A DNA stretch of 64,000 nt, from NCBI RefSeq assembly GCF_003935895.2, contig NZ_CP054058.1:744001-808000 (forward strand), given 5' to 3'. Position 1 is the first letter of the stretch. Each line of letters opens with the position of its first letter. Both the position numbers and the translations under genes were made by a program. The notes below the pieces were generated by a model. That model did not search any database. It saw only the letters and a list, made by a program, of their open reading frames with translations, and had not been told where the DNA came from. Source of the DNA: Scandinavium goeteborgense (lineage in GTDB: Bacteria > Pseudomonadota > Gammaproteobacteria > Enterobacterales > Enterobacteriaceae). Positions 1-64,000 of this stretch are shown here, piece after piece.

Positions 1-786
1 CTGCAAAGCATGTGGGAAACCTGGCAGGAAATGCGTGAACCGGGCGGGCGTCGTTCGCTGCGCGAGTGGCTGCACGATAGCCAGATGGACCTGCATGATA
101 TCCACACCGGCTATTCTTCCGGCACCTTTAATTTGCAGGAGCGTGCCTGGGCAGAGCAGCTTTATCTCAGCATGTGTCACGAAGTGCAGAAACAGCTCGA
201 CCCGAGTAACCGTGCGCACCGTCCGATCATCGACGAACTGCAGGAACGTATGGCGGATAAGATTTACGTCAACTTCTCGTTGTTCCAGTCTATGCCGGAT
301 GCGTGGGGTATCGATCAGCTGTTCCCGGTCTTGCCGCTGGAAGGGTTGAACCAGGTGCCGGAACGCCGTGCTGTGCTGCTGGATATCACCTGTGACTCCG
401 ACGGCGCTATCGATCATTACATCGACGGCGACGGGATTGCCACCACCATGCCAATGCCGGAATACGATCCGGAGAACCCGCCAATGCTGGGCTTCTTTAT
501 GGTCGGTGCGTACCAGGAAATTCTGGGCAACATGCATAACCTGTTCGGCGATACCGAAGCGGTGGACGTGTTTGTCTTCCCTGACGGCAGCGTGGAAGTG
601 GAGCTTTCCGACGAAGGAGACACCGTGGCGGATATGCTGGAATACGTTCAGCTTGATCCGAAAAAACTGCTGATGCAGTTCCGTGACCAGGTAAAAGAGA
701 CCGATCTTGACGATGCGCTGCAGCAGCAGTTCCTCGAAGAGTTTGAAGCCGGTTTGTATGGTTACACGTATCTGGAAGACGAATAA
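1..786 (+). CDS. speA: Biosynthetic arginine decarboxylase SpeA, C-terminal part
   Basis: This is the 3' end of a gene that begins before the window; the frame is open from base 1 and gives about 261 residues, ending in LEDE. The sequence matches the C-terminal part of the large enterobacterial SpeA (about 658 residues in E. coli, from memory). SpeA is a PLP enzyme that converts arginine to agmatine and CO2, the first step of the arginine route to putrescine. The PLP lysine lies upstream and cannot be seen. The next gene, speB, uses the agmatine. A strong terminator separates the two, so speB probably also has its own promoter. Confidence 0.95.
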
Positions 787-855
787 AAAAGGGCGCTTGA
801 CCCGGTCAGTATTTTGACGATACTTTGGCCTAACAAGCAGTAAAAACGAATACTT

Positions 856-897
856 CCCTTCCTCGTCGGGCCTAACGACGCGGAGGGGATTTTTTTT
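856..897 (+). terminator. Rho-independent terminator between speA and speB
   Basis: A 13-bp stem with one mismatch and one G-T pair (left arm 856-868, right arm 876-888) has a 7-base loop and is followed by A and eight T. It is a good intrinsic terminator for speA. Confidence 0.85.
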
Positions 898-937
898 CAT
901 CTTTTTTTCATACACGACGGTTAAAGAGGTCATTTCC

Positions 938-1858
938 ATGAGCACTTTGGGTCATCAGTACGACAACTCTCTGGTATCTAACGCCTTTGGTTTTCTGCGT
1001 CTGCCGCTGAACTTCCAGCCTTACGATAGCGACGCCGATTGGGTTATCACCGGTGTGCCGTTTGATGCGGCGACTTCTGGCCGTGCGGGTGGACGTCATG
1101 GTCCAGCGGCAATTCGTCAGGTGTCTACCAACCTGGCGTGGGAGCACAACCGCTTCCCGTGGAACTTCGACATGCGCGAACGTCTGAACGTCGTGGACTG
1201 CGGCGATCTGGTTTATGCGTTCGGCGATGCCCGTGACATGAGCGATAAACTGCAGGCTCACGCAGAGCGTCTGCTGGCGAATGGCAAACGCATGCTGTCC
1301 TTCGGCGGCGACCATTTCGTGACGCTGCCACTGCTGCGCGCGCACGCCAAGCACTTCGGTAAAATGGCGCTGGTGCATTTCGATGCGCATACCGATACCT
1401 ACGCGAACGGCTGCGAATTTGACCACGGCACCATGTTCTTCACCGCGCCGAAAGAAGGTCTGATCGACCCAAATCACTCCGTGCAAATTGGTATTCGTAC
1501 CGAGTTTGACAAAGACAACGGCTTTACCGTGCTGGATGCTGCACAGGTGAACGATCGCGGCGTGGACGATATTCTTGAGCAGGTGAAAAAAATCGTCGGT
1601 GATATGCCGGTGTATCTGACCTTTGATATCGACTGTCTGGATCCTGCGTTTGCGCCGGGTACCGGTACGCCGGTGATCGGCGGTCTGACGTCCGATCGTG
1701 CGATCAAACTGGTTCGTGGTCTGAAAGATCTGAACATCGTCGGTATGGACGTGGTGGAAGTGGCTCCGGCTTACGATCAGTCAGAGATCACCGCGCTGGC
1801 CGCCGCGACGTTGGCGCTTGAGATGTTGTACATCCAGGCGGCGAAGAAGGGCGAGTAA
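938..1858 (+). CDS. speB: Agmatinase SpeB
   Basis: A 306-residue ureohydrolase that hydrolyses agmatine to putrescine and urea. The manganese-binding motifs of the arginase/agmatinase family are visible: GGDH, DAHTD, and [16 protein letters not shown] in the C-terminal half. The length equals E. coli SpeB. The start is supported by AGAGG upstream of ATG. It lies directly after speA, so the two enzymes form the arginine-agmatine-putrescine route in the cytoplasm. Confidence 0.97.
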
Positions 1859-1879
1859 TCGGGCATTGATGTCGCGTCT

Positions 1880-1967
1880 CCCCCTCACCCCGGCCCTCTC
1901 CCTCAGGGAGAGGGAGACCTTCGGCCTGATCCCCTCGCCCCTTTGGGGAGAGGGTTAGGGTGAGGGG
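1880..1967. repeat. Palindromic intergenic repeat, CCCTCACCC type
   Basis: Outer arms CCCCTCACCC (1881-1890) and GGGTGAGGGG (1958-1967) are inverted copies. Inner CCCTCTCC and GGAGAGGG arms also pair, and there are small internal hairpins. It lies between the convergent genes speB and loiP. It looks like the widespread bacterial palindromic element with CCCTCACCC/CCCTCTCCC arms; transcribed, it would fold into a long stem and may end both transcripts. Confidence 0.7.
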
Positions 1968-1982
1968 AAAAGGGCGCGTGTC

Positions 1983-2744
1983 TTACTTAATCCCATCCGC
2001 CTTCATACGATCGCGAATATGCTGCGCGCGTTCTTCAGAGGCCGGGTGATCGTCGAGCATCGAGCTTTGACGTCCCGCTTCCAGTTTCGCCAGTTTTTCA
2101 AAGCTGGTCGCCAGTCCCGCCGGATTGATCCCGCGTTTACGCAACAAATCGTACGAGTAATCATCCGCTTCAGATTCCTGACGCTGGGAGAACTGCGCGT
2201 TCACCAGTTTTTCACCCAAGTCGCCAAGCTGTGACTGCGACAGGCTGCCAATCATGCCGCCAGCAGATGCCGCCGCTACGCGCACCGCGTTGGTGCTGAG
2301 CGCAACTTGCATCCCTTTCTTCACGTGGCCGAGCGCGACGTGACCCATTTCGTGGCCAATCACCGCTTCCACTTCATTATCCGTCATCATGTCCATCAGC
2401 CCGCTGTAGACACGGATGCAGCCGTTAGCCATTGCGAAGGCGTTCACATCCTTGGTGACGTAAACCTTGTAGTTCACCGGCTGTCCGTTGATGTTGTCGC
2501 CCAGCGCCGTGGCGATGGTGTTCAGGCGTTTGGCGTAATCGCTGCCAGCAGGGGCGAGAGTGGCTTTGCTGTCCATCTCTTTACACGCCTGGTCGCTCAA
2601 CGTTTTCACCTGTTCGTCGCTCAGGGTGTAAGCCTGGAAGGCTTCGGCACCTGAACTCATGAGTCCGTTTGAATCCATGTTCTGACACCCGGTCAGAACG
2701 CTCGCTATCCCAAAGGCCAATACCACAGAGTGCAGTTTCATCAT
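1983..2744 (-). CDS. loiP: Outer-membrane M48 metalloprotease lipoprotein LoiP
   Basis: A 253-residue zinc protease lipoprotein. The N-terminus has a lipoprotein signal with lipobox LTGC (Cys20), and the zinc motif HEMGH lies at about 131-135. The whole sequence closely follows E. coli LoiP (YggG), a low-osmolarity-induced outer-membrane protease that, from memory, works with BepA. Two ATG codons are adjacent at the start (2744 and 2741); a GGA six bases upstream favours the first. It is transcribed toward speB, alone. Confidence 0.95.
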   Translation of the reverse strand: MMKLHSVVLAFGIASVLTGCQNMDSNGLMSSGAEAFQAYTLSDEQVKTLSDQACKEMDSKATLAPAGSDYAKRLNTIATALGDNINGQPVNYKVYVTKDVNAFAMANGCIRVYSGLMDMMTDNEVEAVIGHEMGHVALGHVKKGMQVALSTNAVRVAAASAGGMIGSLSQSQLGDLGEKLVNAQFSQRQESEADDYSYDLLRKRGINPAGLATSFEKLAKLEAGRQSSMLDDHPASEERAQHIRDRMKADGIK

Positions 2745-2797
2745 TAATTTTCCGTAATTAAGGGTCGCCAGTCATCGCCATTATCTGAAATATTCCG

Positions 2798-2924
2798 TTA
2801 TACCCTTCATTCTTCAAGCCGCCAATGCGTTGGCTGCGTTCAAAAACCCGAATCACTGACCAGAGTATGCTCATCGGGATTTTCTCTCTTGCCGCCTTCC
2901 TGCGACTCGAATTATTTGGGTAGG
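2798..2924. repeat. ERIC (intergenic repeat unit) element
   Basis: The 408-bp gap between loiP and tktA holds a roughly 127-bp element with terminal TATACCC and GGGTA ends, an internal GCGTTGGCTGCGTTC, and the TTGCCGCCTTCCTGC and CTCGAATTATTT blocks typical of the enterobacterial repetitive intergenic consensus. The central part is diverged from the consensus. The rest of the gap (2925-3152) should hold the tktA promoter, but I see no clear boxes there. Confidence 0.85.
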
Positions 2925-3152
2925 GTCAATAAACGGAAATTAGCCAAAGTATAAAGAAAATAATGACAAGGCAGTGAGGAGATTGCGCAACCTGTAGACA
3001 CAATCCAGAGATTTCCCAGGCACCGCGCGGATGCTCCATGTACATGACTTGCGGCTTGGGTTACATTGTTCACACTTTTTTCCGGCGTAGCCTAAAACGC
3101 GCTGTCGTCAAGCCGTTTTGGCATTGCCTTCATTAGTCCGATTGGAGTCAAA

Positions 3153-5144
3153 ATGTCCTCACGTAAAGAGCTTGCTAATGCTATTCGTGCGCTGAGCATG
3201 GATGCAGTACAGAAAGCCAAATCCGGCCACCCGGGTGCCCCAATGGGTATGGCTGACATTGCCGAAGTCCTGTGGCGTGATTTCCTGAACCACAATCCAC
3301 AGAATCCATCTTGGGCCGATCGTGACCGCTTCGTGCTGTCTAACGGTCACGGCTCCATGCTGATTTATAGCCTGCTGCACCTCACTGGCTACGATCTGCC
3401 GATATCTGAACTTCAGAACTTCCGTCAGCTGCACTCCAAAACTCCAGGTCACCCGGAAGTGGGCTACACCGCCGGTGTAGAAACCACCACTGGCCCGCTG
3501 GGTCAGGGCATTGCCAACGCAGTCGGTATGGCTATCGCGGAAAAAACCATGGCCGCGCAGTTCAACCGTCCAGGTCACGACATCGTCGACCACTTCACCT
3601 ATGCGTTCATGGGTGATGGCTGCATGATGGAAGGTATCTCCCACGAAGTGTGCTCCCTGGCGGGTACCCTGAAGCTGGGCAAACTGGTTGCGTTCTACGA
3701 CGACAACGGCATCTCCATCGACGGTCACGTTGAAGGTTGGTTCACCGATAACACCGCACAGCGTTTCGAAGCCTACGGCTGGCACGTTGTGACTGGCGTT
3801 GACGGTCACGACGCAGACGCTATCAAGCGTGCAGTAGAAGAAGCGCGCAAAGTGACGGACAAACCGTCCCTGCTGATGTGCAAAACCATCATTGGTTTCG
3901 GTTCTCCGAACAAAGCCGGTACGCACGATTCCCACGGTGCTCCGCTGGGCGAAGCTGAAGTTGCCGCGACCCGCGAGCAGCTGGGCTGGAAATACGCGCC
4001 ATTCGAAATCCCATCTGAAATCTATGCTCAGTGGGATGCGAAAGAAGCAGGTCAGGCTAAAGAAGCCACCTGGAACGAGAAGTTCGCTGCTTACGCTAAA
4101 GCCTTCCCACAGGAAGCTAAAGAATTTACGCGTCGCATGAAGAACGAAATGCCCGCTGATTTCGATGCAAAAGCACAGGCTTTCATCGAGAATCTGCAGG
4201 CAAATCCAGCGAAAATCGCGAGCCGTAAAGCGTCCCAGAACTCTATCGAAGCGTTTGGTCCATGGCTGCCAGAGTTCCTCGGCGGTTCTGCTGACCTGGC
4301 GCCGTCCAACCTGACTATCTGGTCTGGTTCTAAAGCCATCAACGAAGACACCGCGGGTAACTACATCCATTACGGCGTGCGTGAATTCGGTATGACTGCG
4401 ATTGCCAACGGTATCGCGCTGCACGGCGGTTTCCTGCCGTACACCTCTACCTTCCTGATGTTCGTGGAATACGCACGTAACGCCGTACGTATGGCCGCGC
4501 TGATGAAACAGCGCCAGGTGATGGTCTACACCCACGACTCAATCGGTCTGGGCGAAGATGGCCCGACTCACCAGCCTGTAGAACAGCTGGCGTCCCTGCG
4601 CGTGACCCCGAACATGAGCACATGGCGTCCATGTGACCAGGTTGAATCCGCAGTGGCGTGGAAATACGCCGTTGAGCGTCACGATGGCCCAACTGCGCTG
4701 ATCCTGTCCCGTCAGAACCTGGCGCAGCAGGATCGTACCGCTCAGCAGCTGGCAGACGTGGCACGTGGTGCATACGTCCTGAAAGATTGTGACGGTCAGC
4801 CGCAGGTTATCTTCATCGCAACCGGTTCTGAAGTTGAACTGGCGGTGGCAGCGTGGGATCAGCTCTCAGCCGAAGGCGTTAAAGCGCGCGTGGTTTCCAT
4901 GCCGTCTACCGACGCATTCGACAAGCAGGACGCGGCATACCGTGAATCCGTGCTGCCGAAAGCCGTGTCTGCACGCGTGGCTATCGAAGCCGGTATCGCA
5001 GATTATTGGTTCAAATATGTGGGTCTGAACGGCGCTATCGTCGGCATGACCTCCTTCGGCGAATCTGCTCCGGCAGAGTTGCTGTTTGAAGAGTTCGGCT
5101 TCACCGTGGCGAACGTTGTCGCGAAAGCGAAAGAACTGCTGTAA
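3153..5144 (+). CDS. tktA: Transketolase 1
   Basis: A 663-residue thiamine-diphosphate enzyme that moves two-carbon units between sugar phosphates in the non-oxidative pentose phosphate pathway. The length equals E. coli TktA. The sequence carries the N-terminal SGHPGAPMG motif, the ThDP/metal region GDGCMMEG, and the central catalytic segment [18 protein letters not shown]. The ATG at 3153 follows GGAG with good spacing. Codon use is strongly biased, as expected for a highly expressed gene. A terminator follows at once, so it is probably a single-gene unit. TktB is less likely because the gene neighbourhood is that of tktA. Confidence 0.97.
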
Positions 5145-5168
5145 TCACGCCTTAAAACGCGTTCAAAG

Positions 5169-5192
5169 CCGGGCTTCATGCCCGGTTTTTTT
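5169..5192 (+). terminator. Terminator after tktA
   Basis: Six-bp stem CCGGGC/GCCCGG with loop TTCAT, followed by seven T. Confidence 0.85.
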
Positions 5193-5245
5193 CTGCCCGT
5201 TATTCACTCTCACTGCAAATTCACCTGAAATTATTCCATTAAAAA

Positions 5246-5261
5246 TGTGATGTACGTCAGA
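5246..5261. promoter_or_regulatory. Candidate CRP site upstream of epd
   Basis: TGTGA-N6-TCAGA resembles the CRP consensus TGTGA-N6-TCACA. It lies 194-209 bp before the epd start. In E. coli the epd-pgk operon is known to be controlled by CRP and Cra, which makes this site plausible. No binding data are available here. Confidence 0.5.
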
Positions 5262-5318
5262 GAATCTCGTTCTCCATCTGGACAATCATTCCTTTTATTC
5301 CGTGTTTCGATTATTCTT

Positions 5319-5334
5319 GCTGAAGCGTTTCAGT
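5319..5334. promoter_or_regulatory. Candidate Cra (FruR) operator upstream of epd
   Basis: GCTGAAGCGTTTCAGT contains the near-palindrome TGAA-GCGT-TTCA, close to the Cra consensus TGAAACGTTTCA. It lies about 120 bp before the epd start and 58 bp after the candidate CRP site, the pair of regulators known for this operon in E. coli. Confidence 0.65.
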
Positions 5335-5454
5335 CGATTAAATGTTCGACAAATAATCAATCAGTCGCAGTTTGCGACAGCAAGGATTCCCTTCCAGGTG
5401 AGGCTGGATTACGCTCTCAGCCACACATTTCAGGGTAAGTCTTGCAGGAGACCT

Positions 5455-6474
5455 ATGACCGTACGCGTAGCGATTAATGGCTTCGGTCGCATTGGACGTA
5501 ACGTGGTTCGTGCTTTATATGAATCCGGGCGTCGTGCGGAAATCACCGTGGTGGCAATCAACGAACTGGCTGATGCTGCGGGCATCGCGCATTTGTTGAA
5601 ATATGACACCAGCCATGGCCGCTTTGCCTGGGATGTTCGCCAGGAACGAGAGCAGCTTTACGTCGGCGATGATGTTATCCGCCTGCTGCACGAGCCGTCG
5701 CTTGATGCGCTGCCGTGGCGTGAGCTGGGTGTTGATGTCGTACTCGATTGCACCGGTGTGTTTGGCACCCGAGCCGATGGCGAAATGCATCTGGCGGCGG
5801 GGGCAAAGAAAGTGCTCTTTTCACATCCTGGCAGCAATGATCTCGACGCAACGGTCGTTTACGGCGTTAATCATCACGAGTTGCAACGCGAACACCGTCT
5901 TGTCTCCAACGCATCCTGCACCACCAACTGCATTATTCCTGTCATCAAATTGCTCGACGATGCCTGGGGTATTGAATCGGGAACGGTCACGACCATCCAT
6001 TCGGCGATGCACGATCAGCAAGTTATCGATGCGTATCATCCGGACCTGCGTCGTACCCGTGCGGCCAGTCAGTCGATTATTCCAGTTGATACTAAACTGG
6101 CTGCTGGCATCACCCGAATTTTCCCGCAGTTTAATGACCGATTTGAAGCCATTGCCGTGCGCGTGCCGACGATTAACGTCACTGCAATCGACCTCAGCGT
6201 GACCGTGAAGCATCCGGTAAAAGCGTTTGAAGTCAACCAGTTGCTGCAAAAAGCGGCGCTGGGGGCATTTCATGGTATAGTTGACTATACGGAATTACCG
6301 TTGGTCTCAATAGATTTTAACCACGATCCGCACAGTGCCATTGTTGATGGCACGCAGACGCGGGTCAGCGGTGCGCATCTGATCAAAACGCTGGTCTGGT
6401 GTGATAATGAATGGGGTTTCGCTAACCGAATGCTCGACACCACGTTAGCGATGGCCAATACAGGTTTCAGGTAA
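5455..6474 (+). CDS. epd: Erythrose-4-phosphate dehydrogenase
   Basis: A 339-residue GAPDH-family enzyme (formerly GapB) that oxidises erythrose-4-phosphate to 4-phosphoerythronate for pyridoxal phosphate synthesis. The NAD fold starts with INGFGRIG, and the catalytic Cys lies in [10 protein letters not shown] chose ATG 5455 because CAGGAG lies just upstream and the protein then starts MTVRVAING and equals the E. coli length; the frame stays open 51 codons further upstream but without support. It is followed by pgk 47 bp later, forming the conserved epd-pgk-fbaA order. Confidence 0.96.
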
Positions 6475-6521
6475 GGCGCTGTGGCGTCTGCAAAACTTTA
6501 GAATCAACGAGAGGATTCACC

Positions 6522-7685
6522 ATGTCTGTAATTAAGATGACCGATCTGGATCTGGCTGGTAAACGCGTTTTCATCCGTGCCGATCTGAACGTTCCGGTTA
6601 AAGACGGAAAAGTGACCAGCGATGCGCGTATTCGTGCGTCCCTGCCAACCATCGAAATGGCTCTGAAACAGGGCGCTAAAGTGATGGTGACTTCTCACCT
6701 GGGTCGTCCGACCGAAGGCGAGTACAACGAAGAATTCTCTCTGCTTCCGGTAGTTAACTACCTGAAAGACAAACTGTCTAACCCAGTTCGCCTGGTAAAA
6801 GATTACCTGGACGGCGTTGAAGTTGCTGCCGGTGAACTGGTGGTTCTGGAAAACGTTCGCTTCAACAAAGGCGAGAAGAAAGACGACGAAGCACTGTCCA
6901 AGAAATACGCTGCTCTGTGCGACGTATTCGTCATGGACGCATTCGGTACTGCACACCGTGCACAGGCTTCCACCCACGGTATCGGCAAATTTGCTGACGT
7001 CGCGTGTGCAGGTCCACTGCTGGCAGCAGAACTGGACGCACTGGGCAAAGCACTGGGTAACCCAGCTCGTCCAATGGTTGCTATCGTTGGTGGTTCTAAA
7101 GTTTCCACCAAACTGACCGTTCTGGATTCTCTGTCCAAAATTGCTGACCAGCTGATCGTTGGTGGTGGCATCGCCAACACCTTCGTTGCCGCTCAGGGCC
7201 ACAACGTGGGCAAATCCCTGTACGAAGCTGACCTGGTAGAAGAAGCAAAACGTCTGCTGACCACTTGCGATATCCCCGTTCCGACTGACGTTCGCGTGGC
7301 AACTGAGTTCTCCGAAACTGCACCAGCAACCCTGAAATCTGTTAACGACATCAAAGATGAAGAGCAGATTCTGGACCTGGGCGACGTTTCTGCACAGAAA
7401 CTGGCTGATATCCTGAAAAATGCCAAAACGATTCTGTGGAACGGTCCGGTTGGCGTGTTCGAATTCCCGAACTTCCGTAAAGGTACTGAAATCGTGGCTA
7501 ACGCCATCGCGGATAGCGAAGCGTTCTCCATCGCAGGCGGCGGCGATACTCTGGCTGCAATCGACCTGTTCGGTATCTCCGACAAGATCTCCTACATCTC
7601 CACTGGCGGTGGCGCATTCCTCGAATTCGTGGAAGGCAAAGTTCTGCCAGCAGTAGCGATGCTCGAAGAGCGCGCTAAGAAGTAA
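6522..7685 (+). CDS. pgk: Phosphoglycerate kinase
   Basis: A 387-residue glycolytic enzyme that transfers phosphate from 1,3-bisphosphoglycerate to ADP. The family motifs are visible: RADLNVP near the N-terminus, SHLGRP, the hinge region, and the nucleotide-binding GGGDT near the C-terminus. The length equals E. coli Pgk. The start has GAGAGG upstream. It is co-directional with epd and fbaA; a hairpin between pgk and fbaA may trim or attenuate the transcript. Codon bias is very strong. Confidence 0.97.
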
Positions 7686-7691
7686 TGATTC

Positions 7692-7723
7692 CGGGCAGGG
7701 TTAACCTGCCCGTTGATTTTTTG
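7692..7723 (+). terminator. Hairpin with T-rich tail between pgk and fbaA
   Basis: Eight-bp stem CGGGCAGG/CCTGCCCG with loop GTTAA, then TTGATTTTTT. It could be a partial terminator or an RNA-processing signal, since pgk and fbaA are partly co-transcribed in E. coli. Confidence 0.6.
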
Positions 7724-7788
7724 CCGCCGTAACGCATTCGGTGGCACAAACGTTTTTTCTAAATGCCGACGATACAGGACAAACAATC

Positions 7789-8868
7789 ATGTCTAAGATT
7801 TTTGATTTCGTAAAACCAGGTGTTATCACCGGTGATGACGTACAGAAAGTTTTCCAGGTAGCAAAAGAGAACAACTTTGCACTGCCAGCGGTAAACTGTG
7901 TGGGTACCGACTCCATCAACGCCGTACTGGAAACTGCTGCAAAAGCTAAAGCACCTGTTATCGTTCAGTTCTCCAACGGCGGCGCTGCGTTCATCGCAGG
8001 TAAAGGCGTTAAAACTGACGTTCCTCAGGGCGCTGCTATCCTGGGTGCTATCTCTGGTGCACACCACGTTCACCAGATGGCTGAGCACTACGGTGTTCCA
8101 GTTATTCTGCACACTGACCACTGCGCGAAGAAACTGCTGCCGTGGATCGACGGTCTGCTGGACGCGGGCGAAAAACACTTCGCTGCTACCGGTAAACCAC
8201 TGTTCTCTTCTCACATGATCGACCTGTCCGAAGAGTCTCTGGAAGAGAACATCGAAATCTGCTCCAAATACCTGGCGCGCATGGCCAAAATGGACATGAC
8301 TCTGGAAATCGAACTGGGCTGCACCGGCGGTGAAGAAGATGGCGTTGATAACAGCCATATGGACGCATCTGCTCTGTACACTCAGCCAGAAGACGTTGAC
8401 TACGCGTACACCAAACTGAACGCGATTAGCCCACGTTTCACCATCGCTGCTTCCTTCGGTAACGTGCACGGTGTGTACAAGCCAGGCAACGTGGTTCTGA
8501 CCCCGACTATCCTGCGTGATTCTCAGGAATTCGTGTCCAAGAAACACAACCTGCCGCACAACAGCCTGAACTTCGTCTTCCACGGCGGTTCCGGTTCTTC
8601 TGCTCAGGAAATCAAAGACTCCGTAAGCTACGGCGTAATCAAAATGAACATCGATACCGATACCCAGTGGGCAACTTGGGAAGGTATCCTGAACTATTAC
8701 AAAGAAAACGAAGCTTACCTGCAGGGTCAGCTGGGCAACCCGAAAGGCGACGACCAGCCGAACAAGAAATACTACGATCCACGCGTATGGCTGCGTGCTG
8801 CTCAGACCTCTATGATTACTCGTCTGGAGCAGGCATTCAAAGAACTGAACGCGGTTGACGTTCTGTAA
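7789..8868 (+). CDS. fbaA: Class II fructose-bisphosphate aldolase
   Basis: A 359-residue zinc-dependent aldolase that splits fructose 1,6-bisphosphate into dihydroxyacetone phosphate and glyceraldehyde 3-phosphate. Zinc-ligand segments are visible (HTDHCAKK, ELGCTGGEEDG, GNVHGVYKPG and the FVFHGGSGS loop). ATG 7789 gives the E. coli length and has AGGA upstream; an open frame 16 codons longer has no support. It ends with a strong terminator. Confidence 0.97.
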   Translation: MSKIFDFVKPGVITGDDVQKVFQVAKENNFALPAVNCVGTDSINAVLETAAKAKAPVIVQFSNGGAAFIAGKGVKTDVPQGAAILGAISGAHHVHQMAEHYGVPVILHTDHCAKKLLPWIDGLLDAGEKHFAATGKPLFSSHMIDLSEESLEENIEICSKYLARMAKMDMTLEIELGCTGGEEDGVDNSHMDASALYTQPEDVDYAYTKLNAISPRFTIAASFGNVHGVYKPGNVVLTPTILRDSQEFVSKKHNLPHNSLNFVFHGGSGSSAQEIKDSVSYGVIKMNIDTDTQWATWEGILNYYKENEAYLQGQLGNPKGDDQPNKKYYDPRVWLRAAQTSMITRLEQAFKELNAVDVL

Positions 8869-8892
8869 TTCTTGAACGCTGATTTCTGCCCT

Positions 8893-8918
8893 AAGCCCGC
8901 TATTTAGCGGGCTTTTTT
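8893..8918 (+). terminator. Terminator after fbaA
   Basis: Ten-bp stem AAGCCCGCTA/TAGCGGGCTT with a two-base gap, followed by a T run. Confidence 0.88.
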
Positions 8919-9060
8919 ATTGCCTTTTCAACAGGATAATTTTGCTTAATTCTGTGAACTACTTGGCAAAACGGACAATTCTTGTTTACCCTTAACGGAC
9001 TGCCTGTTTGCAGGTTCGTCGAGTTTTATTCCCCGTTAGGGTCGCTATAAGGATTATCAG

Positions 9061-9924
9061 ATGGAAGATTTGAACGTTGTCGACAGTATAAACCACGCAG
9101 GCTCATGGCTGGTGCGCAACCAGGCGCTGCTGCTGAGCTATGCGGTGAATATCGTCGCGGCTATCGCCATTATCGTCATCGGGATGATTATCGCCCGACT
9201 GGTTTCGAATGCCGTTAACCGTGTGATGCGCGCGCGTCAGATTGATGCCACTGTGGCTGACTTCCTGTCAGCAATGCTGCGCTATGCGATTATTGCCTTC
9301 ACCCTGATTGCCGCGCTCGGTCGCGTCGGCGTGCAGACCGCATCGGTTATCGCCGTTCTCGGTGCCGCAGGTTTGGCCGTCGGCTTGGCGCTGCAAGGCT
9401 CGCTCTCCAACCTGGCGGCTGGCGTGCTGCTGGTGATGTTCCGTCCGTTCCGTGCGGGTGAATATGTTGATCTCGGCGGCGTGGCCGGTACCGTGCTCAA
9501 TGTGCAGATTTTCTCCACTACCATGCGCACCATCGACGGCAAAATTGTGGTTATCCCGAACGGCAAAATCATCGCCGGGAACATCATCAACTTCTCCCGC
9601 GAACCGGTACGTCGTAACGAATTTATTATTGGCGTGGCGTATGATTCCGATATCGATAAGGTGAAGCAGCTGCTGACCCACATCGTAGAGTCCGATGAAC
9701 GCATCCTGAAAGATCGTGACATTACCGTGCGGCTGAACGAGTTAGGGCCTTCATCCATTAACTTTGTGGTTCGTGCCTGGAGCAAAAGTGGCGACCTGCA
9801 AAACGTTTACTGGGATGTGCTGGAGCAAGTGAAGCGTGACTTCGATGCCAACGGCATCAGCTTCCCGTATCCGCAGATGGACGTGAATTTTAAACGCGTG
9901 AAAGAGCAGTCAGAAGCCGCGTAA
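9061..9924 (+). CDS. mscS: Small-conductance mechanosensitive channel MscS
   Basis: A 287-residue inner-membrane channel that opens under membrane tension to release solutes during hypo-osmotic shock. Two N-terminal membrane helices are followed by the pore helix TM3 with its glycine- and alanine-rich face ([21 protein letters not shown], about residues 101-121), then the cytoplasmic beta and alpha/beta domains. The sequence closely follows E. coli MscS (286 residues). The start has AAGGA upstream. It is a single-gene unit after the fbaA terminator. Confidence 0.96.
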
Positions 9925-9929
9925 TTGTT

Positions 9930-10001
9930 GCCTGACGGCGCCGCGCTGGACGGGTCTACGAAATCCGTGGGCCCCTGCAAGCGTCTCGCCGTCGGGCGTT
10001 G
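9930..10001. repeat. REP/BIME element after mscS
   Basis: A REP-like unit GCCTGACGGCGCCGCGCTGG is followed by an inverted partner ending GCCGTCGGGC. It lies between the convergent genes mscS and the TRAP binding protein, the usual place for such elements. Confidence 0.7.
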
Positions 10002-10005
10002 TCAT

Positions 10006-11046
10006 TTATTGCACCTGTTTGAGCAGGGCCGAAACGGCTTTCAGCGTGGCATCCGCATTCTGCACCCCCTTTGCCTCCTGCTGCGCCACCCAGTCAGCCT
10101 GAACGGCCTGATAACGGCTGGCGTGCTGCCAGGTATTCAGCTCCTGCGGCGTTAGCGTCCGAACATGTGCGCCTTGATGACTCATGTTCTGAGTCATCTG
10201 TTTCAGGCTGGTGTCCAGCGTCACCCCCAACGTTTTCTCCGTGCGGACAGCAGCCCGGCGAATGGCGGCCTTGTCCTCTTCTGACAGGCTTTTCCAGCGC
10301 GTTTTATTCATCACCAGCAGATAAACATGTCCCAGCCACAGGCGCGGCGAAACGCGAACTTCTTTTGCCGCTTGCCAGGCGTGAATGTCATCGCCACTGT
10401 CCAGATTAACCAGCAGACCGCTCAGCGTTCCGTTACGCAATGCGTCCGTGATTTGCGCATTCCATGGCATCTTGACGACCTTCGCCCCCGCATTTTCCAG
10501 ATACGCCTGATGCCAGAAGCTTGCGGTGCGCCAGGTGGTATCTTTCAGATTGTCGTATTTCAGCGAGGGGCGGGTGGAGAAAAACGCCGCAGGGTAGCCG
10601 AGGAAAAATTGCAGATTCACCAGGTTATTGGCGGCAAGTTCAGCGGAAAACTGCGGCATATCGCGGAACACGTTATGGAAGAATTTCACCTGCGCGTCAC
10701 CGTTGTCTGGCCCCAGCGGGAAGCTTTTGAAGATCTGATGCAGCGGTAATTGCTCTGCGGTATATTCCGGCACCACGATGCCCATATCCGCGACTTTCCC
10801 TTCGCTGACCGTTTTCAGCGCGTCGTAGCTGACCGCCAGCTCGCCGTTCCAGTGATCTTCCACGCGCAGACGCCCGTGCGATTCCTCAGCGATGGCGGCA
10901 AAAAAAACGTCTTTAATCACTTTGGTACGCATGTTGCTGAGCGGCTCGTGATCGGTGTAGCGCAGCACGGTTTCTGCCTGCACCGGCGATATCGAAAAGA
11001 GCAGGGCGAGGGCAACGCTTTGCAGCAAAAACGCTTTGAATTTCAT
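10006..11046 (-). CDS. Orphan TRAP-transporter DctP-type periplasmic binding protein
   Basis: A 346-residue secreted protein. Residues 1-24 form a signal peptide ending in SPVQA, and the mature part has the DctP-fold pattern (YTDHEPLSN near the N-terminus, GPDNGDAQVKFF, a conserved central region before NAQITDAL). TRAP binding proteins deliver carboxylates, often dicarboxylates or sugar acids, to a DctQ-DctM permease. No such permease lies next to it; neighbours are mscS and argO. I chose ATG 11046, preceded by AAGGA; a TTG two codons earlier is an alternative. It may serve a distant permease or act as a sensor. The ligand is unknown. Confidence 0.8.
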   Translation of the reverse strand: MKFKAFLLQSVALALLFSISPVQAETVLRYTDHEPLSNMRTKVIKDVFFAAIAEESHGRLRVEDHWNGELAVSYDALKTVSEGKVADMGIVVPEYTAEQLPLHQIFKSFPLGPDNGDAQVKFFHNVFRDMPQFSAELAANNLVNLQFFLGYPAAFFSTRPSLKYDNLKDTTWRTASFWHQAYLENAGAKVVKMPWNAQITDALRNGTLSGLLVNLDSGDDIHAWQAAKEVRVSPRLWLGHVYLLVMNKTRWKSLSEEDKAAIRRAAVRTEKTLGVTLDTSLKQMTQNMSHQGAHVRTLTPQELNTWQHASRYQAVQADWVAQQEAKGVQNADATLKAVSALLKQVQ

Positions 11047-11250
11047 GGTCAATCCTTGAACGCGTGAAAGGGAAGGTTACGGGAAAATTGCAAAGTGCAG
11101 TATAACTCACGGACGCTGCATGAATATGCAGTTGTGCAATGAGTGTGCGTTATTAGTTATGTTAATAAGGGATAAGTATTATCCATTTCCGCTAATGAAG
11201 GTCGCGCGTTATAGTTTCGTCATTAACGAACGTCTGTGAGTAAAACTATC

Positions 11251-11886
11251 GTGTTATCTTATTATATTCAGGGGCTTGTCCTCGGCGCGGCGATGATCCT
11301 TCCTCTTGGGCCGCAGAATGCATTTGTCATGAACCAGGGCATTCGACGCCAGTATCACATCATGATCGCCTTCCTTTGTGCGGTCAGTGATTTGCTGTTG
11401 ATATGCGCCGGTGTGTTTGGCGGCAGCGCGCTGCTGATGCAATCTCCATGGCTGCTGGCGTTCGTCACCTGGGGCGGCGTGGCGTTCCTGCTATGGTACG
11501 GATTTGGCGCGCTGAAAACGGCGATGGGCAGTAACCTGGAATTGGCCAGTGCGGAAGTGATGAAACAGGGCCGCTGGAAGATTATCGCCACCATGCTGGC
11601 GGTGACCTGGCTTAATCCGCATGTTTATCTGGACACTTTCGTGGTGCTCGGCAGCCTCGGCGGGCAGTTAGGTGCAGAGCCTAAACGCTGGTTCGCGCTA
11701 GGCACCGTGAGCGCGTCTTTCCTGTGGTTCTTTGGTCTGGCACTGCTCGCCGCCTGGCTGGCCCCGCGTTTGCGCACCGCCAAAGCGCAGCGCATCATTA
11801 ATCTGCTGGTGGGGCTGGTGATGTGGTTTATCGCTTTCCAGCTGGCGAAAGATGGCATCTCACATGTTCACGCCTTGTTCAACTAA
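11251..11886 (+). CDS. argO: L-arginine exporter ArgO (LysE family)
   Basis: A 211-residue inner-membrane exporter with about five to six hydrophobic helices and the family motif [14 protein letters not shown] near the N-terminus. It exports arginine and canavanine. The GTG at 11251 gives the E. coli length and start (LSYYIQG); a GTG five codons upstream (11236) is an alternative. In E. coli its promoter is activated by ArgP, whose gene lies just downstream here. The upstream gap 11047-11250 contains AT-rich sequence where that control region would be. Confidence 0.92.
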
Positions 11887-11976
11887 GTCTTGTCTTATGG
11901 ACATTTAATCCTCAGAAGCTAAGCTTGCAGGCATGCGCCCTGTTTTGGGGTCAAGACGTAACAAGGAGGAACGACA

Positions 11977-12714
11977 GTGAAGTTTAAAGTGATGGCCCTG
12001 GCGGCATTAGTAGGATTTGGTGCGATGTCGGTACAGGCAAATGAGTTGCCAGATGGACCGCACATTGTTACCTCCGGCACGGCAAGCGTAGACGCTGCGC
12101 CTGATATCGCGACTCTGGCAATTGAAGTCAACGTTGCGGCAAAAGATGCTGCAACGGCGAAGAAACAGGCCGACGATCGCGTAGCCCAGTATCTCGCTTT
12201 CCTTGAGAAAAACGATGTCGCTAAAAAAGACATCAGTTCTGCCAACCTCCGTACCCAACCGGATTATGACTATCAGAACGGCAAAAGCATTCTGAAAGGC
12301 TACCGTGCGGTGCGTACCGTTGAAGTTACGTTGCGTCAGCTGGATAAGCTGAATTCGCTGCTGGATGGCGCGCTGAAAGCGGGTCTGAATGAAATCCGTT
12401 CCGTATCGCTCGGCGTTGCGCAACCGGAAGAGTACAAAGATAAAGCCCGTAAAGCCGCGATTGACGATGCCGTGCATCAAGCAAAAGAGCTGGCTTCCGG
12501 CTTTAATGCCAAGCTCGGCCCGGTCTACAGCGTGCGCTATCATGTGTCTAACTATCAGCCGAGCCCAATGGTTCGAATGATGAAGGCCGATGCCGCCGCT
12601 GCACCTTCCGCGCAGGAAACCTACGAACAGCCAACTATTCAATTCGACGACCAGGTAGACGTTGTCTTCCAGCTCGAACCGACGCAGGCTGAACCGCAGA
12701 AGAAAGCGGAATAA
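11977..12714 (+). CDS. yggE: SIMPL-domain periplasmic protein YggE
   Basis: A 245-residue protein with an N-terminal signal peptide (cleavage after SVQA) and one SIMPL/DUF541 domain covering most of the mature part. The start is a GTG with a very strong AAGGAGG. The sequence closely follows E. coli YggE, which is linked to reduced oxidative stress; its biochemical function is not known. It ends at a terminator shared with the convergent argP. Confidence 0.93.
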   Translation: MKFKVMALAALVGFGAMSVQANELPDGPHIVTSGTASVDAAPDIATLAIEVNVAAKDAATAKKQADDRVAQYLAFLEKNDVAKKDISSANLRTQPDYDYQNGKSILKGYRAVRTVEVTLRQLDKLNSLLDGALKAGLNEIRSVSLGVAQPEEYKDKARKAAIDDAVHQAKELASGFNAKLGPVYSVRYHVSNYQPSPMVRMMKADAAAAPSAQETYEQPTIQFDDQVDVVFQLEPTQAEPQKKAE

Positions 12715-12746
12715 AAAGCTGTAATGCGATAGTAGTGCTATAAATG

Positions 12747-12773
12747 AAAACGCCGGGGAAACCCGGCGTTTTT
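12747..12773. terminator. Bidirectional terminator between yggE and argP
   Basis: Stem AAAACGCCGGG/CCCGGCGTTTT with flanking A and T runs, suited to stop both convergent transcripts. Confidence 0.85.
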
Positions 12774-12775
12774 GA

Positions 12776-13669
12776 TCAGTCCTGGCGCAGAACTTTGTGT
12801 CCGTACTCCAGCAGGGCATCGGTCACCCGACGCATCATGCGGCTTTCCGGCGCAAAGCGGTGCCAGTACAGCATCCGACGCTGGAACAGACCCGGCGTCA
12901 GGTTGATAAGCTCACCGCTATCCAGCTCACGCTCAATTTGCAGATGCGGGATCATACAGCAGGTGGTGCCCTGACGTGCCAGCTGCACGAAGGCCTCCGA
13001 CGAGTTCACGATATGGCACGGAACGCTGCCCGGCGGCAGATCGAAGTTCTGCTGCAAAAATGCCTGGTGCATATCATCGAGATGGTCAAACGCCACCACC
13101 GGCGCTTTCAGCAGGGCGGAGCGCGTTACGCCGTTGGGGAAGTAGCGTTGCGCAAATGACTTTGACGCGACGAACAGATAATCGAGCGCCCCGAGCTGAT
13201 CGACCAGACAGCTCGGCAGCGGTTGTGGCTGGATACTCACCGCGCCCACCACTTCACCGCGACGCAGACGTTCCTGGGTACGCGTTTCATCTTCAACCTG
13301 AAGATTCAGGCGGATCGGCGAATCAGACAGCACCGCAGAGAGCGCGGGCAGCAGCCAGGTTGCCAGACTGTCGGCGTTGACCGCCAGTGAAAGCAGCAGC
13401 GGCGTGGAGCCGGTTTGCTCATCGCCCAGCCACTCTTCCTCCAGCAGCTCAACCTGACGCAGCAGTGCCAGCAGTTTCTGCCCTTGCTCGGTCGGACGAG
13501 GAGGCACGGTTCGCACCAGTAAAGGCTGCCCGAACATATTTTCCAGCTGTTTGATTCGCTGAGAGACGGCGGACTGGGTAATACACAGCTTTTGTGCGGC
13601 GCGTTCAAACCCGCGTTCCCGAATAACCGCATCCAATGCCTGTAGTGTTCTGTAGTCCGGACGTTTCAT
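12776..13669 (-). CDS. argP: LysR-type regulator ArgP (IciA)
   Basis: A 297-residue LysR-family regulator. The N-terminal winged helix-turn-helix is visible ([19 protein letters not shown]), followed by a ligand-binding domain. E. coli ArgP responds to arginine and lysine and activates argO and other genes. ATG 13669 gives the known start MKRPDYRTL and length; the frame is open 12 codons further upstream. It is divergent from rpiA and convergent with yggE. Confidence 0.96.
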
Positions 13670-13829
13670 TGCTCTGACTGACTCCTCATCTTGTGTTATC
13701 CGCACTATGACATAAATTTATGTTAGATACAGAACCAAATTGGGCACGCAACACCCGGTGTCTGCAAGGACATTTCTGAGGTGAATGATCTATAATGCGC
13801 GGCATCCCATCACACCACAGGCAAAAATC

Positions 13830-14489
13830 ATGACGCAGGATGAACTGAAAAAAGCAGTTGGCTGGGCAGCACTTCAATATGTACAACCGGGAACCATCGT
13901 CGGTGTTGGCACGGGCTCGACCGCCGCGCACTTTATCGACGCACTGGGTACCATGAAAGGCCAGATTGAAGGTGCCGTTTCCAGCTCGGACGCTTCTACC
14001 GAAAAGCTGAAAAGCTTAGGTATTCACGTGTTTGATCTCAACGAAGTGGACAGCCTGGGCGTCTACGTTGATGGTGCTGATGAGATTAACGATCACATGC
14101 AGATGATCAAAGGTGGTGGCGCGGCGCTGACCCGCGAGAAAATCATCGCCTCTGTTGCCGACAAGTTTATCTGCATTGCCGATTCCTCCAAGCAGGTGGC
14201 TATCCTCGGTCATTTCCCGCTGCCGGTGGAAGTGATCCCGATGGCGCGCAGCGCGGTAGCACGTCAGCTGGTAAAACTGGGCGGCCGTCCGGAATATCGT
14301 CAGAACGTGGTGACCGATAACGGTAACGTTATCCTTGATGTGCACGGCCTGGAAATCCTCGATGCGATTGCGCTGGAAAACGCGATTAACGCGATTCCTG
14401 GCGTGGTCACCGTCGGCCTGTTCGCCAACCGTGGCGCGGATGTGGCGCTGATTGGTACCGCCGAAGGTGTCAAAACTATCGTGAAATGA
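13830..14489 (+). CDS. rpiA: Ribose-5-phosphate isomerase A
   Basis: A 219-residue enzyme that interconverts ribose 5-phosphate and ribulose 5-phosphate. The family motifs [14 protein letters not shown] and [11 protein letters not shown] are visible. ATG 13830 gives the E. coli length; a start 15 codons upstream is open but unsupported. It stands alone between the divergent argP and a hairpin before serA. Confidence 0.97.
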
Positions 14490-14493
14490 TCTG

Positions 14494-14525
14494 ACGGGAG
14501 CCGCCTGGCTCCCGTAAAAAATTTT
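14494..14525 (+). terminator. Probable terminator after rpiA
   Basis: Nine-bp stem ACGGGAGCC/GGCTCCCGT with loop GCCT; the tail is A-rich then TTTT, so the U run is weak. Confidence 0.6.
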
Positions 14526-14751
14526 CGACAGGCGAAATTCGGTGACTTGTGTCACATTTATCGACTGCATCTGATTAACTCGCTGCCTCAATATACCCAT
14601 CCAGCATTTTATGCTGCCAATTTCCACTGAATGACATTTCTTCAGCACGCCGACGCAAACGTTCATATTGCTGCAATAGTTTTTTTTGATATGTTGCTGA
14701 GGTGGACGTTCGTTCACCACAACAACGATACAAGACAGACAGGGCGGGGAA

Positions 14752-15984
14752 ATGGCTAAGGTATCACTGGAAAAAGACAAGATTAAGTTTCTGCTGGTGG
14801 AAGGCGTGCATCAAAAAGCACTCGATAACCTTCGTGCGGCAGGCTACACCAACATTGAATATCACAAAGGCGCGCTCGACGCAGAGCAGCTGAAAGAATC
14901 GATCCGTGATGCCCATTTCATCGGCCTGCGCTCCCGTACTCAACTGACTGAAGACATTATTCAGGCGGCGGAGAAACTGGTGGCCATCGGTTGTTTCTGC
15001 ATCGGTACCAATCAGGTCGATTTGAATGCTGCGGCGAAACGAGGTGTTCCGGTCTTTAACGCACCGTTCTCGAATACCCGTTCCGTGGCGGAACTGGTGA
15101 TTGGCGAACTGCTGTTACTGCTACGCGGGATCCCAGAAGCGAACGCCAAGGCGCACCGCGGGATCTGGAACAAACTGGCGGCGGGCAGCTTTGAGGCGCG
15201 TGGCAAGAAGCTGGGAATTATCGGTTACGGCCATATCGGTACGCAGCTCGGTATTCTGGCGGAATCTCTGGGGATGCACGTCTTCTTCTACGATATCGAA
15301 AACAAGCTGCCGCTCGGCAACGCGACGCAGGTACAGCATTTGTCTGACTTGCTGAACATGAGCGATGTGGTGAGCCTGCACGTACCTGAAAATGCCTCCA
15401 CCAAGAACATGATGGGTGCGGAGCAACTGGCGCTGATGAAGCCGGGTTCATTGCTGATCAACGCGGCACGCGGCACGGTGGTCGATATTCCTGCGCTGTG
15501 TGATGCGCTGGCGAGCAAGCATCTGGCCGGGGCGGCAATCGACGTGTTCCCGACAGAACCTGCGACCAACACCGATCCGTTTATGTCGCCGCTGTGCGAG
15601 TTCGACAACGTGATCCTGACGCCGCACATAGGTGGTTCTACTCAGGAAGCACAAGAGAACATCGGTCTGGAAGTGGCGGGCAAGCTGGCTAAATACTCCG
15701 ACAACGGTTCTACGCTTTCAGCGGTTAACTTCCCTGAAGTGTCGCTGCCGCTGCACGGTGGTCGTCGTCTGCTGCACATCCACGAAAACCGTCCGGGCGT
15801 GCTGACGGCAATCAACCAGATTTTTGCTGAACAGAGTGTGAACATTGCCGCGCAGTATCTGCAAACCACGCCGCAGATGGGCTATGTGGTGATTGATATT
15901 GAAGCGGAAGAAGATGTCGCGGAGAAAGCGCTGCAAAGTATGAAGGCGATTCCGGGGACGATTCGCGCGCGTCTGCTTTACTGA
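14752..15984 (+). CDS. serA: D-3-phosphoglycerate dehydrogenase
   Basis: A 410-residue enzyme that oxidises 3-phosphoglycerate, the first and serine-inhibited step of serine synthesis. The NAD-binding motif GYGHIGTQLG lies near residue 160; the active-site histidine is in LTPHIGGST; the C-terminal ACT domain (from about residue 335, HIHENRPGVLTAI) binds serine. Length and ends equal E. coli SerA. In E. coli its promoter is controlled by Lrp and CRP. The 262-bp upstream gap is AT-rich and fits Lrp control, but I cannot assign single sites. Confidence 0.97.
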   Translation: MAKVSLEKDKIKFLLVEGVHQKALDNLRAAGYTNIEYHKGALDAEQLKESIRDAHFIGLRSRTQLTEDIIQAAEKLVAIGCFCIGTNQVDLNAAAKRGVPVFNAPFSNTRSVAELVIGELLLLLRGIPEANAKAHRGIWNKLAAGSFEARGKKLGIIGYGHIGTQLGILAESLGMHVFFYDIENKLPLGNATQVQHLSDLLNMSDVVSLHVPENASTKNMMGAEQLALMKPGSLLINAARGTVVDIPALCDALASKHLAGAAIDVFPTEPATNTDPFMSPLCEFDNVILTPHIGGSTQEAQENIGLEVAGKLAKYSDNGSTLSAVNFPEVSLPLHGGRRLLHIHENRPGVLTAINQIFAEQSVNIAAQYLQTTPQMGYVVIDIEAEEDVAEKALQSMKAIPGTIRARLLY

Positions 15985-15995
15985 TTCGCGGTTTC

Positions 15996-16052
15996 TGCCC
16001 GGCGGCGCAATTTACCGGTTTGTAGGCCCGGCAAGCAACGCGCCGCCGGGCA
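15996..16052. repeat. REP/BIME element between serA and fau
   Basis: Inverted arms TGCCCGGCGGCGC (15996-16008) and GCGCCGCCGGGCA (16040-16052), with GTAGGCCCGG between them, as in enterobacterial REP pairs. It lies between convergent genes. Confidence 0.8.
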
Positions 16053-16057
16053 AAGAT

Positions 16058-16657
16058 CTACCTCAACTCCCACACTTTTGATGGTGTCACCACCGCGGGC
16101 AGCGGAATATCCCACTTCTCTGTTGGTAGCATATCCACCTGCTGACAATCATGTGCGTAACCGACCGGCTGAAGGCCGTACTGCTGCCAGTTTTGCAGCG
16201 TCCTGTCGTAAAACCCACCGCCCATACCGAGTCGTTGGCCCTGCGCGTCAAACGCGACCAGCGGCGTAATCAGCACATCCAGTTCACTGAGCGGTAGCAC
16301 GTCGCGCACGTCCAGCTTCGGCTCCTGGATTTTCAGCCGGTTCACAACCAGTTCGGAATGGGGATGGTAATAAAGGAACAACAGATTTCCAGGGCTGAAC
16401 GGATGCAGAACCGGCAGATACACTTTCTTGCCGCTGAGCCAGAGCTGCTCAATGAGCGGGCGGGTATCGAGTTCGCCGTCGAAAGAGAGAAACAGCGCTA
16501 CGGTCTGGCCCATCATCACCGGCGGATACGCCATCATGCGATAAGCAGCCTGTTCGGCAAAATGCTGTTGTTGGTCTGGAGTCAGTGCGCGTCTGCGCTG
16601 CCGGATAATCTGGCGGATGTCTTGTCTTGCTGAGGGGATTTCAGGCACGAGTGTCAT
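16058..16657 (-). CDS. fau: 5-formyltetrahydrofolate cyclo-ligase (YgfA)
   Basis: A 199-residue enzyme that converts 5-formyl-THF to 5,10-methenyl-THF with ATP. The conserved C-terminal segment GMGGGFYDRTL and the N-terminal RRALTPDQQ region are visible. An in-frame start 23 codons upstream (16726) would lie inside the 6S RNA gene, so I chose ATG 16657, just 17 bases after the 6S RNA end. The ssrS-fau order and co-transcription are conserved in enterobacteria. Confidence 0.92.
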   Translation of the reverse strand: MTLVPEIPSARQDIRQIIRQRRRALTPDQQQHFAEQAAYRMMAYPPVMMGQTVALFLSFDGELDTRPLIEQLWLSGKKVYLPVLHPFSPGNLLFLYYHPHSELVVNRLKIQEPKLDVRDVLPLSELDVLITPLVAFDAQGQRLGMGGGFYDRTLQNWQQYGLQPVGYAHDCQQVDMLPTEKWDIPLPAVVTPSKVWELR

Positions 16658-16674
16658 GGTAGAAACAGAAGGTA

Positions 16675-16859
16675 GGGAATCTCCGAGATGCCGCCGCAGG
16701 CTGTAACCCTTGAACCCTTGGTTCAAGGTGAATATGTCGTCACAGTCTTAAGGCTTCTCGGACGAACCGAGCATGCTCACCAACCGTGGAGCGCCACATT
16801 CTTGTGGTATGAAATATCGGCTCAGGGGACTGGCCCGCTTGCGAACATCTCAGAGAAAT
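16675..16859 (-). ncRNA. ssrS: 6S RNA
   Basis: About 185 nt. The minus strand starts ATTTCTCTGAGATG and ends GGAGATTCCC, and nearly the whole length matches the E. coli 6S RNA that I recall, including the conserved closing-stem arms and the central bubble flanks. 6S RNA binds sigma-70 RNA polymerase in stationary phase and mimics an open promoter. Its ends are set by similarity, so they may be off by a few bases. fau follows on the same transcript. Confidence 0.95.
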
Positions 16860-16901
16860 TTTGTTCTTCAGGGTCACTCTACCATAGTAAACCATGAAGT
16901 G

Positions 16902-17297
<396 letters not shown>

Positions 17298-17398
17298 CTA
17301 TAGCTACCCCAGTGTGAACATACAAGCCCTTTTCTGGTTCACCAGGGTCCAAAGTGGTAGCATAACATGAAACTTCCCCCCAACGACGACGAATGCGC

Positions 17399-17977
17399 AT
17401 GTCTATACAGAACGAAATGCCTGGTTACAACGATGTGAACCAGTTACTTACCCAACAGGGTGTAGGTTTAACGCCTGCCGAAATGCACGGGCTGATTAGC
17501 GGCATGCTGTGTGGCGGCAACAAAGACAGTAGCTGGCTGCCGCTGGTGCATGACCTGACCAACGAAGGCATGGCTTTCGGCCACGAACTGGCCGAGGTGC
17601 TGCGTAAGGTCCACGCCGTCACCAGCGATGCGCTGGAAGACGAAGGTTTCCAGTTCCAGCTGTACATCCCTGATGGCGATGACATCAGCGTCTTTGTGCG
17701 TGCCGATGCGCTATCTGGCTGGGTCAATCACTTCCTGCTCGGCCTGGGTGTGACCCAGCCGAAGCTTGAGAAAGTGAAAGGCGAAACCGGTGAAGCCATC
17801 GACGATCTGCGTAACATAGCCCAACTGGGTTATGAAGAAGACGAAGATCAGGAAGAGCTCGAGATGTCGCTCGAAGAAATCGTCGAGTACGTTCGTGTTG
17901 CCGCTTTGCTGTGCCACGATACCTTCACGCATCAACAGCCGACCGCGCCAGAAGTTCGCAAACCGACCTTACACTAA
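17399..17977 (+). CDS. ygfB: YgfB family protein
   Basis: A 192-residue UPF0149-family protein, acidic in its C-terminal half ([15 protein letters not shown]). The sequence follows E. coli YgfB closely. Its function is not established in E. coli; from memory, a Pseudomonas relative affects ampDh3 expression. The ATG at 17399 gives the known [10 protein letters not shown] start; another ATG two codons earlier is possible, and neither has a clear ribosome site. It heads the ygfB-pepP-ubiH-ubiI operon. Confidence 0.92.
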
Positions 17978-18002
17978 TAATAAGAATGTTCAGGAGGGTG
18001 TC

Positions 18003-19316
18003 ATGACTCAGCAAGAGTACCTTCAGCGTCGGCAAAAACTGCTGGCGCAGATGCCATCAGGCAGCGCGGCATTAATTTTTGCCGCACCGGAAGCCATACG
18101 CAGCGCCGACACGGAATACCCGTATCGCCAAAGCAGTGATTTCAGCTACTTCACCGGCTTTAACGAGCCAGAAGCGGTGCTGGTGCTGATTAAAAGTGAT
18201 GACACCCATAACCACAGCGTTCTGTTTAATCGCGTTCGCGACCTGACCGCCGAAATCTGGTTTGGTCGCCGACTGGGCCAGGACGCTGCGCCTGAAAAAC
18301 TGGGCGTGGATCGTGCGCTGGCGTTCAGCGAAATCGACGAGCAGCTGTATCAGTTGCTGAACGGTCTGGACGCGGTGTATCACGCGCAAGGCGAATACGC
18401 TTATGCCGACAGCATCGTGTTCAACGCGCTGGATAAGCTGCGCAAAGGCTCGCGCCAGAATCTGAAAGCGCCAGCGGCAATGGTCGACTGGCGTCCGTTG
18501 GTGCACGAAATGCGCCTGTTCAAATCTGCGGAAGAAATTGACGTAATGCGCCGGGCCGGGGAAATCACCGCGCTGGGGCACACTCGCGCCATGCAAACCT
18601 GCCGTCCGGGCATGTTTGAGTATCAGCTCGAAGGTGAAATTCATCATGAATTTACCCGCCACGGCGCGCGCTACCCGTCCTACAACACCATCGTTGGCGG
18701 CGGCGAAAACGGCTGCATTCTGCATTACACCGAAAACGAATCTGAACTGCGCGACGGCGATGTCGTGCTGATCGACGCGGGCTGCGAATATCGTGGCTAC
18801 GCCGGCGACATCACCCGCACGTTCCCGGTGAACGGAAAATTCACCCCGGCACAGCGTGAAATCTACGACATCGTGCTCGAATCGCTGGAAACGGCCCTGA
18901 AACTTTATCGCCCAGGAACGACCATCCAGGACGTCACCGGCGAAGTCGTGCGCGTGATGGTCAGCGGATTGGTCTCGCTCGGCATCCTCAATGGGGAAGT
19001 TGACCCGCTGATTGCCGACAATGCGCACCGCAAATTCTTCATGCATGGCCTCAGCCACTGGCTGGGCCTGGACGTTCACGATGTCGGCGAATACGGCGCG
19101 GATCGTTCCCGCGTGCTCGAGCCGGGCATGGTGCTGACCGTTGAACCCGGCCTGTATATCGCCCCGGACGCCGACGTGCCGGAGCAATACCGCGGCATCG
19201 GCATCCGTATTGAAGATGACATTGTGATAACTGAAAACGGCAATGAGAATCTGACCGCCAGCGTGGTAAAACGCGCGGACGATATCGAAGCCCTGATGGC
19301 GGCGCACGCCCAATGA
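18003..19316 (+). CDS. pepP: Xaa-Pro aminopeptidase P
   Basis: A 437-residue dimanganese enzyme that removes N-terminal residues before proline. The pita-bread fold motifs are present: DAGCEYRGYAGDITRTF, HGLSHWLGLDVHD, TVEPGLYI and GIRIEDD hold the metal ligands. The ATG at 18003 follows CAGGAGG; the open frame that extends upstream lies inside ygfB. It overlaps ubiH by 4 bases (ATGA), so the two are translationally coupled. Confidence 0.96.
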   Translation: MTQQEYLQRRQKLLAQMPSGSAALIFAAPEAIRSADTEYPYRQSSDFSYFTGFNEPEAVLVLIKSDDTHNHSVLFNRVRDLTAEIWFGRRLGQDAAPEKLGVDRALAFSEIDEQLYQLLNGLDAVYHAQGEYAYADSIVFNALDKLRKGSRQNLKAPAAMVDWRPLVHEMRLFKSAEEIDVMRRAGEITALGHTRAMQTCRPGMFEYQLEGEIHHEFTRHGARYPSYNTIVGGGENGCILHYTENESELRDGDVVLIDAGCEYRGYAGDITRTFPVNGKFTPAQREIYDIVLESLETALKLYRPGTTIQDVTGEVVRVMVSGLVSLGILNGEVDPLIADNAHRKFFMHGLSHWLGLDVHDVGEYGADRSRVLEPGMVLTVEPGLYIAPDADVPEQYRGIGIRIEDDIVITENGNENLTASVVKRADDIEALMAAHAQ

Positions 19317-20479
19317 GCGTGATTATCGTAGGCGGCGGCATGACCGGCGCAACGCTGGCGCTGGCGATTTCGCATCTCAGCGCGGGCAAATTGCCGGTAC
19401 ATTTAGTGGAAGCCGTCGCACCGGATTCCCAGGCGCATCCGGGCTTTGATGCTCGCGCTATCGCCCTGGCCGCAGGCACTTGTCAGCAACTGGCCCGCGT
19501 AGGTATCTGGCAGGCGCTGCGGGAATGCGCCACGGCTATTCGTACCGTTCACGTCAGCGATCGCGGTCATGCTGGTTTCGTGACGCTGGATGCCGACGAT
19601 TACAGCCTGCCTGCGCTAGGGCAGGTGGTCGAACTGCACGATGTCGGCCAGCGTCTTTTTGCGTTATTACGTAAAGCGCCAGGCGTAACGTTACATTGTC
19701 CGGCGCGGGTCGACAGTTTTACCCGCAGCCAGGACAGCGTCGATGTGGTGCTCGATAACGGCGTTACACTCACCGGGAAACTGCTGGTTGCCGCAGATGG
19801 CTCGCGTTCAGCGCTCGGCGAACAGTGCGGGATTGCCTGGGAGCAACAGCCTTACGAACAGCTGGCGGTGATCGCCAACGTGACCACTGCCGTGCCACAC
19901 GACGGCCGCGCGTTTGAGCGTTTTACCGAACATGGCCCGCTGGCGATGTTACCGATGTCAGACGGACGCTGTTCGCTGGTGTGGTGCCATCCGCTGGAGA
20001 ACCGTGATGAGGTTCTGAGTTGGTCTGATGCTCGCTTCTGCCAGGAACTACAGCAGGCGTTTGGCTGGCGACTCGGGCGCATTACCCACAGCGGCAGCCG
20101 CAATGCCTATCCACTTTCCCTGACCACTGCCAGCCGGGCGATATCGCACCGCATGGCGTTAGTTGGCAACGCGGCGCAAACATTGCACCCGATCGCCGGA
20201 CAGGGATTTAACCTTGGGCTACGCGACGTTATCTCGCTGGCAGAAATGCTCGCGCAGGCGAACGATCCGGGCGACTATGCGCTGTTAAGCCGCTATCAAC
20301 AGCGCCGCGCTGACGATAAAAGTGCGACGGTCGGCGTGACCGACGGTCTGGTCTATCTGTTCGCCAATCGCTGGGCACCGCTGGTGGCCGGACGAAACGT
20401 CGGGCTGATGGCGATGGAATTATTCACTCCGGCGCGCGATGCGCTGGCGCAGCGTACCCTGGGTCAGGTAGCGAGATAA
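19313..20479 (+). CDS. ubiH: 2-octaprenyl-6-methoxyphenol hydroxylase
   Basis: A 388-residue FAD monooxygenase of ubiquinone synthesis. The N-terminal Rossmann motif VGGGMTGA, the central DG motif (VAADGSRS) and the C-terminal GNAAQTLHPIAGQGFNLG are all present. It hydroxylates the ring of the ubiquinone precursor. It overlaps pepP and lies 11 bp ahead of its relative ubiI. Confidence 0.95.
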   Translation: MSVIIVGGGMTGATLALAISHLSAGKLPVHLVEAVAPDSQAHPGFDARAIALAAGTCQQLARVGIWQALRECATAIRTVHVSDRGHAGFVTLDADDYSLPALGQVVELHDVGQRLFALLRKAPGVTLHCPARVDSFTRSQDSVDVVLDNGVTLTGKLLVAADGSRSALGEQCGIAWEQQPYEQLAVIANVTTAVPHDGRAFERFTEHGPLAMLPMSDGRCSLVWCHPLENRDEVLSWSDARFCQELQQAFGWRLGRITHSGSRNAYPLSLTTASRAISHRMALVGNAAQTLHPIAGQGFNLGLRDVISLAEMLAQANDPGDYALLSRYQQRRADDKSATVGVTDGLVYLFANRWAPLVAGRNVGLMAMELFTPARDALAQRTLGQVAR

Positions 20480-20490
20480 GGAACAACAAC

Positions 20491-21693
20491 GTGCAAAATG
20501 TAGATATCGCTATCGTCGGTGGTGGAATGGTCGGCCTCGCCGTGGCCTGCGGATTGCAGGGCAGTGGACTGCGCGTGGCGGTCATTGAACAACATCAGCC
20601 CCAGCCCGTGGTGGCTGATTCCGCTCCGCAGCTTCGTGTTTCCGCCATTAACGCCGCCAGTGAAAAACTGCTCTCGCGTCTCGATGTCTGGAATGACATT
20701 GTGGCCGAGCGCGCCAGCCGCTATCACGGTATGGAAGTGTGGGATAAAGACAGCTTCGGGCGTATCGCGTTTGATGATGCCAGCCTCGGCTACAGCCATT
20801 TGGGGCACATCATTGAAAATGGCGTGATCCACCATGCGCTGTGGAAAAAAGCGGAGCGCTGTAACGACGTTACGCTGATGGCGCCCGCCGAACTGGCGCA
20901 GGTGGCCTGGGGCGAAAACGAGGCGTTTCTGACGCTGAAAGACGGCAACATGCTGACCGCACGTCTGGTGATTGGCGCCGATGGCGCGAACTCCTGGCTG
21001 CGTGGTAAAGCGGATATTCCGCTGACCTCCTGGGATTATCGCCATCACGCGCTGGTAGCGACCATTCGTACCGCTGAACCGCATCAGGCGGTGGCGCGTC
21101 AGGCGTTTCATGGCGAAGGCATTCTGGCGTTTCTGCCCTTAAGCGACCCACATCTGTGCTCCATCGTCTGGTCGTTATCGCCTGACGAAGCCGCGAAGAT
21201 GCAGCAAGCCGACGACGCGACATTCAACCAGGCGCTGAACGTGGCCTTTGATAACCGTCTGGGCCTGTGTGAAGTGGCCAGCGAGCGGGCGGTATTCCCG
21301 CTCACCGGGCGCTATGCTCGCCAGTTTGCCGCGCATCGTCTGGCGCTGGTGGGGGATGCGGCGCATACCATTCATCCGCTAGCCGGGCAGGGCGTAAACC
21401 TCGGCTTTATGGATGCCGCAGAACTGATCGAAGAAATTCGCCGTCTGCACGCGCAGGGTAAAGATTTCGGCCAGCACTTCTATCTGCGTCGCTACGAGCG
21501 TAGCCGCAAGCACAGTGCCGCATTAATGCTGGCGGGTATGCAGGGCTTCCGCGAACTGTTTGCCGGGGTCAATCCGGCGAAGAAACTGTTCCGCGATATC
21601 GGCCTGAAACTGGCCGACACGCTGCCGGGGGTAAAACCTCAACTTATTCGTCAGGCGATGGGCCTGAACGATCTTCCTGGCTGGTTGCGTTAA
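20491..21693 (+). CDS. ubiI: 2-octaprenylphenol hydroxylase (VisC)
   Basis: A 400-residue FAD monooxygenase that carries out the C5 hydroxylation of ubiquinone synthesis. The motifs VGGGMVGLA, GADGANSWLR and GDAAHTIHPLAGQGVNLGF are present. It starts with GTG, with AAGGA upstream. It is the paralogue of ubiH and the last gene of the operon before a terminator. Confidence 0.95.
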   Translation: MQNVDIAIVGGGMVGLAVACGLQGSGLRVAVIEQHQPQPVVADSAPQLRVSAINAASEKLLSRLDVWNDIVAERASRYHGMEVWDKDSFGRIAFDDASLGYSHLGHIIENGVIHHALWKKAERCNDVTLMAPAELAQVAWGENEAFLTLKDGNMLTARLVIGADGANSWLRGKADIPLTSWDYRHHALVATIRTAEPHQAVARQAFHGEGILAFLPLSDPHLCSIVWSLSPDEAAKMQQADDATFNQALNVAFDNRLGLCEVASERAVFPLTGRYARQFAAHRLALVGDAAHTIHPLAGQGVNLGFMDAAELIEEIRRLHAQGKDFGQHFYLRRYERSRKHSAALMLAGMQGFRELFAGVNPAKKLFRDIGLKLADTLPGVKPQLIRQAMGLNDLPGWLR

Positions 21694-21710
21694 GTCGATC
21701 ACACTTCCTC

Positions 21711-21738
21711 ACCCGGCAGTCCTGCCGGGTGTGTTTTC
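21711..21738 (+). terminator. Terminator after ubiI
   Basis: Nine-bp stem ACCCGGCAG/CTGCCGGGT with a two-base gap, followed by GTGTTTTCC. Confidence 0.8.
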
Positions 21739-21753
21739 CTCGTTTGAAATAAT

Positions 21754-21950
21754 CTAATCCCACTGCCTTTTTCGCATTAGTTTTATTAATGTAGCAAGAA
21801 TTCCCTTACGAAAATTCCGCCCAATTTCCCGCATGAAATATCATTTATCACCAAATCCAGAACGACAATGTTAATTTTATGTGGCATTAGTCGCAGAAAC
21901 CCAGTCGATCGTTCTGTAGAGTTTTTCGCACATTTTGGTCATAAGCTAAT
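21754..21950. promoter_or_regulatory. gcv control region with GcvA-type CTAAT boxes
   Basis: Four CTAAT/ATTAG boxes lie in the 419-bp gap before gcvT: 21754-21758, 21776-21780, 21886-21890 and 21946-21950. GcvA, the activator/repressor of gcvTHP in E. coli, recognises a CTAAT core. The AT-rich DNA between them would suit Lrp, which also activates this operon. Confidence 0.6.
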
Positions 21951-22007
21951 CTGATGGATTGCTTTGCCTTATGGTTTACCGCAGTTTTCGGTGGTAACGT
22001 CAGACGA

Positions 22008-22023
22008 AAGAGAACGTTTGCGT
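22008..22023. promoter_or_regulatory. PurR operator upstream of gcvT
   Basis: AAGAGAACGTTTGCGT is the reverse form of the PurR consensus ACGCAAACGTTTNCNT with its AACGTT centre. It lies 90-105 bp before the gcvT start. PurR represses gcv in E. coli because the pathway feeds one-carbon units into purine synthesis. Confidence 0.75.
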
Positions 22024-22112
22024 CGGTGCCCTGAGCGGTATCGGCGCTGGGCTTTGTAGCGACTTCTGAGTCCGCAAAGCACCTGTAGCCCCGCTTATTC
22101 AATGAGGACAAG

Positions 22113-23207
22113 ATGGCTCAACAGACGCCTTTGTATGAACAACACACGCTGTGTGGCGCACGCATGGTGGACTTCCATGGCTGGATGATGCCGCTGCATT
22201 ATGGCTCGCAGATTGACGAGCACCATGCGGTACGCACCAGCGCCGGAATGTTCGATGTCTCGCACATGACCATCGTCGACCTGCGCGGCAGCCGCACTCG
22301 CGAATTCCTGCGCTATCTGCTGGCTAACGACGTTGCCAAGCTGACCAAGCCCGGCAAAGCGCTCTACACCGGCATGCTCAACGCCTCCGCCGGGGTCATT
22401 GATGACCTGATTGTTTATTTCCTCACCGAAGATTATTTCCGCCTCGTCGTCAACTCCGCCACCCGTGAAAAAGACCTTGCCTGGATTAGCCAACACGCTG
22501 AACCGTACGGCATCGACATCACCGTGCGTGACGATCTGTCGCTGATTGCGGTGCAGGGCCCGGACGCGCAGGCCAAAGCTGCCAGCTTGTTCAACGATGA
22601 ACAGCGCAGTGCGGTGGAAGGCATGAAGCCGTTCTTCGGCGTGCAGGCAGGTGACCTGTTTGTGGCGACCACTGGCTACACCGGCGAAGCGGGCTATGAA
22701 ATTGCGCTGCCGAATGAGAAAGCGGCAGACTTCTGGCATGCGCTGGTCGAAACCGGCGTCAAGCCTTGCGGGCTGGGTGCGCGTGACACGCTGCGTCTGG
22801 AAGCGGGGATGAATCTGTACGGTCAGGAGATGGACGAAGGTGTTTCTCCGCTGGCGGCCAACATGGGCTGGACCATTGCCTGGGAACCTGCTGACCGTGA
22901 CTTCATCGGCCGCGAAGCGCTGGAAGCTCAGCGTGAGCATGGTACTGAACAATTAGTGGGGCTGGTGATGACCGAGAAAGGCGTACTGCGTGGCGAACTG
23001 CCGGTGCGCTTTACCGATGCTCAGGGGAATCAACGCGAAGGCGTGATAACCAGCGGCACGTTCTCGCCAACGCTGGGTTACAGCATTGCGCTGGCTCGCG
23101 TGCCTGCGGGCATCGGTGAAACGGCGGTGGTTCAAATCCGTAACCGCGAAATGCCCGTCACCGTCACTAAACCTGTATTTGTACGCGCCGGCAAAGCCGT
23201 CGTGTAA
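22113..23207 (+). CDS. gcvT: Glycine cleavage system T-protein (aminomethyltransferase)
   Basis: A 364-residue protein that takes the aminomethyl group from lipoyl-GcvH and releases ammonia and 5,10-methylene-THF. It starts [11 protein letters not shown] and carries the family segments [22 protein letters not shown] and [12 protein letters not shown]. The length equals E. coli GcvT. AGGA lies before the start. First gene of gcvTHP. Confidence 0.97.
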
Positions 23208-23234
23208 TCGATTATTTTTTCTGGAGAAATTTTA

Positions 23235-23621
23235 ATGAGCAATGTACCTGCAGAACTGAAATACAGCAAAGAACACGAATGGCTGCGTAAAGAAGCCGAT
23301 GGCTCTTACACCGTAGGCATCACCGAGCACGCACAGGAACTGCTGGGCGACATGGTCTTTGTCGACCTGCCAGAAGTCGGTAAAACCGTTGACGCTGGCG
23401 ATGACTGTGCGGTAGCGGAATCCGTAAAAGCGGCATCTGACATCTATGCACCTATCAGCGGTGAAATCGTGGCCGTCAACGACACGCTGAGCGATTCCCC
23501 AGAGTTGGTTAACAGTGAGCCGTATACTGGCGGCTGGATCTTCAAAATCAAAGCCAGCGACGAAGCGCAAGTTGCCGCTTTGCTGGATGCCTCCGCGTAC
23601 GAAGCGCTGTTAGACGACTAA
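23235..23621 (+). CDS. gcvH: Glycine cleavage system H-protein
   Basis: A 128-residue lipoyl carrier protein. The lipoylation lysine lies in AESVKAASD (about residue 65). It shuttles the aminomethyl group between GcvP and GcvT and dihydrolipoyl dehydrogenase. CTGGAG lies before the start. It follows gcvT by 27 bp. Confidence 0.97.
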
Positions 23622-23627
23622 AAATGT

Positions 23628-23699
23628 GCCGGATGGCACTACGTTTATCCGGCCTACGGTTGGAAGTGTAGGCCCGGTAAGCGACAGCGCCACCGGGCA
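23628..23699. repeat. REP/BIME element inside the gcv operon
   Basis: A REP unit GCCGGATGGCACTACG...ATCCGGCCTAC is followed by an inverted unit GTAGGCCCGGTAAGCG...GCCACCGGGC. It lies between gcvH and gcvP, where its RNA hairpins could protect the upstream message or lower gcvP expression. Confidence 0.85.
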
Positions 23700-23749
23700 T
23701 GTTAGTTAAGACATTACCGATTCACTGCACGTTTCAGGAACCATCGCTC

Positions 23750-26623
23750 ATGACACAGACCTTAAGCCAGCTTGAACACCGCGGCGCATTCATCGATCGC
23801 CATATTGGCCCGGATGCGCAGCAGCAACAGGAAATGCTGAATACCGTTGGCGCAGAGTCGTTAGACGCGCTGACCGGCCAGATTGTGCCGCAGGATATTC
23901 AGCTCGCGACGCCACCGCAGGTCGGTGATGCGACCACCGAATTCGCCGCACTGGCCGAACTGAAAGGCATCGCCAGCCGCAACAAGCGCTTTAAGTCTTA
24001 CATTGGCATGGGCTACACCGCCGTGCAGCTGCCGCCGGTTATTCAGCGCAACATGCTGGAAAATCCGGGCTGGTACACCGCCTACACGCCGTATCAGCCG
24101 GAAGTTTCACAGGGCCGCCTGGAAGCGCTGCTGAACTTCCAGACCGTCACCCTCGACCTGACCGGGCTGGATATCGCCTCTGCGTCACTGCTCGACGAAG
24201 CGACCGCCGCGGCAGAAGCCATGGCGATGGCGAAACGCGTTAGCAAACTGAAAAACGCCAACCGCTTCTTCGTGGCTGCCGATATTCATCCCCAGACTCT
24301 GGACGTGGTACGCACCCGTGCAGAAACCTTTGGTTTTGAAGTGATTGTCGACGACGCTGAAAAAGCGATCGACCATCAGGATGTATTCGGCGTACTGTTG
24401 CAGCAGGTCGGCACCACCGGTGAAGTGCATGATTACAGCCCGCTGATTAACGAGCTGAAAGCACGCAAAGTGATCGTCAGCGTTGCCGCCGATTTTATGG
24501 CGCTGGTTCTGCTGACCGCACCGGGCAAACAGGGCGCCGATATCGTGTTTGGCTCCGCTCAGCGCTTCGGCGTGCCGATGGGCTACGGTGGTCCACACGC
24601 CGCCTTCTTCGCTGCAAAAGATGAATTCAAACGCTCCATGCCAGGCCGTATTATCGGCGTATCCAAAGACGCTGCCGGTAACACCGCGCTGCGCATGGCG
24701 ATGCAGACCCGCGAGCAGCATATCCGCCGCGAGAAAGCGAACTCCAACATCTGTACCTCTCAGGTGCTGCTGGCCAACATCGCCAGTCTGTACGCCGTGT
24801 TCCACGGTCCGGCGGGTCTGAAGCGTATTGCCGGGCGTATTCACCGCCTGACCGATATCCTGGCGACCGGCCTGCAACAGAAAGGCCTGAAGCTACGTCA
24901 CGAACACTTCTTCGACACCCTGTGCGTGGAAGTGGCCGATAAAGCCGCCGTACTGGCACGTGCAGAAGCCGCAGAAATCAACCTGCGCAGCGACATTCAT
25001 CACGCGGTCGGCATTACGCTGGATGAAACCACCACTCGCGAAGACGTGCTGGCGCTACTGACTGTTATCGCGGGTGACGATCACGGCCTGAACATCGACA
25101 GCCTGGATAAAGACGTGGCGCACGACAGCCGCTCTATTCCGCAGGCGATGCTGCGTGAAGACGAAATCCTGACCCATCCGGTGTTCAACCGCTACCACAG
25201 CGAAACCGAGATGATGCGCTACATGCACTCGCTGGAGCGTAAAGATCTGGCGCTGAATCAGGCGATGATCCCGCTGGGATCCTGCACCATGAAACTCAAC
25301 GCTGCCGCGGAAATGATCCCAATCACCTGGCCGGAGTTTGCTGAACTGCACCCGTTCTGCCCGGCGGATCAGGCTGAAGGCTATCATCAGATGATCAACC
25401 AGTTGTCCGACTGGCTGGTGAAACTGACCGGCTACGACGCACTGTGCATGCAGCCGAATTCCGGCGCACAGGGTGAATACGCGGGCCTGCTGGCGATTCG
25501 TCATTATCACGAAAGCCGCAACGACGGGCATCGCGATATCTGTCTGATCCCAAGTTCTGCCCACGGCACCAACCCGGCGTCCGCACAAATGGCGGGCATG
25601 CAGGTGGTGGTCGTGGCCTGTGACAAACAGGGCAACATCGACCTGGCTGATCTGCGTGAGAAGGCGGCGCAGGCGGGCGAAAACCTCTCCTGCATCATGG
25701 TGACTTACCCGTCGACGCACGGCGTGTACGAAGAAACTATCCGCGAAGTGTGCGAGATCGTGCATCAGTTTGGCGGTCAGGTTTACCTCGACGGCGCAAA
25801 CATGAACGCCCAGGTAGGCATCACCTCGCCAGGCTTTATCGGCGCGGACGTATCGCACCTCAACCTGCACAAAACCTTCTGCATCCCGCACGGCGGCGGC
25901 GGCCCAGGCATGGGTCCGATTGGCGTGAAAGCGCATCTGGCACCGTTCGTGCCGGGTCACAGCGTGGTGCAAATCGAAGGCATGCTGACCCGTCAGGGCG
26001 CAGTTTCCGCGGCACCGTTCGGCAGCGCATCGATTCTGCCAATCAGCTGGATGTACATTCGCATGATGGGTGCGCAAGGTCTGAAGCAGGCGAGCCAGGT
26101 GGCGATTCTTAACGCCAACTACATTGCGACCCGCCTGCAAGATGCGTATCCGGTGCTGTATACCGGCCGCGATGGTCGTGTGGCGCATGAATGTATCCTC
26201 GACATCCGTCCGCTGAAAGAAGAGACCGGCATCAGCGAGCTGGATATTGCTAAACGTCTGATCGACTATGGTTTCCACGCACCGACCATGTCCTTCCCGG
26301 TAGCGGGCACGCTGATGGTTGAGCCAACGGAATCAGAAAGCAAAGTGGAAATCGACCGCTTCGTCGATGCGATGCTGGCTATCCGCAATGAAATCAGCCG
26401 CGTACAGCAGGGCGAATGGCCGCTGGAAGATAACCCACTGGTGAACGCGCCGCACACTCAGAACGAGCTTGTGGCAGAGTGGAACCACGGTTACAGCCGC
26501 GAAGTGGCCGTCTTCCCGGCAGGCATGGCGAACAAGTACTGGCCAACCGTGAAACGTCTGGATGACGTATACGGCGACCGCAACCTGTTCTGCTCGTGTG
26601 TACCGATGAGCGAATATCAGTAA
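23750..26623 (+). CDS. gcvP: Glycine dehydrogenase (decarboxylating), P-protein
   Basis: A 957-residue PLP enzyme that decarboxylates glycine and passes the aminomethyl group to GcvH. The two tandem homologous halves typical of the single-chain type are present; the PLP lysine lies in [20 protein letters not shown] (about residue 706). ATG 23750 gives the E. coli start MTQTLSQLE and length; an open frame 17 codons longer overlaps the BIME and is unlikely. Last gene of the operon. Confidence 0.97.
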
Positions 26624-26645
26624 TTGGCTGAACACACTCTTGTTT

Positions 26646-26671
26646 AAGGGCGCTTCGGCGCCCTTTCTTTT
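26646..26671 (+). terminator. Terminator after gcvP
   Basis: Eight-bp stem AAGGGCGC/GCGCCCTT with a stable TTCG loop, followed by TCTTTT. It ends only 11 bases before the ygfF start. Confidence 0.85.
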
Positions 26672-26682
26672 GGGAGAACAAC

Positions 26683-27426
26683 ATGGGTATTGCACTGGTC
26701 ACTGGCGCCAGCCGGGGAATTGGTAAAGCGACAGCGTTACAGCTGGCGCAGGAAGGCTACACCGTGGCGGTGAATTATCACCATAACGTTAATGCCGCCA
26801 CGCAGGTGGTGAACGAGATCATCGAAAACGGCGGGAAAGCATTCGCCGTGCGAGCAGATATCAGCGATGAAGCGCAGGTGATGACGCTGTTTGAGGCGCT
26901 CGACAGAGAAGGTGAGCCGTTGACGGCGCTGGTAAATAACGCCGGGATTTTGTTTCAGCAAAGCACCATCGAAAACCTGACCGCCGAGCGAATTAATCAT
27001 GTGCTAGGGACCAACGTCACCGGGTACTTCCTTTGCAGCCGCGAAGCGGTGAAGCGCATGTCGCATAAGCATGGTGGAAAGGGCGGGGCGATCGTCAACG
27101 TCTCGTCGGCGGCTGCGCGATTGGGCGGACCGTTCGAATATATTGATTACGCGGCGTCCAAAGGAGCGGTTGATACGCTCACCACCGGGCTGGCGCTGGA
27201 AGTGGCGGCGCAAGGCATTCGCGTGAACGGTGTGCGTCCAGGGCTGATTTATACCGAGATGCATGCCTCCGGCGGCGAGCCAGGGCGTGTTGATCGCGTG
27301 AAATCCGCATTGCCGATGCAGCGCGGTGGTCAGCCCGAAGAAGTGGCCCAGGCGATTGTCTGGCTGCTGAGCGACAAAGCATCGTATGTGACCGGGAGTT
27401 TTATGGATATCGCGGGCGGGAGATAG
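26683..27426 (+). CDS. ygfF: SDR-family oxidoreductase YgfF
   Basis: A 247-residue short-chain dehydrogenase. The cofactor motif TGASRGIG lies at residues 7-14, NNAG in the middle, and the catalytic YAASK further on. It follows E. coli YgfF; its substrate is not known. GGGAG lies before the ATG, and the gene starts right after the gcvP terminator, so some read-through from gcv is possible. Confidence 0.9.
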   Translation: MGIALVTGASRGIGKATALQLAQEGYTVAVNYHHNVNAATQVVNEIIENGGKAFAVRADISDEAQVMTLFEALDREGEPLTALVNNAGILFQQSTIENLTAERINHVLGTNVTGYFLCSREAVKRMSHKHGGKGGAIVNVSSAAARLGGPFEYIDYAASKGAVDTLTTGLALEVAAQGIRVNGVRPGLIYTEMHASGGEPGRVDRVKSALPMQRGGQPEEVAQAIVWLLSDKASYVTGSFMDIAGGR

Positions 27427-27434
27427 CGTTGGAT

Positions 27435-27505
27435 CTCTCCCGGCGACGCCTTGCTTGCCAGGCCTACATTCCCAGTAGGCCCGGTCAGCGAAGCGCCACC
27501 GGGCA
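27435..27505. repeat. REP/BIME element between ygfF and bglA
   Basis: CCAGGCCTACATT and an inverted unit GTAGGCCCGGTCAGCG...GCCACCGGGCA form a REP pair between convergent genes. Confidence 0.8.
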
Positions 27506-27518
27506 AGGAAAGATGCAA

Positions 27519-29048
<1,530 letters not shown>

Positions 29049-29071
29049 CATCCAAAAAACAGGGCGTTTTT

Positions 29072-29818
29072 TTATGCCAATTTTTTCGCCAGTTTACGTC
29101 CAAGCGTTTCAAGAATATAAATAACCGGTATTTGCGTTGTAATATCGTAGACGCCACCAATGCGGATCGGCGATATATGCCAAGAGAGATTAAAGTCGGC
29201 AAGCTTCGCCAGCCGTGAGTGCTCGTGGCTGGTGATTGAGAGCACCTTACAGCGGTGCAGGCTGAACTGGCCCGCGAAGCGGAGGATTTCTTCGGTTTCG
29301 CCGGAAACGGAAAGCACAATCGCCAGCGCATTTTTGGCCATATCATTGGTGACCGGGAAATAAGGGTCGTCGATATGATTACTGAATTTCCCGACGTTAG
29401 AGAAAAAGCGTGCGCCATATTTGGCTAATGCGCCAGACGTTCCCGCGCCAACAAATATAATACGTTCAGACGCCAGAATAATATCCACGGCTTCATCAAT
29501 GAGTTTATCAAAGTCTTCATTATTGACGCTTTTGAAAAAACTGATAATTTCACTGGCAGCAAACTGACTTTGCTGCGGTTCGTCTTGTTCCAGGTACAGT
29601 TTAAAACGCACCCGAAATTCGGAATAGCCTTCGCAGTTCAGTTTACGGCAGAAGCGCAGCACGGTCGTCGTGGAGACGCCTGCCACATCGGCCAGTTCGC
29701 GAATCGTCATATACATGACTTTGTCACGATTTTTAATGACATACTGATAGACCATCATCTCAAGATTGTTGAGACTTGCGATGGCGGCGTGGGAGAAAAG
29801 ACTCACGTTGGCAGGCAC
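29072..29818 (-). CDS. MurR/RpiR-family transcriptional regulator
   Basis: A 248-residue regulator. An N-terminal HTH of the RpiR type is visible ([23 protein letters not shown], about residues 38-60) followed by a SIS sugar-phosphate-binding domain ([17 protein letters not shown], then [11 protein letters not shown]). Such regulators sense phosphosugars. The gene lies directly upstream of and co-directional with bglA, so it probably controls beta-glucoside use. The listed start is a GTG without a clear ribosome site; a GTG four codons later or the internal Met-Met could be used. It is not part of the E. coli K-12 bglA region that I remember. Confidence 0.82.
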
Positions 29819-29850
29819 TCATCCGGCAAATTCAATACAGGAATCATAAC

Positions 29851-30162
29851 ATGGCCCCGAACGACATCACTTTTTTTCAACGCTTTCAGGAAGACATTCT
29901 GGCCGGGCGTAAGACCATCACCATCCGGGACGCCAGCGAATCACACTTCAAGACCGGCGACGTCCTGCGCGTAGGGCGTTTTGAAGATGACGGCTATTTT
30001 TGCACAATCAAAGTGACTGCCACCTCGGAAGTGACTCTCGATTCTTTGACTGAACAACATGCCCAGCAGGAAAACATGACGCTGCCTGAGCTGAAAGCGG
30101 TGATTGCGGAAATCTATCCCGATCAGCAGCAGTTTCATGTCATTGAATTTCAGTGTGTTTGA
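29851..30162 (+). CDS. yqfB: N(4)-acetylcytidine amidohydrolase, ASCH domain (YqfB)
   Basis: A 103-residue ASCH-domain protein. E. coli YqfB hydrolyses N4-acetylcytidine to cytidine. The segments [13 protein letters not shown] and [14 protein letters not shown] are nearly identical to it. ATG 29851 follows AGGA and gives the usual length. It is divergent from the RpiR-type gene. Confidence 0.94.
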
Positions 30163-30323
30163 TTTTTAGGAAACATCTGTGCGGTGAAAATAGCGTTTAA
30201 CTTAATGATTTTTAATGTGTTGTTTAATGGTGCCTTTTTATTTTAGCTAACATGTGTTCACTGGAATCATTCTCAGATAGGCTAGTGATGCGTTAACGTA
30301 TTTTTATCCTCTCGGAGTGCAAC

Positions 30324-30983
30324 ATGGTTAGCAAACCATTAATTACGCAGGGTTATTCACTGGCGGAGGAAATCGCCAATAGCATCAGCCACGGAATCGG
30401 ATTGGTGTTCGGGATTGTCGGTCTGGTGTTGTTGCTGATGCAGGCCGCGGATGCCAACGCCAGCGCAACAGCGATTGCCAGCTACAGTCTTTATGGCGGC
30501 AGCATGATCCTGCTGTTTCTCGCGTCCACTCTGTATCACGCCGTCCCGCATCAGCGCGCCAAGCTCTGGCTGAAGAAACTCGACCACTGCGCAATTTATC
30601 TGTTGATTGCCGGAACTTACACGCCGTTTCTGCTGGTGGGGCTGGATTCAGGGCTAGCGCGCGGATTAATGGTTGTTATCTGGAGCCTGGCGCTGCTCGG
30701 CATTCTGTTCAAACTGACCATCGCGCACCGCTTTAAGGTGCTGTCGCTGGTGACTTATCTGCTGATGGGCTGGCTGTCGGTGATAGTGGTGTACCAACTG
30801 GCGATGAAGCTTTCGATGGGCGGCGTAGCGCTGCTGGCGGCGGGCGGGGTGGTTTATACCCTGGGGGTGATTTTCTACGTCTGCAAGCGCATTCCCTACA
30901 ATCACGCCATCTGGCATGGCTTTGTCCTTGGGGGCAGCGTCTGCCATTTTCTGGCAATTTATCTCTACGTCGGGAAAGTGTGA
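30324..30983 (+). CDS. trhA: Hemolysin III family membrane protein TrhA
   Basis: A 219-residue inner-membrane protein with about seven hydrophobic helices, of the PAQR/hemolysin III family. Conserved polar residues of the fold are present: E15 with SHGIG near the N-terminus, [25 protein letters not shown], and [14 protein letters not shown] near the C-terminus. From memory, TrhA (YqfA) affects membrane energetics and fluidity. CTCGGAG lies before the ATG. Confidence 0.93.
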
Positions 30984-30997
30984 ACCGGAAACAGGCG

Positions 30998-31040
30998 AAA
31001 AAAAACCTGATCGTCAGCCGTATACGGACTTACGATCAGG
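30998..31040 (-). terminator. Terminator of the desaturase operon
   Basis: On the minus strand, CCTGATCGT...ACGATCAGG (9-bp stem, with an inner CCG-TATA-CGG hairpin) is followed by eight T. It is a strong terminator for transcription from the araC-azlCD-desaturase side. Confidence 0.85.
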
Positions 31041-31136
31041 CGGTCAATGACCATTAACAACACCAGGGGATAATGCCCGCCGCCGTGCGGCCGAGGGCAT
31101 CATTTCGAACCTTCCGCCTGCGGACAGGCAAAAGGA

Positions 31137-32294
31137 TTAATTCAGTCGATACGCCAGATGCTCAAGCTCAACTTCTGGCTGCTCGCTCAGCGAACTGAGT
31201 ACATAATCCAGAGCGTTGTGCATGCCCCAAACATCGATATAGTCGTAGCGTTCTTCCGCTGCCAGTTTCTGCGCATGCAGTTCACGTAGACGGGCATAGT
31301 CGTACCATTGGCGCACGCTGCCGTAACGATGGTGCCAGTCGTGACACACCAGCGAGCCCTGCACAAACAGCATCCGACACGGCAGATGGAAGAACAGATG
31401 CATTGCCGTCCACTTGCTCCAGCTGCCCCAGTACTTCACGCTAAAATTCGGTGGGCATTTCGACCCGCAAAAACGCGCCAGACAGTTGTTGATATGGCTG
31501 TCGCGAACCGATTCACCCTCTTTGCGCACTCGCCACACGTGCTCCGTCAGCAAGTGAATAAGCGATGCCATCTGGTAGAGCACCACGAACGGCAGGACCA
31601 GAATCAGCACCATGGCATGCGCGCCCAGGAAATAGCTCAACGTACCGAGGGCTGCAAACCACGCCAGCGTCATCATCAGACGATAAACCGGTACGCCGAC
31701 GAGGTTTGATTTCAGGCGGCCGTAGAAAAACACCAGATGGAATTTGGGGCTCAACAGTGTCAGCACCAGCCGGGCATACATCGCCGCTTTGGTTTTCCCG
31801 GGCGTAAAGCCAAGCTGATAAATCGCGGCCAGGTCTTTATCGTCAAAGGTCGAGAATTCGCGGCCGTGATGCTCATAAACATGAAACTGACGATAAGATT
31901 CATACGGCTGCACAATAAACAGTGTGGATAAGATCTCGCACAGAACCTTATTCACCTTCTGTGATTTATAGAGATGCCCGTGTACGCCGTGATGAATAAT
32001 GGTTGCCACGATATAGCGCGCCCCGGATGTCGAAAAGAGCGCGCCCAGCAGCCAGCACAAAACCTGTAAAGCAGCATGCTCAATCTTCATCACCGATAAG
32101 GTGGTCAGCGCGACACCAATCACCACCCAACTCAGCGACCACATCACCCTTTCTGTCGAACTGCTCTGCCACAAGGCCTTTCGCTCAGGCAGTTCTTTTC
32201 CCGTTAGCCACGTCCACACTCCCTGAAAAGGCAATACTTCGTACGATCGCCTTATATCCGTTGACGGGTGATATCCTTTTACTGGACGGCGCAT
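31137..32294 (-). CDS. Membrane fatty acid desaturase-like protein
   Basis: A 385-residue membrane protein with several hydrophobic helices and the three histidine boxes of membrane desaturases and hydroxylases: HHGVHGH (residues 101-107), HVYEHH (138-143) and HDWHH (318-322). These boxes bind a di-iron centre. AGGAG lies before the ATG, and azlD ends only 18 bp upstream on the same strand, so the gene is probably co-transcribed with azlCD. The substrate could be an acyl chain or another lipid; E. coli K-12 has no relative at this place. Confidence 0.8.
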   Translation of the reverse strand: MRRPVKGYHPSTDIRRSYEVLPFQGVWTWLTGKELPERKALWQSSSTERVMWSLSWVVIGVALTTLSVMKIEHAALQVLCWLLGALFSTSGARYIVATIIHHGVHGHLYKSQKVNKVLCEILSTLFIVQPYESYRQFHVYEHHGREFSTFDDKDLAAIYQLGFTPGKTKAAMYARLVLTLLSPKFHLVFFYGRLKSNLVGVPVYRLMMTLAWFAALGTLSYFLGAHAMVLILVLPFVVLYQMASLIHLLTEHVWRVRKEGESVRDSHINNCLARFCGSKCPPNFSVKYWGSWSKWTAMHLFFHLPCRMLFVQGSLVCHDWHHRYGSVRQWYDYARLRELHAQKLAAEERYDYIDVWGMHNALDYVLSSLSEQPEVELEHLAYRLN

Positions 32295-32312
32295 AATTGC
32301 TCCTGTTGTGAC

Positions 32313-32627
32313 TCACTGTAGAAAATGGTTTATGAGATAAAATACGGCCAGACTTAATAAAACGGCGCTAACAATATTTCGAACAAGCAATGAAATGATC
32401 ACACTGAAAATAGCCCCCAGAAAATAGGGGTTGAGCGGAAATTCCCTCACCACACCGTGGTCCATCAAAATAATCGGGCCACAAATAGCCGTCAGCAAAC
32501 ACGGCGCGGAATACTTTAAGGCTTTATTAATGACGCCAGGTATTTTCAGCGGCACATTCGGTTCTAGAAATACGTAGCGATTGAAAAAGACGATAGACGC
32601 CAGGGTCAGAATCAGGATCCAGCTCAT
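32313..32627 (-). CDS. azlD: AzlD-family branched-chain amino acid transporter subunit
   Basis: A 104-residue protein with about four hydrophobic helices, of the AzlD family (small partner of AzlC). AzlCD-type pairs export branched-chain amino acids such as valine. Its ATG follows the azlC stop with no gap (TAAATG), so translation is coupled. The symbol marks the family; the substrate here is inferred. Confidence 0.82.
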   Translation of the reverse strand: MSWILILTLASIVFFNRYVFLEPNVPLKIPGVINKALKYSAPCLLTAICGPIILMDHGVVREFPLNPYFLGAIFSVIISLLVRNIVSAVLLSLAVFYLINHFLQ

Positions 32628-33359
32628 TTATTGCTCCTTGGCGATGGCGGAAATGACGACCGCAGAGAACATACCGCACAGACCCGCCACCACGATGGCA
32701 CCTTCAAACTGGTAGTAGCTCAACAGCATCGACAGCACCAAGGAGATAGCCACGCCCACCAGAGTGCTGATTTTTTTGATCATCGGGACCACGATGGTAA
32801 TAAAAGTGGCGACGATGGAATAATCTAAATGATATTTGTCGAGGTCAGGCACCGAGGACGCCATGACGACGCCCATAAAGCTGAAGATATTCCACGACAA
32901 ATAAAACGTCAGCCCGGCACCAATCATGTATCCCGGCGTTAATTCCGTGCGTTTGTCTTTTGTTTCGCTCAGGGCAAATAATTCGTCAGTTAATAAAAAG
33001 CCGATCGGCAGACGTAATTTCGTTTTCAGGCAGGACACAAATTCCCGCAGCGTCAGGCCATAAATAAAGTGCTGAGAGGTGATGAAAAACACCGACACAA
33101 TAATGGTTAACACACTAGCGCCGGTCATGGTCAGGCCTAGCGTCACCAGCTGCGCGGCTCCGGCGAAGATAATTGCCGACATACCGATGCTTTGCCAAAA
33201 CGACAACCCCGCCTGAATCGCCATCGAACCGGCGAGGATCCCCCAAGGGATAACCGACACACACAGCGGTAGCATTTCTATCGCGCCGCGCATGAACGAT
33301 GAGCGGGGTGAACTTTGCAGTTCATTATATGCGCTGGATTCAGCGATGGCTTTTCTCAT
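32628..33359 (-). CDS. azlC: AzlC-family branched-chain amino acid exporter subunit
   Basis: A 243-residue inner-membrane protein with the AzlC signature (LPLCVSVIPWGILAGSMA, then IFAGAAQLVTLGL, residues about 30-70) and several helices. I chose ATG 33359; a TTG four codons upstream is open. Neither has a good ribosome site. It is the first transporter gene after the AraC-type regulator, 76 bp upstream, and is followed directly by azlD. Confidence 0.84.
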   Translation of the reverse strand: MRKAIAESSAYNELQSSPRSSFMRGAIEMLPLCVSVIPWGILAGSMAIQAGLSFWQSIGMSAIIFAGAAQLVTLGLTMTGASVLTIIVSVFFITSQHFIYGLTLREFVSCLKTKLRLPIGFLLTDELFALSETKDKRTELTPGYMIGAGLTFYLSWNIFSFMGVVMASSVPDLDKYHLDYSIVATFITIVVPMIKKISTLVGVAISLVLSMLLSYYQFEGAIVVAGLCGMFSAVVISAIAKEQ

Positions 33360-33435
33360 GGGATACGTCAACTGGCTTTACGAACATGCCGTTAACGCTA
33401 TAGGACGACCGGGATGGTGTATTGAATGAAATTGC

Positions 33436-34260
33436 TCAGGCTTTGAGGAATTCGCCCGGCGTAAGGCCGATGGAGTTTTTAAAATGGCGGTGGAAATGGC
33501 TCTGATCGGTGAAGCCGCAAATGATAGACGTATCGAGAATGGTTAACCCCTGGCGCAGCAGCGTGCGGGCTTTACGCAGACGGGCTTGTACCAGATAGGC
33601 GTGCGGAGTCATGCCAGTGATGGCTTTGAATTGCCTGAGAAAATGCCAGTGGCTGAGACCAGCGAGTTCCGCCAGACGGGTCAGCGTGTGGTCCTCTTCC
33701 GGGCAGCTGTCGATGTAATCTTTCGCCCGTAAAATGCGCTGCGTCGCGGCTGGAAGTTCAAGCGGTGCTTTACGCGTCCGGCTATAACGCACGCTGAGTA
33801 GCGTCAGGGAAGAGAGCAGCAGAGTCTCTTTCAGCAGATTATTGCCTTCTTTATCGAGCATGCTGAAGGTCAGCAGGAGTTGCTCTGAAAGGCCAGGATC
33901 GTGAATCACCGCGTCGGGGAACCAGGGAATGAAATCCTTGCCGTCCGGTACCTGGCGGAGAATGTTATTCAGCATATCCGGGTGCGGATAAATAGCGCGA
34001 TACGCCCAGCCGTGCTCGAGCTCAGAGCTGCCGGTATGCACATCGTCGGCGTTAACGATGATGATGTCTCCGCGTGGCGCAACGTGCTCGGCACCGGAAC
34101 GGTAAAAGCGCTGCGCACCCTGATCGATAACGCCGATGCAGAAGGTGTCATGCACATGCCGCGCAAAGCGCTGTTTGTAATAGCGCGCCTGCAGCATATC
34201 AATGCCACCCAGCGCGTCGATGCGGTGGAAGTGAGTTTGCTCTTTGTTTTTCAACGACAT
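33436..34260 (-). CDS. AraC-family transcriptional regulator
   Basis: A 274-residue regulator. The N-terminal half is a cupin-like sensing domain (FARHVHDTFCIGVIDQG, about residues 32-48), and the C-terminal two-HTH AraC domain is clear (LARLAELAGLSHWHFLRQFKAITGMTPHAYL and TSIICGFTDQSHFHRHFKNSIGLTPGEF). GGAGGGG lies before the ATG. It heads a co-directional azlC-azlD-desaturase set and probably controls it. Confidence 0.87.
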   Translation of the reverse strand: MSLKNKEQTHFHRIDALGGIDMLQARYYKQRFARHVHDTFCIGVIDQGAQRFYRSGAEHVAPRGDIIIVNADDVHTGSSELEHGWAYRAIYPHPDMLNNILRQVPDGKDFIPWFPDAVIHDPGLSEQLLLTFSMLDKEGNNLLKETLLLSSLTLLSVRYSRTRKAPLELPAATQRILRAKDYIDSCPEEDHTLTRLAELAGLSHWHFLRQFKAITGMTPHAYLVQARLRKARTLLRQGLTILDTSIICGFTDQSHFHRHFKNSIGLTPGEFLKA

Positions 34261-34330
34261 GTCACCCCTCCGCGGCTGTTTTGTATAAAATTGCTGTCGT
34301 CAGGCCCAATTAAACCCGACGACAGGTTCG

Positions 34331-35314
34331 TCAGACTTCTTCGAGTGAGTAGGGCAACGGTTCAATGTGCAGCGAGCCCGCATCATCACGCACGCGGAAG
34401 ACGCTGTCAGGCTCCATGTCGTTGTTCATCACCACCTGAACGCGCACGCTGCCGTCATCGAGCTGAACGGCCGCCAGCACGGTGCCCGTCCGACGCCAGT
34501 TTTCACCCATCTGCAGTTCGAGGTCTTCACCGGCTTCCGGCACGCGACTGGCACTTCCTGCCAGCGACCACAGCGCACGCTTGTTCGCACCGCGGAATTT
34601 CGCGCGGGCCACCATTTCCTGACCGGTATAGCAGCCTTTCTTAAAGCTGATGCCGCCAAGCGCCTGAATATTCGTGGCTTGTGGAATAAACTGCGCGCTG
34701 TTTACCGTGTCGATAACCGGCAGACCGGCTTCAATATTCAGCGCCAGCCATTGCTGGCTGTTGTTCAGTGCCGCTTCGCCACGCAGTGCGTCGGTCACAC
34801 GCTGGGCCGTTTCTTCGCTGACAACCAGCAGGAAACGCTCGGCTGGGTATTCCAGCCACAGTAGGGTGCTGTCGCCGTCACGAACGGTGTGGTTTTCGTT
34901 ATCTGGAAGCGTAGCAAAGACATTCGCCAACGCCGCGCGTGCCTGGAAACCGGCCACGCCAAGCAGCACACGGCTGTCGTCAGCGGCAATGTTCACTTTC
35001 GAGAACACGGCGTATTTCTTAAGCTCGGTGAGCTGCGCATCACGCAAATTACGACGTTCAATCCAGGCGAAGCCTTCTGGTTCGCGGAACAGACGCAGAT
35101 TGCTCCACATCTTGCCTTTAGGATCACAATGCGCCACCAGCAAATGCTGGTGTTCGGTCAATTGTGCGACATCTGCCGTCACCTGGCCCTGCAAATAGCT
35201 TTCGCCGTCTTTACCGCTAAGGGTCGCCAATGCCCAGTCATCGAGGGTCATCAGCGTTAACGGCAAACGTGCAGAAGAAGTGGGCTGGCGTGGAGGAAAA
35301 GGAGTAAAAGCCAT
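34331..35314 (-). CDS. ygfZ: tRNA-modifying, folate-binding protein YgfZ
   Basis: A 327-residue protein related to GcvT. The conserved motif KGCYTGQE, with its essential cysteine, is present at about residue 226-233. YgfZ binds folate and supports assembly or repair of certain Fe-S enzymes such as MiaB. AGGA lies before the ATG. It is divergent from sdhE. Confidence 0.95.
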
Positions 35315-35561
35315 AGTCGTATCCTGAATAGCTTAACGCAGTGTTAATGACTCATGGTAAAAGAGCTATTGCGCATTGCAAGCCCTTTCCGAAGTCCATT
35401 TGTGCCATTATTCTGTTTTACGAGGCGGCGTGGAAAATAATGTAATACCTTGCATTCAGTAAGGATTTTCTCTGGAACAACGCCGCAATGAACAATATTG
35501 CTGTAATGTAAATGAATAAAACGCGTTAAACTACTTTGTAACGATATTCAGGAAGGACAAC

Positions 35562-35828
35562 ATGGACATCAACAATAAGGCCCGAATCCACTGGGCGTGT
35601 CGTCGAGGAATGCGCGAGCTCGATATTTCAATCATGCCGTTTTTTGAGTATGAGTACGACACACTGAGCGATGGCGATAAAGCGCTGTTTATTCGTCTTC
35701 TGGAATGCGACGACCCGGATTTGTTCAACTGGCTGATGAATCATGGCAAGCCAGCGGATGCGGAAATGCAACGGATGGTGCAACTTATTCAAACACGGAA
35801 TCGGGAACGTGGTCCTGTGGCAATCTGA
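35562..35828 (+). CDS. sdhE: FAD assembly factor SdhE
   Basis: An 88-residue protein needed for attaching FAD to succinate dehydrogenase and fumarate reductase flavoproteins. The signature RRGMRELD lies at residues 14-21. The sequence matches E. coli SdhE (YgfY). AGGA lies before the ATG. It overlaps ygfX by 20 bases. Confidence 0.95.
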
Positions 35829-36219
35829 TCTACGCGTCTCATGGCGCGCGCAATGGGTTTCTTTATTACTCCACGGGCTGGTGGCGGCTTTTATTTTGCT
35901 GATGCCCTGGCCGCTGAGCTTTACGCCGTTATGGCTGCTGTTACTGTCGCTGGTGGTATTCGACTGCGTGCGCAGCCAGCGGCGGATTAACGCCACTCAG
36001 GGAGAGATAAAACTGCTGATGGATTCTCGTCTGCGCTGGCAAAACCAGGAGTGGGACCTGCTGGGTACGCCCTGGGTGCTCAACAGCGGCATGATGCTGC
36101 GTCTGCGGCGGGTCGATGGGCGCAAGAAAGCGCACCTGTGGCTGGCGGCAGATAGCATGGATACGGGAGAGTGGCGGGATTTGCGCCGGACTATTTTGCA
36201 ACAGCCAGCGCAACAGTAA
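35809..36219 (+). CDS. ygfX: YgfX (CptA) membrane protein
   Basis: A 136-residue protein with two N-terminal membrane helices and a cytoplasmic part. It starts with GTG ([12 protein letters not shown]), as the E. coli gene does, inside the end of sdhE. In E. coli it is described as the toxin (CptA) of a pair with SdhE and as an effector on FtsZ and MreB; that role is debated. The open frame upstream of the GTG lies in sdhE and is not part of it. Confidence 0.9.
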
Positions 36220-36226
36220 CGTCAAA

Positions 36227-36748
36227 TCAGGAGAACTGTTCGGCCATTTCGCCGAGGATCTGTTCGCACCAGGTCTGCAGGCGCTCGTCGCTCAGGTCGT
36301 ACTGATTCGTCTCATCCAGCGCGAGGCCGACAAACAGTTGGCCGTCCGCAATCACCGCTTTCGGGCTGGTAAACTCATATCCTTCCGTCGGCCAGTAGCC
36401 GATGAACTTCACCGATTTGCGGATAAGCTTGTCATGCAGCATGCCTAACGCATCGAGGAACCACTCGCCGTAGCCGAGCTGGTCGCCCATGCCGTACATC
36501 GCGACAATTTTGCCGTCCAGATTCAGGTTATCCAGCTGTTCCCAGATGGCTTCCCAGTCTTCCTGAATCTCACCAAAATCCCAGGTCGGAATACCGAGGA
36601 TCAGAACGTCGTACTGCTCCATCAGCGAAGGAGAATCATCCTTCAGATTGTGCAACGTCACCAGCTCTGCGCCGATAATGTCGCGGATCTTCTCCGCTGC
36701 CATTTCGGTATAACAGGTACTGGAACCGTAAAAGAGGCCAATTTTCAT
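36227..36748 (-). CDS. fldB: Flavodoxin 2
   Basis: A 173-residue FMN-binding electron carrier. The phosphate loop [11 protein letters not shown] lies at residues 8-18, and the FMN-stacking segments IPTWDFGE and [11 protein letters not shown] follow. It matches E. coli FldB. It is divergent from xerD and convergent with ygfX, 7 bp apart. Confidence 0.95.
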
Positions 36749-36846
36749 CGCGAAAACTCTCAGTGCTTGCTATGACTTTGCGCTAGTGTATCAGAAAGGC
36801 ATCGCCTTAAGGCATAATGAGCCGGACTGCACCCACAGGAGGCTAC

Positions 36847-37743
36847 GTGGAAAAGGATCTCGCGCAAATCGAACAGTTTCTCGATGCGCTATGGCTGGAG
36901 AAAAACCTCGCTGAGAATACCCTTAGCGCCTATCGTCGTGATTTAACGATGGTTGTAGAATGGATGCACAAAAACAGCCTGACGAGCGAAACGGTGCAAC
37001 GTTCGGACCTGCAGTCTTTGCTGGCTGAGCGGGTCGAAGGCGGTTACAAAGCCACCAGTTCAGCCCGTCTGTTAAGCGCCATGCGTCGCTTCTTTCAGCA
37101 TCTGTATCGGGAAAAGCTGCGCCCGGACGATCCCAGTGCGCAGCTGGCATCCCCGAAGCTTCCGCAGCGGTTGCCCAAAGATCTGAGCGAAGCGCAGGTC
37201 GATCGCCTGCTCCAGGCGCCGCTGGTGGATGTTCCGCTGGAACTGCGCGACAAAGCGATGCTCGAAGTGCTTTATGCCACCGGGCTTCGCGTTACCGAAC
37301 TGGTCGGGCTGACGATGAGTGATATCAGCCTGCGTCAGGGTGTGGTGCGAGTTATCGGTAAAGGCAATAAAGAACGGCTGGTTCCGCTTGGCGAAGAGGC
37401 GGTGTACTGGCTGGAAAACTACCTTGAGCACGGTCGCCCGTGGCTGCTCAACGGCGTGTCTATCGACGTGCTGTTTCCCAGCCAACGCGCCCAGCAGATG
37501 ACGCGCCAGACATTCTGGCATCGAATAAAACACTACGCCGTGCTGGCGGGCATCGATAGCGCAAAACTGTCACCGCACGTACTGCGTCATGCGTTTGCCA
37601 CGCATCTGCTCAACCACGGCGCGGATTTACGCGTGGTGCAGATGCTGCTTGGGCACAGCGATCTCTCGACAACACAGATTTATACGCACGTCGCCACGGA
37701 GCGACTGCGACAACTTCATCAACAGCATCACCCACGGGCGTGA
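36847..37743 (+). CDS. xerD: Site-specific tyrosine recombinase XerD
   Basis: A 298-residue recombinase that resolves chromosome dimers at dif together with XerC. The catalytic residues are visible: R in ATGLRVTELVGL, K in GKGNKERLVP, HVLRHAFATH, LLGHSDLSTT and the nucleophile Tyr in TQIYTHV. The GTG at 36847 has AGGAGG and gives the E. coli length; the open frame upstream is unsupported. It heads the xerD-dsbC-recJ operon. Confidence 0.96.
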   Translation: MEKDLAQIEQFLDALWLEKNLAENTLSAYRRDLTMVVEWMHKNSLTSETVQRSDLQSLLAERVEGGYKATSSARLLSAMRRFFQHLYREKLRPDDPSAQLASPKLPQRLPKDLSEAQVDRLLQAPLVDVPLELRDKAMLEVLYATGLRVTELVGLTMSDISLRQGVVRVIGKGNKERLVPLGEEAVYWLENYLEHGRPWLLNGVSIDVLFPSQRAQQMTRQTFWHRIKHYAVLAGIDSAKLSPHVLRHAFATHLLNHGADLRVVQMLLGHSDLSTTQIYTHVATERLRQLHQQHHPRA

Positions 37744-37771
37744 GCTGCAAACGAAAGAGACAGGAAAGTTT

Positions 37772-38485
37772 ATGAAAAAAGGTTTAGCGATGTTCTCCCT
37801 GCTGGCAGCAGCACTGTGCGGTACTGCTCACGCTGACGATGCGGCCGTTCAGCAGTCGCTGGCAAAGCTTGGCGTGCAGAGCACGGATATTCAGTCTTCG
37901 CCAGTTGCGGGCATGAAAACCGTGCTGACGAACAGCGGCGTGCTGTATGTGACCGAAGACGGCAAGCACATTATTCAGGGCCCGATGTACGACGTCAGCG
38001 GCGCACAGCCTGTGAACGTGACCAATCAGTTGCTGATGGGCAAACTGAACGCGCTGCAAAAAGAGATGATTGTCTACAAAGCCGCGCAGGAAAAACATGT
38101 GATTACTGTGTTCACGGACATCACCTGCGGCTACTGCCACAAATTGCATGAAGAGATGAAAGACTACAACGCGCTGGGGATCACCGTGCGTTACCTGGCC
38201 TTCCCGCGTCAGGGCGTGCAGAGCCAGGCTGAGCAGGACATGAAATCCATCTGGTGTGCGAAAGATCGCAACAAAGCCTTTGATGATGCGATGAATGGCA
38301 AAGGCGTCCAGGCGGCGAGCTGCGATATTAATATCGCGAATCACTACGCACTGGGCGTGCAGTTTGGCGTGAACGGCACCCCGGCCATCGTGCTGAATGA
38401 CGGCTACGTAGTGCCAGGCTATCAGGGTCCGAAGGAAATGAAAGCCTTCCTCGATGAGCATACAAAACAGACCAGCGGTAAATAA
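37772..38485 (+). CDS. dsbC: Thiol:disulfide interchange protein DsbC
   Basis: A 237-residue periplasmic disulfide isomerase. A signal peptide (cleavage after AHA) is followed by a dimerisation domain and a thioredoxin domain with the CGYC active site (in TDITCGYCHKLH). DsbC corrects wrong disulfides and is kept reduced by DsbD. ATG 37772 has AGGA; the open upstream frame overlaps xerD. Confidence 0.95.
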   Translation: MKKGLAMFSLLAAALCGTAHADDAAVQQSLAKLGVQSTDIQSSPVAGMKTVLTNSGVLYVTEDGKHIIQGPMYDVSGAQPVNVTNQLLMGKLNALQKEMIVYKAAQEKHVITVFTDITCGYCHKLHEEMKDYNALGITVRYLAFPRQGVQSQAEQDMKSIWCAKDRNKAFDDAMNGKGVQAASCDINIANHYALGVQFGVNGTPAIVLNDGYVVPGYQGPKEMKAFLDEHTKQTSGK

Positions 38486-38490
38486 TCGGC

Positions 38491-40224
38491 GTGAAACAGC
38501 AGATACAACTTCGTCGCCGGGAAGTGGACAGCTCGGCGCAGCTGCCGGCCGATCTCCCGCCTTTGCTCCAGCGGCTGTACGCCAGCCGTGGGGTTCTGAG
38601 TGCAGCCGATCTCGAACGTAGCGTCAAAGGCATGCTGCCGTGGCAGCAGCTTTCCGGCGTTGATAAAGCTGTTGAGATGCTCTACGACGCGTTTCGTGAA
38701 GGGCTGCGGATTGTCGTGGTCGGTGATTTTGATGCCGATGGCGCAACCAGCACCGCGCTGAGCGTGCTGGGCCTGCGCCAGCTGGGCTGCAGCAATGTTA
38801 CCTATCTGGTGCCGAACCGTTTTGAAGACGGTTATGGCTTAAGCCCGGAAGTGGTGGATCAGGCTCATGCCCGCGGCGCGCAGATGATCATGACCGTCGA
38901 TAACGGTATTTCTTCGCACTCCGGCGTCGACCGTGCGCATGCGCTGGGAATCCCCGTACTGGTTACCGATCACCACCTGCCTGGCGATACGCTGCCTGCG
39001 GCAGAGGCCATCATTAACCCGAATCTGCGAGATTGTGATTTCCCATCGAAATCATTGGCCGGTGTTGGCGTCGCGTTTTATTTGATGCTGGCGCTGCGCA
39101 CCCATTTACGCGATCGCGGCTGGTTTGAGGCGCAGGGCATTGCGGTGCCTAACCTCGCAGAACTGCTCGATTTGGTGGCGCTGGGCACCGTCGCGGATGT
39201 GGTTCCGCTCGATGCTAACAACCGCATTCTGACGTGGCAGGGGCTGAGCCGGATCCGCGCCGGAAAATGCCGTCCGGGCATTAAAGCCCTGTTGGAAGTC
39301 TCTAATCGCGACGCGCAAAAACTGGCGGCCAGCGATCTCGGTTTTGCGCTCGGCCCGCGCCTGAATGCGGCAGGGCGTCTGGACGATATGTCCGTCGGCG
39401 TTGCGCTGTTGCTCAGTGACAATATTGGCGAGGCGCGCCAGCTCGCGAATGAACTCGATGCGCTGAACCAGACGCGAAAAGAAATCGAGCAGGGGATGCA
39501 GGCCGAAGCGCTAACGCTGTGCGAGAAACTTGAGCGCAGCAGCGAAGCGCTGCCCGGCGGTCTCGCCATGTACCATCCTGAATGGCATCAGGGCGTAGTC
39601 GGCATTCTGGCTTCACGTATCAAAGAGCGTTTCCATCGCCCGGTGATTGCCTTTGCGCCTGCGGGCGACGGCACGCTGAAAGGCTCCGGTCGCTCGATTC
39701 AGGGTCTGCACATGCGTGATGCCCTGGAGCGTCTCGATACGCTGTATCCTGGCATGATGATCAAGTTCGGCGGCCACGCGATGGCGGCGGGTTTGTCGCT
39801 GGAAGAGGCGCGCTTTGACGAGTTCCAGCAGCGTTTCGGCGAACTGGTGACCGAATGGTTAGACCCGGCGCTGTTACAGGGTGAAGTGGTATCCGATGGC
39901 CCATTGGCGGCAGCGGATATGACCATGGAAATCGCACAGATGCTGCGTGACGCGGGCCCGTGGGGGCAGATGTTCCCGGAACCGTTGTTCGATGGGCGTT
40001 TTCGACTGCTGCAACAGCGGCTGGTGGGCGAGCGTCACCTGAAGGTGATGGTCGAACCGGTTGGCGGTGGCCCACTGCTCGACGGTATTGCGTTTAACGT
40101 GGATACCGCCTGCTGGCCGGATAACGGCGTGCGCGAAGTGGAACTGGCCTACAAGCTGGATATTAACGAGTTTCGCGGCAACCGCAGCCTGCAACTGATC
40201 ATCGACAATATCTGGCCAATTTAG
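38491..40224 (+). CDS. recJ: Single-stranded-DNA-specific exonuclease RecJ
   Basis: A 577-residue 5'-3' exonuclease for repair and recombination. The DHH-family motifs are present: VVVGDFDADGATST, DNGISS, TDHHLPG, and the DHHA1-type GGHAMAAG near residue 425. It starts with GTG five bases after the dsbC stop. The length equals E. coli RecJ. Confidence 0.96.
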   Translation: MKQQIQLRRREVDSSAQLPADLPPLLQRLYASRGVLSAADLERSVKGMLPWQQLSGVDKAVEMLYDAFREGLRIVVVGDFDADGATSTALSVLGLRQLGCSNVTYLVPNRFEDGYGLSPEVVDQAHARGAQMIMTVDNGISSHSGVDRAHALGIPVLVTDHHLPGDTLPAAEAIINPNLRDCDFPSKSLAGVGVAFYLMLALRTHLRDRGWFEAQGIAVPNLAELLDLVALGTVADVVPLDANNRILTWQGLSRIRAGKCRPGIKALLEVSNRDAQKLAASDLGFALGPRLNAAGRLDDMSVGVALLLSDNIGEARQLANELDALNQTRKEIEQGMQAEALTLCEKLERSSEALPGGLAMYHPEWHQGVVGILASRIKERFHRPVIAFAPAGDGTLKGSGRSIQGLHMRDALERLDTLYPGMMIKFGGHAMAAGLSLEEARFDEFQQRFGELVTEWLDPALLQGEVVSDGPLAAADMTMEIAQMLRDAGPWGQMFPEPLFDGRFRLLQQRLVGERHLKVMVEPVGGGPLLDGIAFNVDTACWPDNGVREVELAYKLDINEFRGNRSLQLIIDNIWPI

Positions 40225-40314
40225 CGTCAGTATTTCCTATAAAAAAGAGCGGAGATCCGTTAAAATCCCGCTCTTATCACCGCATTTTTACAAGCCCAGA
40301 AAAGATAATCGACC

Positions 40315-41413
40315 ATGTTTGAAATTAATCCGGTAAAAAATCGCATTCAAGACCTCACGGAGCGTTCAGACGTTCTTCGGGGGTATCTTTGACTATGATG
40401 CCAAGAAAGAGCGTCTGGAAGAAGTAAACGCCGAGCTGGAACAGCCGGACGTGTGGAACGAACCCGATCGCGCACAAGCGCTGGGTAAAGAGCGTTCTTC
40501 ACTGGAAGCTATCGTTGAAACCCTGGACCAGATGTCGCAGGGTCTGGAAGACGTTTCCGGCCTGCTGGAATTGGCTGTTGAAGCCGATGACGAAGAAACC
40601 TTCAATGAAGCCGTCGCTGAGCTCGACGTGCTGGAAGACAAGCTGGCGCAGCTGGAATTCCGCCGCATGTTCTCCGGTGAGTACGACAAAGCAGATTGCT
40701 ATCTCGATATTCAGGCGGGTTCTGGCGGCACCGAAGCGCAGGACTGGGCCAGCATGCTGACGCGTATGTATCTGCGTTGGGCAGAAGCGCGCGGCTTTAA
40801 AACCGAAATTATCGAAGAGTCTGAAGGCGAAGTGGCGGGTATCAAATCTGTCACCATCCGTATTCAGGGCGAATACGCCTTCGGCTGGTTACGTACCGAA
40901 ACTGGCGTGCATCGCCTGGTGCGTAAGAGCCCGTTTGACTCCGGCGGCCGTCGTCATACCTCGTTCAGTTCCGCCTTCGTCTACCCGGAAGTGGATGATG
41001 ATATCGATATCGATATCAATCCAGCCGATCTGCGTATCGACGTATACCGCGCCTCTGGTGCGGGTGGTCAGCACGTTAACCGTACAGAATCTGCGGTACG
41101 TATTACCCACCTTCCAACCAATACCGTTACTCAGTGCCAGAACGACCGTTCGCAGCATAAGAACAAAGATCAGGCCATGAAGCAGATGAAAGCTAAGCTG
41201 TACGAGCTGGAAATGCAGAAGAAAAATGCTGAGAAGCAGGCGGCGGAAGATAACAAGTCGGACATCGGCTGGGGCAGCCAGATTCGTTCATACGTACTGG
41301 ACGATTCCCGTATCAAGGACCTGCGTACCGGGGTTGAAACCCGCAATACCCAGGCGGTACTGGACGGCAGCCTCGACCAATTTATCGAAGCAAGTTTGAA
41401 AGCAGGGTTATGA
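40315..41413 (+). CDS. prfB: Peptide chain release factor 2 (programmed +1 frameshift)
   Basis: RF2, 365 residues after frameshifting, reads UGA and UAA stops. Codons 1-25 run from ATG 40315 to 40389, a TGA follows at 40390-40392, and the main frame resumes at 40391 and ends at 41413. The GGQ motif lies at residues 250-252 and the stop-codon motif SPF further upstream. Residue 246 is Ala, as in most bacteria and unlike the Thr of E. coli K-12. It is followed by lysS 9 bp later. Confidence 0.97.
40378..40393 (+). promoter_or_regulatory. prfB programmed frameshift site
   Basis: CGGGGGTATCTTTGAC carries the internal Shine-Dalgarno-like GGGGG, three bases, then the slippery CTT followed by TGA and C. 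When RF2 is scarce the ribosome slips +1 and makes more RF2, which is autoregulation. Confidence 0.95.
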
Positions 41414-41422
41414 GGAATCAAT

Positions 41423-42940
41423 ATGTCTGAACAACAAGCACAGGGCGCTGACGAAGTCGTCGATCTTAATAACGAACTGAAATCTCGTCGTGATAAGTTG
41501 GTTGCGCTGCGTGAGCAGGGCATCGCTTTCCCGAACGATTTCCGTCGCGATCATACCTCCGACCAGCTGCACGCCGAATTCGGCACCAAAGAAAATGAAG
41601 AGCTGGAAGCGCTGAACGTTGAAGTCACCGTTGCTGGCCGCATGATGACCCGTCGTATCATGGGTAAAGCGTCGTTTGTGACGTTGCAGGACGTTGGCGG
41701 CCGTATTCAGCTGTACGTTGCCCGTGACGATCTGCCGGAAGGCGTATACAACGAACAGTTCAAGAAATGGGACCTGGGCGATATCCTCGGCGCAAAAGGT
41801 AAGCTGTTCAGAACCAAGACCGGTGAGCTGTCCATTCATTGCACCGAACTGCGTCTGCTGACCAAAGCCCTGCGCCCACTGCCGGATAAATTCCACGGTC
41901 TGCAGGATCAGGAAGCGCGCTACCGTCAGCGTTATCTGGACCTCATCGCCAACGATACGTCTCGCAACACCTTTAAAGTCCGTTCCCAGATTATGGCGGG
42001 TATCCGTCAGTTCATGGTTGGCCGTGACTTTATGGAAGTTGAAACTCCAATGATGCAGGTGATCCCGGGTGGCGCCTCCGCACGTCCGTTCATCACCCAT
42101 CACAATGCCCTCGACCTTGACATGTACCTGCGTATCGCGCCGGAACTGTACCTGAAGCGTCTGGTCGTGGGTGGCTTCGAACGCGTGTTCGAAATCAACC
42201 GTAACTTCCGTAATGAAGGCGTCTCCGTTCGTCATAACCCAGAGTTCACCATGATGGAACTCTATATGGCGTATGCAGATTACAAAGACCTGATCGAGCT
42301 GACCGAATCCCTGTTCCGTACTCTGGCGCAGGATATTCTTGGCAAAACTGAAGTGCCTTATGGCGATCAGACCTTCGACTTTGGTAAGCCGTTCGTGAAG
42401 CTGACCATGCGCGAAGCGATCAAAAAATACCGTCCAGAAACCAACATGGCTGACCTGGATAATTTCGACGCGGCGAAAGCTATCGCGGCTGAAATCGGTA
42501 TTAAGGTTGAGAAGAGCTGGGGTCTGGGCCGTACCGTGACCGAGATCTTCGAAGAAGTGGCGGAAGCGCACCTGATTCAGCCAACCTTCATCACTGAATA
42601 CCCGGCAGAAGTGTCTCCGCTGGCGCGTCGTAATGATGATAACCCGGAAATTACCGACCGCTTTGAATTCTTCATCGGTGGCCGTGAAATCGGCAACGGC
42701 TTTAGCGAGCTGAACGATGCAGAAGATCAGGCACAGCGTTTCCAGGACCAGGTTGATGCGAAAGCAGCCGGTGATGACGAAGCGATGTTCTTCGATGAAG
42801 ACTACGTTACCGCTCTGGAACACGGTCTGCCGCCAACGGCGGGTCTGGGCATTGGTATCGACCGTATGGTTATGCTGTTCACCAACAGCCACACCATCCG
42901 TGACGTGATCCTGTTCCCGGCAATGCGTCCGACTAAATAA
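41423..42940 (+). CDS. lysS: Lysyl-tRNA synthetase, class II
   Basis: A 505-residue class II synthetase with an N-terminal OB-fold anticodon-binding domain (about residues 60-150) and the catalytic motifs: motif 2 ([21 protein letters not shown]) and motif 3 ([14 protein letters not shown]). GAGGA lies before the ATG. It follows prfB as in E. coli and ends at a terminator. Confidence 0.97.
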
Positions 42941-42980
42941 GTCGAACATGACCGGAGACGTCATGGTCTCCGGTGTAAAA

Positions 42981-43015
42981 AAAGCCCGGTTTGCTTGCGC
43001 AACCGGGTTTTTTTT
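42981..43015 (+). terminator. Terminator after lysS
   Basis: A stem CCCGGTT..GC/GC..AACCGGG with a TTGC loop, flanked by A and T runs. A second short hairpin (ACCGGAGAC/GTCTCCGGT) lies just upstream. It probably serves the convergent idi as well. Confidence 0.85.
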
Positions 43016-43027
43016 ATGCTTTGCGCG

Positions 43028-43579
43028 TTACACGGCGCGGGCAAACTGGAAGAGCGCGTCCCGAGCCGGAGTGTGGGCAAATTGCCGTCCCATCCACGGA
43101 CTGAACAGGAACGGAGCGGCTTCGATAGCCTGGCGTAAATCATTCAGGCTCAGCCAGCGATACTCCATCACTTCATCACTGTTGAGCATTAGCTCGTTAG
43201 TCATCCGAGCGGCAAACACCGGACACACCTCATGCTCAACGATGCCGGAGCTGTCGATTTCCCGGTAGCGGAACGTCGGATAGACGGGTGTGATGTCCTT
43301 AACCTCGGCGCCCACTTCATAGCGGCAGCGTCGAATAAGCGCCTCTTCTGCGGTTTCATTGAGTTGGGGATGCCCGCAGACCGAACTCGTCCAGACGCCT
43401 GGCCAGGCTTTTTTGCTGAGCGCACGCCGGGTTAGCAGCAGCTCACCTTTTGCGTTGAACAACCAGCAGGAAAAAGCCAGATGCAGCGGCGTGGCGGTAT
43501 TATGGGCGGCATACTTCTCCTGGGTGCCAATAGCTGCTCCTTGCTCATCGAGTAAAATGACGTGCTCTTGCCTGCTCAT
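43028..43579 (-). CDS. idi: Isopentenyl-diphosphate delta-isomerase, type I
   Basis: A 183-residue Nudix-fold enzyme that interconverts isopentenyl and dimethylallyl diphosphate. The catalytic Cys lies in SVCGHPQ and the active-site glutamate in [12 protein letters not shown] chose ATG 43579, preceded by GGAG at six bases; the frame is open five codons further. It matches E. coli Idi in length but is diverged, as is usual for this gene. Confidence 0.92.
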
Positions 43580-43812
43580 CGCTTCTCCGGACACAATATC
43601 TCAGTCAGATGACCGGGCTTTATTATACGACAATCTTTCTCAGGCTGAATGCCCAGGGTGCTAAAGGGAATGGGTTTCGGACGGGATGGCTATTTTTGCC
43701 AAAGGGTCGTTCATCAAAAAACATCCTAAACATTGGCATACGAGCCATGACTGGTATCATATGCCATCCATTTTTTCGACACCGAGGATTCGCTTTGAGA
43801 GCAGGACGCCTG

Positions 43813-44532
43813 ATGAAACACCCATTACGCCTTTTTCTGTGCCTGTTTATCGGACTGATTCTGGCTGGCTGTTCCGGCAGTAAATCAGGCTCCGACGGCA
43901 GTTACAGCGGCTCCGTGTACACCGTAAAACGCGGCGATACGCTGTCAAAAATCTCTCGTATGACCGGCACCAGCGTCAGCAGCCTCGCGCGCATGAATGG
44001 CATTTCACCGCCGTATACCATCGAAATAGGGCAGCGACTGAAGGTGAGCGGCAGCTCGGGATCGAAAAAATCATCCCACAGCCGGACGGCAAAAGTGACC
44101 CCATCTTCCGCCGTGCCGCAGTCTTCCTGGCCACCGGTAGGGCAACGCTGCTGGCGCTGGCCGACCACCGGCAAAGTGGTGATGCGCTATTCCACCGCTG
44201 ATGGCGGCAATAAAGGGATTGATATCGCCGGTTCGCGCGGCCAGCCGATTTACGCATCCGGCGCGGGCAAAGTGGTATACGTCGGGAATCAGCTGCGCGG
44301 GTATGGCAATCTGATCATGATTAAGCACAATGATGATTACATCACCGCGTATGCGCACAACGACAAAATGATGGTCAACAACGGACAGTCGGTGAAAATC
44401 GGCCAGCAGATTGCCACCATGGGCAACAGCGATGCCGATTCTGTGAAGCTGCATTTCCAGATTCGCTACCGCGCCACCGCTATCGATCCGCTGCGTTATT
44501 TGCCGCCGCAGGGCAGCAAACCGAAATGCTAA
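43813..44532 (+). CDS. actS: LysM/M23 lipoprotein, amidase activator ActS (YgeR)
   Basis: A 239-residue outer-membrane lipoprotein. A lipoprotein signal with lipobox LAGC (Cys20) is followed by a LysM domain (YTVKRGDTLSKIS) and a C-terminal M23/LytM domain. The LytM domain appears to lack the full set of zinc ligands, as in E. coli ActS, which activates the amidase AmiC. ATG 43813 has AGGA at a good distance; a TTG six codons upstream is possible. Confidence 0.92.
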   Translation: MKHPLRLFLCLFIGLILAGCSGSKSGSDGSYSGSVYTVKRGDTLSKISRMTGTSVSSLARMNGISPPYTIEIGQRLKVSGSSGSKKSSHSRTAKVTPSSAVPQSSWPPVGQRCWRWPTTGKVVMRYSTADGGNKGIDIAGSRGQPIYASGAGKVVYVGNQLRGYGNLIMIKHNDDYITAYAHNDKMMVNNGQSVKIGQQIATMGNSDADSVKLHFQIRYRATAIDPLRYLPPQGSKPKC

Positions 44533-44567
44533 GCGGTTATTTTATCGCCACTTAATTGCAGAAAGGC

Positions 44568-44595
44568 TTGTCAGTGAAGGCGTTAAGTCTATAAT
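44568..44595 (+). promoter_or_regulatory. Sigma-70 promoter of glyU
   Basis: TTGTCA - 16 bases - TATAAT, followed by GCC, a GC-rich discriminator typical of stringently controlled tRNA promoters. It lies 30 bases before the tRNA. Confidence 0.75.
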
Positions 44596-44625
44596 GCCTT
44601 CACCCCTTTTACGGGCGCGTCTTTC

Positions 44626-44699
44626 GCGGGTGTAGTTCAATGGTAGAACGGTAGCTTCCCAAGCTGCATACGAGGGTTCGATTCCCTTCACCCGCTCCA
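44626..44699 (+). tRNA. glyU: tRNA-Gly(CCC)
   Basis: A 74-base tRNA with the CCA end encoded. Acceptor arms GCGGGTG and CACCCGC pair; the T arm has GTTCGAT; the anticodon CCC lies at 44658-44660. It reads the GGG codon. The position after actS matches glyU of E. coli. Accessory genes follow it, though I found no integrase and no repeat of its 3' end. Confidence 0.97.
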
Positions 44700-44898
44700 G
44701 TTTCACTTCTTTTAACGCCTCCCAAAGTCTACAAATCCAGTATCTGTGAGCCTTCCCGCATATTTTAGTGTGTTTTATGGTCTGCCGGGGTCTACCGGAA
44801 TCTGGCACTTGAGTTCTCTAATCTTCAGGTATTTTGTGAAAACTGCAATTCAGGATAATCAATTACTGATGAAACGGATTGGCGGTAGGATATAGAGA

Positions 44899-44926
44899 AA
44901 CGCGCCACAGTCGCTGTACGCGCGTT
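44899..44926 (-). terminator. Possible terminator of the hcp-tlde1-tldi1 module
   Basis: Stem AACGCGC-C-ACAG / CTGT-A-CGCGCGTT with a TCG loop, followed on the minus strand by TTTCTC. It lies just after the last gene of the module. The rest of the 247-bp gap after glyU shows no gene I can support. Confidence 0.5.
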
Positions 44927-44946
44927 TTAGAATGAGTCAGTGAATG

Positions 44947-45378
44947 TCAAAACTCCCGCGAGACTGTCAAATAACCATTATGGCGGACTGAACATTCATC
45001 ATCGTTCAGCAGTGCAGAGGCGATGAAAATATCCTGCTTGCCGTCTGTGCTGGTGTATGTGTAACGCGCTGTCAGATTCATAACATGATCATTATAATAA
45101 ATGCCGTAATAGTCGCTCTCCGATAATCCGTTACCGGCTGCGCTATCCGTCTTCGCCAACTGCCGTGCAAACACGTCAGAAACAGGCGTAATGCTCAATA
45201 CTTCCACCGTGGTTTTTCCACGGGCAACGGTAGCAGGAGTAATAATCAGGTCCCTTGTAAAGGCAGAGAAAAGCCCCTGCTCAATGAAGCGCCCAGGTGT
45301 TGCGCACTCACTACCGGGTTCAGCGGCGAATGCCAATGCAGGTGAAAATGCCAGGGACAGCAGAACCGCCCGGTTCAT
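44947..45378 (-). CDS. Probable Tlde1 immunity protein (Tldi1-like), periplasmic
   Basis: A 143-residue protein with a clear Sec signal peptide (MNRAVLLSLAFSPALAFAAE) and two cysteines (in SECATP and DDECSV) that could pair in the periplasm. It overlaps the Tlde1-like effector gene by 4 bases (ATGA), the usual arrangement for an effector and its immunity protein. In Salmonella the order hcp2-tlde1-tldi1 is known, and Tldi1 protects the periplasm against Tlde1. Sequence relatives are sometimes labelled Shiga toxin A subunit, which is not a helpful name. The function here is inferred from order and signal peptide. Confidence 0.7.
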   Translation of the reverse strand: MNRAVLLSLAFSPALAFAAEPGSECATPGRFIEQGLFSAFTRDLIITPATVARGKTTVEVLSITPVSDVFARQLAKTDSAAGNGLSESDYYGIYYNDHVMNLTARYTYTSTDGKQDIFIASALLNDDECSVRHNGYLTVSREF

Positions 45379-45743
45379 CGCACGACCTCAAGTTCAGAGC
45401 CTGTATCGTTTTTTACTAACAGACGCGTAGAAGAACTCATGATAATGCACCCTTCTGATGCGAATCCCGCAACACCAACACGCTTATCTCCATGCATACG
45501 GAATGTTTTCATATCACGTTCATACGCATTGCCGCTGATGTGTTTTAACGTAATGGTAAGCGGGCCTTTGCTGGTGCCGGAGTGCCCGATTTTCCATATG
45601 CCGCGCGGGATTGGCCCCATTCCGCGAACGTTCTCACGGTCTGGGTTATTTTTATTCGTCAGCGAACCTGAATAGCCGGTTTCAATTAACTTGCCATCGC
45701 GATAAAGTTCGCCGGTGCTTTGCTTATATAACCATTTAGCCAT
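45375..45743 (-). CDS. Tlde1-like T6SS effector (DUF2778, L,D-transpeptidase fold)
   Basis: A 122-residue protein starting MAKWLYKQSTGELYRDG. It has the DUF2778/Tlde1 pattern: a GPIPRG turn in the middle and the catalytic signature RMHGD...ASEGCI (His about 84, Cys about 98). Tlde1 effectors cut or exchange peptides in the peptidoglycan of rival bacteria. I chose ATG 45743, which has AAGGAG; the open frame 25 codons upstream reaches into hcp. No signal peptide is seen, as expected for a T6SS cargo. The upstream neighbour is hcp, 11 bp away, and the downstream one its probable immunity gene. Confidence 0.8.
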   Translation of the reverse strand: MAKWLYKQSTGELYRDGKLIETGYSGSLTNKNNPDRENVRGMGPIPRGIWKIGHSGTSKGPLTITLKHISGNAYERDMKTFRMHGDKRVGVAGFASEGCIIMSSSTRLLVKNDTGSELEVVR

Positions 45744-45754
45744 TTGTGATCTCC

Positions 45755-46246
45755 TTATGCGGTTTTGCGTTCTTTCCATCTGTCGGCGTGCTGTATGTTT
45801 CCATCCACATAATTCCATATGATTTTTTCATAACGCAGTCCTACATGTTCTATGTGTCCGTGTTTTTCAAAATCAGGATCTTTTGTATCGAACATTACCG
45901 GCACGACGTGGCAAACCTTTACGTTCTCTAGCTGTACGTTGAAATATTCTTGTTCGTAGCCGTTATCATTAATTCTGTAAAACCTGAACTCGGCCTTCTT
46001 TAAGGTGCGCCCCGTGGTTAATGCGCGATACAGGAGCGGGGAAGATGCATCAATCTCTTTTTCAAAGGTGTATGCTTCATGCTGGCGCGTTCCGGTGACA
46101 GCCCCGGTCATATCGTCAGTGGGGATAAATACATCATGCTGCATTCCCACCAGTTCAATACTTCCCTCTCTCCCTGTAACGTCTACTCCGCCCTTTAATA
46201 ACTTTCCTTCTTCCTCGTAAAGCCAAAGATAAACCGGTATAGCCAT
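45755..46246 (-). CDS. hcp: Hcp-family type VI secretion tube protein
   Basis: A 163-residue Hcp protein. It starts MAIPVYLWL and contains the family segments TGAVTGTRQHEAYTFEKEIDASSPLLYRALTTG and LRYEKIIWNY, as in enteroaggregative E. coli-type Hcp. Hcp forms hexameric rings that build the T6SS tube and chaperone small effectors. I chose ATG 46246, with GGAG seven bases upstream; an in-frame extension of 23 codons is AT-rich and unlikely. No other T6SS structural gene lies in the window, so this is an orphan hcp with cargo. The module is richer in AT than its neighbours. Confidence 0.88.
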   Translation of the reverse strand: MAIPVYLWLYEEEGKLLKGGVDVTGREGSIELVGMQHDVFIPTDDMTGAVTGTRQHEAYTFEKEIDASSPLLYRALTTGRTLKKAEFRFYRINDNGYEQEYFNVQLENVKVCHVVPVMFDTKDPDFEKHGHIEHVGLRYEKIIWNYVDGNIQHADRWKERKTA

Positions 46247-46392
46247 TATGAAACTCCATTTCTTTGAATTAACTGAATAAAAATACTCCTCTAAACAGTG
46301 ATTATTTGTAATCATTAATGTTCATCAATTAACAAAAATACACCCAAGATATTAATGAATAACAATAATTGAGCCAGTGATTGCAATTCTTG

Positions 46393-46485
46393 CCACTCGC
46401 TACGCCTGAAGTGTTAAACCAGAGCTGGTCATTTGATTTCATGCATGATGCTCTGATTTGTGGTCGTCGTTTTAGAACGTTCAAT
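46393..46485 (+). pseudogene. IS3-family (IS407-group) transposase orfB fragment
   Basis: About 31 in-frame codons read PLATPEVLNQSWSFDFMHDA and on to CGRRFRTFN, a piece of the DDE transposase of IS3/IS407-group elements just at its first catalytic Asp region (DFMHDAL). The similarity stops abruptly on both sides. It lies in the 426-bp gap between hcp and the amidase gene. Confidence 0.7.
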
Positions 46486-46564
46486 TGTAAGTATCCCTGC
46501 AAAACGAATCATTCACTTTTAGAGATCTTCCGACATACTGATTTTGTCACCTGTGGAGATCGCT

Positions 46565-46594
46565 ATGCGTAAGATCCGATTCACCGAGCACCAG
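46565..46594 (+). pseudogene. IS3-family orfA start fragment
   Basis: Ten codons MRKIRFTEHQ equal the start of orfA of IS407-group elements, with a plausible ribosome site (GTGGAG) upstream, then similarity stops. It lies after the orfB fragment, an order that a single intact element cannot give, so the gap holds remains of at least two insertions or a rearranged one. The rest of the gap (46595-46672) has no gene I can support. Confidence 0.55.
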
Positions 46595-46672
46595 ACAAAC
46601 CGATTAAAAATGGCGTTCCGGCCTATGTCATTGAGTCATACGTTGCGCAACAGCATAGTTCATCAGCTGGGC

Positions 46673-47986
46673 TCAATGAGTGTGGAGTACGCTTTCACAC
46701 GCCAGGGCCAGTGATAATAGAAAATGTTCATCTCGTGTTTTCGCCATAATCTCCATGCCAACGGGTAAACCATTTTTTACCATACCGCAGGGCAATGTTA
46801 GGGCAGGCAAACCGCTAATGGCTGCCAACTCGGGAGCACTGCCTGGAGGCATTTTTTCAAGGCTTATGGGTTGACGGTTAACGGTGGGGTAAACAAAGGC
46901 ATCAATACGATCCGCTTCTGCCGCATGGTTAATAGCCTGATATAAACTGCGCTGAAAGCGACGACCGTTAAGCCACTGTGGCGTTTTCAGGTGTTTCGTC
47001 TTTAGCATTTGTTCCAACAAGGGATAGAACTCGGCCAGGCATTCGCCGGAGGACATCAATGCCTGGAGAGTGGAGGGGCCGTTTTGCTGAAGCGCGAGCC
47101 AGCCATTTATAGCCACCTGAAACTCATAGAGGCTTAGACAATCCTGAGATTTTACTTCTGCCAAAATGGGCAGGTCTAATTCAATCAGCGTTGCGCCAGC
47201 CATCCGAAGTTTGTCCAGGGCAAGATGCCATACCGCACGCTGAGCCGTATCTTCGCCTTCCAGCGCGCTAATCACTCCCAAACGAACTGATTTTAGAGAA
47301 AGAGTTTCAGGCTCAACGGGTTGCTCGCCGTGCATAATGGCGTGTAAAAGTGCCGCATCTCTCACGCAATGGACCATCGGACCGACGGTATCTTTACTCA
47401 AGGAGAGCGGGGCCACTCCCTCCAGCATAGTTCGCCGATATGCGGGTCGTAATCCCACCAGGCCAGTATAACTACAGGGAATGCGAATCGAACCGCCGGT
47501 ATCTGTACCCAGCGCACCGTCAGCCATCCCAGCCGCGACGGCAGCGGCGCAACCGCCGCTCGATCCTCCCGCAGTCACCGATGGTTGTAAGGGGTTGCGC
47601 ACATCCCCACCCAGAGAACTGCGGGAGCGAATGTCAAAAGCAAACTCAGACATATTCGCTCTGGCGAGAATGATTGCCCCCGCGGCCCGCAGACGCTGAA
47701 TAACCGGTGCGTCGGATACCGCTCTTAATGACGTGAGTCCCTTGCAGCCAAGGGTTATCGGCCACGACGCGCAGGCAATATTATCCTTCACGATCACCGG
47801 TACACCCTGGAGCGATCCGGTAAGCGAGCCTCTGCGCCGTAGCTGATGGTATTGTTCAGCTATCGCCATCGCATCGGGATTAACGCCAAGAATGGCATTA
47901 AGGTGTTGATGATCGGCAATCGCCTGAAGTCGTCGGGCTACCTCTTCACGACAGTCGAGAGGGGGAATAAGTCTCATTGCATGCAT
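46673..47986 (-). CDS. Amidase (amidase signature family)
   Basis: A 437-residue amidase-signature enzyme that hydrolyses an amide bond to acid and ammonia. The Ser-cisSer-Lys triad is visible: Lys in VIVKDNI (about 68), the GGSSGG stretch (about 142-147) and the nucleophile Ser in DTGGSIRIP (about 166). ATG 47986 has AGGA; an ATG three codons later is also possible. It is the last gene of the LacI-led minus-strand operon, 56 bp after the first HisD-like gene, so it may act on a pathway intermediate or substrate. The substrate is unknown. Confidence 0.82.
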   Translation of the reverse strand: MHAMRLIPPLDCREEVARRLQAIADHQHLNAILGVNPDAMAIAEQYHQLRRRGSLTGSLQGVPVIVKDNIACASWPITLGCKGLTSLRAVSDAPVIQRLRAAGAIILARANMSEFAFDIRSRSSLGGDVRNPLQPSVTAGGSSGGCAAAVAAGMADGALGTDTGGSIRIPCSYTGLVGLRPAYRRTMLEGVAPLSLSKDTVGPMVHCVRDAALLHAIMHGEQPVEPETLSLKSVRLGVISALEGEDTAQRAVWHLALDKLRMAGATLIELDLPILAEVKSQDCLSLYEFQVAINGWLALQQNGPSTLQALMSSGECLAEFYPLLEQMLKTKHLKTPQWLNGRRFQRSLYQAINHAAEADRIDAFVYPTVNRQPISLEKMPPGSAPELAAISGLPALTLPCGMVKNGLPVGMEIMAKTRDEHFLLSLALACESVLHTH

Positions 47987-48042
47987 AAGGGAGTCCTGAC
48001 GAAAAAAATCGGCAGGCCCTTCAGCCTGCCTCTGATACCTGC

Positions 48043-49356
48043 TTAATCGCGCATGCCTGCCGTAATGGCATCAATATCCTGCGGATGCAGGCGGATCTCA
48101 GCAGCTCGACGGTGACCCTGCATGCCCTCGGTGCGGCTTTGACGAATGGCCGGTTCCGCGATCGTCGGGATTCCCTCCGCATCAATCCATTGATGGGTGC
48201 AGATTTTGACATAAGCTCCGACCCACAGTCCGCCCGTATAACGCGCCGCCGCCATTGTTGGCAGGGTGTGGTTCGTGCCGCAGCATTTATCCGAGAAGAC
48301 AACGCTGGCATTCTGCCCAATAAACAGCGAACCATAATTGCGGATTTTCGCCGCAGTAGCGTGCGGATCGCGGGTGTGAACCTGCAAATGTTCAGTTGCT
48401 ATATAGTCGGCAAAACTGATCAGTTGTTCTTCCGTGTCGCAGACAACGATCTCCCCCTGGCGTCGCCATGCTTCTCCCGCCGTCGCCGAGGTGGGTAAGT
48501 TGCCCAATTGACGCTCAATTTCCGCAAGGGTACGGGTAGCAATATCCTGACTTGTGGTAGCCAGACCGACACGGGTATGAATGTCATGTTCCGCCTGCGC
48601 CAGCAGATCGGCAGCCAGAATACGAGGATCGGCGCTTTCATCCGCTACGGTAAAGATCTCGCTCGGTCCAGCCAGTGCATCGATACCCACTTTACCAAAG
48701 ACCTGACGCTTAGCCTCGTTCACCCAGGCGTTGCCAGGGCCAACGATTTTATCAACCGCCGGAATACTGTCTGTACCCCACGCCATGGCGGCGATGGCCT
48801 GTGCCCCGCCGACTTTAAAAATGCGGTGCGCCCCCGCCAGGTGGCAAACGGCGATCATCGCCGGGTGAGCGCCAGGTGGCAGGCAGGCGATAATCTGCTC
48901 GCAGCCGGCAACGGTGGCGGGAACAATCGACATCACTGGCGCGGAAAGGATAGGGTAGCGGCCTCCCGGCACATAGCAGCCCACAGTGTGTATCGGAATG
49001 ATGCGATGCCCAAGGTGCACACCCGGAAGCGTCTCCACTTCCAAAGGCAATATGGTGGCCAGTTGGGCTTGGGCGAAGCGGCGCACCTGCGAAATGGCAA
49101 ATTCGCTGTCACGGCGGGTCTGTGGATCTATTGCGGCCAGCGCCTGTTCAATTTCCTCGGCAGAGACTTCAAACTGTTCCGGTACCACCTTGTCAAACTT
49201 CTCTGAATAGTCCCGCAAAGCCGCGTCACCATCCTGTTTGACGCGGGCAATAATGGAACCGACAGTATCGGTCACAGAGCGTTCGGCGTTCTCATCCTGG
49301 CCTTGTGGGCGCTTGATCCAGCGCACCTGATTCACGATTGTTGCAGCAGACATCAT
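48043..49356 (-). CDS. Histidinol-dehydrogenase-family enzyme, copy 1
   Basis: A 437-residue NAD- and zinc-dependent dehydrogenase. The family's key residues are kept: zinc ligands Gln254, His257, Asp356 and His415, and the catalytic Glu322-His323 pair. The context is catabolic, not the his operon. The C-terminal [10 protein letters not shown] stretch recalls the sulfopropanediol dehydrogenase HpsN branch rather than biosynthetic HisD. Members of this branch oxidise an alcohol to an acid in two NAD-linked steps. The ATG overlaps the stop of the preceding NTF2-fold gene (ATGA); a second ATG follows at once. Substrate unknown. Confidence 0.82.
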   Translation of the reverse strand: MMSAATIVNQVRWIKRPQGQDENAERSVTDTVGSIIARVKQDGDAALRDYSEKFDKVVPEQFEVSAEEIEQALAAIDPQTRRDSEFAISQVRRFAQAQLATILPLEVETLPGVHLGHRIIPIHTVGCYVPGGRYPILSAPVMSIVPATVAGCEQIIACLPPGAHPAMIAVCHLAGAHRIFKVGGAQAIAAMAWGTDSIPAVDKIVGPGNAWVNEAKRQVFGKVGIDALAGPSEIFTVADESADPRILAADLLAQAEHDIHTRVGLATTSQDIATRTLAEIERQLGNLPTSATAGEAWRRQGEIVVCDTEEQLISFADYIATEHLQVHTRDPHATAAKIRNYGSLFIGQNASVVFSDKCCGTNHTLPTMAAARYTGGLWVGAYVKICTHQWIDAEGIPTIAEPAIRQSRTEGMQGHRRAAEIRLHPQDIDAITAGMRD

Positions 49357-50495
49357 GCGTTCTCCATCTGACCCAGTTTGATTTGTGCCAGCAAGGCCAG
49401 GTGATCGTAAACCACCCACTCGTCGACAATTTTACCGTTTACAATGTGATAATGTGACATCCCCATCACGAACAGACGCTCCCCGGTCGGCTTGCCCAGC
49501 TCGCCATAGCCGAGGTGATGGCCTTCCATGATCCAGCGGATCGCCACTTTGACGCCGCCCTCATCGCAAGGGTTAGAGCAAATGTGCTGTGGCAGCCACG
49601 CGCCGTCAGGAATCATGCCAATCAGCGCCAGCGTCTGATGTGTTACTGACGCCACGCCGTACAGTTCTTTCATCAGCGGGCCGTGGTACTGCACGTTAGG
49701 CGCGTACACTTCTTTGATTTTTCCCAGCATCCGACGATTATAAATTTCATGCATCCAACGCAGACACTGCTCTTCAGTATCGGTATGGGCGATGGAGACA
49801 TCACACGCCACCTCAGGCGGATATTGGCCAAGCATGCGGCCGTTTTCACCGATATCGGTGACGCGGAAGCCCTTATCAAATTGCTCTTTCGCCATGTTCC
49901 AGGCGATTTCATCGGTATTCAGCCCCAGCTGTTTCATCATCGCCATGTTGTCACTGACTACCCACTCGCGATAAATCTTGTTCTCGTGGATCATGCAGTC
50001 TGCCACGGTGCGGGTGACGAAGGTGCGATTGGTAGGTTGGCCAAGATGGCTGAACTGTGTATGGCGCCCTGTGCCGGTCACCAGATGAGAGGTATAGAAC
50101 CCGTCGACATCATTGCCGTTCCAGATAACCTGGGTCGCCATGCCACGTCGCTCGGGGAAGGCGACCAGCCGTTTCAACGTGTCCTGCACGACCTCTTCAC
50201 GGGTATACAGCGTGCCTAATGCGTTATATAGCACGCAGTTGTGCGTATAGTGGGTGTAAATTAAACCGACATCGCGTTCATCCCATATTTTATGGGTGCA
50301 GCGAACGATATAGTCGACAATATCCGTATAGCACTCGTCAAAGCCGCGCAATGATTGAGCCCGCGGGCGTTTCTCCGGCACTAAATCGATAAAGTCACGG
50401 CGTTCAATCTGTAATACCGGTTCGTCACGCTGAATTTTATTGCTGTTTTTTTCGGGTACTGCTGGAGCTTTATTGGTTGCTTCAGTTGAAGACAT
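49353..50495 (-). CDS. Double NTF2-fold (SnoaL-like) protein, copy 1
   Basis: A 380-residue cytoplasmic protein with no signal peptide. It seems to hold two SnoaL/NTF2-like domains: the first around residues 55-200 (IVRCTHKIWDERDVGLIYTHYT) and the second around 240-375 (WMHEIYNRRMLGKIKEVYAPN, ending in VDEWVVYDHLALLAQI). This fold occurs in cyclases, isomerases, hydrolases and dioxygenase subunits, so the exact role is open. AGGAGG-like sequence lies before the ATG. It overlaps the HisD-like gene downstream. Confidence 0.65.
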   Translation of the reverse strand: MSSTEATNKAPAVPEKNSNKIQRDEPVLQIERRDFIDLVPEKRPRAQSLRGFDECYTDIVDYIVRCTHKIWDERDVGLIYTHYTHNCVLYNALGTLYTREEVVQDTLKRLVAFPERRGMATQVIWNGNDVDGFYTSHLVTGTGRHTQFSHLGQPTNRTFVTRTVADCMIHENKIYREWVVSDNMAMMKQLGLNTDEIAWNMAKEQFDKGFRVTDIGENGRMLGQYPPEVACDVSIAHTDTEEQCLRWMHEIYNRRMLGKIKEVYAPNVQYHGPLMKELYGVASVTHQTLALIGMIPDGAWLPQHICSNPCDEGGVKVAIRWIMEGHHLGYGELGKPTGERLFVMGMSHYHIVNGKIVDEWVVYDHLALLAQIKLGQMENA

Positions 50496-50572
50496 AGGAC
50501 CTCCTGCATTGATGTTCAGATAGATTCAGACAATACGATCCCGCACTCATAAAAAATGAATGAGAGGAAAAC

Positions 50573-50594
50573 GCCGCAATATTTATTTTGCGGC
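50573..50594 (-). terminator. Hairpin between the two NTF2-fold genes
   Basis: On the minus strand GCCGCAA...TTGCGGC forms a 7-bp stem with an AT-rich loop, followed by GTTTTCC. In the 127-bp gap it could partly stop transcription or protect mRNA ends. Confidence 0.4.
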
Positions 50595-50622
50595 TGAGAG
50601 TGAGGCTAGCGTTATTTCATGT

Positions 50623-51597
50623 TTATTGACTGACGATTTGCGACCAAATAGCTAATTCATCAATCCCTAAATATTCTCGAATAATTAATCCATCACGTAA
50701 TTCAATTTGGCTAATGCCAGTAATTGAAATCGGTTTACGGGTCGGTGCGCCAAATTTTCCGAATCCGTCATGCCAGGTTAATAATGACCAGCGCATGGAA
50801 ATGCGCACCGGTTCATTGGCATCTTTGCGCACAATCAGATGGTGCAGTTGAGTTTCGCTGTCGGCAAACGAAGCGCGATAGCCTGCCAGTAAAGCGCTGA
50901 TTTCAGCTTCGCCGATGCCGACACAGTGACCCGGTGCGAACAACGTTGCCGCCGGATGATATAACCCGGGAACCGTGCCACTGTTGCCCCCAGCCCACAT
51001 GGTCAGATAGCGCTCGATAACGCCCGCGATCGGGCCATCAACGTCATCACCTTCTGGCCCACCGGCCCAGCGGGCATCAAGAACTTCCGCCGTCGTGTTC
51101 TCCAGCCCCAGTTGCTCCCGCGCGCAGCTCAGGCTTAGGGCAAATTCGCGCATATCCAGACCGAGCTGAGCGACGATGGCGGTGCGATCCTGCAACAGCC
51201 ACTCCTGGCGCACCGCGCCATCGGCACAAATGCGATCTGCCCAAGTACGTACCCATATACTCTTGCCAGTGGGTGCGCCGAAGAAACCTTCCCCCTGATG
51301 GCGTATCGATGCCATCGTGCGCTGGGAGGCATAGAATTCCCCGCCAGGGGATTCGGTGCAGAGAATGTCTTCTGTCAGCACGCTGCGCTGGGGGAAGCTG
51401 TACATCGCCTCCAGCGTGTGGCGCATAAACTGTGACAGGTCGGTTAGCTGTTTTTCCGGCGTGATAAATACCACCGGCGTACCGTAGAAATCGGCCAACT
51501 GGCCGATATCTTTTTGCTCCCAAACGACGTGCGTCAGCGTCAGAATAAACTGCTGGATAGAGTCGAACTGGGGGCTGAAACCAGGCAATCTGCTCAT
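50623..51597 (-). CDS. Double NTF2-fold (SnoaL-like) protein, copy 2
   Basis: A 324-residue protein that shares architecture with the 380-residue neighbour: N-terminal VVWEQKDIGQLADFYG matches IWDERDVGLIYTHYT there, and the C-terminal parts share ITGISQIELRDGLIIREYLGIDELAIWSQI versus MGMSHYHIVNGKIVDEWVVYDHLALLAQI. Two NTF2-like domains are likely. Its ATG overlaps the stop of the lacI gene (ATGA). The two copies may be subunits of one complex. Function unknown. Confidence 0.65.
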   Translation of the reverse strand: MSRLPGFSPQFDSIQQFILTLTHVVWEQKDIGQLADFYGTPVVFITPEKQLTDLSQFMRHTLEAMYSFPQRSVLTEDILCTESPGGEFYASQRTMASIRHQGEGFFGAPTGKSIWVRTWADRICADGAVRQEWLLQDRTAIVAQLGLDMREFALSLSCAREQLGLENTTAEVLDARWAGGPEGDDVDGPIAGVIERYLTMWAGGNSGTVPGLYHPAATLFAPGHCVGIGEAEISALLAGYRASFADSETQLHHLIVRKDANEPVRISMRWSLLTWHDGFGKFGAPTRKPISITGISQIELRDGLIIREYLGIDELAIWSQIVSQ

Positions 51598-52664
51598 TTA
51601 ACCTCCTGAGGCTGAAAAAGGGATACACCCTCTTTTTCGATGACGCCGTTGCGCGGTCGTCGGGTAGAGTGGCGTACGACCAGAATGCCCGGGACTATAA
51701 TTTGCTCCGGCTCGATGGTGCCGCTCTCAATTTGCTTCATCAACAGCTCGACGGCGGCGTCAACCATCTCCTGAACCGGCTGGGAAACTGACGTCAGCGC
51801 GTAGGAGGGCCAGCCGGACGGACCGGTATCATCATAGCCAATCACCGACAGCGTCTCGGGAATGTGCAGTCCGAATTCATAGCGGGCGACATCCATTACC
51901 GTGAGTGCCATGTGGTCGTTGGCGACGAAAATGGCGTCTGGCACGGGTCCCGTCGAAAAAAGACTGTAGGCAGCGCGGATGGTCTGCTGGGTCTCGTAAT
52001 CGCCGTTGACCACTCGGACATCGTCAATTCCATGTTCATGCAGCGCCGCAAGGTACCCGCGTTGGCGGGCGATATTCACCGAGGAATCTGCCACACCGCC
52101 GACATAGGCGTAGCGTTGGTGTTCAGCGGCGACAAAAAATTCGGCAATCTGCCGCGCCGCAGCCTCGTTGTTGCTGTTCACGCTGGAGGCCATCCCGCTT
52201 TCTTCGCTGCGGTTGAACAGCACGACCGGGATGCCAGCCGCCAGACATTCCTCCGACAGATCCAGCGACAGGGACACCGATGCCAGCACGATGCCATCGA
52301 CGCGATACTGCATGATCTGATCGAAAATTCGGTCCACGTTGCCGTCTCTGTCACCGACAAAAAGCAGCAGGTGATAATTCAGGGTATCCAGCTTACGCGC
52401 CAGCGTTTCGAGGACCTGCGGATAGAACTGGTTTTCGAAATAAGACACCACCACGCCGATGATGCGCGACCGGGCGGTATTGAGCGAGCGGGCGATCGCA
52501 TTCGGGCGATAGCCAAGCTCCCGTGCAGCTTTAAGCACTTTTTCACGTGTCGCTGGGGAGATGCTTGCCCCGGGCGTGAAGCTTCGTGATACCGCGGACT
52601 GCGATACACCCGCTAGTTGCGCCACCTGCTGCGAAGTGACCGCTGCAAAACTCTTACGTTTCAT
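51594..52664 (-). CDS. LacI-family transcriptional regulator
   Basis: A 356-residue regulator. The N-terminal HTH (TSQQVAQLAGVSQSAVSRSFTPG) and hinge (RPNAIARSLNTARS) are clear, followed by a periplasmic-binding-protein-like sensor domain. It is the first gene of the minus-strand operon and overlaps the next gene, so it would be autoregulated. It faces the MFS gene across a 326-bp gap that holds two palindromes with CG centres typical of LacI-family operators. Confidence 0.9.
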   Translation of the reverse strand: MKRKSFAAVTSQQVAQLAGVSQSAVSRSFTPGASISPATREKVLKAARELGYRPNAIARSLNTARSRIIGVVVSYFENQFYPQVLETLARKLDTLNYHLLLFVGDRDGNVDRIFDQIMQYRVDGIVLASVSLSLDLSEECLAAGIPVVLFNRSEESGMASSVNSNNEAAARQIAEFFVAAEHQRYAYVGGVADSSVNIARQRGYLAALHEHGIDDVRVVNGDYETQQTIRAAYSLFSTGPVPDAIFVANDHMALTVMDVARYEFGLHIPETLSVIGYDDTGPSGWPSYALTSVSQPVQEMVDAAVELLMKQIESGTIEPEQIIVPGILVVRHSTRRPRNGVIEKEGVSLFQPQEVK

Positions 52665-52768
52665 GACCCCAGTTCCTTATTTTTGCTCTTCCCGCCGCCG
52701 TTTGCCTCAGGGGTAAACCCGCTTTGGCCCGTTGAGAAAGGAGGGCGTTTTTTATACTTACACTATCT

Positions 52769-52784
52769 TTGCATGCGTATGCAA
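52769..52784. promoter_or_regulatory. Candidate LacI-family operator A
   Basis: TTGCATGCGTATGCAA is a 16-bp near-perfect palindrome (7 of 8 pairs) centred on CG, 105 bp before the lacI-type start. It shares the AT-NCGN-AT core with operator B. Confidence 0.6.
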
Positions 52785-52859
52785 TAGGATAAATTAATTT
52801 TCTAACAATGATAGCTGCGTCACTTTACAAAATTGAAACCTTTTCGTAACTTGAAATCT

Positions 52860-52873
52860 TGAATACGTATTCA
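52860..52873. promoter_or_regulatory. Candidate LacI-family operator B
   Basis: TGAATACGTATTCA is a perfect 14-bp palindrome centred on CG, 118 bp before the MFS start and 90 bp (centre to centre) from operator A. The pair could let the repressor loop the DNA. The rest of the 326-bp gap is AT-rich and must hold two divergent promoters. Confidence 0.6.
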
Positions 52874-52990
52874 TCGAAATATTCATGCCGTCAACGATAC
52901 CGGGCAAAGGGAAGAACAACCAGAGGGACAGAGCCGGTAAATGCCGTACTTGACTGGTTCTAACCCATTTATTCTCAGAGGTTCACAACC

Positions 52991-54229
52991 ATGTTTCGAG
53001 CACTGTTGCGCCGACCTGAAGCCCGGCTCTTTTTCGTTATCAGTATTCTTTTTTTCATCTGTATCCACAGCATTGACGCGTTTCTCGCACCGATGATGCT
53101 GGAGCAGGGCATCGAACCTCAGGTGATGGGCGTCATCATGGGGGCCAGTGGACTGGCTACCCTGCTGATTCGCTTCCCGTTGGGGATCATCTCCGATGTG
53201 GCAAAAAGCCGCAAAATATTCATTCAAATCAGCCTGCTATTACCGATTTTTACCTGGCCTTTAGCGTGGCTGGATCCTGGCCCGGTCACACTCTATCTGG
53301 CAAAGGCAGCGGATGGCGTCACCGCCGCCACGTGGGTGCTCTATAACATCTTGTTTATCCGCTACTTTGATCGTAAAGAGGCCCCGGCAGCGGTGGCGCT
53401 GCTGGCGCTGGCAGGGCCAGTAGGGGTATTTATCGGTAACTGCATCGGCGGCTTACTGATTCACTATTTTGATAACAACATCGCATTTTTACTCTCCTGC
53501 GGGGCCGGATTGCTGGCGCTGTTGCTGACCACCCGAATCAACGACGTGCACGATCCGTTGCAGGCTCCCACTTTGCAGGCCTGTATCGCCGGGGCGCGAA
53601 AACAGCTCGGGGACCGTTCCGTGTGGATGATCGGCCTGTTGGCCACCATTGTTATCCTGGTGCCATTCGCCACCCGCGATACCCTGACCCCAATCTACGC
53701 CGAAAAGCTTGGCGCCCGAGCGGGGATCCTGTCCCTGCTGAGTAATATCCATCTGATTTTCTACGCGCTTGCCATCGCGCTGTGCAGCACGGTTTTCTAT
53801 CGCCGTTTCGGGGTGATGAAAACGGCCGTTGCCGGAATCGTATTACAGATATTCTCCACGCTTGGGATCCCGTTTACCGACAATATGTACCTCATCTATG
53901 CCTTGCAAGCATTGGCGGGTTTCTCCTTCGGCATGGCCTTTGCCGCCTTTATGTCACTTAGCGTGGTCAATACCTCCACGGATGAACAGTCCACCCGAAT
54001 GGGGCTTTTCCAGACCATCTATTCGCTCGGAATGTTTATTGGCCCGGTGATCATGGGCGTAATGCTGCAACATATTAATCTGTCATCCGGCTATATTTTT
54101 ATTGCCGTACTTTCGATTGTTGCCGCCGTTATGACACCTCTCTCCGTGCGATGGGTGAATAACCGACAGGTTAAGACCGTATCTGATTTATCCACGAACG
54201 GGAAACTCGCTCCCGCCCGCGATAGATAA
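52991..54229 (+). CDS. MFS transporter
   Basis: A 412-residue inner-membrane protein with about 12 hydrophobic helices. The MFS loop 2-3 motif is recognisable (GASGLATLLIRFPLGIISDVAKSRK). AGAGG lies before the ATG. It is the first gene of the plus-strand operon, so it is the likely uptake system for the substrate. I cannot place it in a substrate-specific family. Confidence 0.85.
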   Translation: MFRALLRRPEARLFFVISILFFICIHSIDAFLAPMMLEQGIEPQVMGVIMGASGLATLLIRFPLGIISDVAKSRKIFIQISLLLPIFTWPLAWLDPGPVTLYLAKAADGVTAATWVLYNILFIRYFDRKEAPAAVALLALAGPVGVFIGNCIGGLLIHYFDNNIAFLLSCGAGLLALLLTTRINDVHDPLQAPTLQACIAGARKQLGDRSVWMIGLLATIVILVPFATRDTLTPIYAEKLGARAGILSLLSNIHLIFYALAIALCSTVFYRRFGVMKTAVAGIVLQIFSTLGIPFTDNMYLIYALQALAGFSFGMAFAAFMSLSVVNTSTDEQSTRMGLFQTIYSLGMFIGPVIMGVMLQHINLSSGYIFIAVLSIVAAVMTPLSVRWVNNRQVKTVSDLSTNGKLAPARDR

Positions 54230-54303
54230 TTTTTTATAACGCATTCTTTCCTCCTGTTCTAACGGGAGGAGCGCTCACGTCTATTTTTTAACAGGAGTAC
54301 GTC

Positions 54304-55626
54304 ATGGCCTATACCTTAAAAACCAGTAAGCCGGTACAGGAACGTCAGGAAGCTCAGCGTCAAATAAGAGAAACTGTGGAGTTTATTCTGGCGGATATTG
54401 AACATCGAGGGAATAAAGCGATCCGCGAATTATCGATTAAGTTCGATAATTATGACCGTGCGGATTATCGCCTGAGCGATGCCGAAATTAATCACTGTAT
54501 ACGGCAACTGAGCCGTCAGGATATTGCAGATATTAAATTTGCACAGGAACAGGTATTTAACTTCGCCCGCCAGCAGAGAGCTTGCCTGCTGGATCTGGAA
54601 GTGGAAACCCGTCCCGGCGTTATTCTCGGCCATAAAAATATCCCGATTAACGCGGTCGGCTGCTACGTCCCGGGGGGTAAATATCCCTTACTCGCCTCGG
54701 CGCATATGTCGATCATCACCGCCAACGTTGCGGGCTGCTCGAGGATCATCAGCTGCGCCCCACCGTTTAAGGGACAACCGGCCCCGGCCATTGTCGCTGC
54801 CCAGAAGATGGCAGGAGCCACCGAGATTTATGCTCTGGGGGGCATTCAGGCTATCGGCGCCATGGCGCTGGGCACCGACACGCTTGCCCCGGTGGACATG
54901 TTGGTCGGGCCGGGTAATGCCTTCGTGGCCGAAGCAAAACGGCAGCTGTTTGGCCGCGTCGGCATCGATCTGTTCGCCGGGCCGACTGAAACGCTGGTGA
55001 TTGCCGATGAAACCGTGGACGCAGAAATGTGTGCCACCGACCTGCTGGGTCAAGCGGAGCACGGCGTCACGACCCCCGCCATTTTGCTGACCAATTCGGA
55101 AAAACTCGCCAGAGAGACGATGGCCGAAGTTGAACGGCTGCTGCTCAAGCTGCCTACCGCCGACATCGCCCGTCGCGCCTGGGAAGATTATGGTGAAGTT
55201 ATCGTCTGCGACAGCTACGAAGAGATGCTCAAAGAGGCTGACCGGATTGCCTCCGAGCACGTGCAGGTAATGACCGACCGGGACGACTGGTTCATGGCCA
55301 ATATGACGAACTATGGCGCTCTCTTTCTGGGGCCGCGCACTAACGTAGCCTACGGCGATAAGGTGATTGGCACCAACCATACGCTGCCGACGCAGAAAGC
55401 TGCCCGTTATACCGGTGGTCTGTGGGTCGGAAAATTCATGAAGACCTGCACCTGGCAAAAGGTGTTGAGCGATGAAGCCTCAGCGGAAATCGGCAGCTAC
55501 TGCTCGCGTCTCTCTTTACTGGAAGGATTCGCCGGGCACGCCGAGCAGGCCAATGTCCGCGTGCGCCGCTACGGCCAGACGGACGTGCCATACGCGACCC
55601 CAGCCCCAGTCAGAGAGAAGGTGTAA
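54304..55626 (+). CDS. Histidinol-dehydrogenase-family enzyme, copy 2
   Basis: A 440-residue relative of the copy at 48043-49356. The zinc ligands Gln250, His253, Asp352 and His412 and the catalytic Glu318-His319 pair are all kept. The C-terminal [17 protein letters not shown] stretch is close to HpsN-type sulfopropanediol dehydrogenases. AGGAG lies before the ATG. The two copies are clearly diverged, so they probably act on different steps or different stereoisomers. Substrate unknown. Confidence 0.83.
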
Positions 55627-55628
55627 TC

Positions 55629-56393
55629 ATGACGCTTCCGCGCACACCGTCATTCTCCTTGCAGGGCAGAAGGGCGCTGGTCACCGGCGGCTCTAAAGGG
55701 CTTGGCTTCGCCTGCGCGGTCGCGCTGGCGCACGCCGGGGCAGAGGTGTGGATCGCCGCGCGTAACCGTGACGATTTGGCTCACGCGGTCGATCTTGCCG
55801 CAGGCGGAGGGTTGACGTTGCATCCATTGGAACTGGACATCACCGCATCACAGAAAGTGCAAGAGATTCTGAGCCAACTTCCGGTGATGCATATTCTGGT
55901 GAACAGCGCTGGACTGGCGCGTCATCAGCCATTTCTGGACGTCAGCCCTGAGAATTTTGATGCGGTGATGGCGCTCAACCTGCGGGCGACCTTTTTTATC
56001 AGCCAGCAGGTGGCGCGTCGGATGTGCGATGAGGGGGTCGAAGGCTCAATTATTCACATTTCATCGCAGATGGGTCACGTCGGCGGATCGCAGCGCAGCG
56101 TCTACTGTGCGTCAAAGTTCGCCCTCGAAGGACTGACGCGCACTATGGCACTTGAACTTGGCGAGGCGGGGATCCGGGTGAATACCCTCTGCCCAACTTT
56201 TATCGAAACCGAGTTGTCTCGCCAGTCGCTTAGCGATCCGGATTTTCGCCGCTTTGTGATGAGTAACATAAAGTTGCCGCGGCTGGGGAAAGTAGAAGAT
56301 GTCATGGGGCCTGTGGTGTTTCTCGCGTCTGACGCTGCGGGGATGATCACCGGGAGTGCGCTGATGGTTGACGGTGGCTGGACCGCGACATGA
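55629..56393 (+). CDS. SDR-family oxidoreductase
   Basis: A 254-residue classical short-chain dehydrogenase. The nucleotide motif GGSKGLG lies at 20-26, NSAG at 92-95, and the catalytic Ser145-146, Tyr159 and Lys163 (YCASK) follow. It starts 2 bp after the HisD-like gene and overlaps the hydrolase gene by 4 bases. It probably oxidises or reduces a hydroxyl or keto group in the pathway. Confidence 0.88.
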   Translation: MTLPRTPSFSLQGRRALVTGGSKGLGFACAVALAHAGAEVWIAARNRDDLAHAVDLAAGGGLTLHPLELDITASQKVQEILSQLPVMHILVNSAGLARHQPFLDVSPENFDAVMALNLRATFFISQQVARRMCDEGVEGSIIHISSQMGHVGGSQRSVYCASKFALEGLTRTMALELGEAGIRVNTLCPTFIETELSRQSLSDPDFRRFVMSNIKLPRLGKVEDVMGPVVFLASDAAGMITGSALMVDGGWTAT

Positions 56394-57121
56394 ATTCATA
56401 TATTGAAAACAGCGAGGTCCCGTTAGTGCTGATTGGCGGCACGCTCTGCAACGCCCGGCTCTGGCAGCCGTTGATCGATCGCCTGAACGTGTCGGCGGTA
56501 ATCTGCCTGACGCTCTCCTGCGCCGATTCAGCGCCAGAAGCCTCCCGACGTTTACTGCAGGTGCTGCCACCGCGCTTTCTCCTTGCCGGTTTCTCGTTAG
56601 GGGCAATCGTCGCGCTACAAATGGCCGCCGATGCGCCTGAGCGCCTGGCGGGGCTGGCACTGATGTCAGTCAATCCGTTGGTAGACCTGCCGAAAAATGC
56701 CGATGTCAGACGGGCCGGTGTACAGGCAGCGCACGTGCAGGGGCATGGGGCGTGGGTCTCTGACACGTTGTGGAAGAATTACGTGGCACCGACCAGCTTC
56801 AGCAACCAGAGATTGCACGACATCTTGTGCCAGATGGCGCAGGACACTGACAGTGAGACGTTTTCACGTCAGACGGAGATCGCCATTAGTCGCCGCGATA
56901 ACCGCGACGCACTCAGCTCGCTCGCCTGCCCGGTGCTCATCCTCAATGGCGAGCATGACCCTATCTGTACCCCTGACCACCACAGACTGGCCGCGGAATC
57001 TGCGGCTAACGCCACCTGGCTTACCCTAAATTCAGCAGGGCACTTCTTTGTTCTTGAATCACCGGACAATACCGCAGCCCTGCTTCGACAGTGGATGATG
57101 GAGTCACTGAAATGCGAGTAA
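56390..57121 (+). CDS. Alpha/beta hydrolase
   Basis: A 243-residue enzyme with the full catalytic triad: Ser69 in GFSLG, Asp190 in NGEHD and His218 in AGHFF. It has no signal peptide. It overlaps the SDR and the aldolase gene, so all three are translationally coupled. It could open a lactone or an ester, or cleave a C-C bond. The substrate is unknown. Confidence 0.83.
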   Translation: MNSYIENSEVPLVLIGGTLCNARLWQPLIDRLNVSAVICLTLSCADSAPEASRRLLQVLPPRFLLAGFSLGAIVALQMAADAPERLAGLALMSVNPLVDLPKNADVRRAGVQAAHVQGHGAWVSDTLWKNYVAPTSFSNQRLHDILCQMAQDTDSETFSRQTEIAISRRDNRDALSSLACPVLILNGEHDPICTPDHHRLAAESAANATWLTLNSAGHFFVLESPDNTAALLRQWMMESLKCE

Positions 57122-57903
57122 ACAATATCAAACGGATGCTGGCGGAAAACCGCCCAATCATCAATGGCTGGCTGGCAATTCCGTCCAGCTACAGTGCCGA
57201 AATTATGGGGCATCAGGGCTACGATGCCGTGACCGTCGATTTGCAGCACGGGATGATTGATTTTGCCAGTGCGTTGACGATGCTGCAGGCGCTCTCCGCC
57301 ACCTCGGTTGTGCCGCTGGTACGCGTCCCAGACGGCACTCCCGCGCAGATTATGCGGGTGCTGGATGCTGGCGCGTATGGGGTTATCTGCCCGATGGTCT
57401 CCACGGCAGAGCAGGCGCAACGCTTTGTTTCGGCCTGCCGCTATCCGCCGCAAGGTATTCGCTCCTTCGGACCGGCGCGCGGCCTGCTGTATGGCGGCGC
57501 CGACTACCCCCAGCACGCTAACCGCGAAATTCTGACCCTGGCGATGATTGAAACGCGGGAAGGGTTAACGCATCTCGATGCAATCCTCGAGACCGAAGGG
57601 CTGGATGGCGTGTTTATTGGGCCGAACGATCTCTCCCTGACGCTGACCGGCGCTGCCAGCGCTGAATCCACGCATCCGGATATGTTGTCCGCGATAGAGC
57701 GAGTCGTCAGCCGTTGTCGTGAGAAGAATAAAATCGCCGGTATTTTTTGCACCTCTGGCGCTGCCGCTGCACAGCGTATCGCCGAAGGGTTCAACTTTGT
57801 GACACCCGCGAACGACGTGATGCAACTGGGTCGCGCGTCGCGCGAAGCGATTGCGCTTGCTCGCGGTGACGCTATCCCCACTACCGGCTCGTCCGGTTAC
57901 TAA
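57112..57903 (+). CDS. HpcH/HpaI-family aldolase
   Basis: A 263-residue class II (metal) aldolase of the HpcH/HpaI type. Residues matching the HpaI active site are in place: His46, Arg71, Glu147 and Asp173. Family members cleave 4-hydroxy-2-keto acids to pyruvate and an aldehyde, or related compounds. ATG 57112 has GGAG at eight bases and overlaps the hydrolase end by 10 bases. This is the likely last carbon-cleaving step. Confidence 0.86.
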   Translation: MRVNNIKRMLAENRPIINGWLAIPSSYSAEIMGHQGYDAVTVDLQHGMIDFASALTMLQALSATSVVPLVRVPDGTPAQIMRVLDAGAYGVICPMVSTAEQAQRFVSACRYPPQGIRSFGPARGLLYGGADYPQHANREILTLAMIETREGLTHLDAILETEGLDGVFIGPNDLSLTLTGAASAESTHPDMLSAIERVVSRCREKNKIAGIFCTSGAAAAQRIAEGFNFVTPANDVMQLGRASREAIALARGDAIPTTGSSGY

Positions 57904-57914
57904 CAGGAGCTGTT

Positions 57915-59093
57915 ATGAAAGCAATCACCTTAACCTCTGATCAGGCCCGTTCCCGCCTGGTTGCGCCTGAAGACATGGTCTCCTGCAATCTGGCCTTCAT
58001 CGACTGCAAGCTGCCGGGATCGCATCTCAAACAGAACTATTCTTTCATTGGCCCAGGCGTGACGCAGTCGTCTGCGCAGGTTGTGAATATTCCTGAGCCA
58101 CATGGATTTAATATCGGTGCAGCGGCGATGCCGAAAGGGGTCACCAACAACCTGCACCTGCACTTTACCGCCGAGGTATTTTTAATTCATGAAGGGAGCT
58201 GGCGCTTCCGTTGGGGCGCCAATGGCGAGCATGAAGCGGAGTTCAGCGCACCTGCGATCCTGACCATTCCGACCTGGATTTTCCGCGGCTTTACCAATGT
58301 CAGCAAAGAAGACACCTGCGGCATGGTCTATACCGTGCTCGGGAGAAATAATACCGGGGGGATTATCTGGCACCCGTCGATCCTCGAGGCCGCCAGCGAA
58401 TGTGGGATGTATCTCAACAAAGACAACATGCTTATCGACGTGAGTCGAGGTGACACCCTGCCGGAGAAATCGGCGCTGTTGGCTCCACTTGCCACGGAAG
58501 AGATAGCCGCGCTGCGCGACTATTCGGAAGAAGAGATGCGTAAGCGGGCTGTTACAGGCGAGGAGCGGCAATGGTCATCTGAAGGGCTGCTGGATGCTGT
58601 GCTACCGGGTCACGGTGGGGAGATAGCGCCGGTAATTGGCTTTGGTATTTCGCAGGATCGTCACAGCGCGCCACCGATCATTCAGCCGCACGGTTTCTCA
58701 GTGGAGTGGCTGCGTATGCAGCCTGAACATCAAATAGGACGCCATTTGTGCCCGGATATTCAGGTGCTCATGGTCTTTAAAGGCACCCTGGAGGTGACCT
58801 GGAATCAGGCGGGGGAAGAGGTGAGCATCATCGCCCCGGAACGTTCGATAGTCTCTATTCCAGCCAACAGCTGGCGCCGCTACCGCGCGGTAGAGGCTGG
58901 CGTGGAATGTATTCTCACCACCCAGGGTGATCATCGCAAACGTCTGTACTGGGACGAGACTATTTTACAGCAGGCCAAAGAGTTAAATCGCGGTCTTGAT
59001 CCCGATGGCTACGTCAGTAAGCTTGATATCCTGCCGGTCACCGCCCGTAGGGCAGGTAGCAGGCTAGAGCGGCTGGTCGAAGAAGAAAACTGA
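57915..59093 (+). CDS. Bicupin-domain protein
   Basis: A 392-residue cytoplasmic protein with two cupin domains. The N-terminal one (about residues 65-140) carries a full metal motif (His81-x-His83-x3-Glu87), whereas the C-terminal one (from about 255) keeps only part of it. The layout resembles gentisate-type dioxygenases and bicupin isomerases, but I cannot assign an activity. CAGGAG lies before the ATG. It is the last gene of the plus-strand operon, 11 bp after the aldolase. Confidence 0.75.
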   Translation: MKAITLTSDQARSRLVAPEDMVSCNLAFIDCKLPGSHLKQNYSFIGPGVTQSSAQVVNIPEPHGFNIGAAAMPKGVTNNLHLHFTAEVFLIHEGSWRFRWGANGEHEAEFSAPAILTIPTWIFRGFTNVSKEDTCGMVYTVLGRNNTGGIIWHPSILEAASECGMYLNKDNMLIDVSRGDTLPEKSALLAPLATEEIAALRDYSEEEMRKRAVTGEERQWSSEGLLDAVLPGHGGEIAPVIGFGISQDRHSAPPIIQPHGFSVEWLRMQPEHQIGRHLCPDIQVLMVFKGTLEVTWNQAGEEVSIIAPERSIVSIPANSWRRYRAVEAGVECILTTQGDHRKRLYWDETILQQAKELNRGLDPDGYVSKLDILPVTARRAGSRLERLVEEEN

Positions 59094-59266
59094 GTTGTAT
59101 GGCATAGGGCTGGCGCGCGAGTTGTCCAGTCCCATGCCTTGGTTGTTCAGCACATAGATTCCTTGACCCTCTACAAACTCGACTGTCCGGAAAGTATCGT
59201 AACAACACGGTAAGCCAATCTGCTTGTCCCTGAAAGTTGTAACATTCCGTGAGATACATTCAATGG
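59064..59266 (-). pseudogene. Possible 5'-truncated gene remnant
   Basis: A stop-free frame of about 65 codons with no start codon at its beginning reads like a protein C-terminus (GIYVLNNQGMGLDNSRASP then FFFDQPL and a stop). An in-frame stop sits just upstream, inside the start of the next gene. It overlaps the last 30 bases of the bicupin gene. I do not recognise it; chance is possible. Confidence 0.3.
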
Positions 59267-59273
59267 GATTGTT

Positions 59274-59900
59274 ATGCCTTTAGTACGCACCATCATTTAC
59301 TTTCTTCTTGCTGCTGTTCTGGCGAGTACTGTGTTGTTCGGGTTGTGGCTCGATGTGCATGTTCTGCAAGATAAACTCGGCGAAATATCTGTAACCGAAA
59401 TACTTCAGGAGGGCATGCTTGCAGGGATAATAGGGATTCACTTCAAGTTAGTGAATGACTCTGCATACATGCGTAACTGTAATCTCCTTGTCGGCGGCTT
59501 TTTCCTTGCGATGCTGATTCGTGAACTCGATGCTTTATTCGATTTCATTTCTCACGGTAGCTGGGTATGGTTCGCTTTAATCTCCTCTCTCACTGTTGTG
59601 GCTTACACAGCCAGACATTATCGCAAGACATTGGCTGAACTCTCACGCTATCCGCTTACGCCTCACTACGGAATGATGATCTCCGGGTTGCTGTGTATTT
59701 TAGTCTTTTCAAGATTATTCGGGATGCACGCGCTATGGGGATCAGTGCTCGGAGATGAGTATGTTCGGGTCGTGAAAAACATGGTTGAAGAAGGGGCAGA
59801 GTCGTTCGGTTATACGTTGTGCCTGACCTCAAGCATCGCTTATTACTTCTACCCGCTGAGATCAGAGCGCAGTTTAACCGAGCCATCATCAACCGTCTGA
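59274..59900 (+). CDS. Unidentified inner-membrane protein
   Basis: A 208-residue protein with about five or six hydrophobic helices: a first helix at residues 6-26, a pair around 70-110 including WFALISSLTVVAYTA, one around 133-150, and a last one near 185. Residues of note are the acidic REL-DALFDFISHGSW stretch. I do not recognise the family. It has a weak ribosome site (GGGA), is preceded by the possible remnant above, and stands alone. Confidence 0.6.
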   Translation: MPLVRTIIYFLLAAVLASTVLFGLWLDVHVLQDKLGEISVTEILQEGMLAGIIGIHFKLVNDSAYMRNCNLLVGGFFLAMLIRELDALFDFISHGSWVWFALISSLTVVAYTARHYRKTLAELSRYPLTPHYGMMISGLLCILVFSRLFGMHALWGSVLGDEYVRVVKNMVEEGAESFGYTLCLTSSIAYYFYPLRSERSLTEPSSTV

Positions 59901-60017
59901 TAGAAAACAGGGGGCGTTGCGTCCCCAGATGCCATCTTCCCGGTGTCGTTGTTGATTTTTTTTGATGTTGCCACATTGTTAATTTTTGCGTAATCTCCAC
60001 GCTTTCGGAGACGTAAA

Positions 60018-60638
60018 ATGTCCGTCACAGATTCCCTTCTCGCATTCACTTTCGCCGCAGCGTTATTAACGCTAACACCCGGGCTGGATACTGCATTAAT
60101 TCTACGAACGTCGGTTGCCGAAGGCGGCAAAAAAGCTGTCCATGCGGCGCTGGGCATCGATCTGGGCTGTTTTATCTGGGGCGCGCTTGTGGCCTTTGGT
60201 CTTGGCGCGTTGCTGGCGATGTCGGAACTGGCATATACGGCGCTGAAATGGTGCGGTGCCGCGTACCTGTGCTGGCTGGGTATTCAACTTCTGCTGCGCC
60301 CGCGACAGCATTTTTCCTTGCAGGTTGAGGGCGACGTTCGCAGCAGTAACTGGTTTTTGCGCGGAATGTTGGGCAACGTGCTGAACCCCAAAATGGGCGT
60401 GTTTTACGTCTCGTTTCTACCGCAGTTTATTCCCGTCGGGCATTCGCCGATTGTCTGGACCTTCCTGCTGGTCTCGATTCACGTCTGTCTGGGGACGTTG
60501 TGGTCGCTGACGCTGATTGTGGCTTCGGGTTATGCGACAGATGTTCTAAAACAACCGGCGGTGGTGAAATGGATGGATCGCACAACTGGCGCCGCGTTCC
60601 TGCTGTTCGCGGCGCGTCTGGCGCTCAGTAAGCGCTAA
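60018..60638 (+). CDS. LysE/RhtB-family amino-acid exporter
   Basis: A 206-residue membrane protein with the family start (LLTLTPGLDTALILRTS) and the central GNVLNPKMGVFYVSFLPQF motif. About six helices. GGAGA lies before the ATG. Family members export amino acids such as homoserine, threonine or leucine. I cannot say which; it is not ArgO, which lies at 11251. It converges on nrsF with a 14-base overlap. Confidence 0.85.
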   Translation: MSVTDSLLAFTFAAALLTLTPGLDTALILRTSVAEGGKKAVHAALGIDLGCFIWGALVAFGLGALLAMSELAYTALKWCGAAYLCWLGIQLLLRPRQHFSLQVEGDVRSSNWFLRGMLGNVLNPKMGVFYVSFLPQFIPVGHSPIVWTFLLVSIHVCLGTLWSLTLIVASGYATDVLKQPAVVKWMDRTTGAAFLLFAARLALSKR

Positions 60639-61254
60639 CCCAACGCCAGCCGAGCGCCACCGTTGCACCCACGATAGTGACGATTGCCGCGAGGTGCATC
60701 AGAAAATCTTCCGGGTGCAGATGTACCGGATGGCAAAACGTCAGCAGCGTGAGTGCCATCGCCGCCACGCCGGTGCCGGATAGCGCCAGGCTGCGCAGCG
60801 GGTTTAACGTGCGGGTCCGGCGCAGATAGCCTATCGCCAGCGCCACCATCGGCACGCTGACCGTAACCATATACGTGTAGCAGCGGGTGTCATGCAGGTT
60901 GCTGGCCGACAGCGGCGGGTGGCCGATATTCACCAGCACCGACCCCAGCCAAACCGTTGCCAGCACCAGTAGCCAGCGCATTTTCAACGGCCGACGCCCG
61001 GCAATGCTGAGTGTGAATGCGGCATTGATCGCCAGCAATCCAATGCTAAACGCCAGTCCGAGCTGCGCCATCGCCCACGCCGCGCCCGGCTGCGACCAGT
61101 CGGTGGCGGTGCGCTGAAGCAGCAGGCTTGCCAGGGCGCCCGCAGGCAGGGCCAACAAGACCCAGCTTGCCACGCGCCAGCGTATCGGCGGGGTGCGTTT
61201 CACGGGGTCCGCACTTCGGCTGAGTTTTTCGATTAACGCCTCATGACTGTCCAT
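60625..61254 (-). CDS. NrsF-family (DUF1109) anti-sigma factor
   Basis: A 209-residue protein with about six membrane helices and an N-terminal cytoplasmic tail (MDSHEALIEKLSRSADPVKRTPP), as in DUF1109/NrsF anti-sigma factors. Two cysteines sit in loops (HDTRCYTY and TFCHPVHLHPEDF), possible redox or metal sensors. I chose ATG 61254 with GGAG at six bases; another ATG lies four codons upstream. It overlaps the end of the ECF sigma gene, the usual pair layout. Confidence 0.8.
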   Translation of the reverse strand: MDSHEALIEKLSRSADPVKRTPPIRWRVASWVLLALPAGALASLLLQRTATDWSQPGAAWAMAQLGLAFSIGLLAINAAFTLSIAGRRPLKMRWLLVLATVWLGSVLVNIGHPPLSASNLHDTRCYTYMVTVSVPMVALAIGYLRRTRTLNPLRSLALSGTGVAAMALTLLTFCHPVHLHPEDFLMHLAAIVTIVGATVALGWRWVSAY

Positions 61255-61810
61255 GATGGGCTCCATAACGACGAAGATTGTTCAACGCCCGGTGTAGCAG
61301 CGATTTAACCGCGCCGACCGTCAAATTATTGGCCTGAGCGGCTTCGGCGAGGCTCATTTCCTGCAAATGTACATCTTCCACAAGCTGACGCTGGCGGGCG
61401 GGCAGCTGGTTTAAAAAGCCGTCCAGCTCCTCGCCGACGTCCAGCATCTCAGCCTTCAGGGCCAGCGCATTGTCGGGCACGTTCAGCGTCGCCTCATCCT
61501 CAACCACTTCTCTCTGGTTGCGACGCCCACGGCGGCGCAGGGCATCAATGGCGCGGGCCTGAGAAATCGCCATCAGCCACGGCAGAAAAGGGCTGGCGGG
61601 ATCGTAGGTGTGACGGATCCGGTGCAGAGTGAGCAGCACGTCCTGAATCACGTCTTCGGTCAGTACCTCGTCGTCCACCTGTTTGCGGACTATCGCGCGG
61701 ATGACCGGCACCAGCGTCTGCAACAGCTGCGTATACGCCTGCCGGTCACCTGTCTGGGCACGCGCCATATACGCGGGCCACGCGTCGCGCGGGACTTCCA
61801 CCTTACCCAT
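61241..61810 (-). CDS. ECF-type RNA polymerase sigma factor
   Basis: A 189-residue group IV sigma factor. The sigma-2 region (LTEDVIQDVLLTLHRIRHTYDP, ending in FLPWLMAISQARAIDALRR) and the sigma-4 region (LPARQRQLVEDVHLQEMSLAEAAQAN then LTVGAVKSLLHRAL) are both clear. Pairing with a DUF1109 protein places it near the ECF16/SigF type of Caulobacter. It lies third in the operon after prx and dsbD-like, so it would control its own operon. The ribosome site is close to the ATG (GGA-AT), so the start is tentative. Confidence 0.86.
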   Translation of the reverse strand: MGKVEVPRDAWPAYMARAQTGDRQAYTQLLQTLVPVIRAIVRKQVDDEVLTEDVIQDVLLTLHRIRHTYDPASPFLPWLMAISQARAIDALRRRGRRNQREVVEDEATLNVPDNALALKAEMLDVGEELDGFLNQLPARQRQLVEDVHLQEMSLAEAAQANNLTVGAVKSLLHRALNNLRRYGAHHGQS

Positions 61811-61864
61811 ATTCCGCCTTGCTGCTTGACGCCGGAACGGTCTGGCGCGCCGCTGCTGCGGAGA

Positions 61865-63088
61865 TCACGCCTTTTTCCCGGCCGCCTGATTAAGGGCGTT
61901 GACCACAATGCTCGGGGTCAATACCTGAGGCAACACTGTCGGTGCGCCGCCGTCGGCAGGATACACCACGTACATCGGCAATCCGCCCTGACCGAACTGG
62001 CTGAGCGCGTCATCGACATCAGCATTAAACTTAGTCGAATCTGCCACCATATACAGCGTGCCGGTGCGTGCCAGCGCCGCTTTCACCGCCTGGGTCGACA
62101 GCGAAGTTTTGTCGTTCACCTGGCAGGTGATGCACCAAGACGCGGTGAAGTTAACGAAAATGGCTTTGCCGTGCCCGCGCTGTTCCGCCACGGTTTGCGG
62201 TGTCCATTTGATTGGCGCGGTGCTGGCGGTGGTTTCGGCGGTTTCAATCGGCTTCATCACGCTCGGGAGCGGCAGCAGAATCGCAACCAGCAGCGCGGCA
62301 GTGACGGCGTACATCACCCGATAACCGCGTCCGGCGAGGTGCCGACGCTGGGCAATCCCATACAGCCAGGCGGCGAAACTCAGCGCCACCGACCCTGCCA
62401 GCAGGGTGCCGAGTGCCGTGGTGCCAGCCTGTTGCGCCAACACCCACACCAGCCACGCAAACGCCCCCAGCATCGGAAACGCTAACGCATGTTTGAGGGT
62501 ATTCATCCACGCTCCCGGGCGCGGCAGGCGTTTGGCCAACGCCGGGAACAGCGAAATCAGCGTAAACGGCGCGGCAAACCCCAGCGCCAGCGCAAAGAAT
62601 ATCGCCAGCGCAACGGCTGGCGGCTGAACCAGCGCGTAGCCGATAGCGCTCGCCATAAATGGGGCTGAGCACGGCGTGGCGACGATAATCGCCAGCGCGC
62701 CGGTCAGTGCCGAGCGCACAAACGCCCCGCGTCCGAGGGAAATTTCCCCCGCGCGCTGGAGCGATAAACCGACTTCAAAGACGCCAAGCAGATTGAGGGC
62801 CGCGCCGAGAATCACCAGCGCCAGCAGGGCAATCACCAGCGGCGACTGAAGCTGAAAGCCCCAGCCAACCGCCGCGCCACCGGCCCGCGCCGCCAGTAAT
62901 ATTCCGGCCAGCACCATCATGGTGACGATGACCCCAAGCAGGAAGCCGAGCCCTTCGCGGCGGGCGCTGGAGAGATCCCCGTCATGGCGGATCAGGCCGA
63001 ACGCCTTCAGCGAAATCACCGGGAATACGCACGGCATAAAGTTGAGAATAATGCCGCCTAAAAAGGCGGCGAACAGGGCGGTTAGCAT
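61865..63088 (-). CDS. DsbD-like thiol transporter with C-terminal thioredoxin domain
   Basis: A 407-residue inner-membrane protein. The N-terminal DsbD beta-type domain has about eight helices with the two transport cysteines (NFMPCVFP near residue 19 and ATPCSAPF near 139). The C-terminal thioredoxin-like domain carries WCITC near residue 317. The N-terminal periplasmic alpha domain of full DsbD is missing. It moves electrons from cytoplasmic thioredoxin to the periplasm, probably to the peroxiredoxin encoded 20 bp upstream. E. coli's normal dsbD is elsewhere. Confidence 0.87.
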   Translation of the reverse strand: MLTALFAAFLGGIILNFMPCVFPVISLKAFGLIRHDGDLSSARREGLGFLLGVIVTMMVLAGILLAARAGGAAVGWGFQLQSPLVIALLALVILGAALNLLGVFEVGLSLQRAGEISLGRGAFVRSALTGALAIIVATPCSAPFMASAIGYALVQPPAVALAIFFALALGFAAPFTLISLFPALAKRLPRPGAWMNTLKHALAFPMLGAFAWLVWVLAQQAGTTALGTLLAGSVALSFAAWLYGIAQRRHLAGRGYRVMYAVTAALLVAILLPLPSVMKPIETAETTASTAPIKWTPQTVAEQRGHGKAIFVNFTASWCITCQVNDKTSLSTQAVKAALARTGTLYMVADSTKFNADVDDALSQFGQGGLPMYVVYPADGGAPTVLPQVLTPSIVVNALNQAAGKKA

Positions 63089-63108
63089 AGCGCGTCTCTA
63101 TTTAGCTC

Positions 63109-63672
63109 TCAGGAGTGCGACTGGGCGTACTGTTTCACCGCATCCATGGTTTTCTGGATGTGGGCTTCCGGGTTGCGGTCGGTGTAGCTCAGCAGGATTT
63201 TGCCGTCCGGCGCAATCACAAACGAGGTGCGGTCAGACAGCGTTTTGCCGCCCATCTGCATTTGCGTCTGGTACTCCGCGGCGACTTTCGCGCCCGGATC
63301 GGCGGCGACAGTAAATTTGTCACGGCATTCCAGCTGGGAGAATTTCCCGACCTGATCAACGTTCCCGGCAGTGACGCCAATCACCGTCGCGCCCAGCTTT
63401 TTAAAATCATCGGTAGCTTCAGCAAAATCATGGGCTTCCAGCGTACAGCCTTTGGTGAATGCCGCCGGGAAGAAGTAGAGCACTACCGGACCTTTTTGCA
63501 GCGCCTGCTGCAAAGAGAAGGTCAGCGGTTTGCCCGCCAGCGCGCCTTGCAGTTGGAACGTGGGCGCCTGGGCACCCGCCGGAAGGGCGGCGTCGGCGTT
63601 GAACGCCATCAGCGAAAGGCCAAAGGCCGCGGCGGCGGTCAGCAGAGATAAGCGATGTTTCACAGCAATCAT
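63109..63672 (-). CDS. Periplasmic peroxiredoxin (AhpC/TSA, PrxQ/Bcp-like)
   Basis: A 187-residue secreted peroxiredoxin. A signal peptide ends in ADA about residue 28; the peroxidatic Cys lies in FTKGCTLEAHDF (about 76), with a possible resolving Cys in LECRDKF. It reduces peroxides in the periplasm, with electrons plausibly from the DsbD-like protein. GGAG lies six bases before ATG 63672. First gene of the operon with the ECF sigma pair. Confidence 0.88.
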   Translation of the reverse strand: MIAVKHRLSLLTAAAAFGLSLMAFNADAALPAGAQAPTFQLQGALAGKPLTFSLQQALQKGPVVLYFFPAAFTKGCTLEAHDFAEATDDFKKLGATVIGVTAGNVDQVGKFSQLECRDKFTVAADPGAKVAAEYQTQMQMGGKTLSDRTSFVIAPDGKILLSYTDRNPEAHIQKTMDAVKQYAQSHS

Positions 63673-63713
63673 GGTCAGCTCCAGTCACGTAGGGAAAAGG
63701 TCTTCTCCTATAG

Positions 63714-63739
63714 TTCGCTGGAGGTAATGAAAAAGTTAC
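63714..63739 (-). promoter_or_regulatory. Candidate ECF (SigF-type) promoter of the peroxiredoxin operon
   Basis: On the minus strand GTAACT - 16 bases - CGAA lies 42 bases before the prx start. It fits the GTAACC-N16-CGAA promoter I recall for Caulobacter SigF, whose partner is also an NrsF anti-sigma factor. This would make the operon autoregulated. Confidence 0.6.
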
Positions 63740-63790
63740 GCTGGAGTAAAAAAATAGTGGGCGAGGACGTTGGGATGCGGAAATAAACGT

Positions 63791-63818
63791 GTGCCGTCGG
63801 CATAAAAACCGACGGCAC
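63791..63818 (-). terminator. Hairpin after the aldo/keto reductase gene
   Basis: Perfect 10-bp stem GTGCCGTCGG/CCGACGGCAC with an 8-base loop, 15 bases after the stop of the minus-strand gene; the following U run is weak. Confidence 0.6.
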
Positions 63819-63833
63819 AACGGGGGGAGTGAC

Positions 63834-64000
63834 TTAGTGCTGAGGTGCCTGTGGCAGGTTATTCAGCACGTCCAGCGCCTCTGACGGCAGCGTGAGCGCG
63901 GCGGCAGCGAGGTTCTCATTCAGGTGTCCGAGTGAAGATGTGCCTGGGATCAGCAGGATATTCGGCGAACGTTGCAGCAGCCAGGCCAGCGCGACCTGCA
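63834..64000 (-). CDS. Aldo/keto reductase, C-terminal fragment
   Basis: Only the last 54 codons lie in the window. They read QVALAWLLQRSPNILLIPGT and on to the stop after QAPQH. The LIPGTSSLGHLNEN segment is the conserved C-terminal NADP-binding part of aldo/keto reductases, and it resembles E. coli YdbC. The rest is outside the window, so the substrate cannot be judged. Confidence 0.85.
   Translation of the reverse strand, partial: QVALAWLLQRSPNILLIPGTSSLGHLNENLAAAALTLPSEALDVLNNLPQAPQH

Follow-up and report, generated by a model that had tools for sequence, protein, structure and literature searches.

The window analysed here is a stretch of 64,000 nucleotides of Scandinavium goeteborgense DNA, in which positions 46673 to 59093 hold 11 genes arranged as two divergent operons, all of them long open frames with family matches. 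The features are, in order of position:

46673 to 47986, minus strand: amidase-signature family amidase of the upper module (PF01425, E 1.3e-81)
48011 to 48030, minus strand: terminator-like hairpin between the hisD-2 and amidase genes (8 pairs, then a T run)
48043 to 49353, minus strand: HisD-2, predicted alcohol dehydrogenase of the histidinol-dehydrogenase fold, motif GRYPI...SDK (PF00815, E 1.1e-139)
49353 to 50495, minus strand: double SnoaL/NTF2-fold protein ('ester cyclase'; PF07366/PF12680)
50623 to 51597, minus strand: second double SnoaL/NTF2-fold protein (PF12680/PF07366)
51594 to 52664, minus strand: LacI-family regulator with recognition stretch VSQSAVSRSFTPG (PF00356 and Peripla_BP_3)
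52770 to 52783, no strand: predicted operator 1, TGCATGCGTATGCA, one pair short of a perfect palindrome
52860 to 52873, no strand: predicted operator 2, TGAATACGTATTCA, a perfect palindrome, 90 bp from operator 1
52991 to 54229, plus strand: MFS transporter (PF07690, MFS_1)
54304 to 55626, plus strand: HisD-1, predicted alcohol dehydrogenase of the histidinol-dehydrogenase fold, motif GKYPL...GDK (PF00815, E 8e-136)
55629 to 56393, plus strand: short-chain dehydrogenase/reductase, SDR (PF13561, E 1.2e-57)
56390 to 57121, plus strand: alpha/beta hydrolase (PF12697)
57112 to 57903 (mechanical ORF from 57091), plus strand: HpcH/HpaI class II aldolase of the SwHKA type (best PDB matches SwHKA 8adq/6r62 and variants, E ~1e-64)
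57915 to 59093, plus strand: bicupin (weak Cupin_2 match, 29.5 bits against a cut-off of 27.2)

The sequence-only reading of this DNA had given the right coordinates and the two divergent operons but had counted 10 genes where 11 are listed. The overlapping or near-overlapping gene ends that it described were borne out: the HisD-2 gene and the adjacent SnoaL gene share one base, lacI and the second NTF2 gene overlap by 4 bp, as do the SDR and hydrolase genes, and gaps of 2 and 11 separate HisD-1 from the SDR and the aldolase from the cupin. HisD-2 is probably a protein of 436 aa, differing slightly from the mechanical ORF, and the likely start of the aldolase is 57112 (263 aa); both lengths equal those annotated in Pantoea dispersa. 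The hairpin is a weak feature, since 17 such sites occur in the region against 13.2 expected. The genes fall into two modules: the two SnoaL/NTF2 proteins, HisD-2 and the amidase make up the upper one, and the lower one comprises HisD-1, the SDR, the alpha/beta hydrolase, the class II aldolase and the cupin. Among curated names the amidase comes nearest to indoleacetamide hydrolase, scoring 327 bits where the cut-off is 532. All matches of the alpha/beta hydrolase to solved structures are weak, the nearest being esterases and a 3-oxoadipate enol-lactonase, and the PDB hits of the cupin and of the SnoaL proteins were too weak for a function to be assigned. The N-terminal domain of the bicupin is the conserved one and probably binds metal via H81, H83 and E87, as judged from the alignments; the second domain is variable and is absent in Deinococcus and Priestia.

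The intergenic region between lacI and the MFS gene contains two LacI-type palindromes 90 bp apart, and a scan of the region revealed no sigma-70 promoter consensus. Two palindromes at a spacing of 88-90 bp were present in 29 of 30 lacI-MFS intergenic pieces (the window, locus L003 and 28 enterobacterial loci); the exception, L037, was a shortened piece, and the full L037 locus has both. The palindrome pattern occurs at these two sites only in the 4.71 Mb genome of the strain itself, with 0 hits in the reversed control. It was recovered in 35 of 40 genomes or records (reversed control 0 in 40 of 40), and a hand count over the same 40 records gave 80 distinct sites, 78 beside genes of the system and 2 not. 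The pattern likewise marks related clusters elsewhere in Enterobacterales and in Alphaproteobacteria, Deinococcus and Priestia; four sites that lie outside the loci otherwise examined all precede a gene for an ABC transporter sugar-binding protein. An exact operator match was absent from plasmid records of Roseibium, Alloyangia, Martelella, Novosphingobium and Klebsiella, despite related genes. A similar version of the LacI recognition stretch is found in most relatives. The regulator gene adjoins palindromic sites that precede target operons, as in a LacI regulon, and the shape and position of the sites suggest that LacI controls both operons. Where a displaced amidase gene was found, an operator lay 14-103 nt upstream of its start codon (4 of 4 genomes). 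Because the two halves share one site pair, the pattern is confined to this locus in the own genome and operators precede the displaced amidases, the two operon halves very likely form one regulon.

The search for this gene order across genomes that the sequence-only reading had called for did find conserved neighbours. Pantoea dispersa NZ_CP074351 carries the same 11 genes in the same order, with 79% DNA identity over 94% of the stretch, and of 25 enterobacterial loci spanning 20 kb or more, 8 have all 11 families nearby. The second SnoaL protein was present in all 25, these loci having been selected for holding it; for the other SnoaL protein (49353 to 50495), a first alignment gave identities of 60-95% in six relatives, against 25-39% in four distant ones. 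Only 40 of 59 loci have both HisD-1 and HisD-2: there is a single HisD in Priestia and no HisD-2 in the stretches from Sinorhizobium, Deinococcus and Octadecabacter. Sinorhizobium medicae WSM419 does carry the SnoaL gene and the cupin. HisD-1 was not nearby in 6 enterobacterial loci, and of the five such genomes searched three have an intact copy elsewhere (73-74% identity), one has HisD-1 in two frames and one, an insect symbiont, has none. The lower module also occurs alone, on Klebsiella plasmid L007, and most of the gene set is found together in Bacillota and Deinococcota. Among 14 enterobacterial genomes with no amidase beside the cluster, 10 had no match at E 1e-60 or better and 4 had a displaced gene. 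Transporters of other types than MFS also occur in relatives (CUT1 sugar ABC, TRAP and SSF); a sugar-binding protein of the relatives had no PDB match at 1e-10. When the unassigned neighbour genes were clustered, no other family proved constant; the biggest group, from 7 loci, resembled more SnoaL proteins by eye. Megablast found no match to the cluster in E. coli genomes. Sequence comparison confirmed the 12.4-kb cluster as a real, self-contained 11-gene set, common in varying forms to distant bacteria, with one shared predicted DNA switch sequence.

The genome contains three PF00815 copies, HisD-1, HisD-2 and a separate third one at C2:1577679 with GSAPL and GDY. The motif GSAPL is that of biosynthetic HisD, and HpsN is defined by GRY[AS]H with the zinc/sulfonate-binding His126 (PMC11382572). 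GSAPL is not present in HisD-1 or HisD-2, and a role of these proteins in histidine biosynthesis was rejected, the true HisD being encoded elsewhere in the genome. The nearest solved structure of HisD-1 is HpsN 8v35 (402 bits, against 260 for the best HisD), and HisD-2 too scores best against HpsN among solved structures, above biosynthetic HisD. The motif census showed that the HpsN histidine is missing in 133 of 133 copies examined (GKYPL in HisD-1 and GRYPI in HisD-2 of the window, with exceptions to the HisD-1 motif in 2 of 68 copies), while every HisD-1 and HisD-2 copy retains the catalytic Glu-His and Asp-Lys pairs, as xEH and [GS]DK respectively. HisD-2 forms a clade apart in the tree, and the main HisD-1 clade (98/94) stands beside the HpsN pair, not inside it, with deep forks uncertain and branches long. 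The earlier placement of both proteins on the HpsN branch holds for the scores but not for the grouping: by their sequences they are two clades of their own, neither of them a sulfopropanediol dehydrogenase, and the residue that defines HpsN is missing.

The window aldolase keeps the equivalents, as read from alignments, of Ser116 and Phe210 of SwHKA, two residues named in PMC10099721, where SwHKA is also described as binding hydroxypyruvate. Among 59 loci, 23 had an HpcH/HpaI aldolase, 19 an RraA-family protein, none both and 17 neither; L144, outside these 59, has HpcH and RraA both within 20 kb. The mutual exclusion largely follows taxonomy. The aldolase step of the scheme below is backed by the relation to the characterised SwHKA and by this apparent exchange with RraA-family proteins.

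We propose, with a probability of roughly 75%, that the cluster is one horizontally mobile catabolic regulon under LacI control, running from import through oxidation and hydrolysis to aldol cleavage; its substrate is probably a polar, sugar-like, perhaps amide-containing compound. The substrate or an intermediate would release a LacI-type repressor and so open both operons via the operators 90 bp apart, and the MFS protein would take up the compound. The upper module, with its two double-SnoaL proteins, HisD-2 and the amidase, would convert a primary alcohol to a carboxylate, and the amidase, where present, may split an amide or lactam. The lower module, made up of HisD-1, the SDR, the alpha/beta hydrolase, the cupin and the HpcH/HpaI aldolase, would oxidise a second, terminal CHOH-CH2OH unit and open an ester, lactone or diketone to give a hydroxy-2-oxo acid; cleavage of this acid by the aldolase would leave a small oxo compound and either pyruvate or hydroxypyruvate. 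Gene content, conservation, the common palindromes, the kinship of the aldolase with SwHKA and the missing HpsN and HisD signature residues are direct sequence results; repression, the succession of the steps and the reaction of each enzyme are inferred, most of all for the SnoaL and cupin proteins, whose roles are guesses. The operator pair, the operators of displaced amidases and the relation to SwHKA all favour the sequence-only reading of the locus as one catabolic unit for uptake, alcohol oxidation, hydrolysis and aldol cleavage. The amide step, which it had considered possible, is not universal, given the 10 of 14 genomes without an amidase match. It had also recognised no described pathway with this set, and none was found in the open-access literature searched (gene set, SwHKA, ascorbate, erythronate/pantoate, mycosporine catabolism and operator letters).

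The same explanation could be given a commonplace substrate, as ordinary catabolism of an acid sugar, deoxy-sugar or saccharinate: a C5-C7 polyhydroxy acid, unbranched or branched, with the amide as a side branch. Its CHOH-CH2OH end would become a 4-hydroxy-2-oxo acid, yielding pyruvate and an aldehyde or hydroxypyruvate. The CUT1-type sugar ABC annotation in alphaproteobacterial and Deinococcus relatives points this way, as does the cupin/aldolase/hydrolase trio, which adjoins OtnK, OtnC and OtnI in Vibrio L013 (all three above NCBIfam cut-offs); in Ensifer L020, OtnK passes its cut-off and OtnC falls just below. Binding of hydroxypyruvate by SwHKA (PMC10099721) is also consistent with it. 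We consider this possible at odds well short of even, as it leaves unexplained at least two double SnoaL proteins per cluster, the amidase, and the loss and separate control of the amidase. In a more specific and very unlikely proposal, the compound broken down by the regulon is a nitrogen-bearing C7 cyclitol of the mycosporine or gadusol kind. HisD-1 would turn the ring CH2OH into a carboxylate, HisD-2 and the amidase would handle an amino-alcohol or amide arm, the hydrolase would open a cyclic 1,3-diketone, and an RraA or HpcH aldolase would cut a 4-carboxy-4-hydroxy-2-oxoadipate-like C7 acid into pyruvate and oxaloacetate; in the version that lacks HisD and is linked to otn genes, the products from a more hydroxylated ring would be pyruvate and 3-oxo-tetronate, the OtnK substrate. 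Carbon numbers add up for either version, and relatives of RraA are known to act as aldolases on C7 acids of this kind. No described catabolism of mycosporines or gadusol was found in the open-access literature searched.

Catabolism of pantothenate or pantoate, with the amidase as pantothenase, HisD-1 as pantoate 4-dehydrogenase and the SDR and aldolase removing the rest, would unite an amide with a primary and a secondary alcohol in one molecule. PDB entries 4p47, 4pdh, 4p9k/4pak and others come closest to the TRAP binding proteins of L008 and L013, and some of these entries we take to be D-erythronate- or pantoate-bound structures. This reading has no role for the SnoaL proteins, the cupin and the second HisD, sugar-type ABC uptake would be odd for it, and we hold it to be quite improbable. 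Degradation of sulfopropanediol (DHPS) by HpsN-type enzymes, suggested by HpsN as the best solved-structure match of both HisDs and by the kept Asp-Lys pair, was rejected as exceedingly improbable: the motif GRY[AS]H (from PMC11382572) fails for want of its His in every one of the 133 copies, and 0 of 11 genes match a sulfolactate lyase or sulfite exporter family. A pathway that makes or tailors a small polyketide-like product, the SnoaL proteins serving as cyclases, might be read from the SnoaL family names and from the Klebsiella plasmid, where genes for an acyl carrier protein and an acyl-AMP ligase lie about 8 kb away from the cluster. It was judged very improbable and rejected, as the annotations of the plasmid neighbourhoods examined include no polyketide synthase; a sugar-type LacI regulator, several import-type transporters and a catabolic-type aldolase also speak against it. 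That two unrelated operons are neighbours by chance would agree with the separation of the modules in some genomes. The operator pair shared in the common intergenic region led us to reject this reading, whose chance we put close to nil; the arrangement is moreover conserved in enterobacteria, and genes of both modules occur together in Alphaproteobacteria, Deinococcota and Bacillota.

As a conserved mobile pathway in at least Pseudomonadota, Deinococcota and Bacillota, the proposed regulon points to a widespread natural compound. With the predicted 14-bp operator the regulon can be located across whole genomes, and its inducer becomes open to testing. Two large groups annotated 'histidinol dehydrogenase' are now set apart from HisD as well as from HpsN. 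For SwHKA, an aldolase that has been studied with synthesis in mind, the cluster supplies a pathway context.

Myo-inositol (iol) catabolism follows a plan of dehydrogenase, dehydratase, ring opening, cupin-fold isomerase and aldolase, to which the proposed pathway may be likened by analogy only. Relatives of the cupin, aldolase and hydrolase cluster with genes of the tetronate (otn) pathway, OtnK/OtnC/OtnI, in Vibrio, Thioclava and Ensifer, whereas the window cluster lacks otnK, otnC and otnI and has two HisD proteins and an SDR instead. With HpsN, the (R)-DHPS 3-dehydrogenase of the hps cluster (PMC11382572), the window HisDs share the family and the catalytic Glu-His and Asp-Lys pairs; four-electron alcohol oxidation might be carried over to them by analogy only. 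They differ in lacking His126 of GRY[AS]H and in falling into separate clades. SwHKA (PDB 6r62 and others) is 44% identical to the window aldolase over the aligned region. It corresponds to Swit_5035 of Rhizorhabdus (Sphingomonas) wittichii RW1 over 250 of 250 aligned residues, and Swit_5033-5036 encode an SDR, an alpha/beta hydrolase, the HpcH/HpaI aldolase and a cupin in the order seen in the window. The mapped RW1 stretch differs in having no HisD, SnoaL protein, amidase or LacI; judged by its neighbours, the gene of SwHKA itself sits in a fragment of a system of the window type.

We found strong support for a single pathway served by both operons, as the sequence-only reading had proposed: the operons share an operator pair, and operators also stand at displaced genes. 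The 11 genes probably form one co-regulated, mobile, catabolic unit. All genes named earlier were recovered, and the stated total of ten was raised to eleven. The genome measures 4.71 Mb and consists of two contigs, C1 and C2; the window spans C2:744001-808000.

Leftward operon (minus strand), in order: lacI, second SnoaL protein, first SnoaL protein, HisD-2, amidase
Rightward operon (plus strand), in order: MFS, HisD-1, SDR, alpha/beta hydrolase, HpcH/HpaI aldolase, bicupin

The same 11 genes were found in identical order on a 710-kb plasmid of Pantoea dispersa (NZ_CP074351; 94% of the stretch covered, at 79% nucleotide identity). An alignment built on the first SnoaL protein was used to scan species genomes and yielded 440 confirmed relatives; the best 80 were kept, and the 59 loci of at least 20 kb were counted, excluding 21 shorter ones. 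Twenty-five enterobacterial loci, picked by having the second SnoaL protein, all carried lacI, HisD-2, and MFS. The other genes near the cluster were HpcH (22/25), hydrolase (22/25), SDR (21/25), cupin (21/25), HisD-1 (19/25), and amidase (11/25), with the full complement in 8 of 25; some of these absences, such as that of the cupin in loci L051 and L052, reflect the score limit or the 10-kb flank. The hydrolase was probably undercounted in distant loci. At L054, from the stink-bug symbiont Pantoea sp. Eser, lacI, HisD-2, and cupin are each split into two ORFs and HisD-1 is absent; this cluster looks decayed.

HisD-1 and HisD-2 occurred together in 40 of the 59 loci. Plasmids of Roseibium, Alloyangia, Novosphingobium, and Martelella carry both HisD types with amidase and a SnoaL protein. 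Versions of the set were also present on plasmids of Sinorhizobium (no HisD-2 seen) and Octadecabacter (neither HisD-2 nor amidase seen), and on a Deinococcus plasmid two HisD-1-like genes and a nitrilase-type hydrolase replace HisD-2 and amidase. A plasmid of the Gram-positive Priestia has lacI, SDR, cupin, hydrolase, aldolase, a SnoaL protein, one HisD, two MFS genes, and amidase in a row, while a Klebsiella plasmid (L007, plasmid record only) holds the lower module alone. Transporter type differs among relatives (CUT1 sugar ABC, TRAP, MFS, or SSF). A short MetE-like protein was present in 10 of the 59 loci; in several alphaproteobacterial versions it lies between cupin and hydrolase (L023:14985-16106, L147, L155, L157).

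Intergenic lacI-MFS pieces were taken from 30 sequences (the window, L003, and 28 enterobacterial loci), and 29 contained two 14-bp palindromes spaced 88-90 bp apart. The thirtieth piece, from L037, is truncated, and both palindromes are present in the full locus. One palindrome of the pair is a variant in L047 and L048. In the window the palindromes lie at 52770 and 52860; four strand matches with at most one mismatch were found versus 0.24 expected, and none of 100 shuffles reached four. Within this genome the pattern TGMATRCGTATKCA was confined to these two sites. The pattern, derived from enterobacteria alone, also hit clusters of Sinorhizobium, Devosia and relatives, Deinococcus, and Priestia. 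It was present in 35 of 40 genomes or records, the reversed pattern in none of the 40, and no exact match was found in the plasmid records of Roseibium, Alloyangia, Martelella, Novosphingobium, and Klebsiella. A hand count gave 80 distinct sites in the 40, 78 of which adjoin system genes and two of which lie away from them (G570:C41 and G571:C18). In a machine count over fetched loci, which overlap and from which several redundant ones were excluded, 122 of 123 operator positions lay close to where a pathway gene starts; L171, a site with no recognised gene, stood outside this count. One of the 78 sites, in Devosia sp. Leaf420 (region L170:1518-13074), is unlinked and precedes a related lacI in another setting; the neighbourhood includes hydantoinase A/B genes, a zinc alcohol dehydrogenase, a further HisD-1-like gene, and a gene for an ABC transporter. 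Here a third version of the pathway may use an enzyme that opens a lactam or hydantoin.

Among enterobacteria, 14 genomes lacking the cluster-side amidase were searched (L054, likewise without it, was excluded). An orthologue with 63-69% identity was located elsewhere in four, each with an exact operator 14-103 nt upstream of its start codon; the other ten gave no match at or below E 1e-60. Six loci lacked a nearby HisD-1, and five of the genomes were searched (L050 excluded). Intact HisD-1 was found elsewhere in three (73-74% identity), a copy in two frames in one, and none in the stink-bug symbiont. A sister operator, TGNATTCGAATNCA, lies upstream of HisD-1 at the four separate HisD-1 loci, in two copies at three of them and in a single copy at the fourth. 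In three lower-module-only clusters (L007, L161, L163) the LacI has FTEGG, not FTPG, after the recognition helix; together with the sister operator, this fits a joint change of regulator and operator.

Flanking pieces from a same-genus genome (G006) match the window at 85-93% identity, but the cluster is absent there; in its place (L201) are three genes that, named by eye, look like a transport operon. The site is variable. At another sister locus, L202, an integrase-like gene was seen by eye on the left side. Copies of a ~110-bp stretch (46485-46596), matching at about 90% or more, occur at other places in this genome, the small contig C1 among them, and in genomes of the same genus. The flanks hold the following features, the tRNA-Gly lying on the left:

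44626-46315: tRNA-Gly(CCC), then a putative type VI secretion trio
44947-45378: small protein, possible immunity partner of the Tlde1-domain protein
45375-45818: Tlde1-domain protein
45755-46315: Hcp-like protein
60625-61266: NrsF-type anti-sigma protein adjoining the sigma-70-family factor, right of the cluster
61241-61810: sigma-70-family factor of ECF size, right of the cluster

The Hcp-like, Tlde1-domain, and small proteins are likely a type VI secretion trio, in which the small protein may confer immunity.

The genome encodes three PF00815 proteins, and the copy with the histidine-synthesis motif is located outside the cluster. PMC11382572 gives GRY[AS]H as the HpsN motif and GSAPL as that of HisD. 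Of 133 copies surveyed (>300 bits and >380 aa; window plus fetched loci), none had the HpsN His. HisD-1 showed GK[YF]P[LM] in 66 of 68 copies, the other two beginning GR, and GDK in all 68; HisD-2 showed GR[YF]P[IL] and SDK in 64 of 64, and the one Priestia copy is alike. In a 40-row tree, whose deep forks are unsure because of long branches, HisD-1 and HisD-2 formed separate clades with two HpsN chains beside HisD-1. The earlier naming of these enzymes as HpsN-branch needed correcting. The Lys of an Asp-Lys pair helps hold the sulfonate in HpsN (same study), and retention of this pair suggests that substrates of HisD-1 and HisD-2 may carry an acidic group.

The top PDB matches of the window aldolase were SwHKA structures. 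Swit_5035 is identical to SwHKA at 250 of 250 aligned residues, and Swit_5033-5036 encode, in order, SDR, hydrolase, aldolase, and cupin. SwHKA substrates include pyruvate and hydroxypyruvate, and Phe210 and Ser116 are discussed in PMC10099721, whose main text never uses the words 'pathway', 'gene cluster', 'physiological', or 'natural substrate'. Both residue positions are retained in the window aldolase. Among the 59 loci, 23 had an HpcH-type aldolase, 19 RraA, none both, and 17 neither, and the split tracks taxonomy. Since both families include metal-dependent pyruvate aldolases, they probably substitute for each other. Outside the 59, L144 has both types inside a 20-kb span, about 8 kb from each other: RraA is grouped with hydrolase, cupin, and lacI, the HpcH type is on the opposite strand, sugar-binding and ABC genes lie between, and no HisD was recognised there.

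No description of the gene set as a whole was found in the open-access literature searched, and the identity of the substrate is a guess. HisD-type enzymes would convert CHX-CH2OH to an acid, the SDR would then form an oxo acid, and the class II aldolase would cut it; the HisD-2, amidase, and SnoaL part would supply the cupin, aldolase, and hydrolase trio. OtnK, OtnC, and OtnI exceeded curated cut-offs in Vibrio; in Ensifer OtnK did so and OtnC fell slightly under. Vibrio and Thioclava have otn-type clusters in which cupin, hydrolase, and aldolase occur together without HisD or SDR, so these three probably handle the last intermediates jointly.
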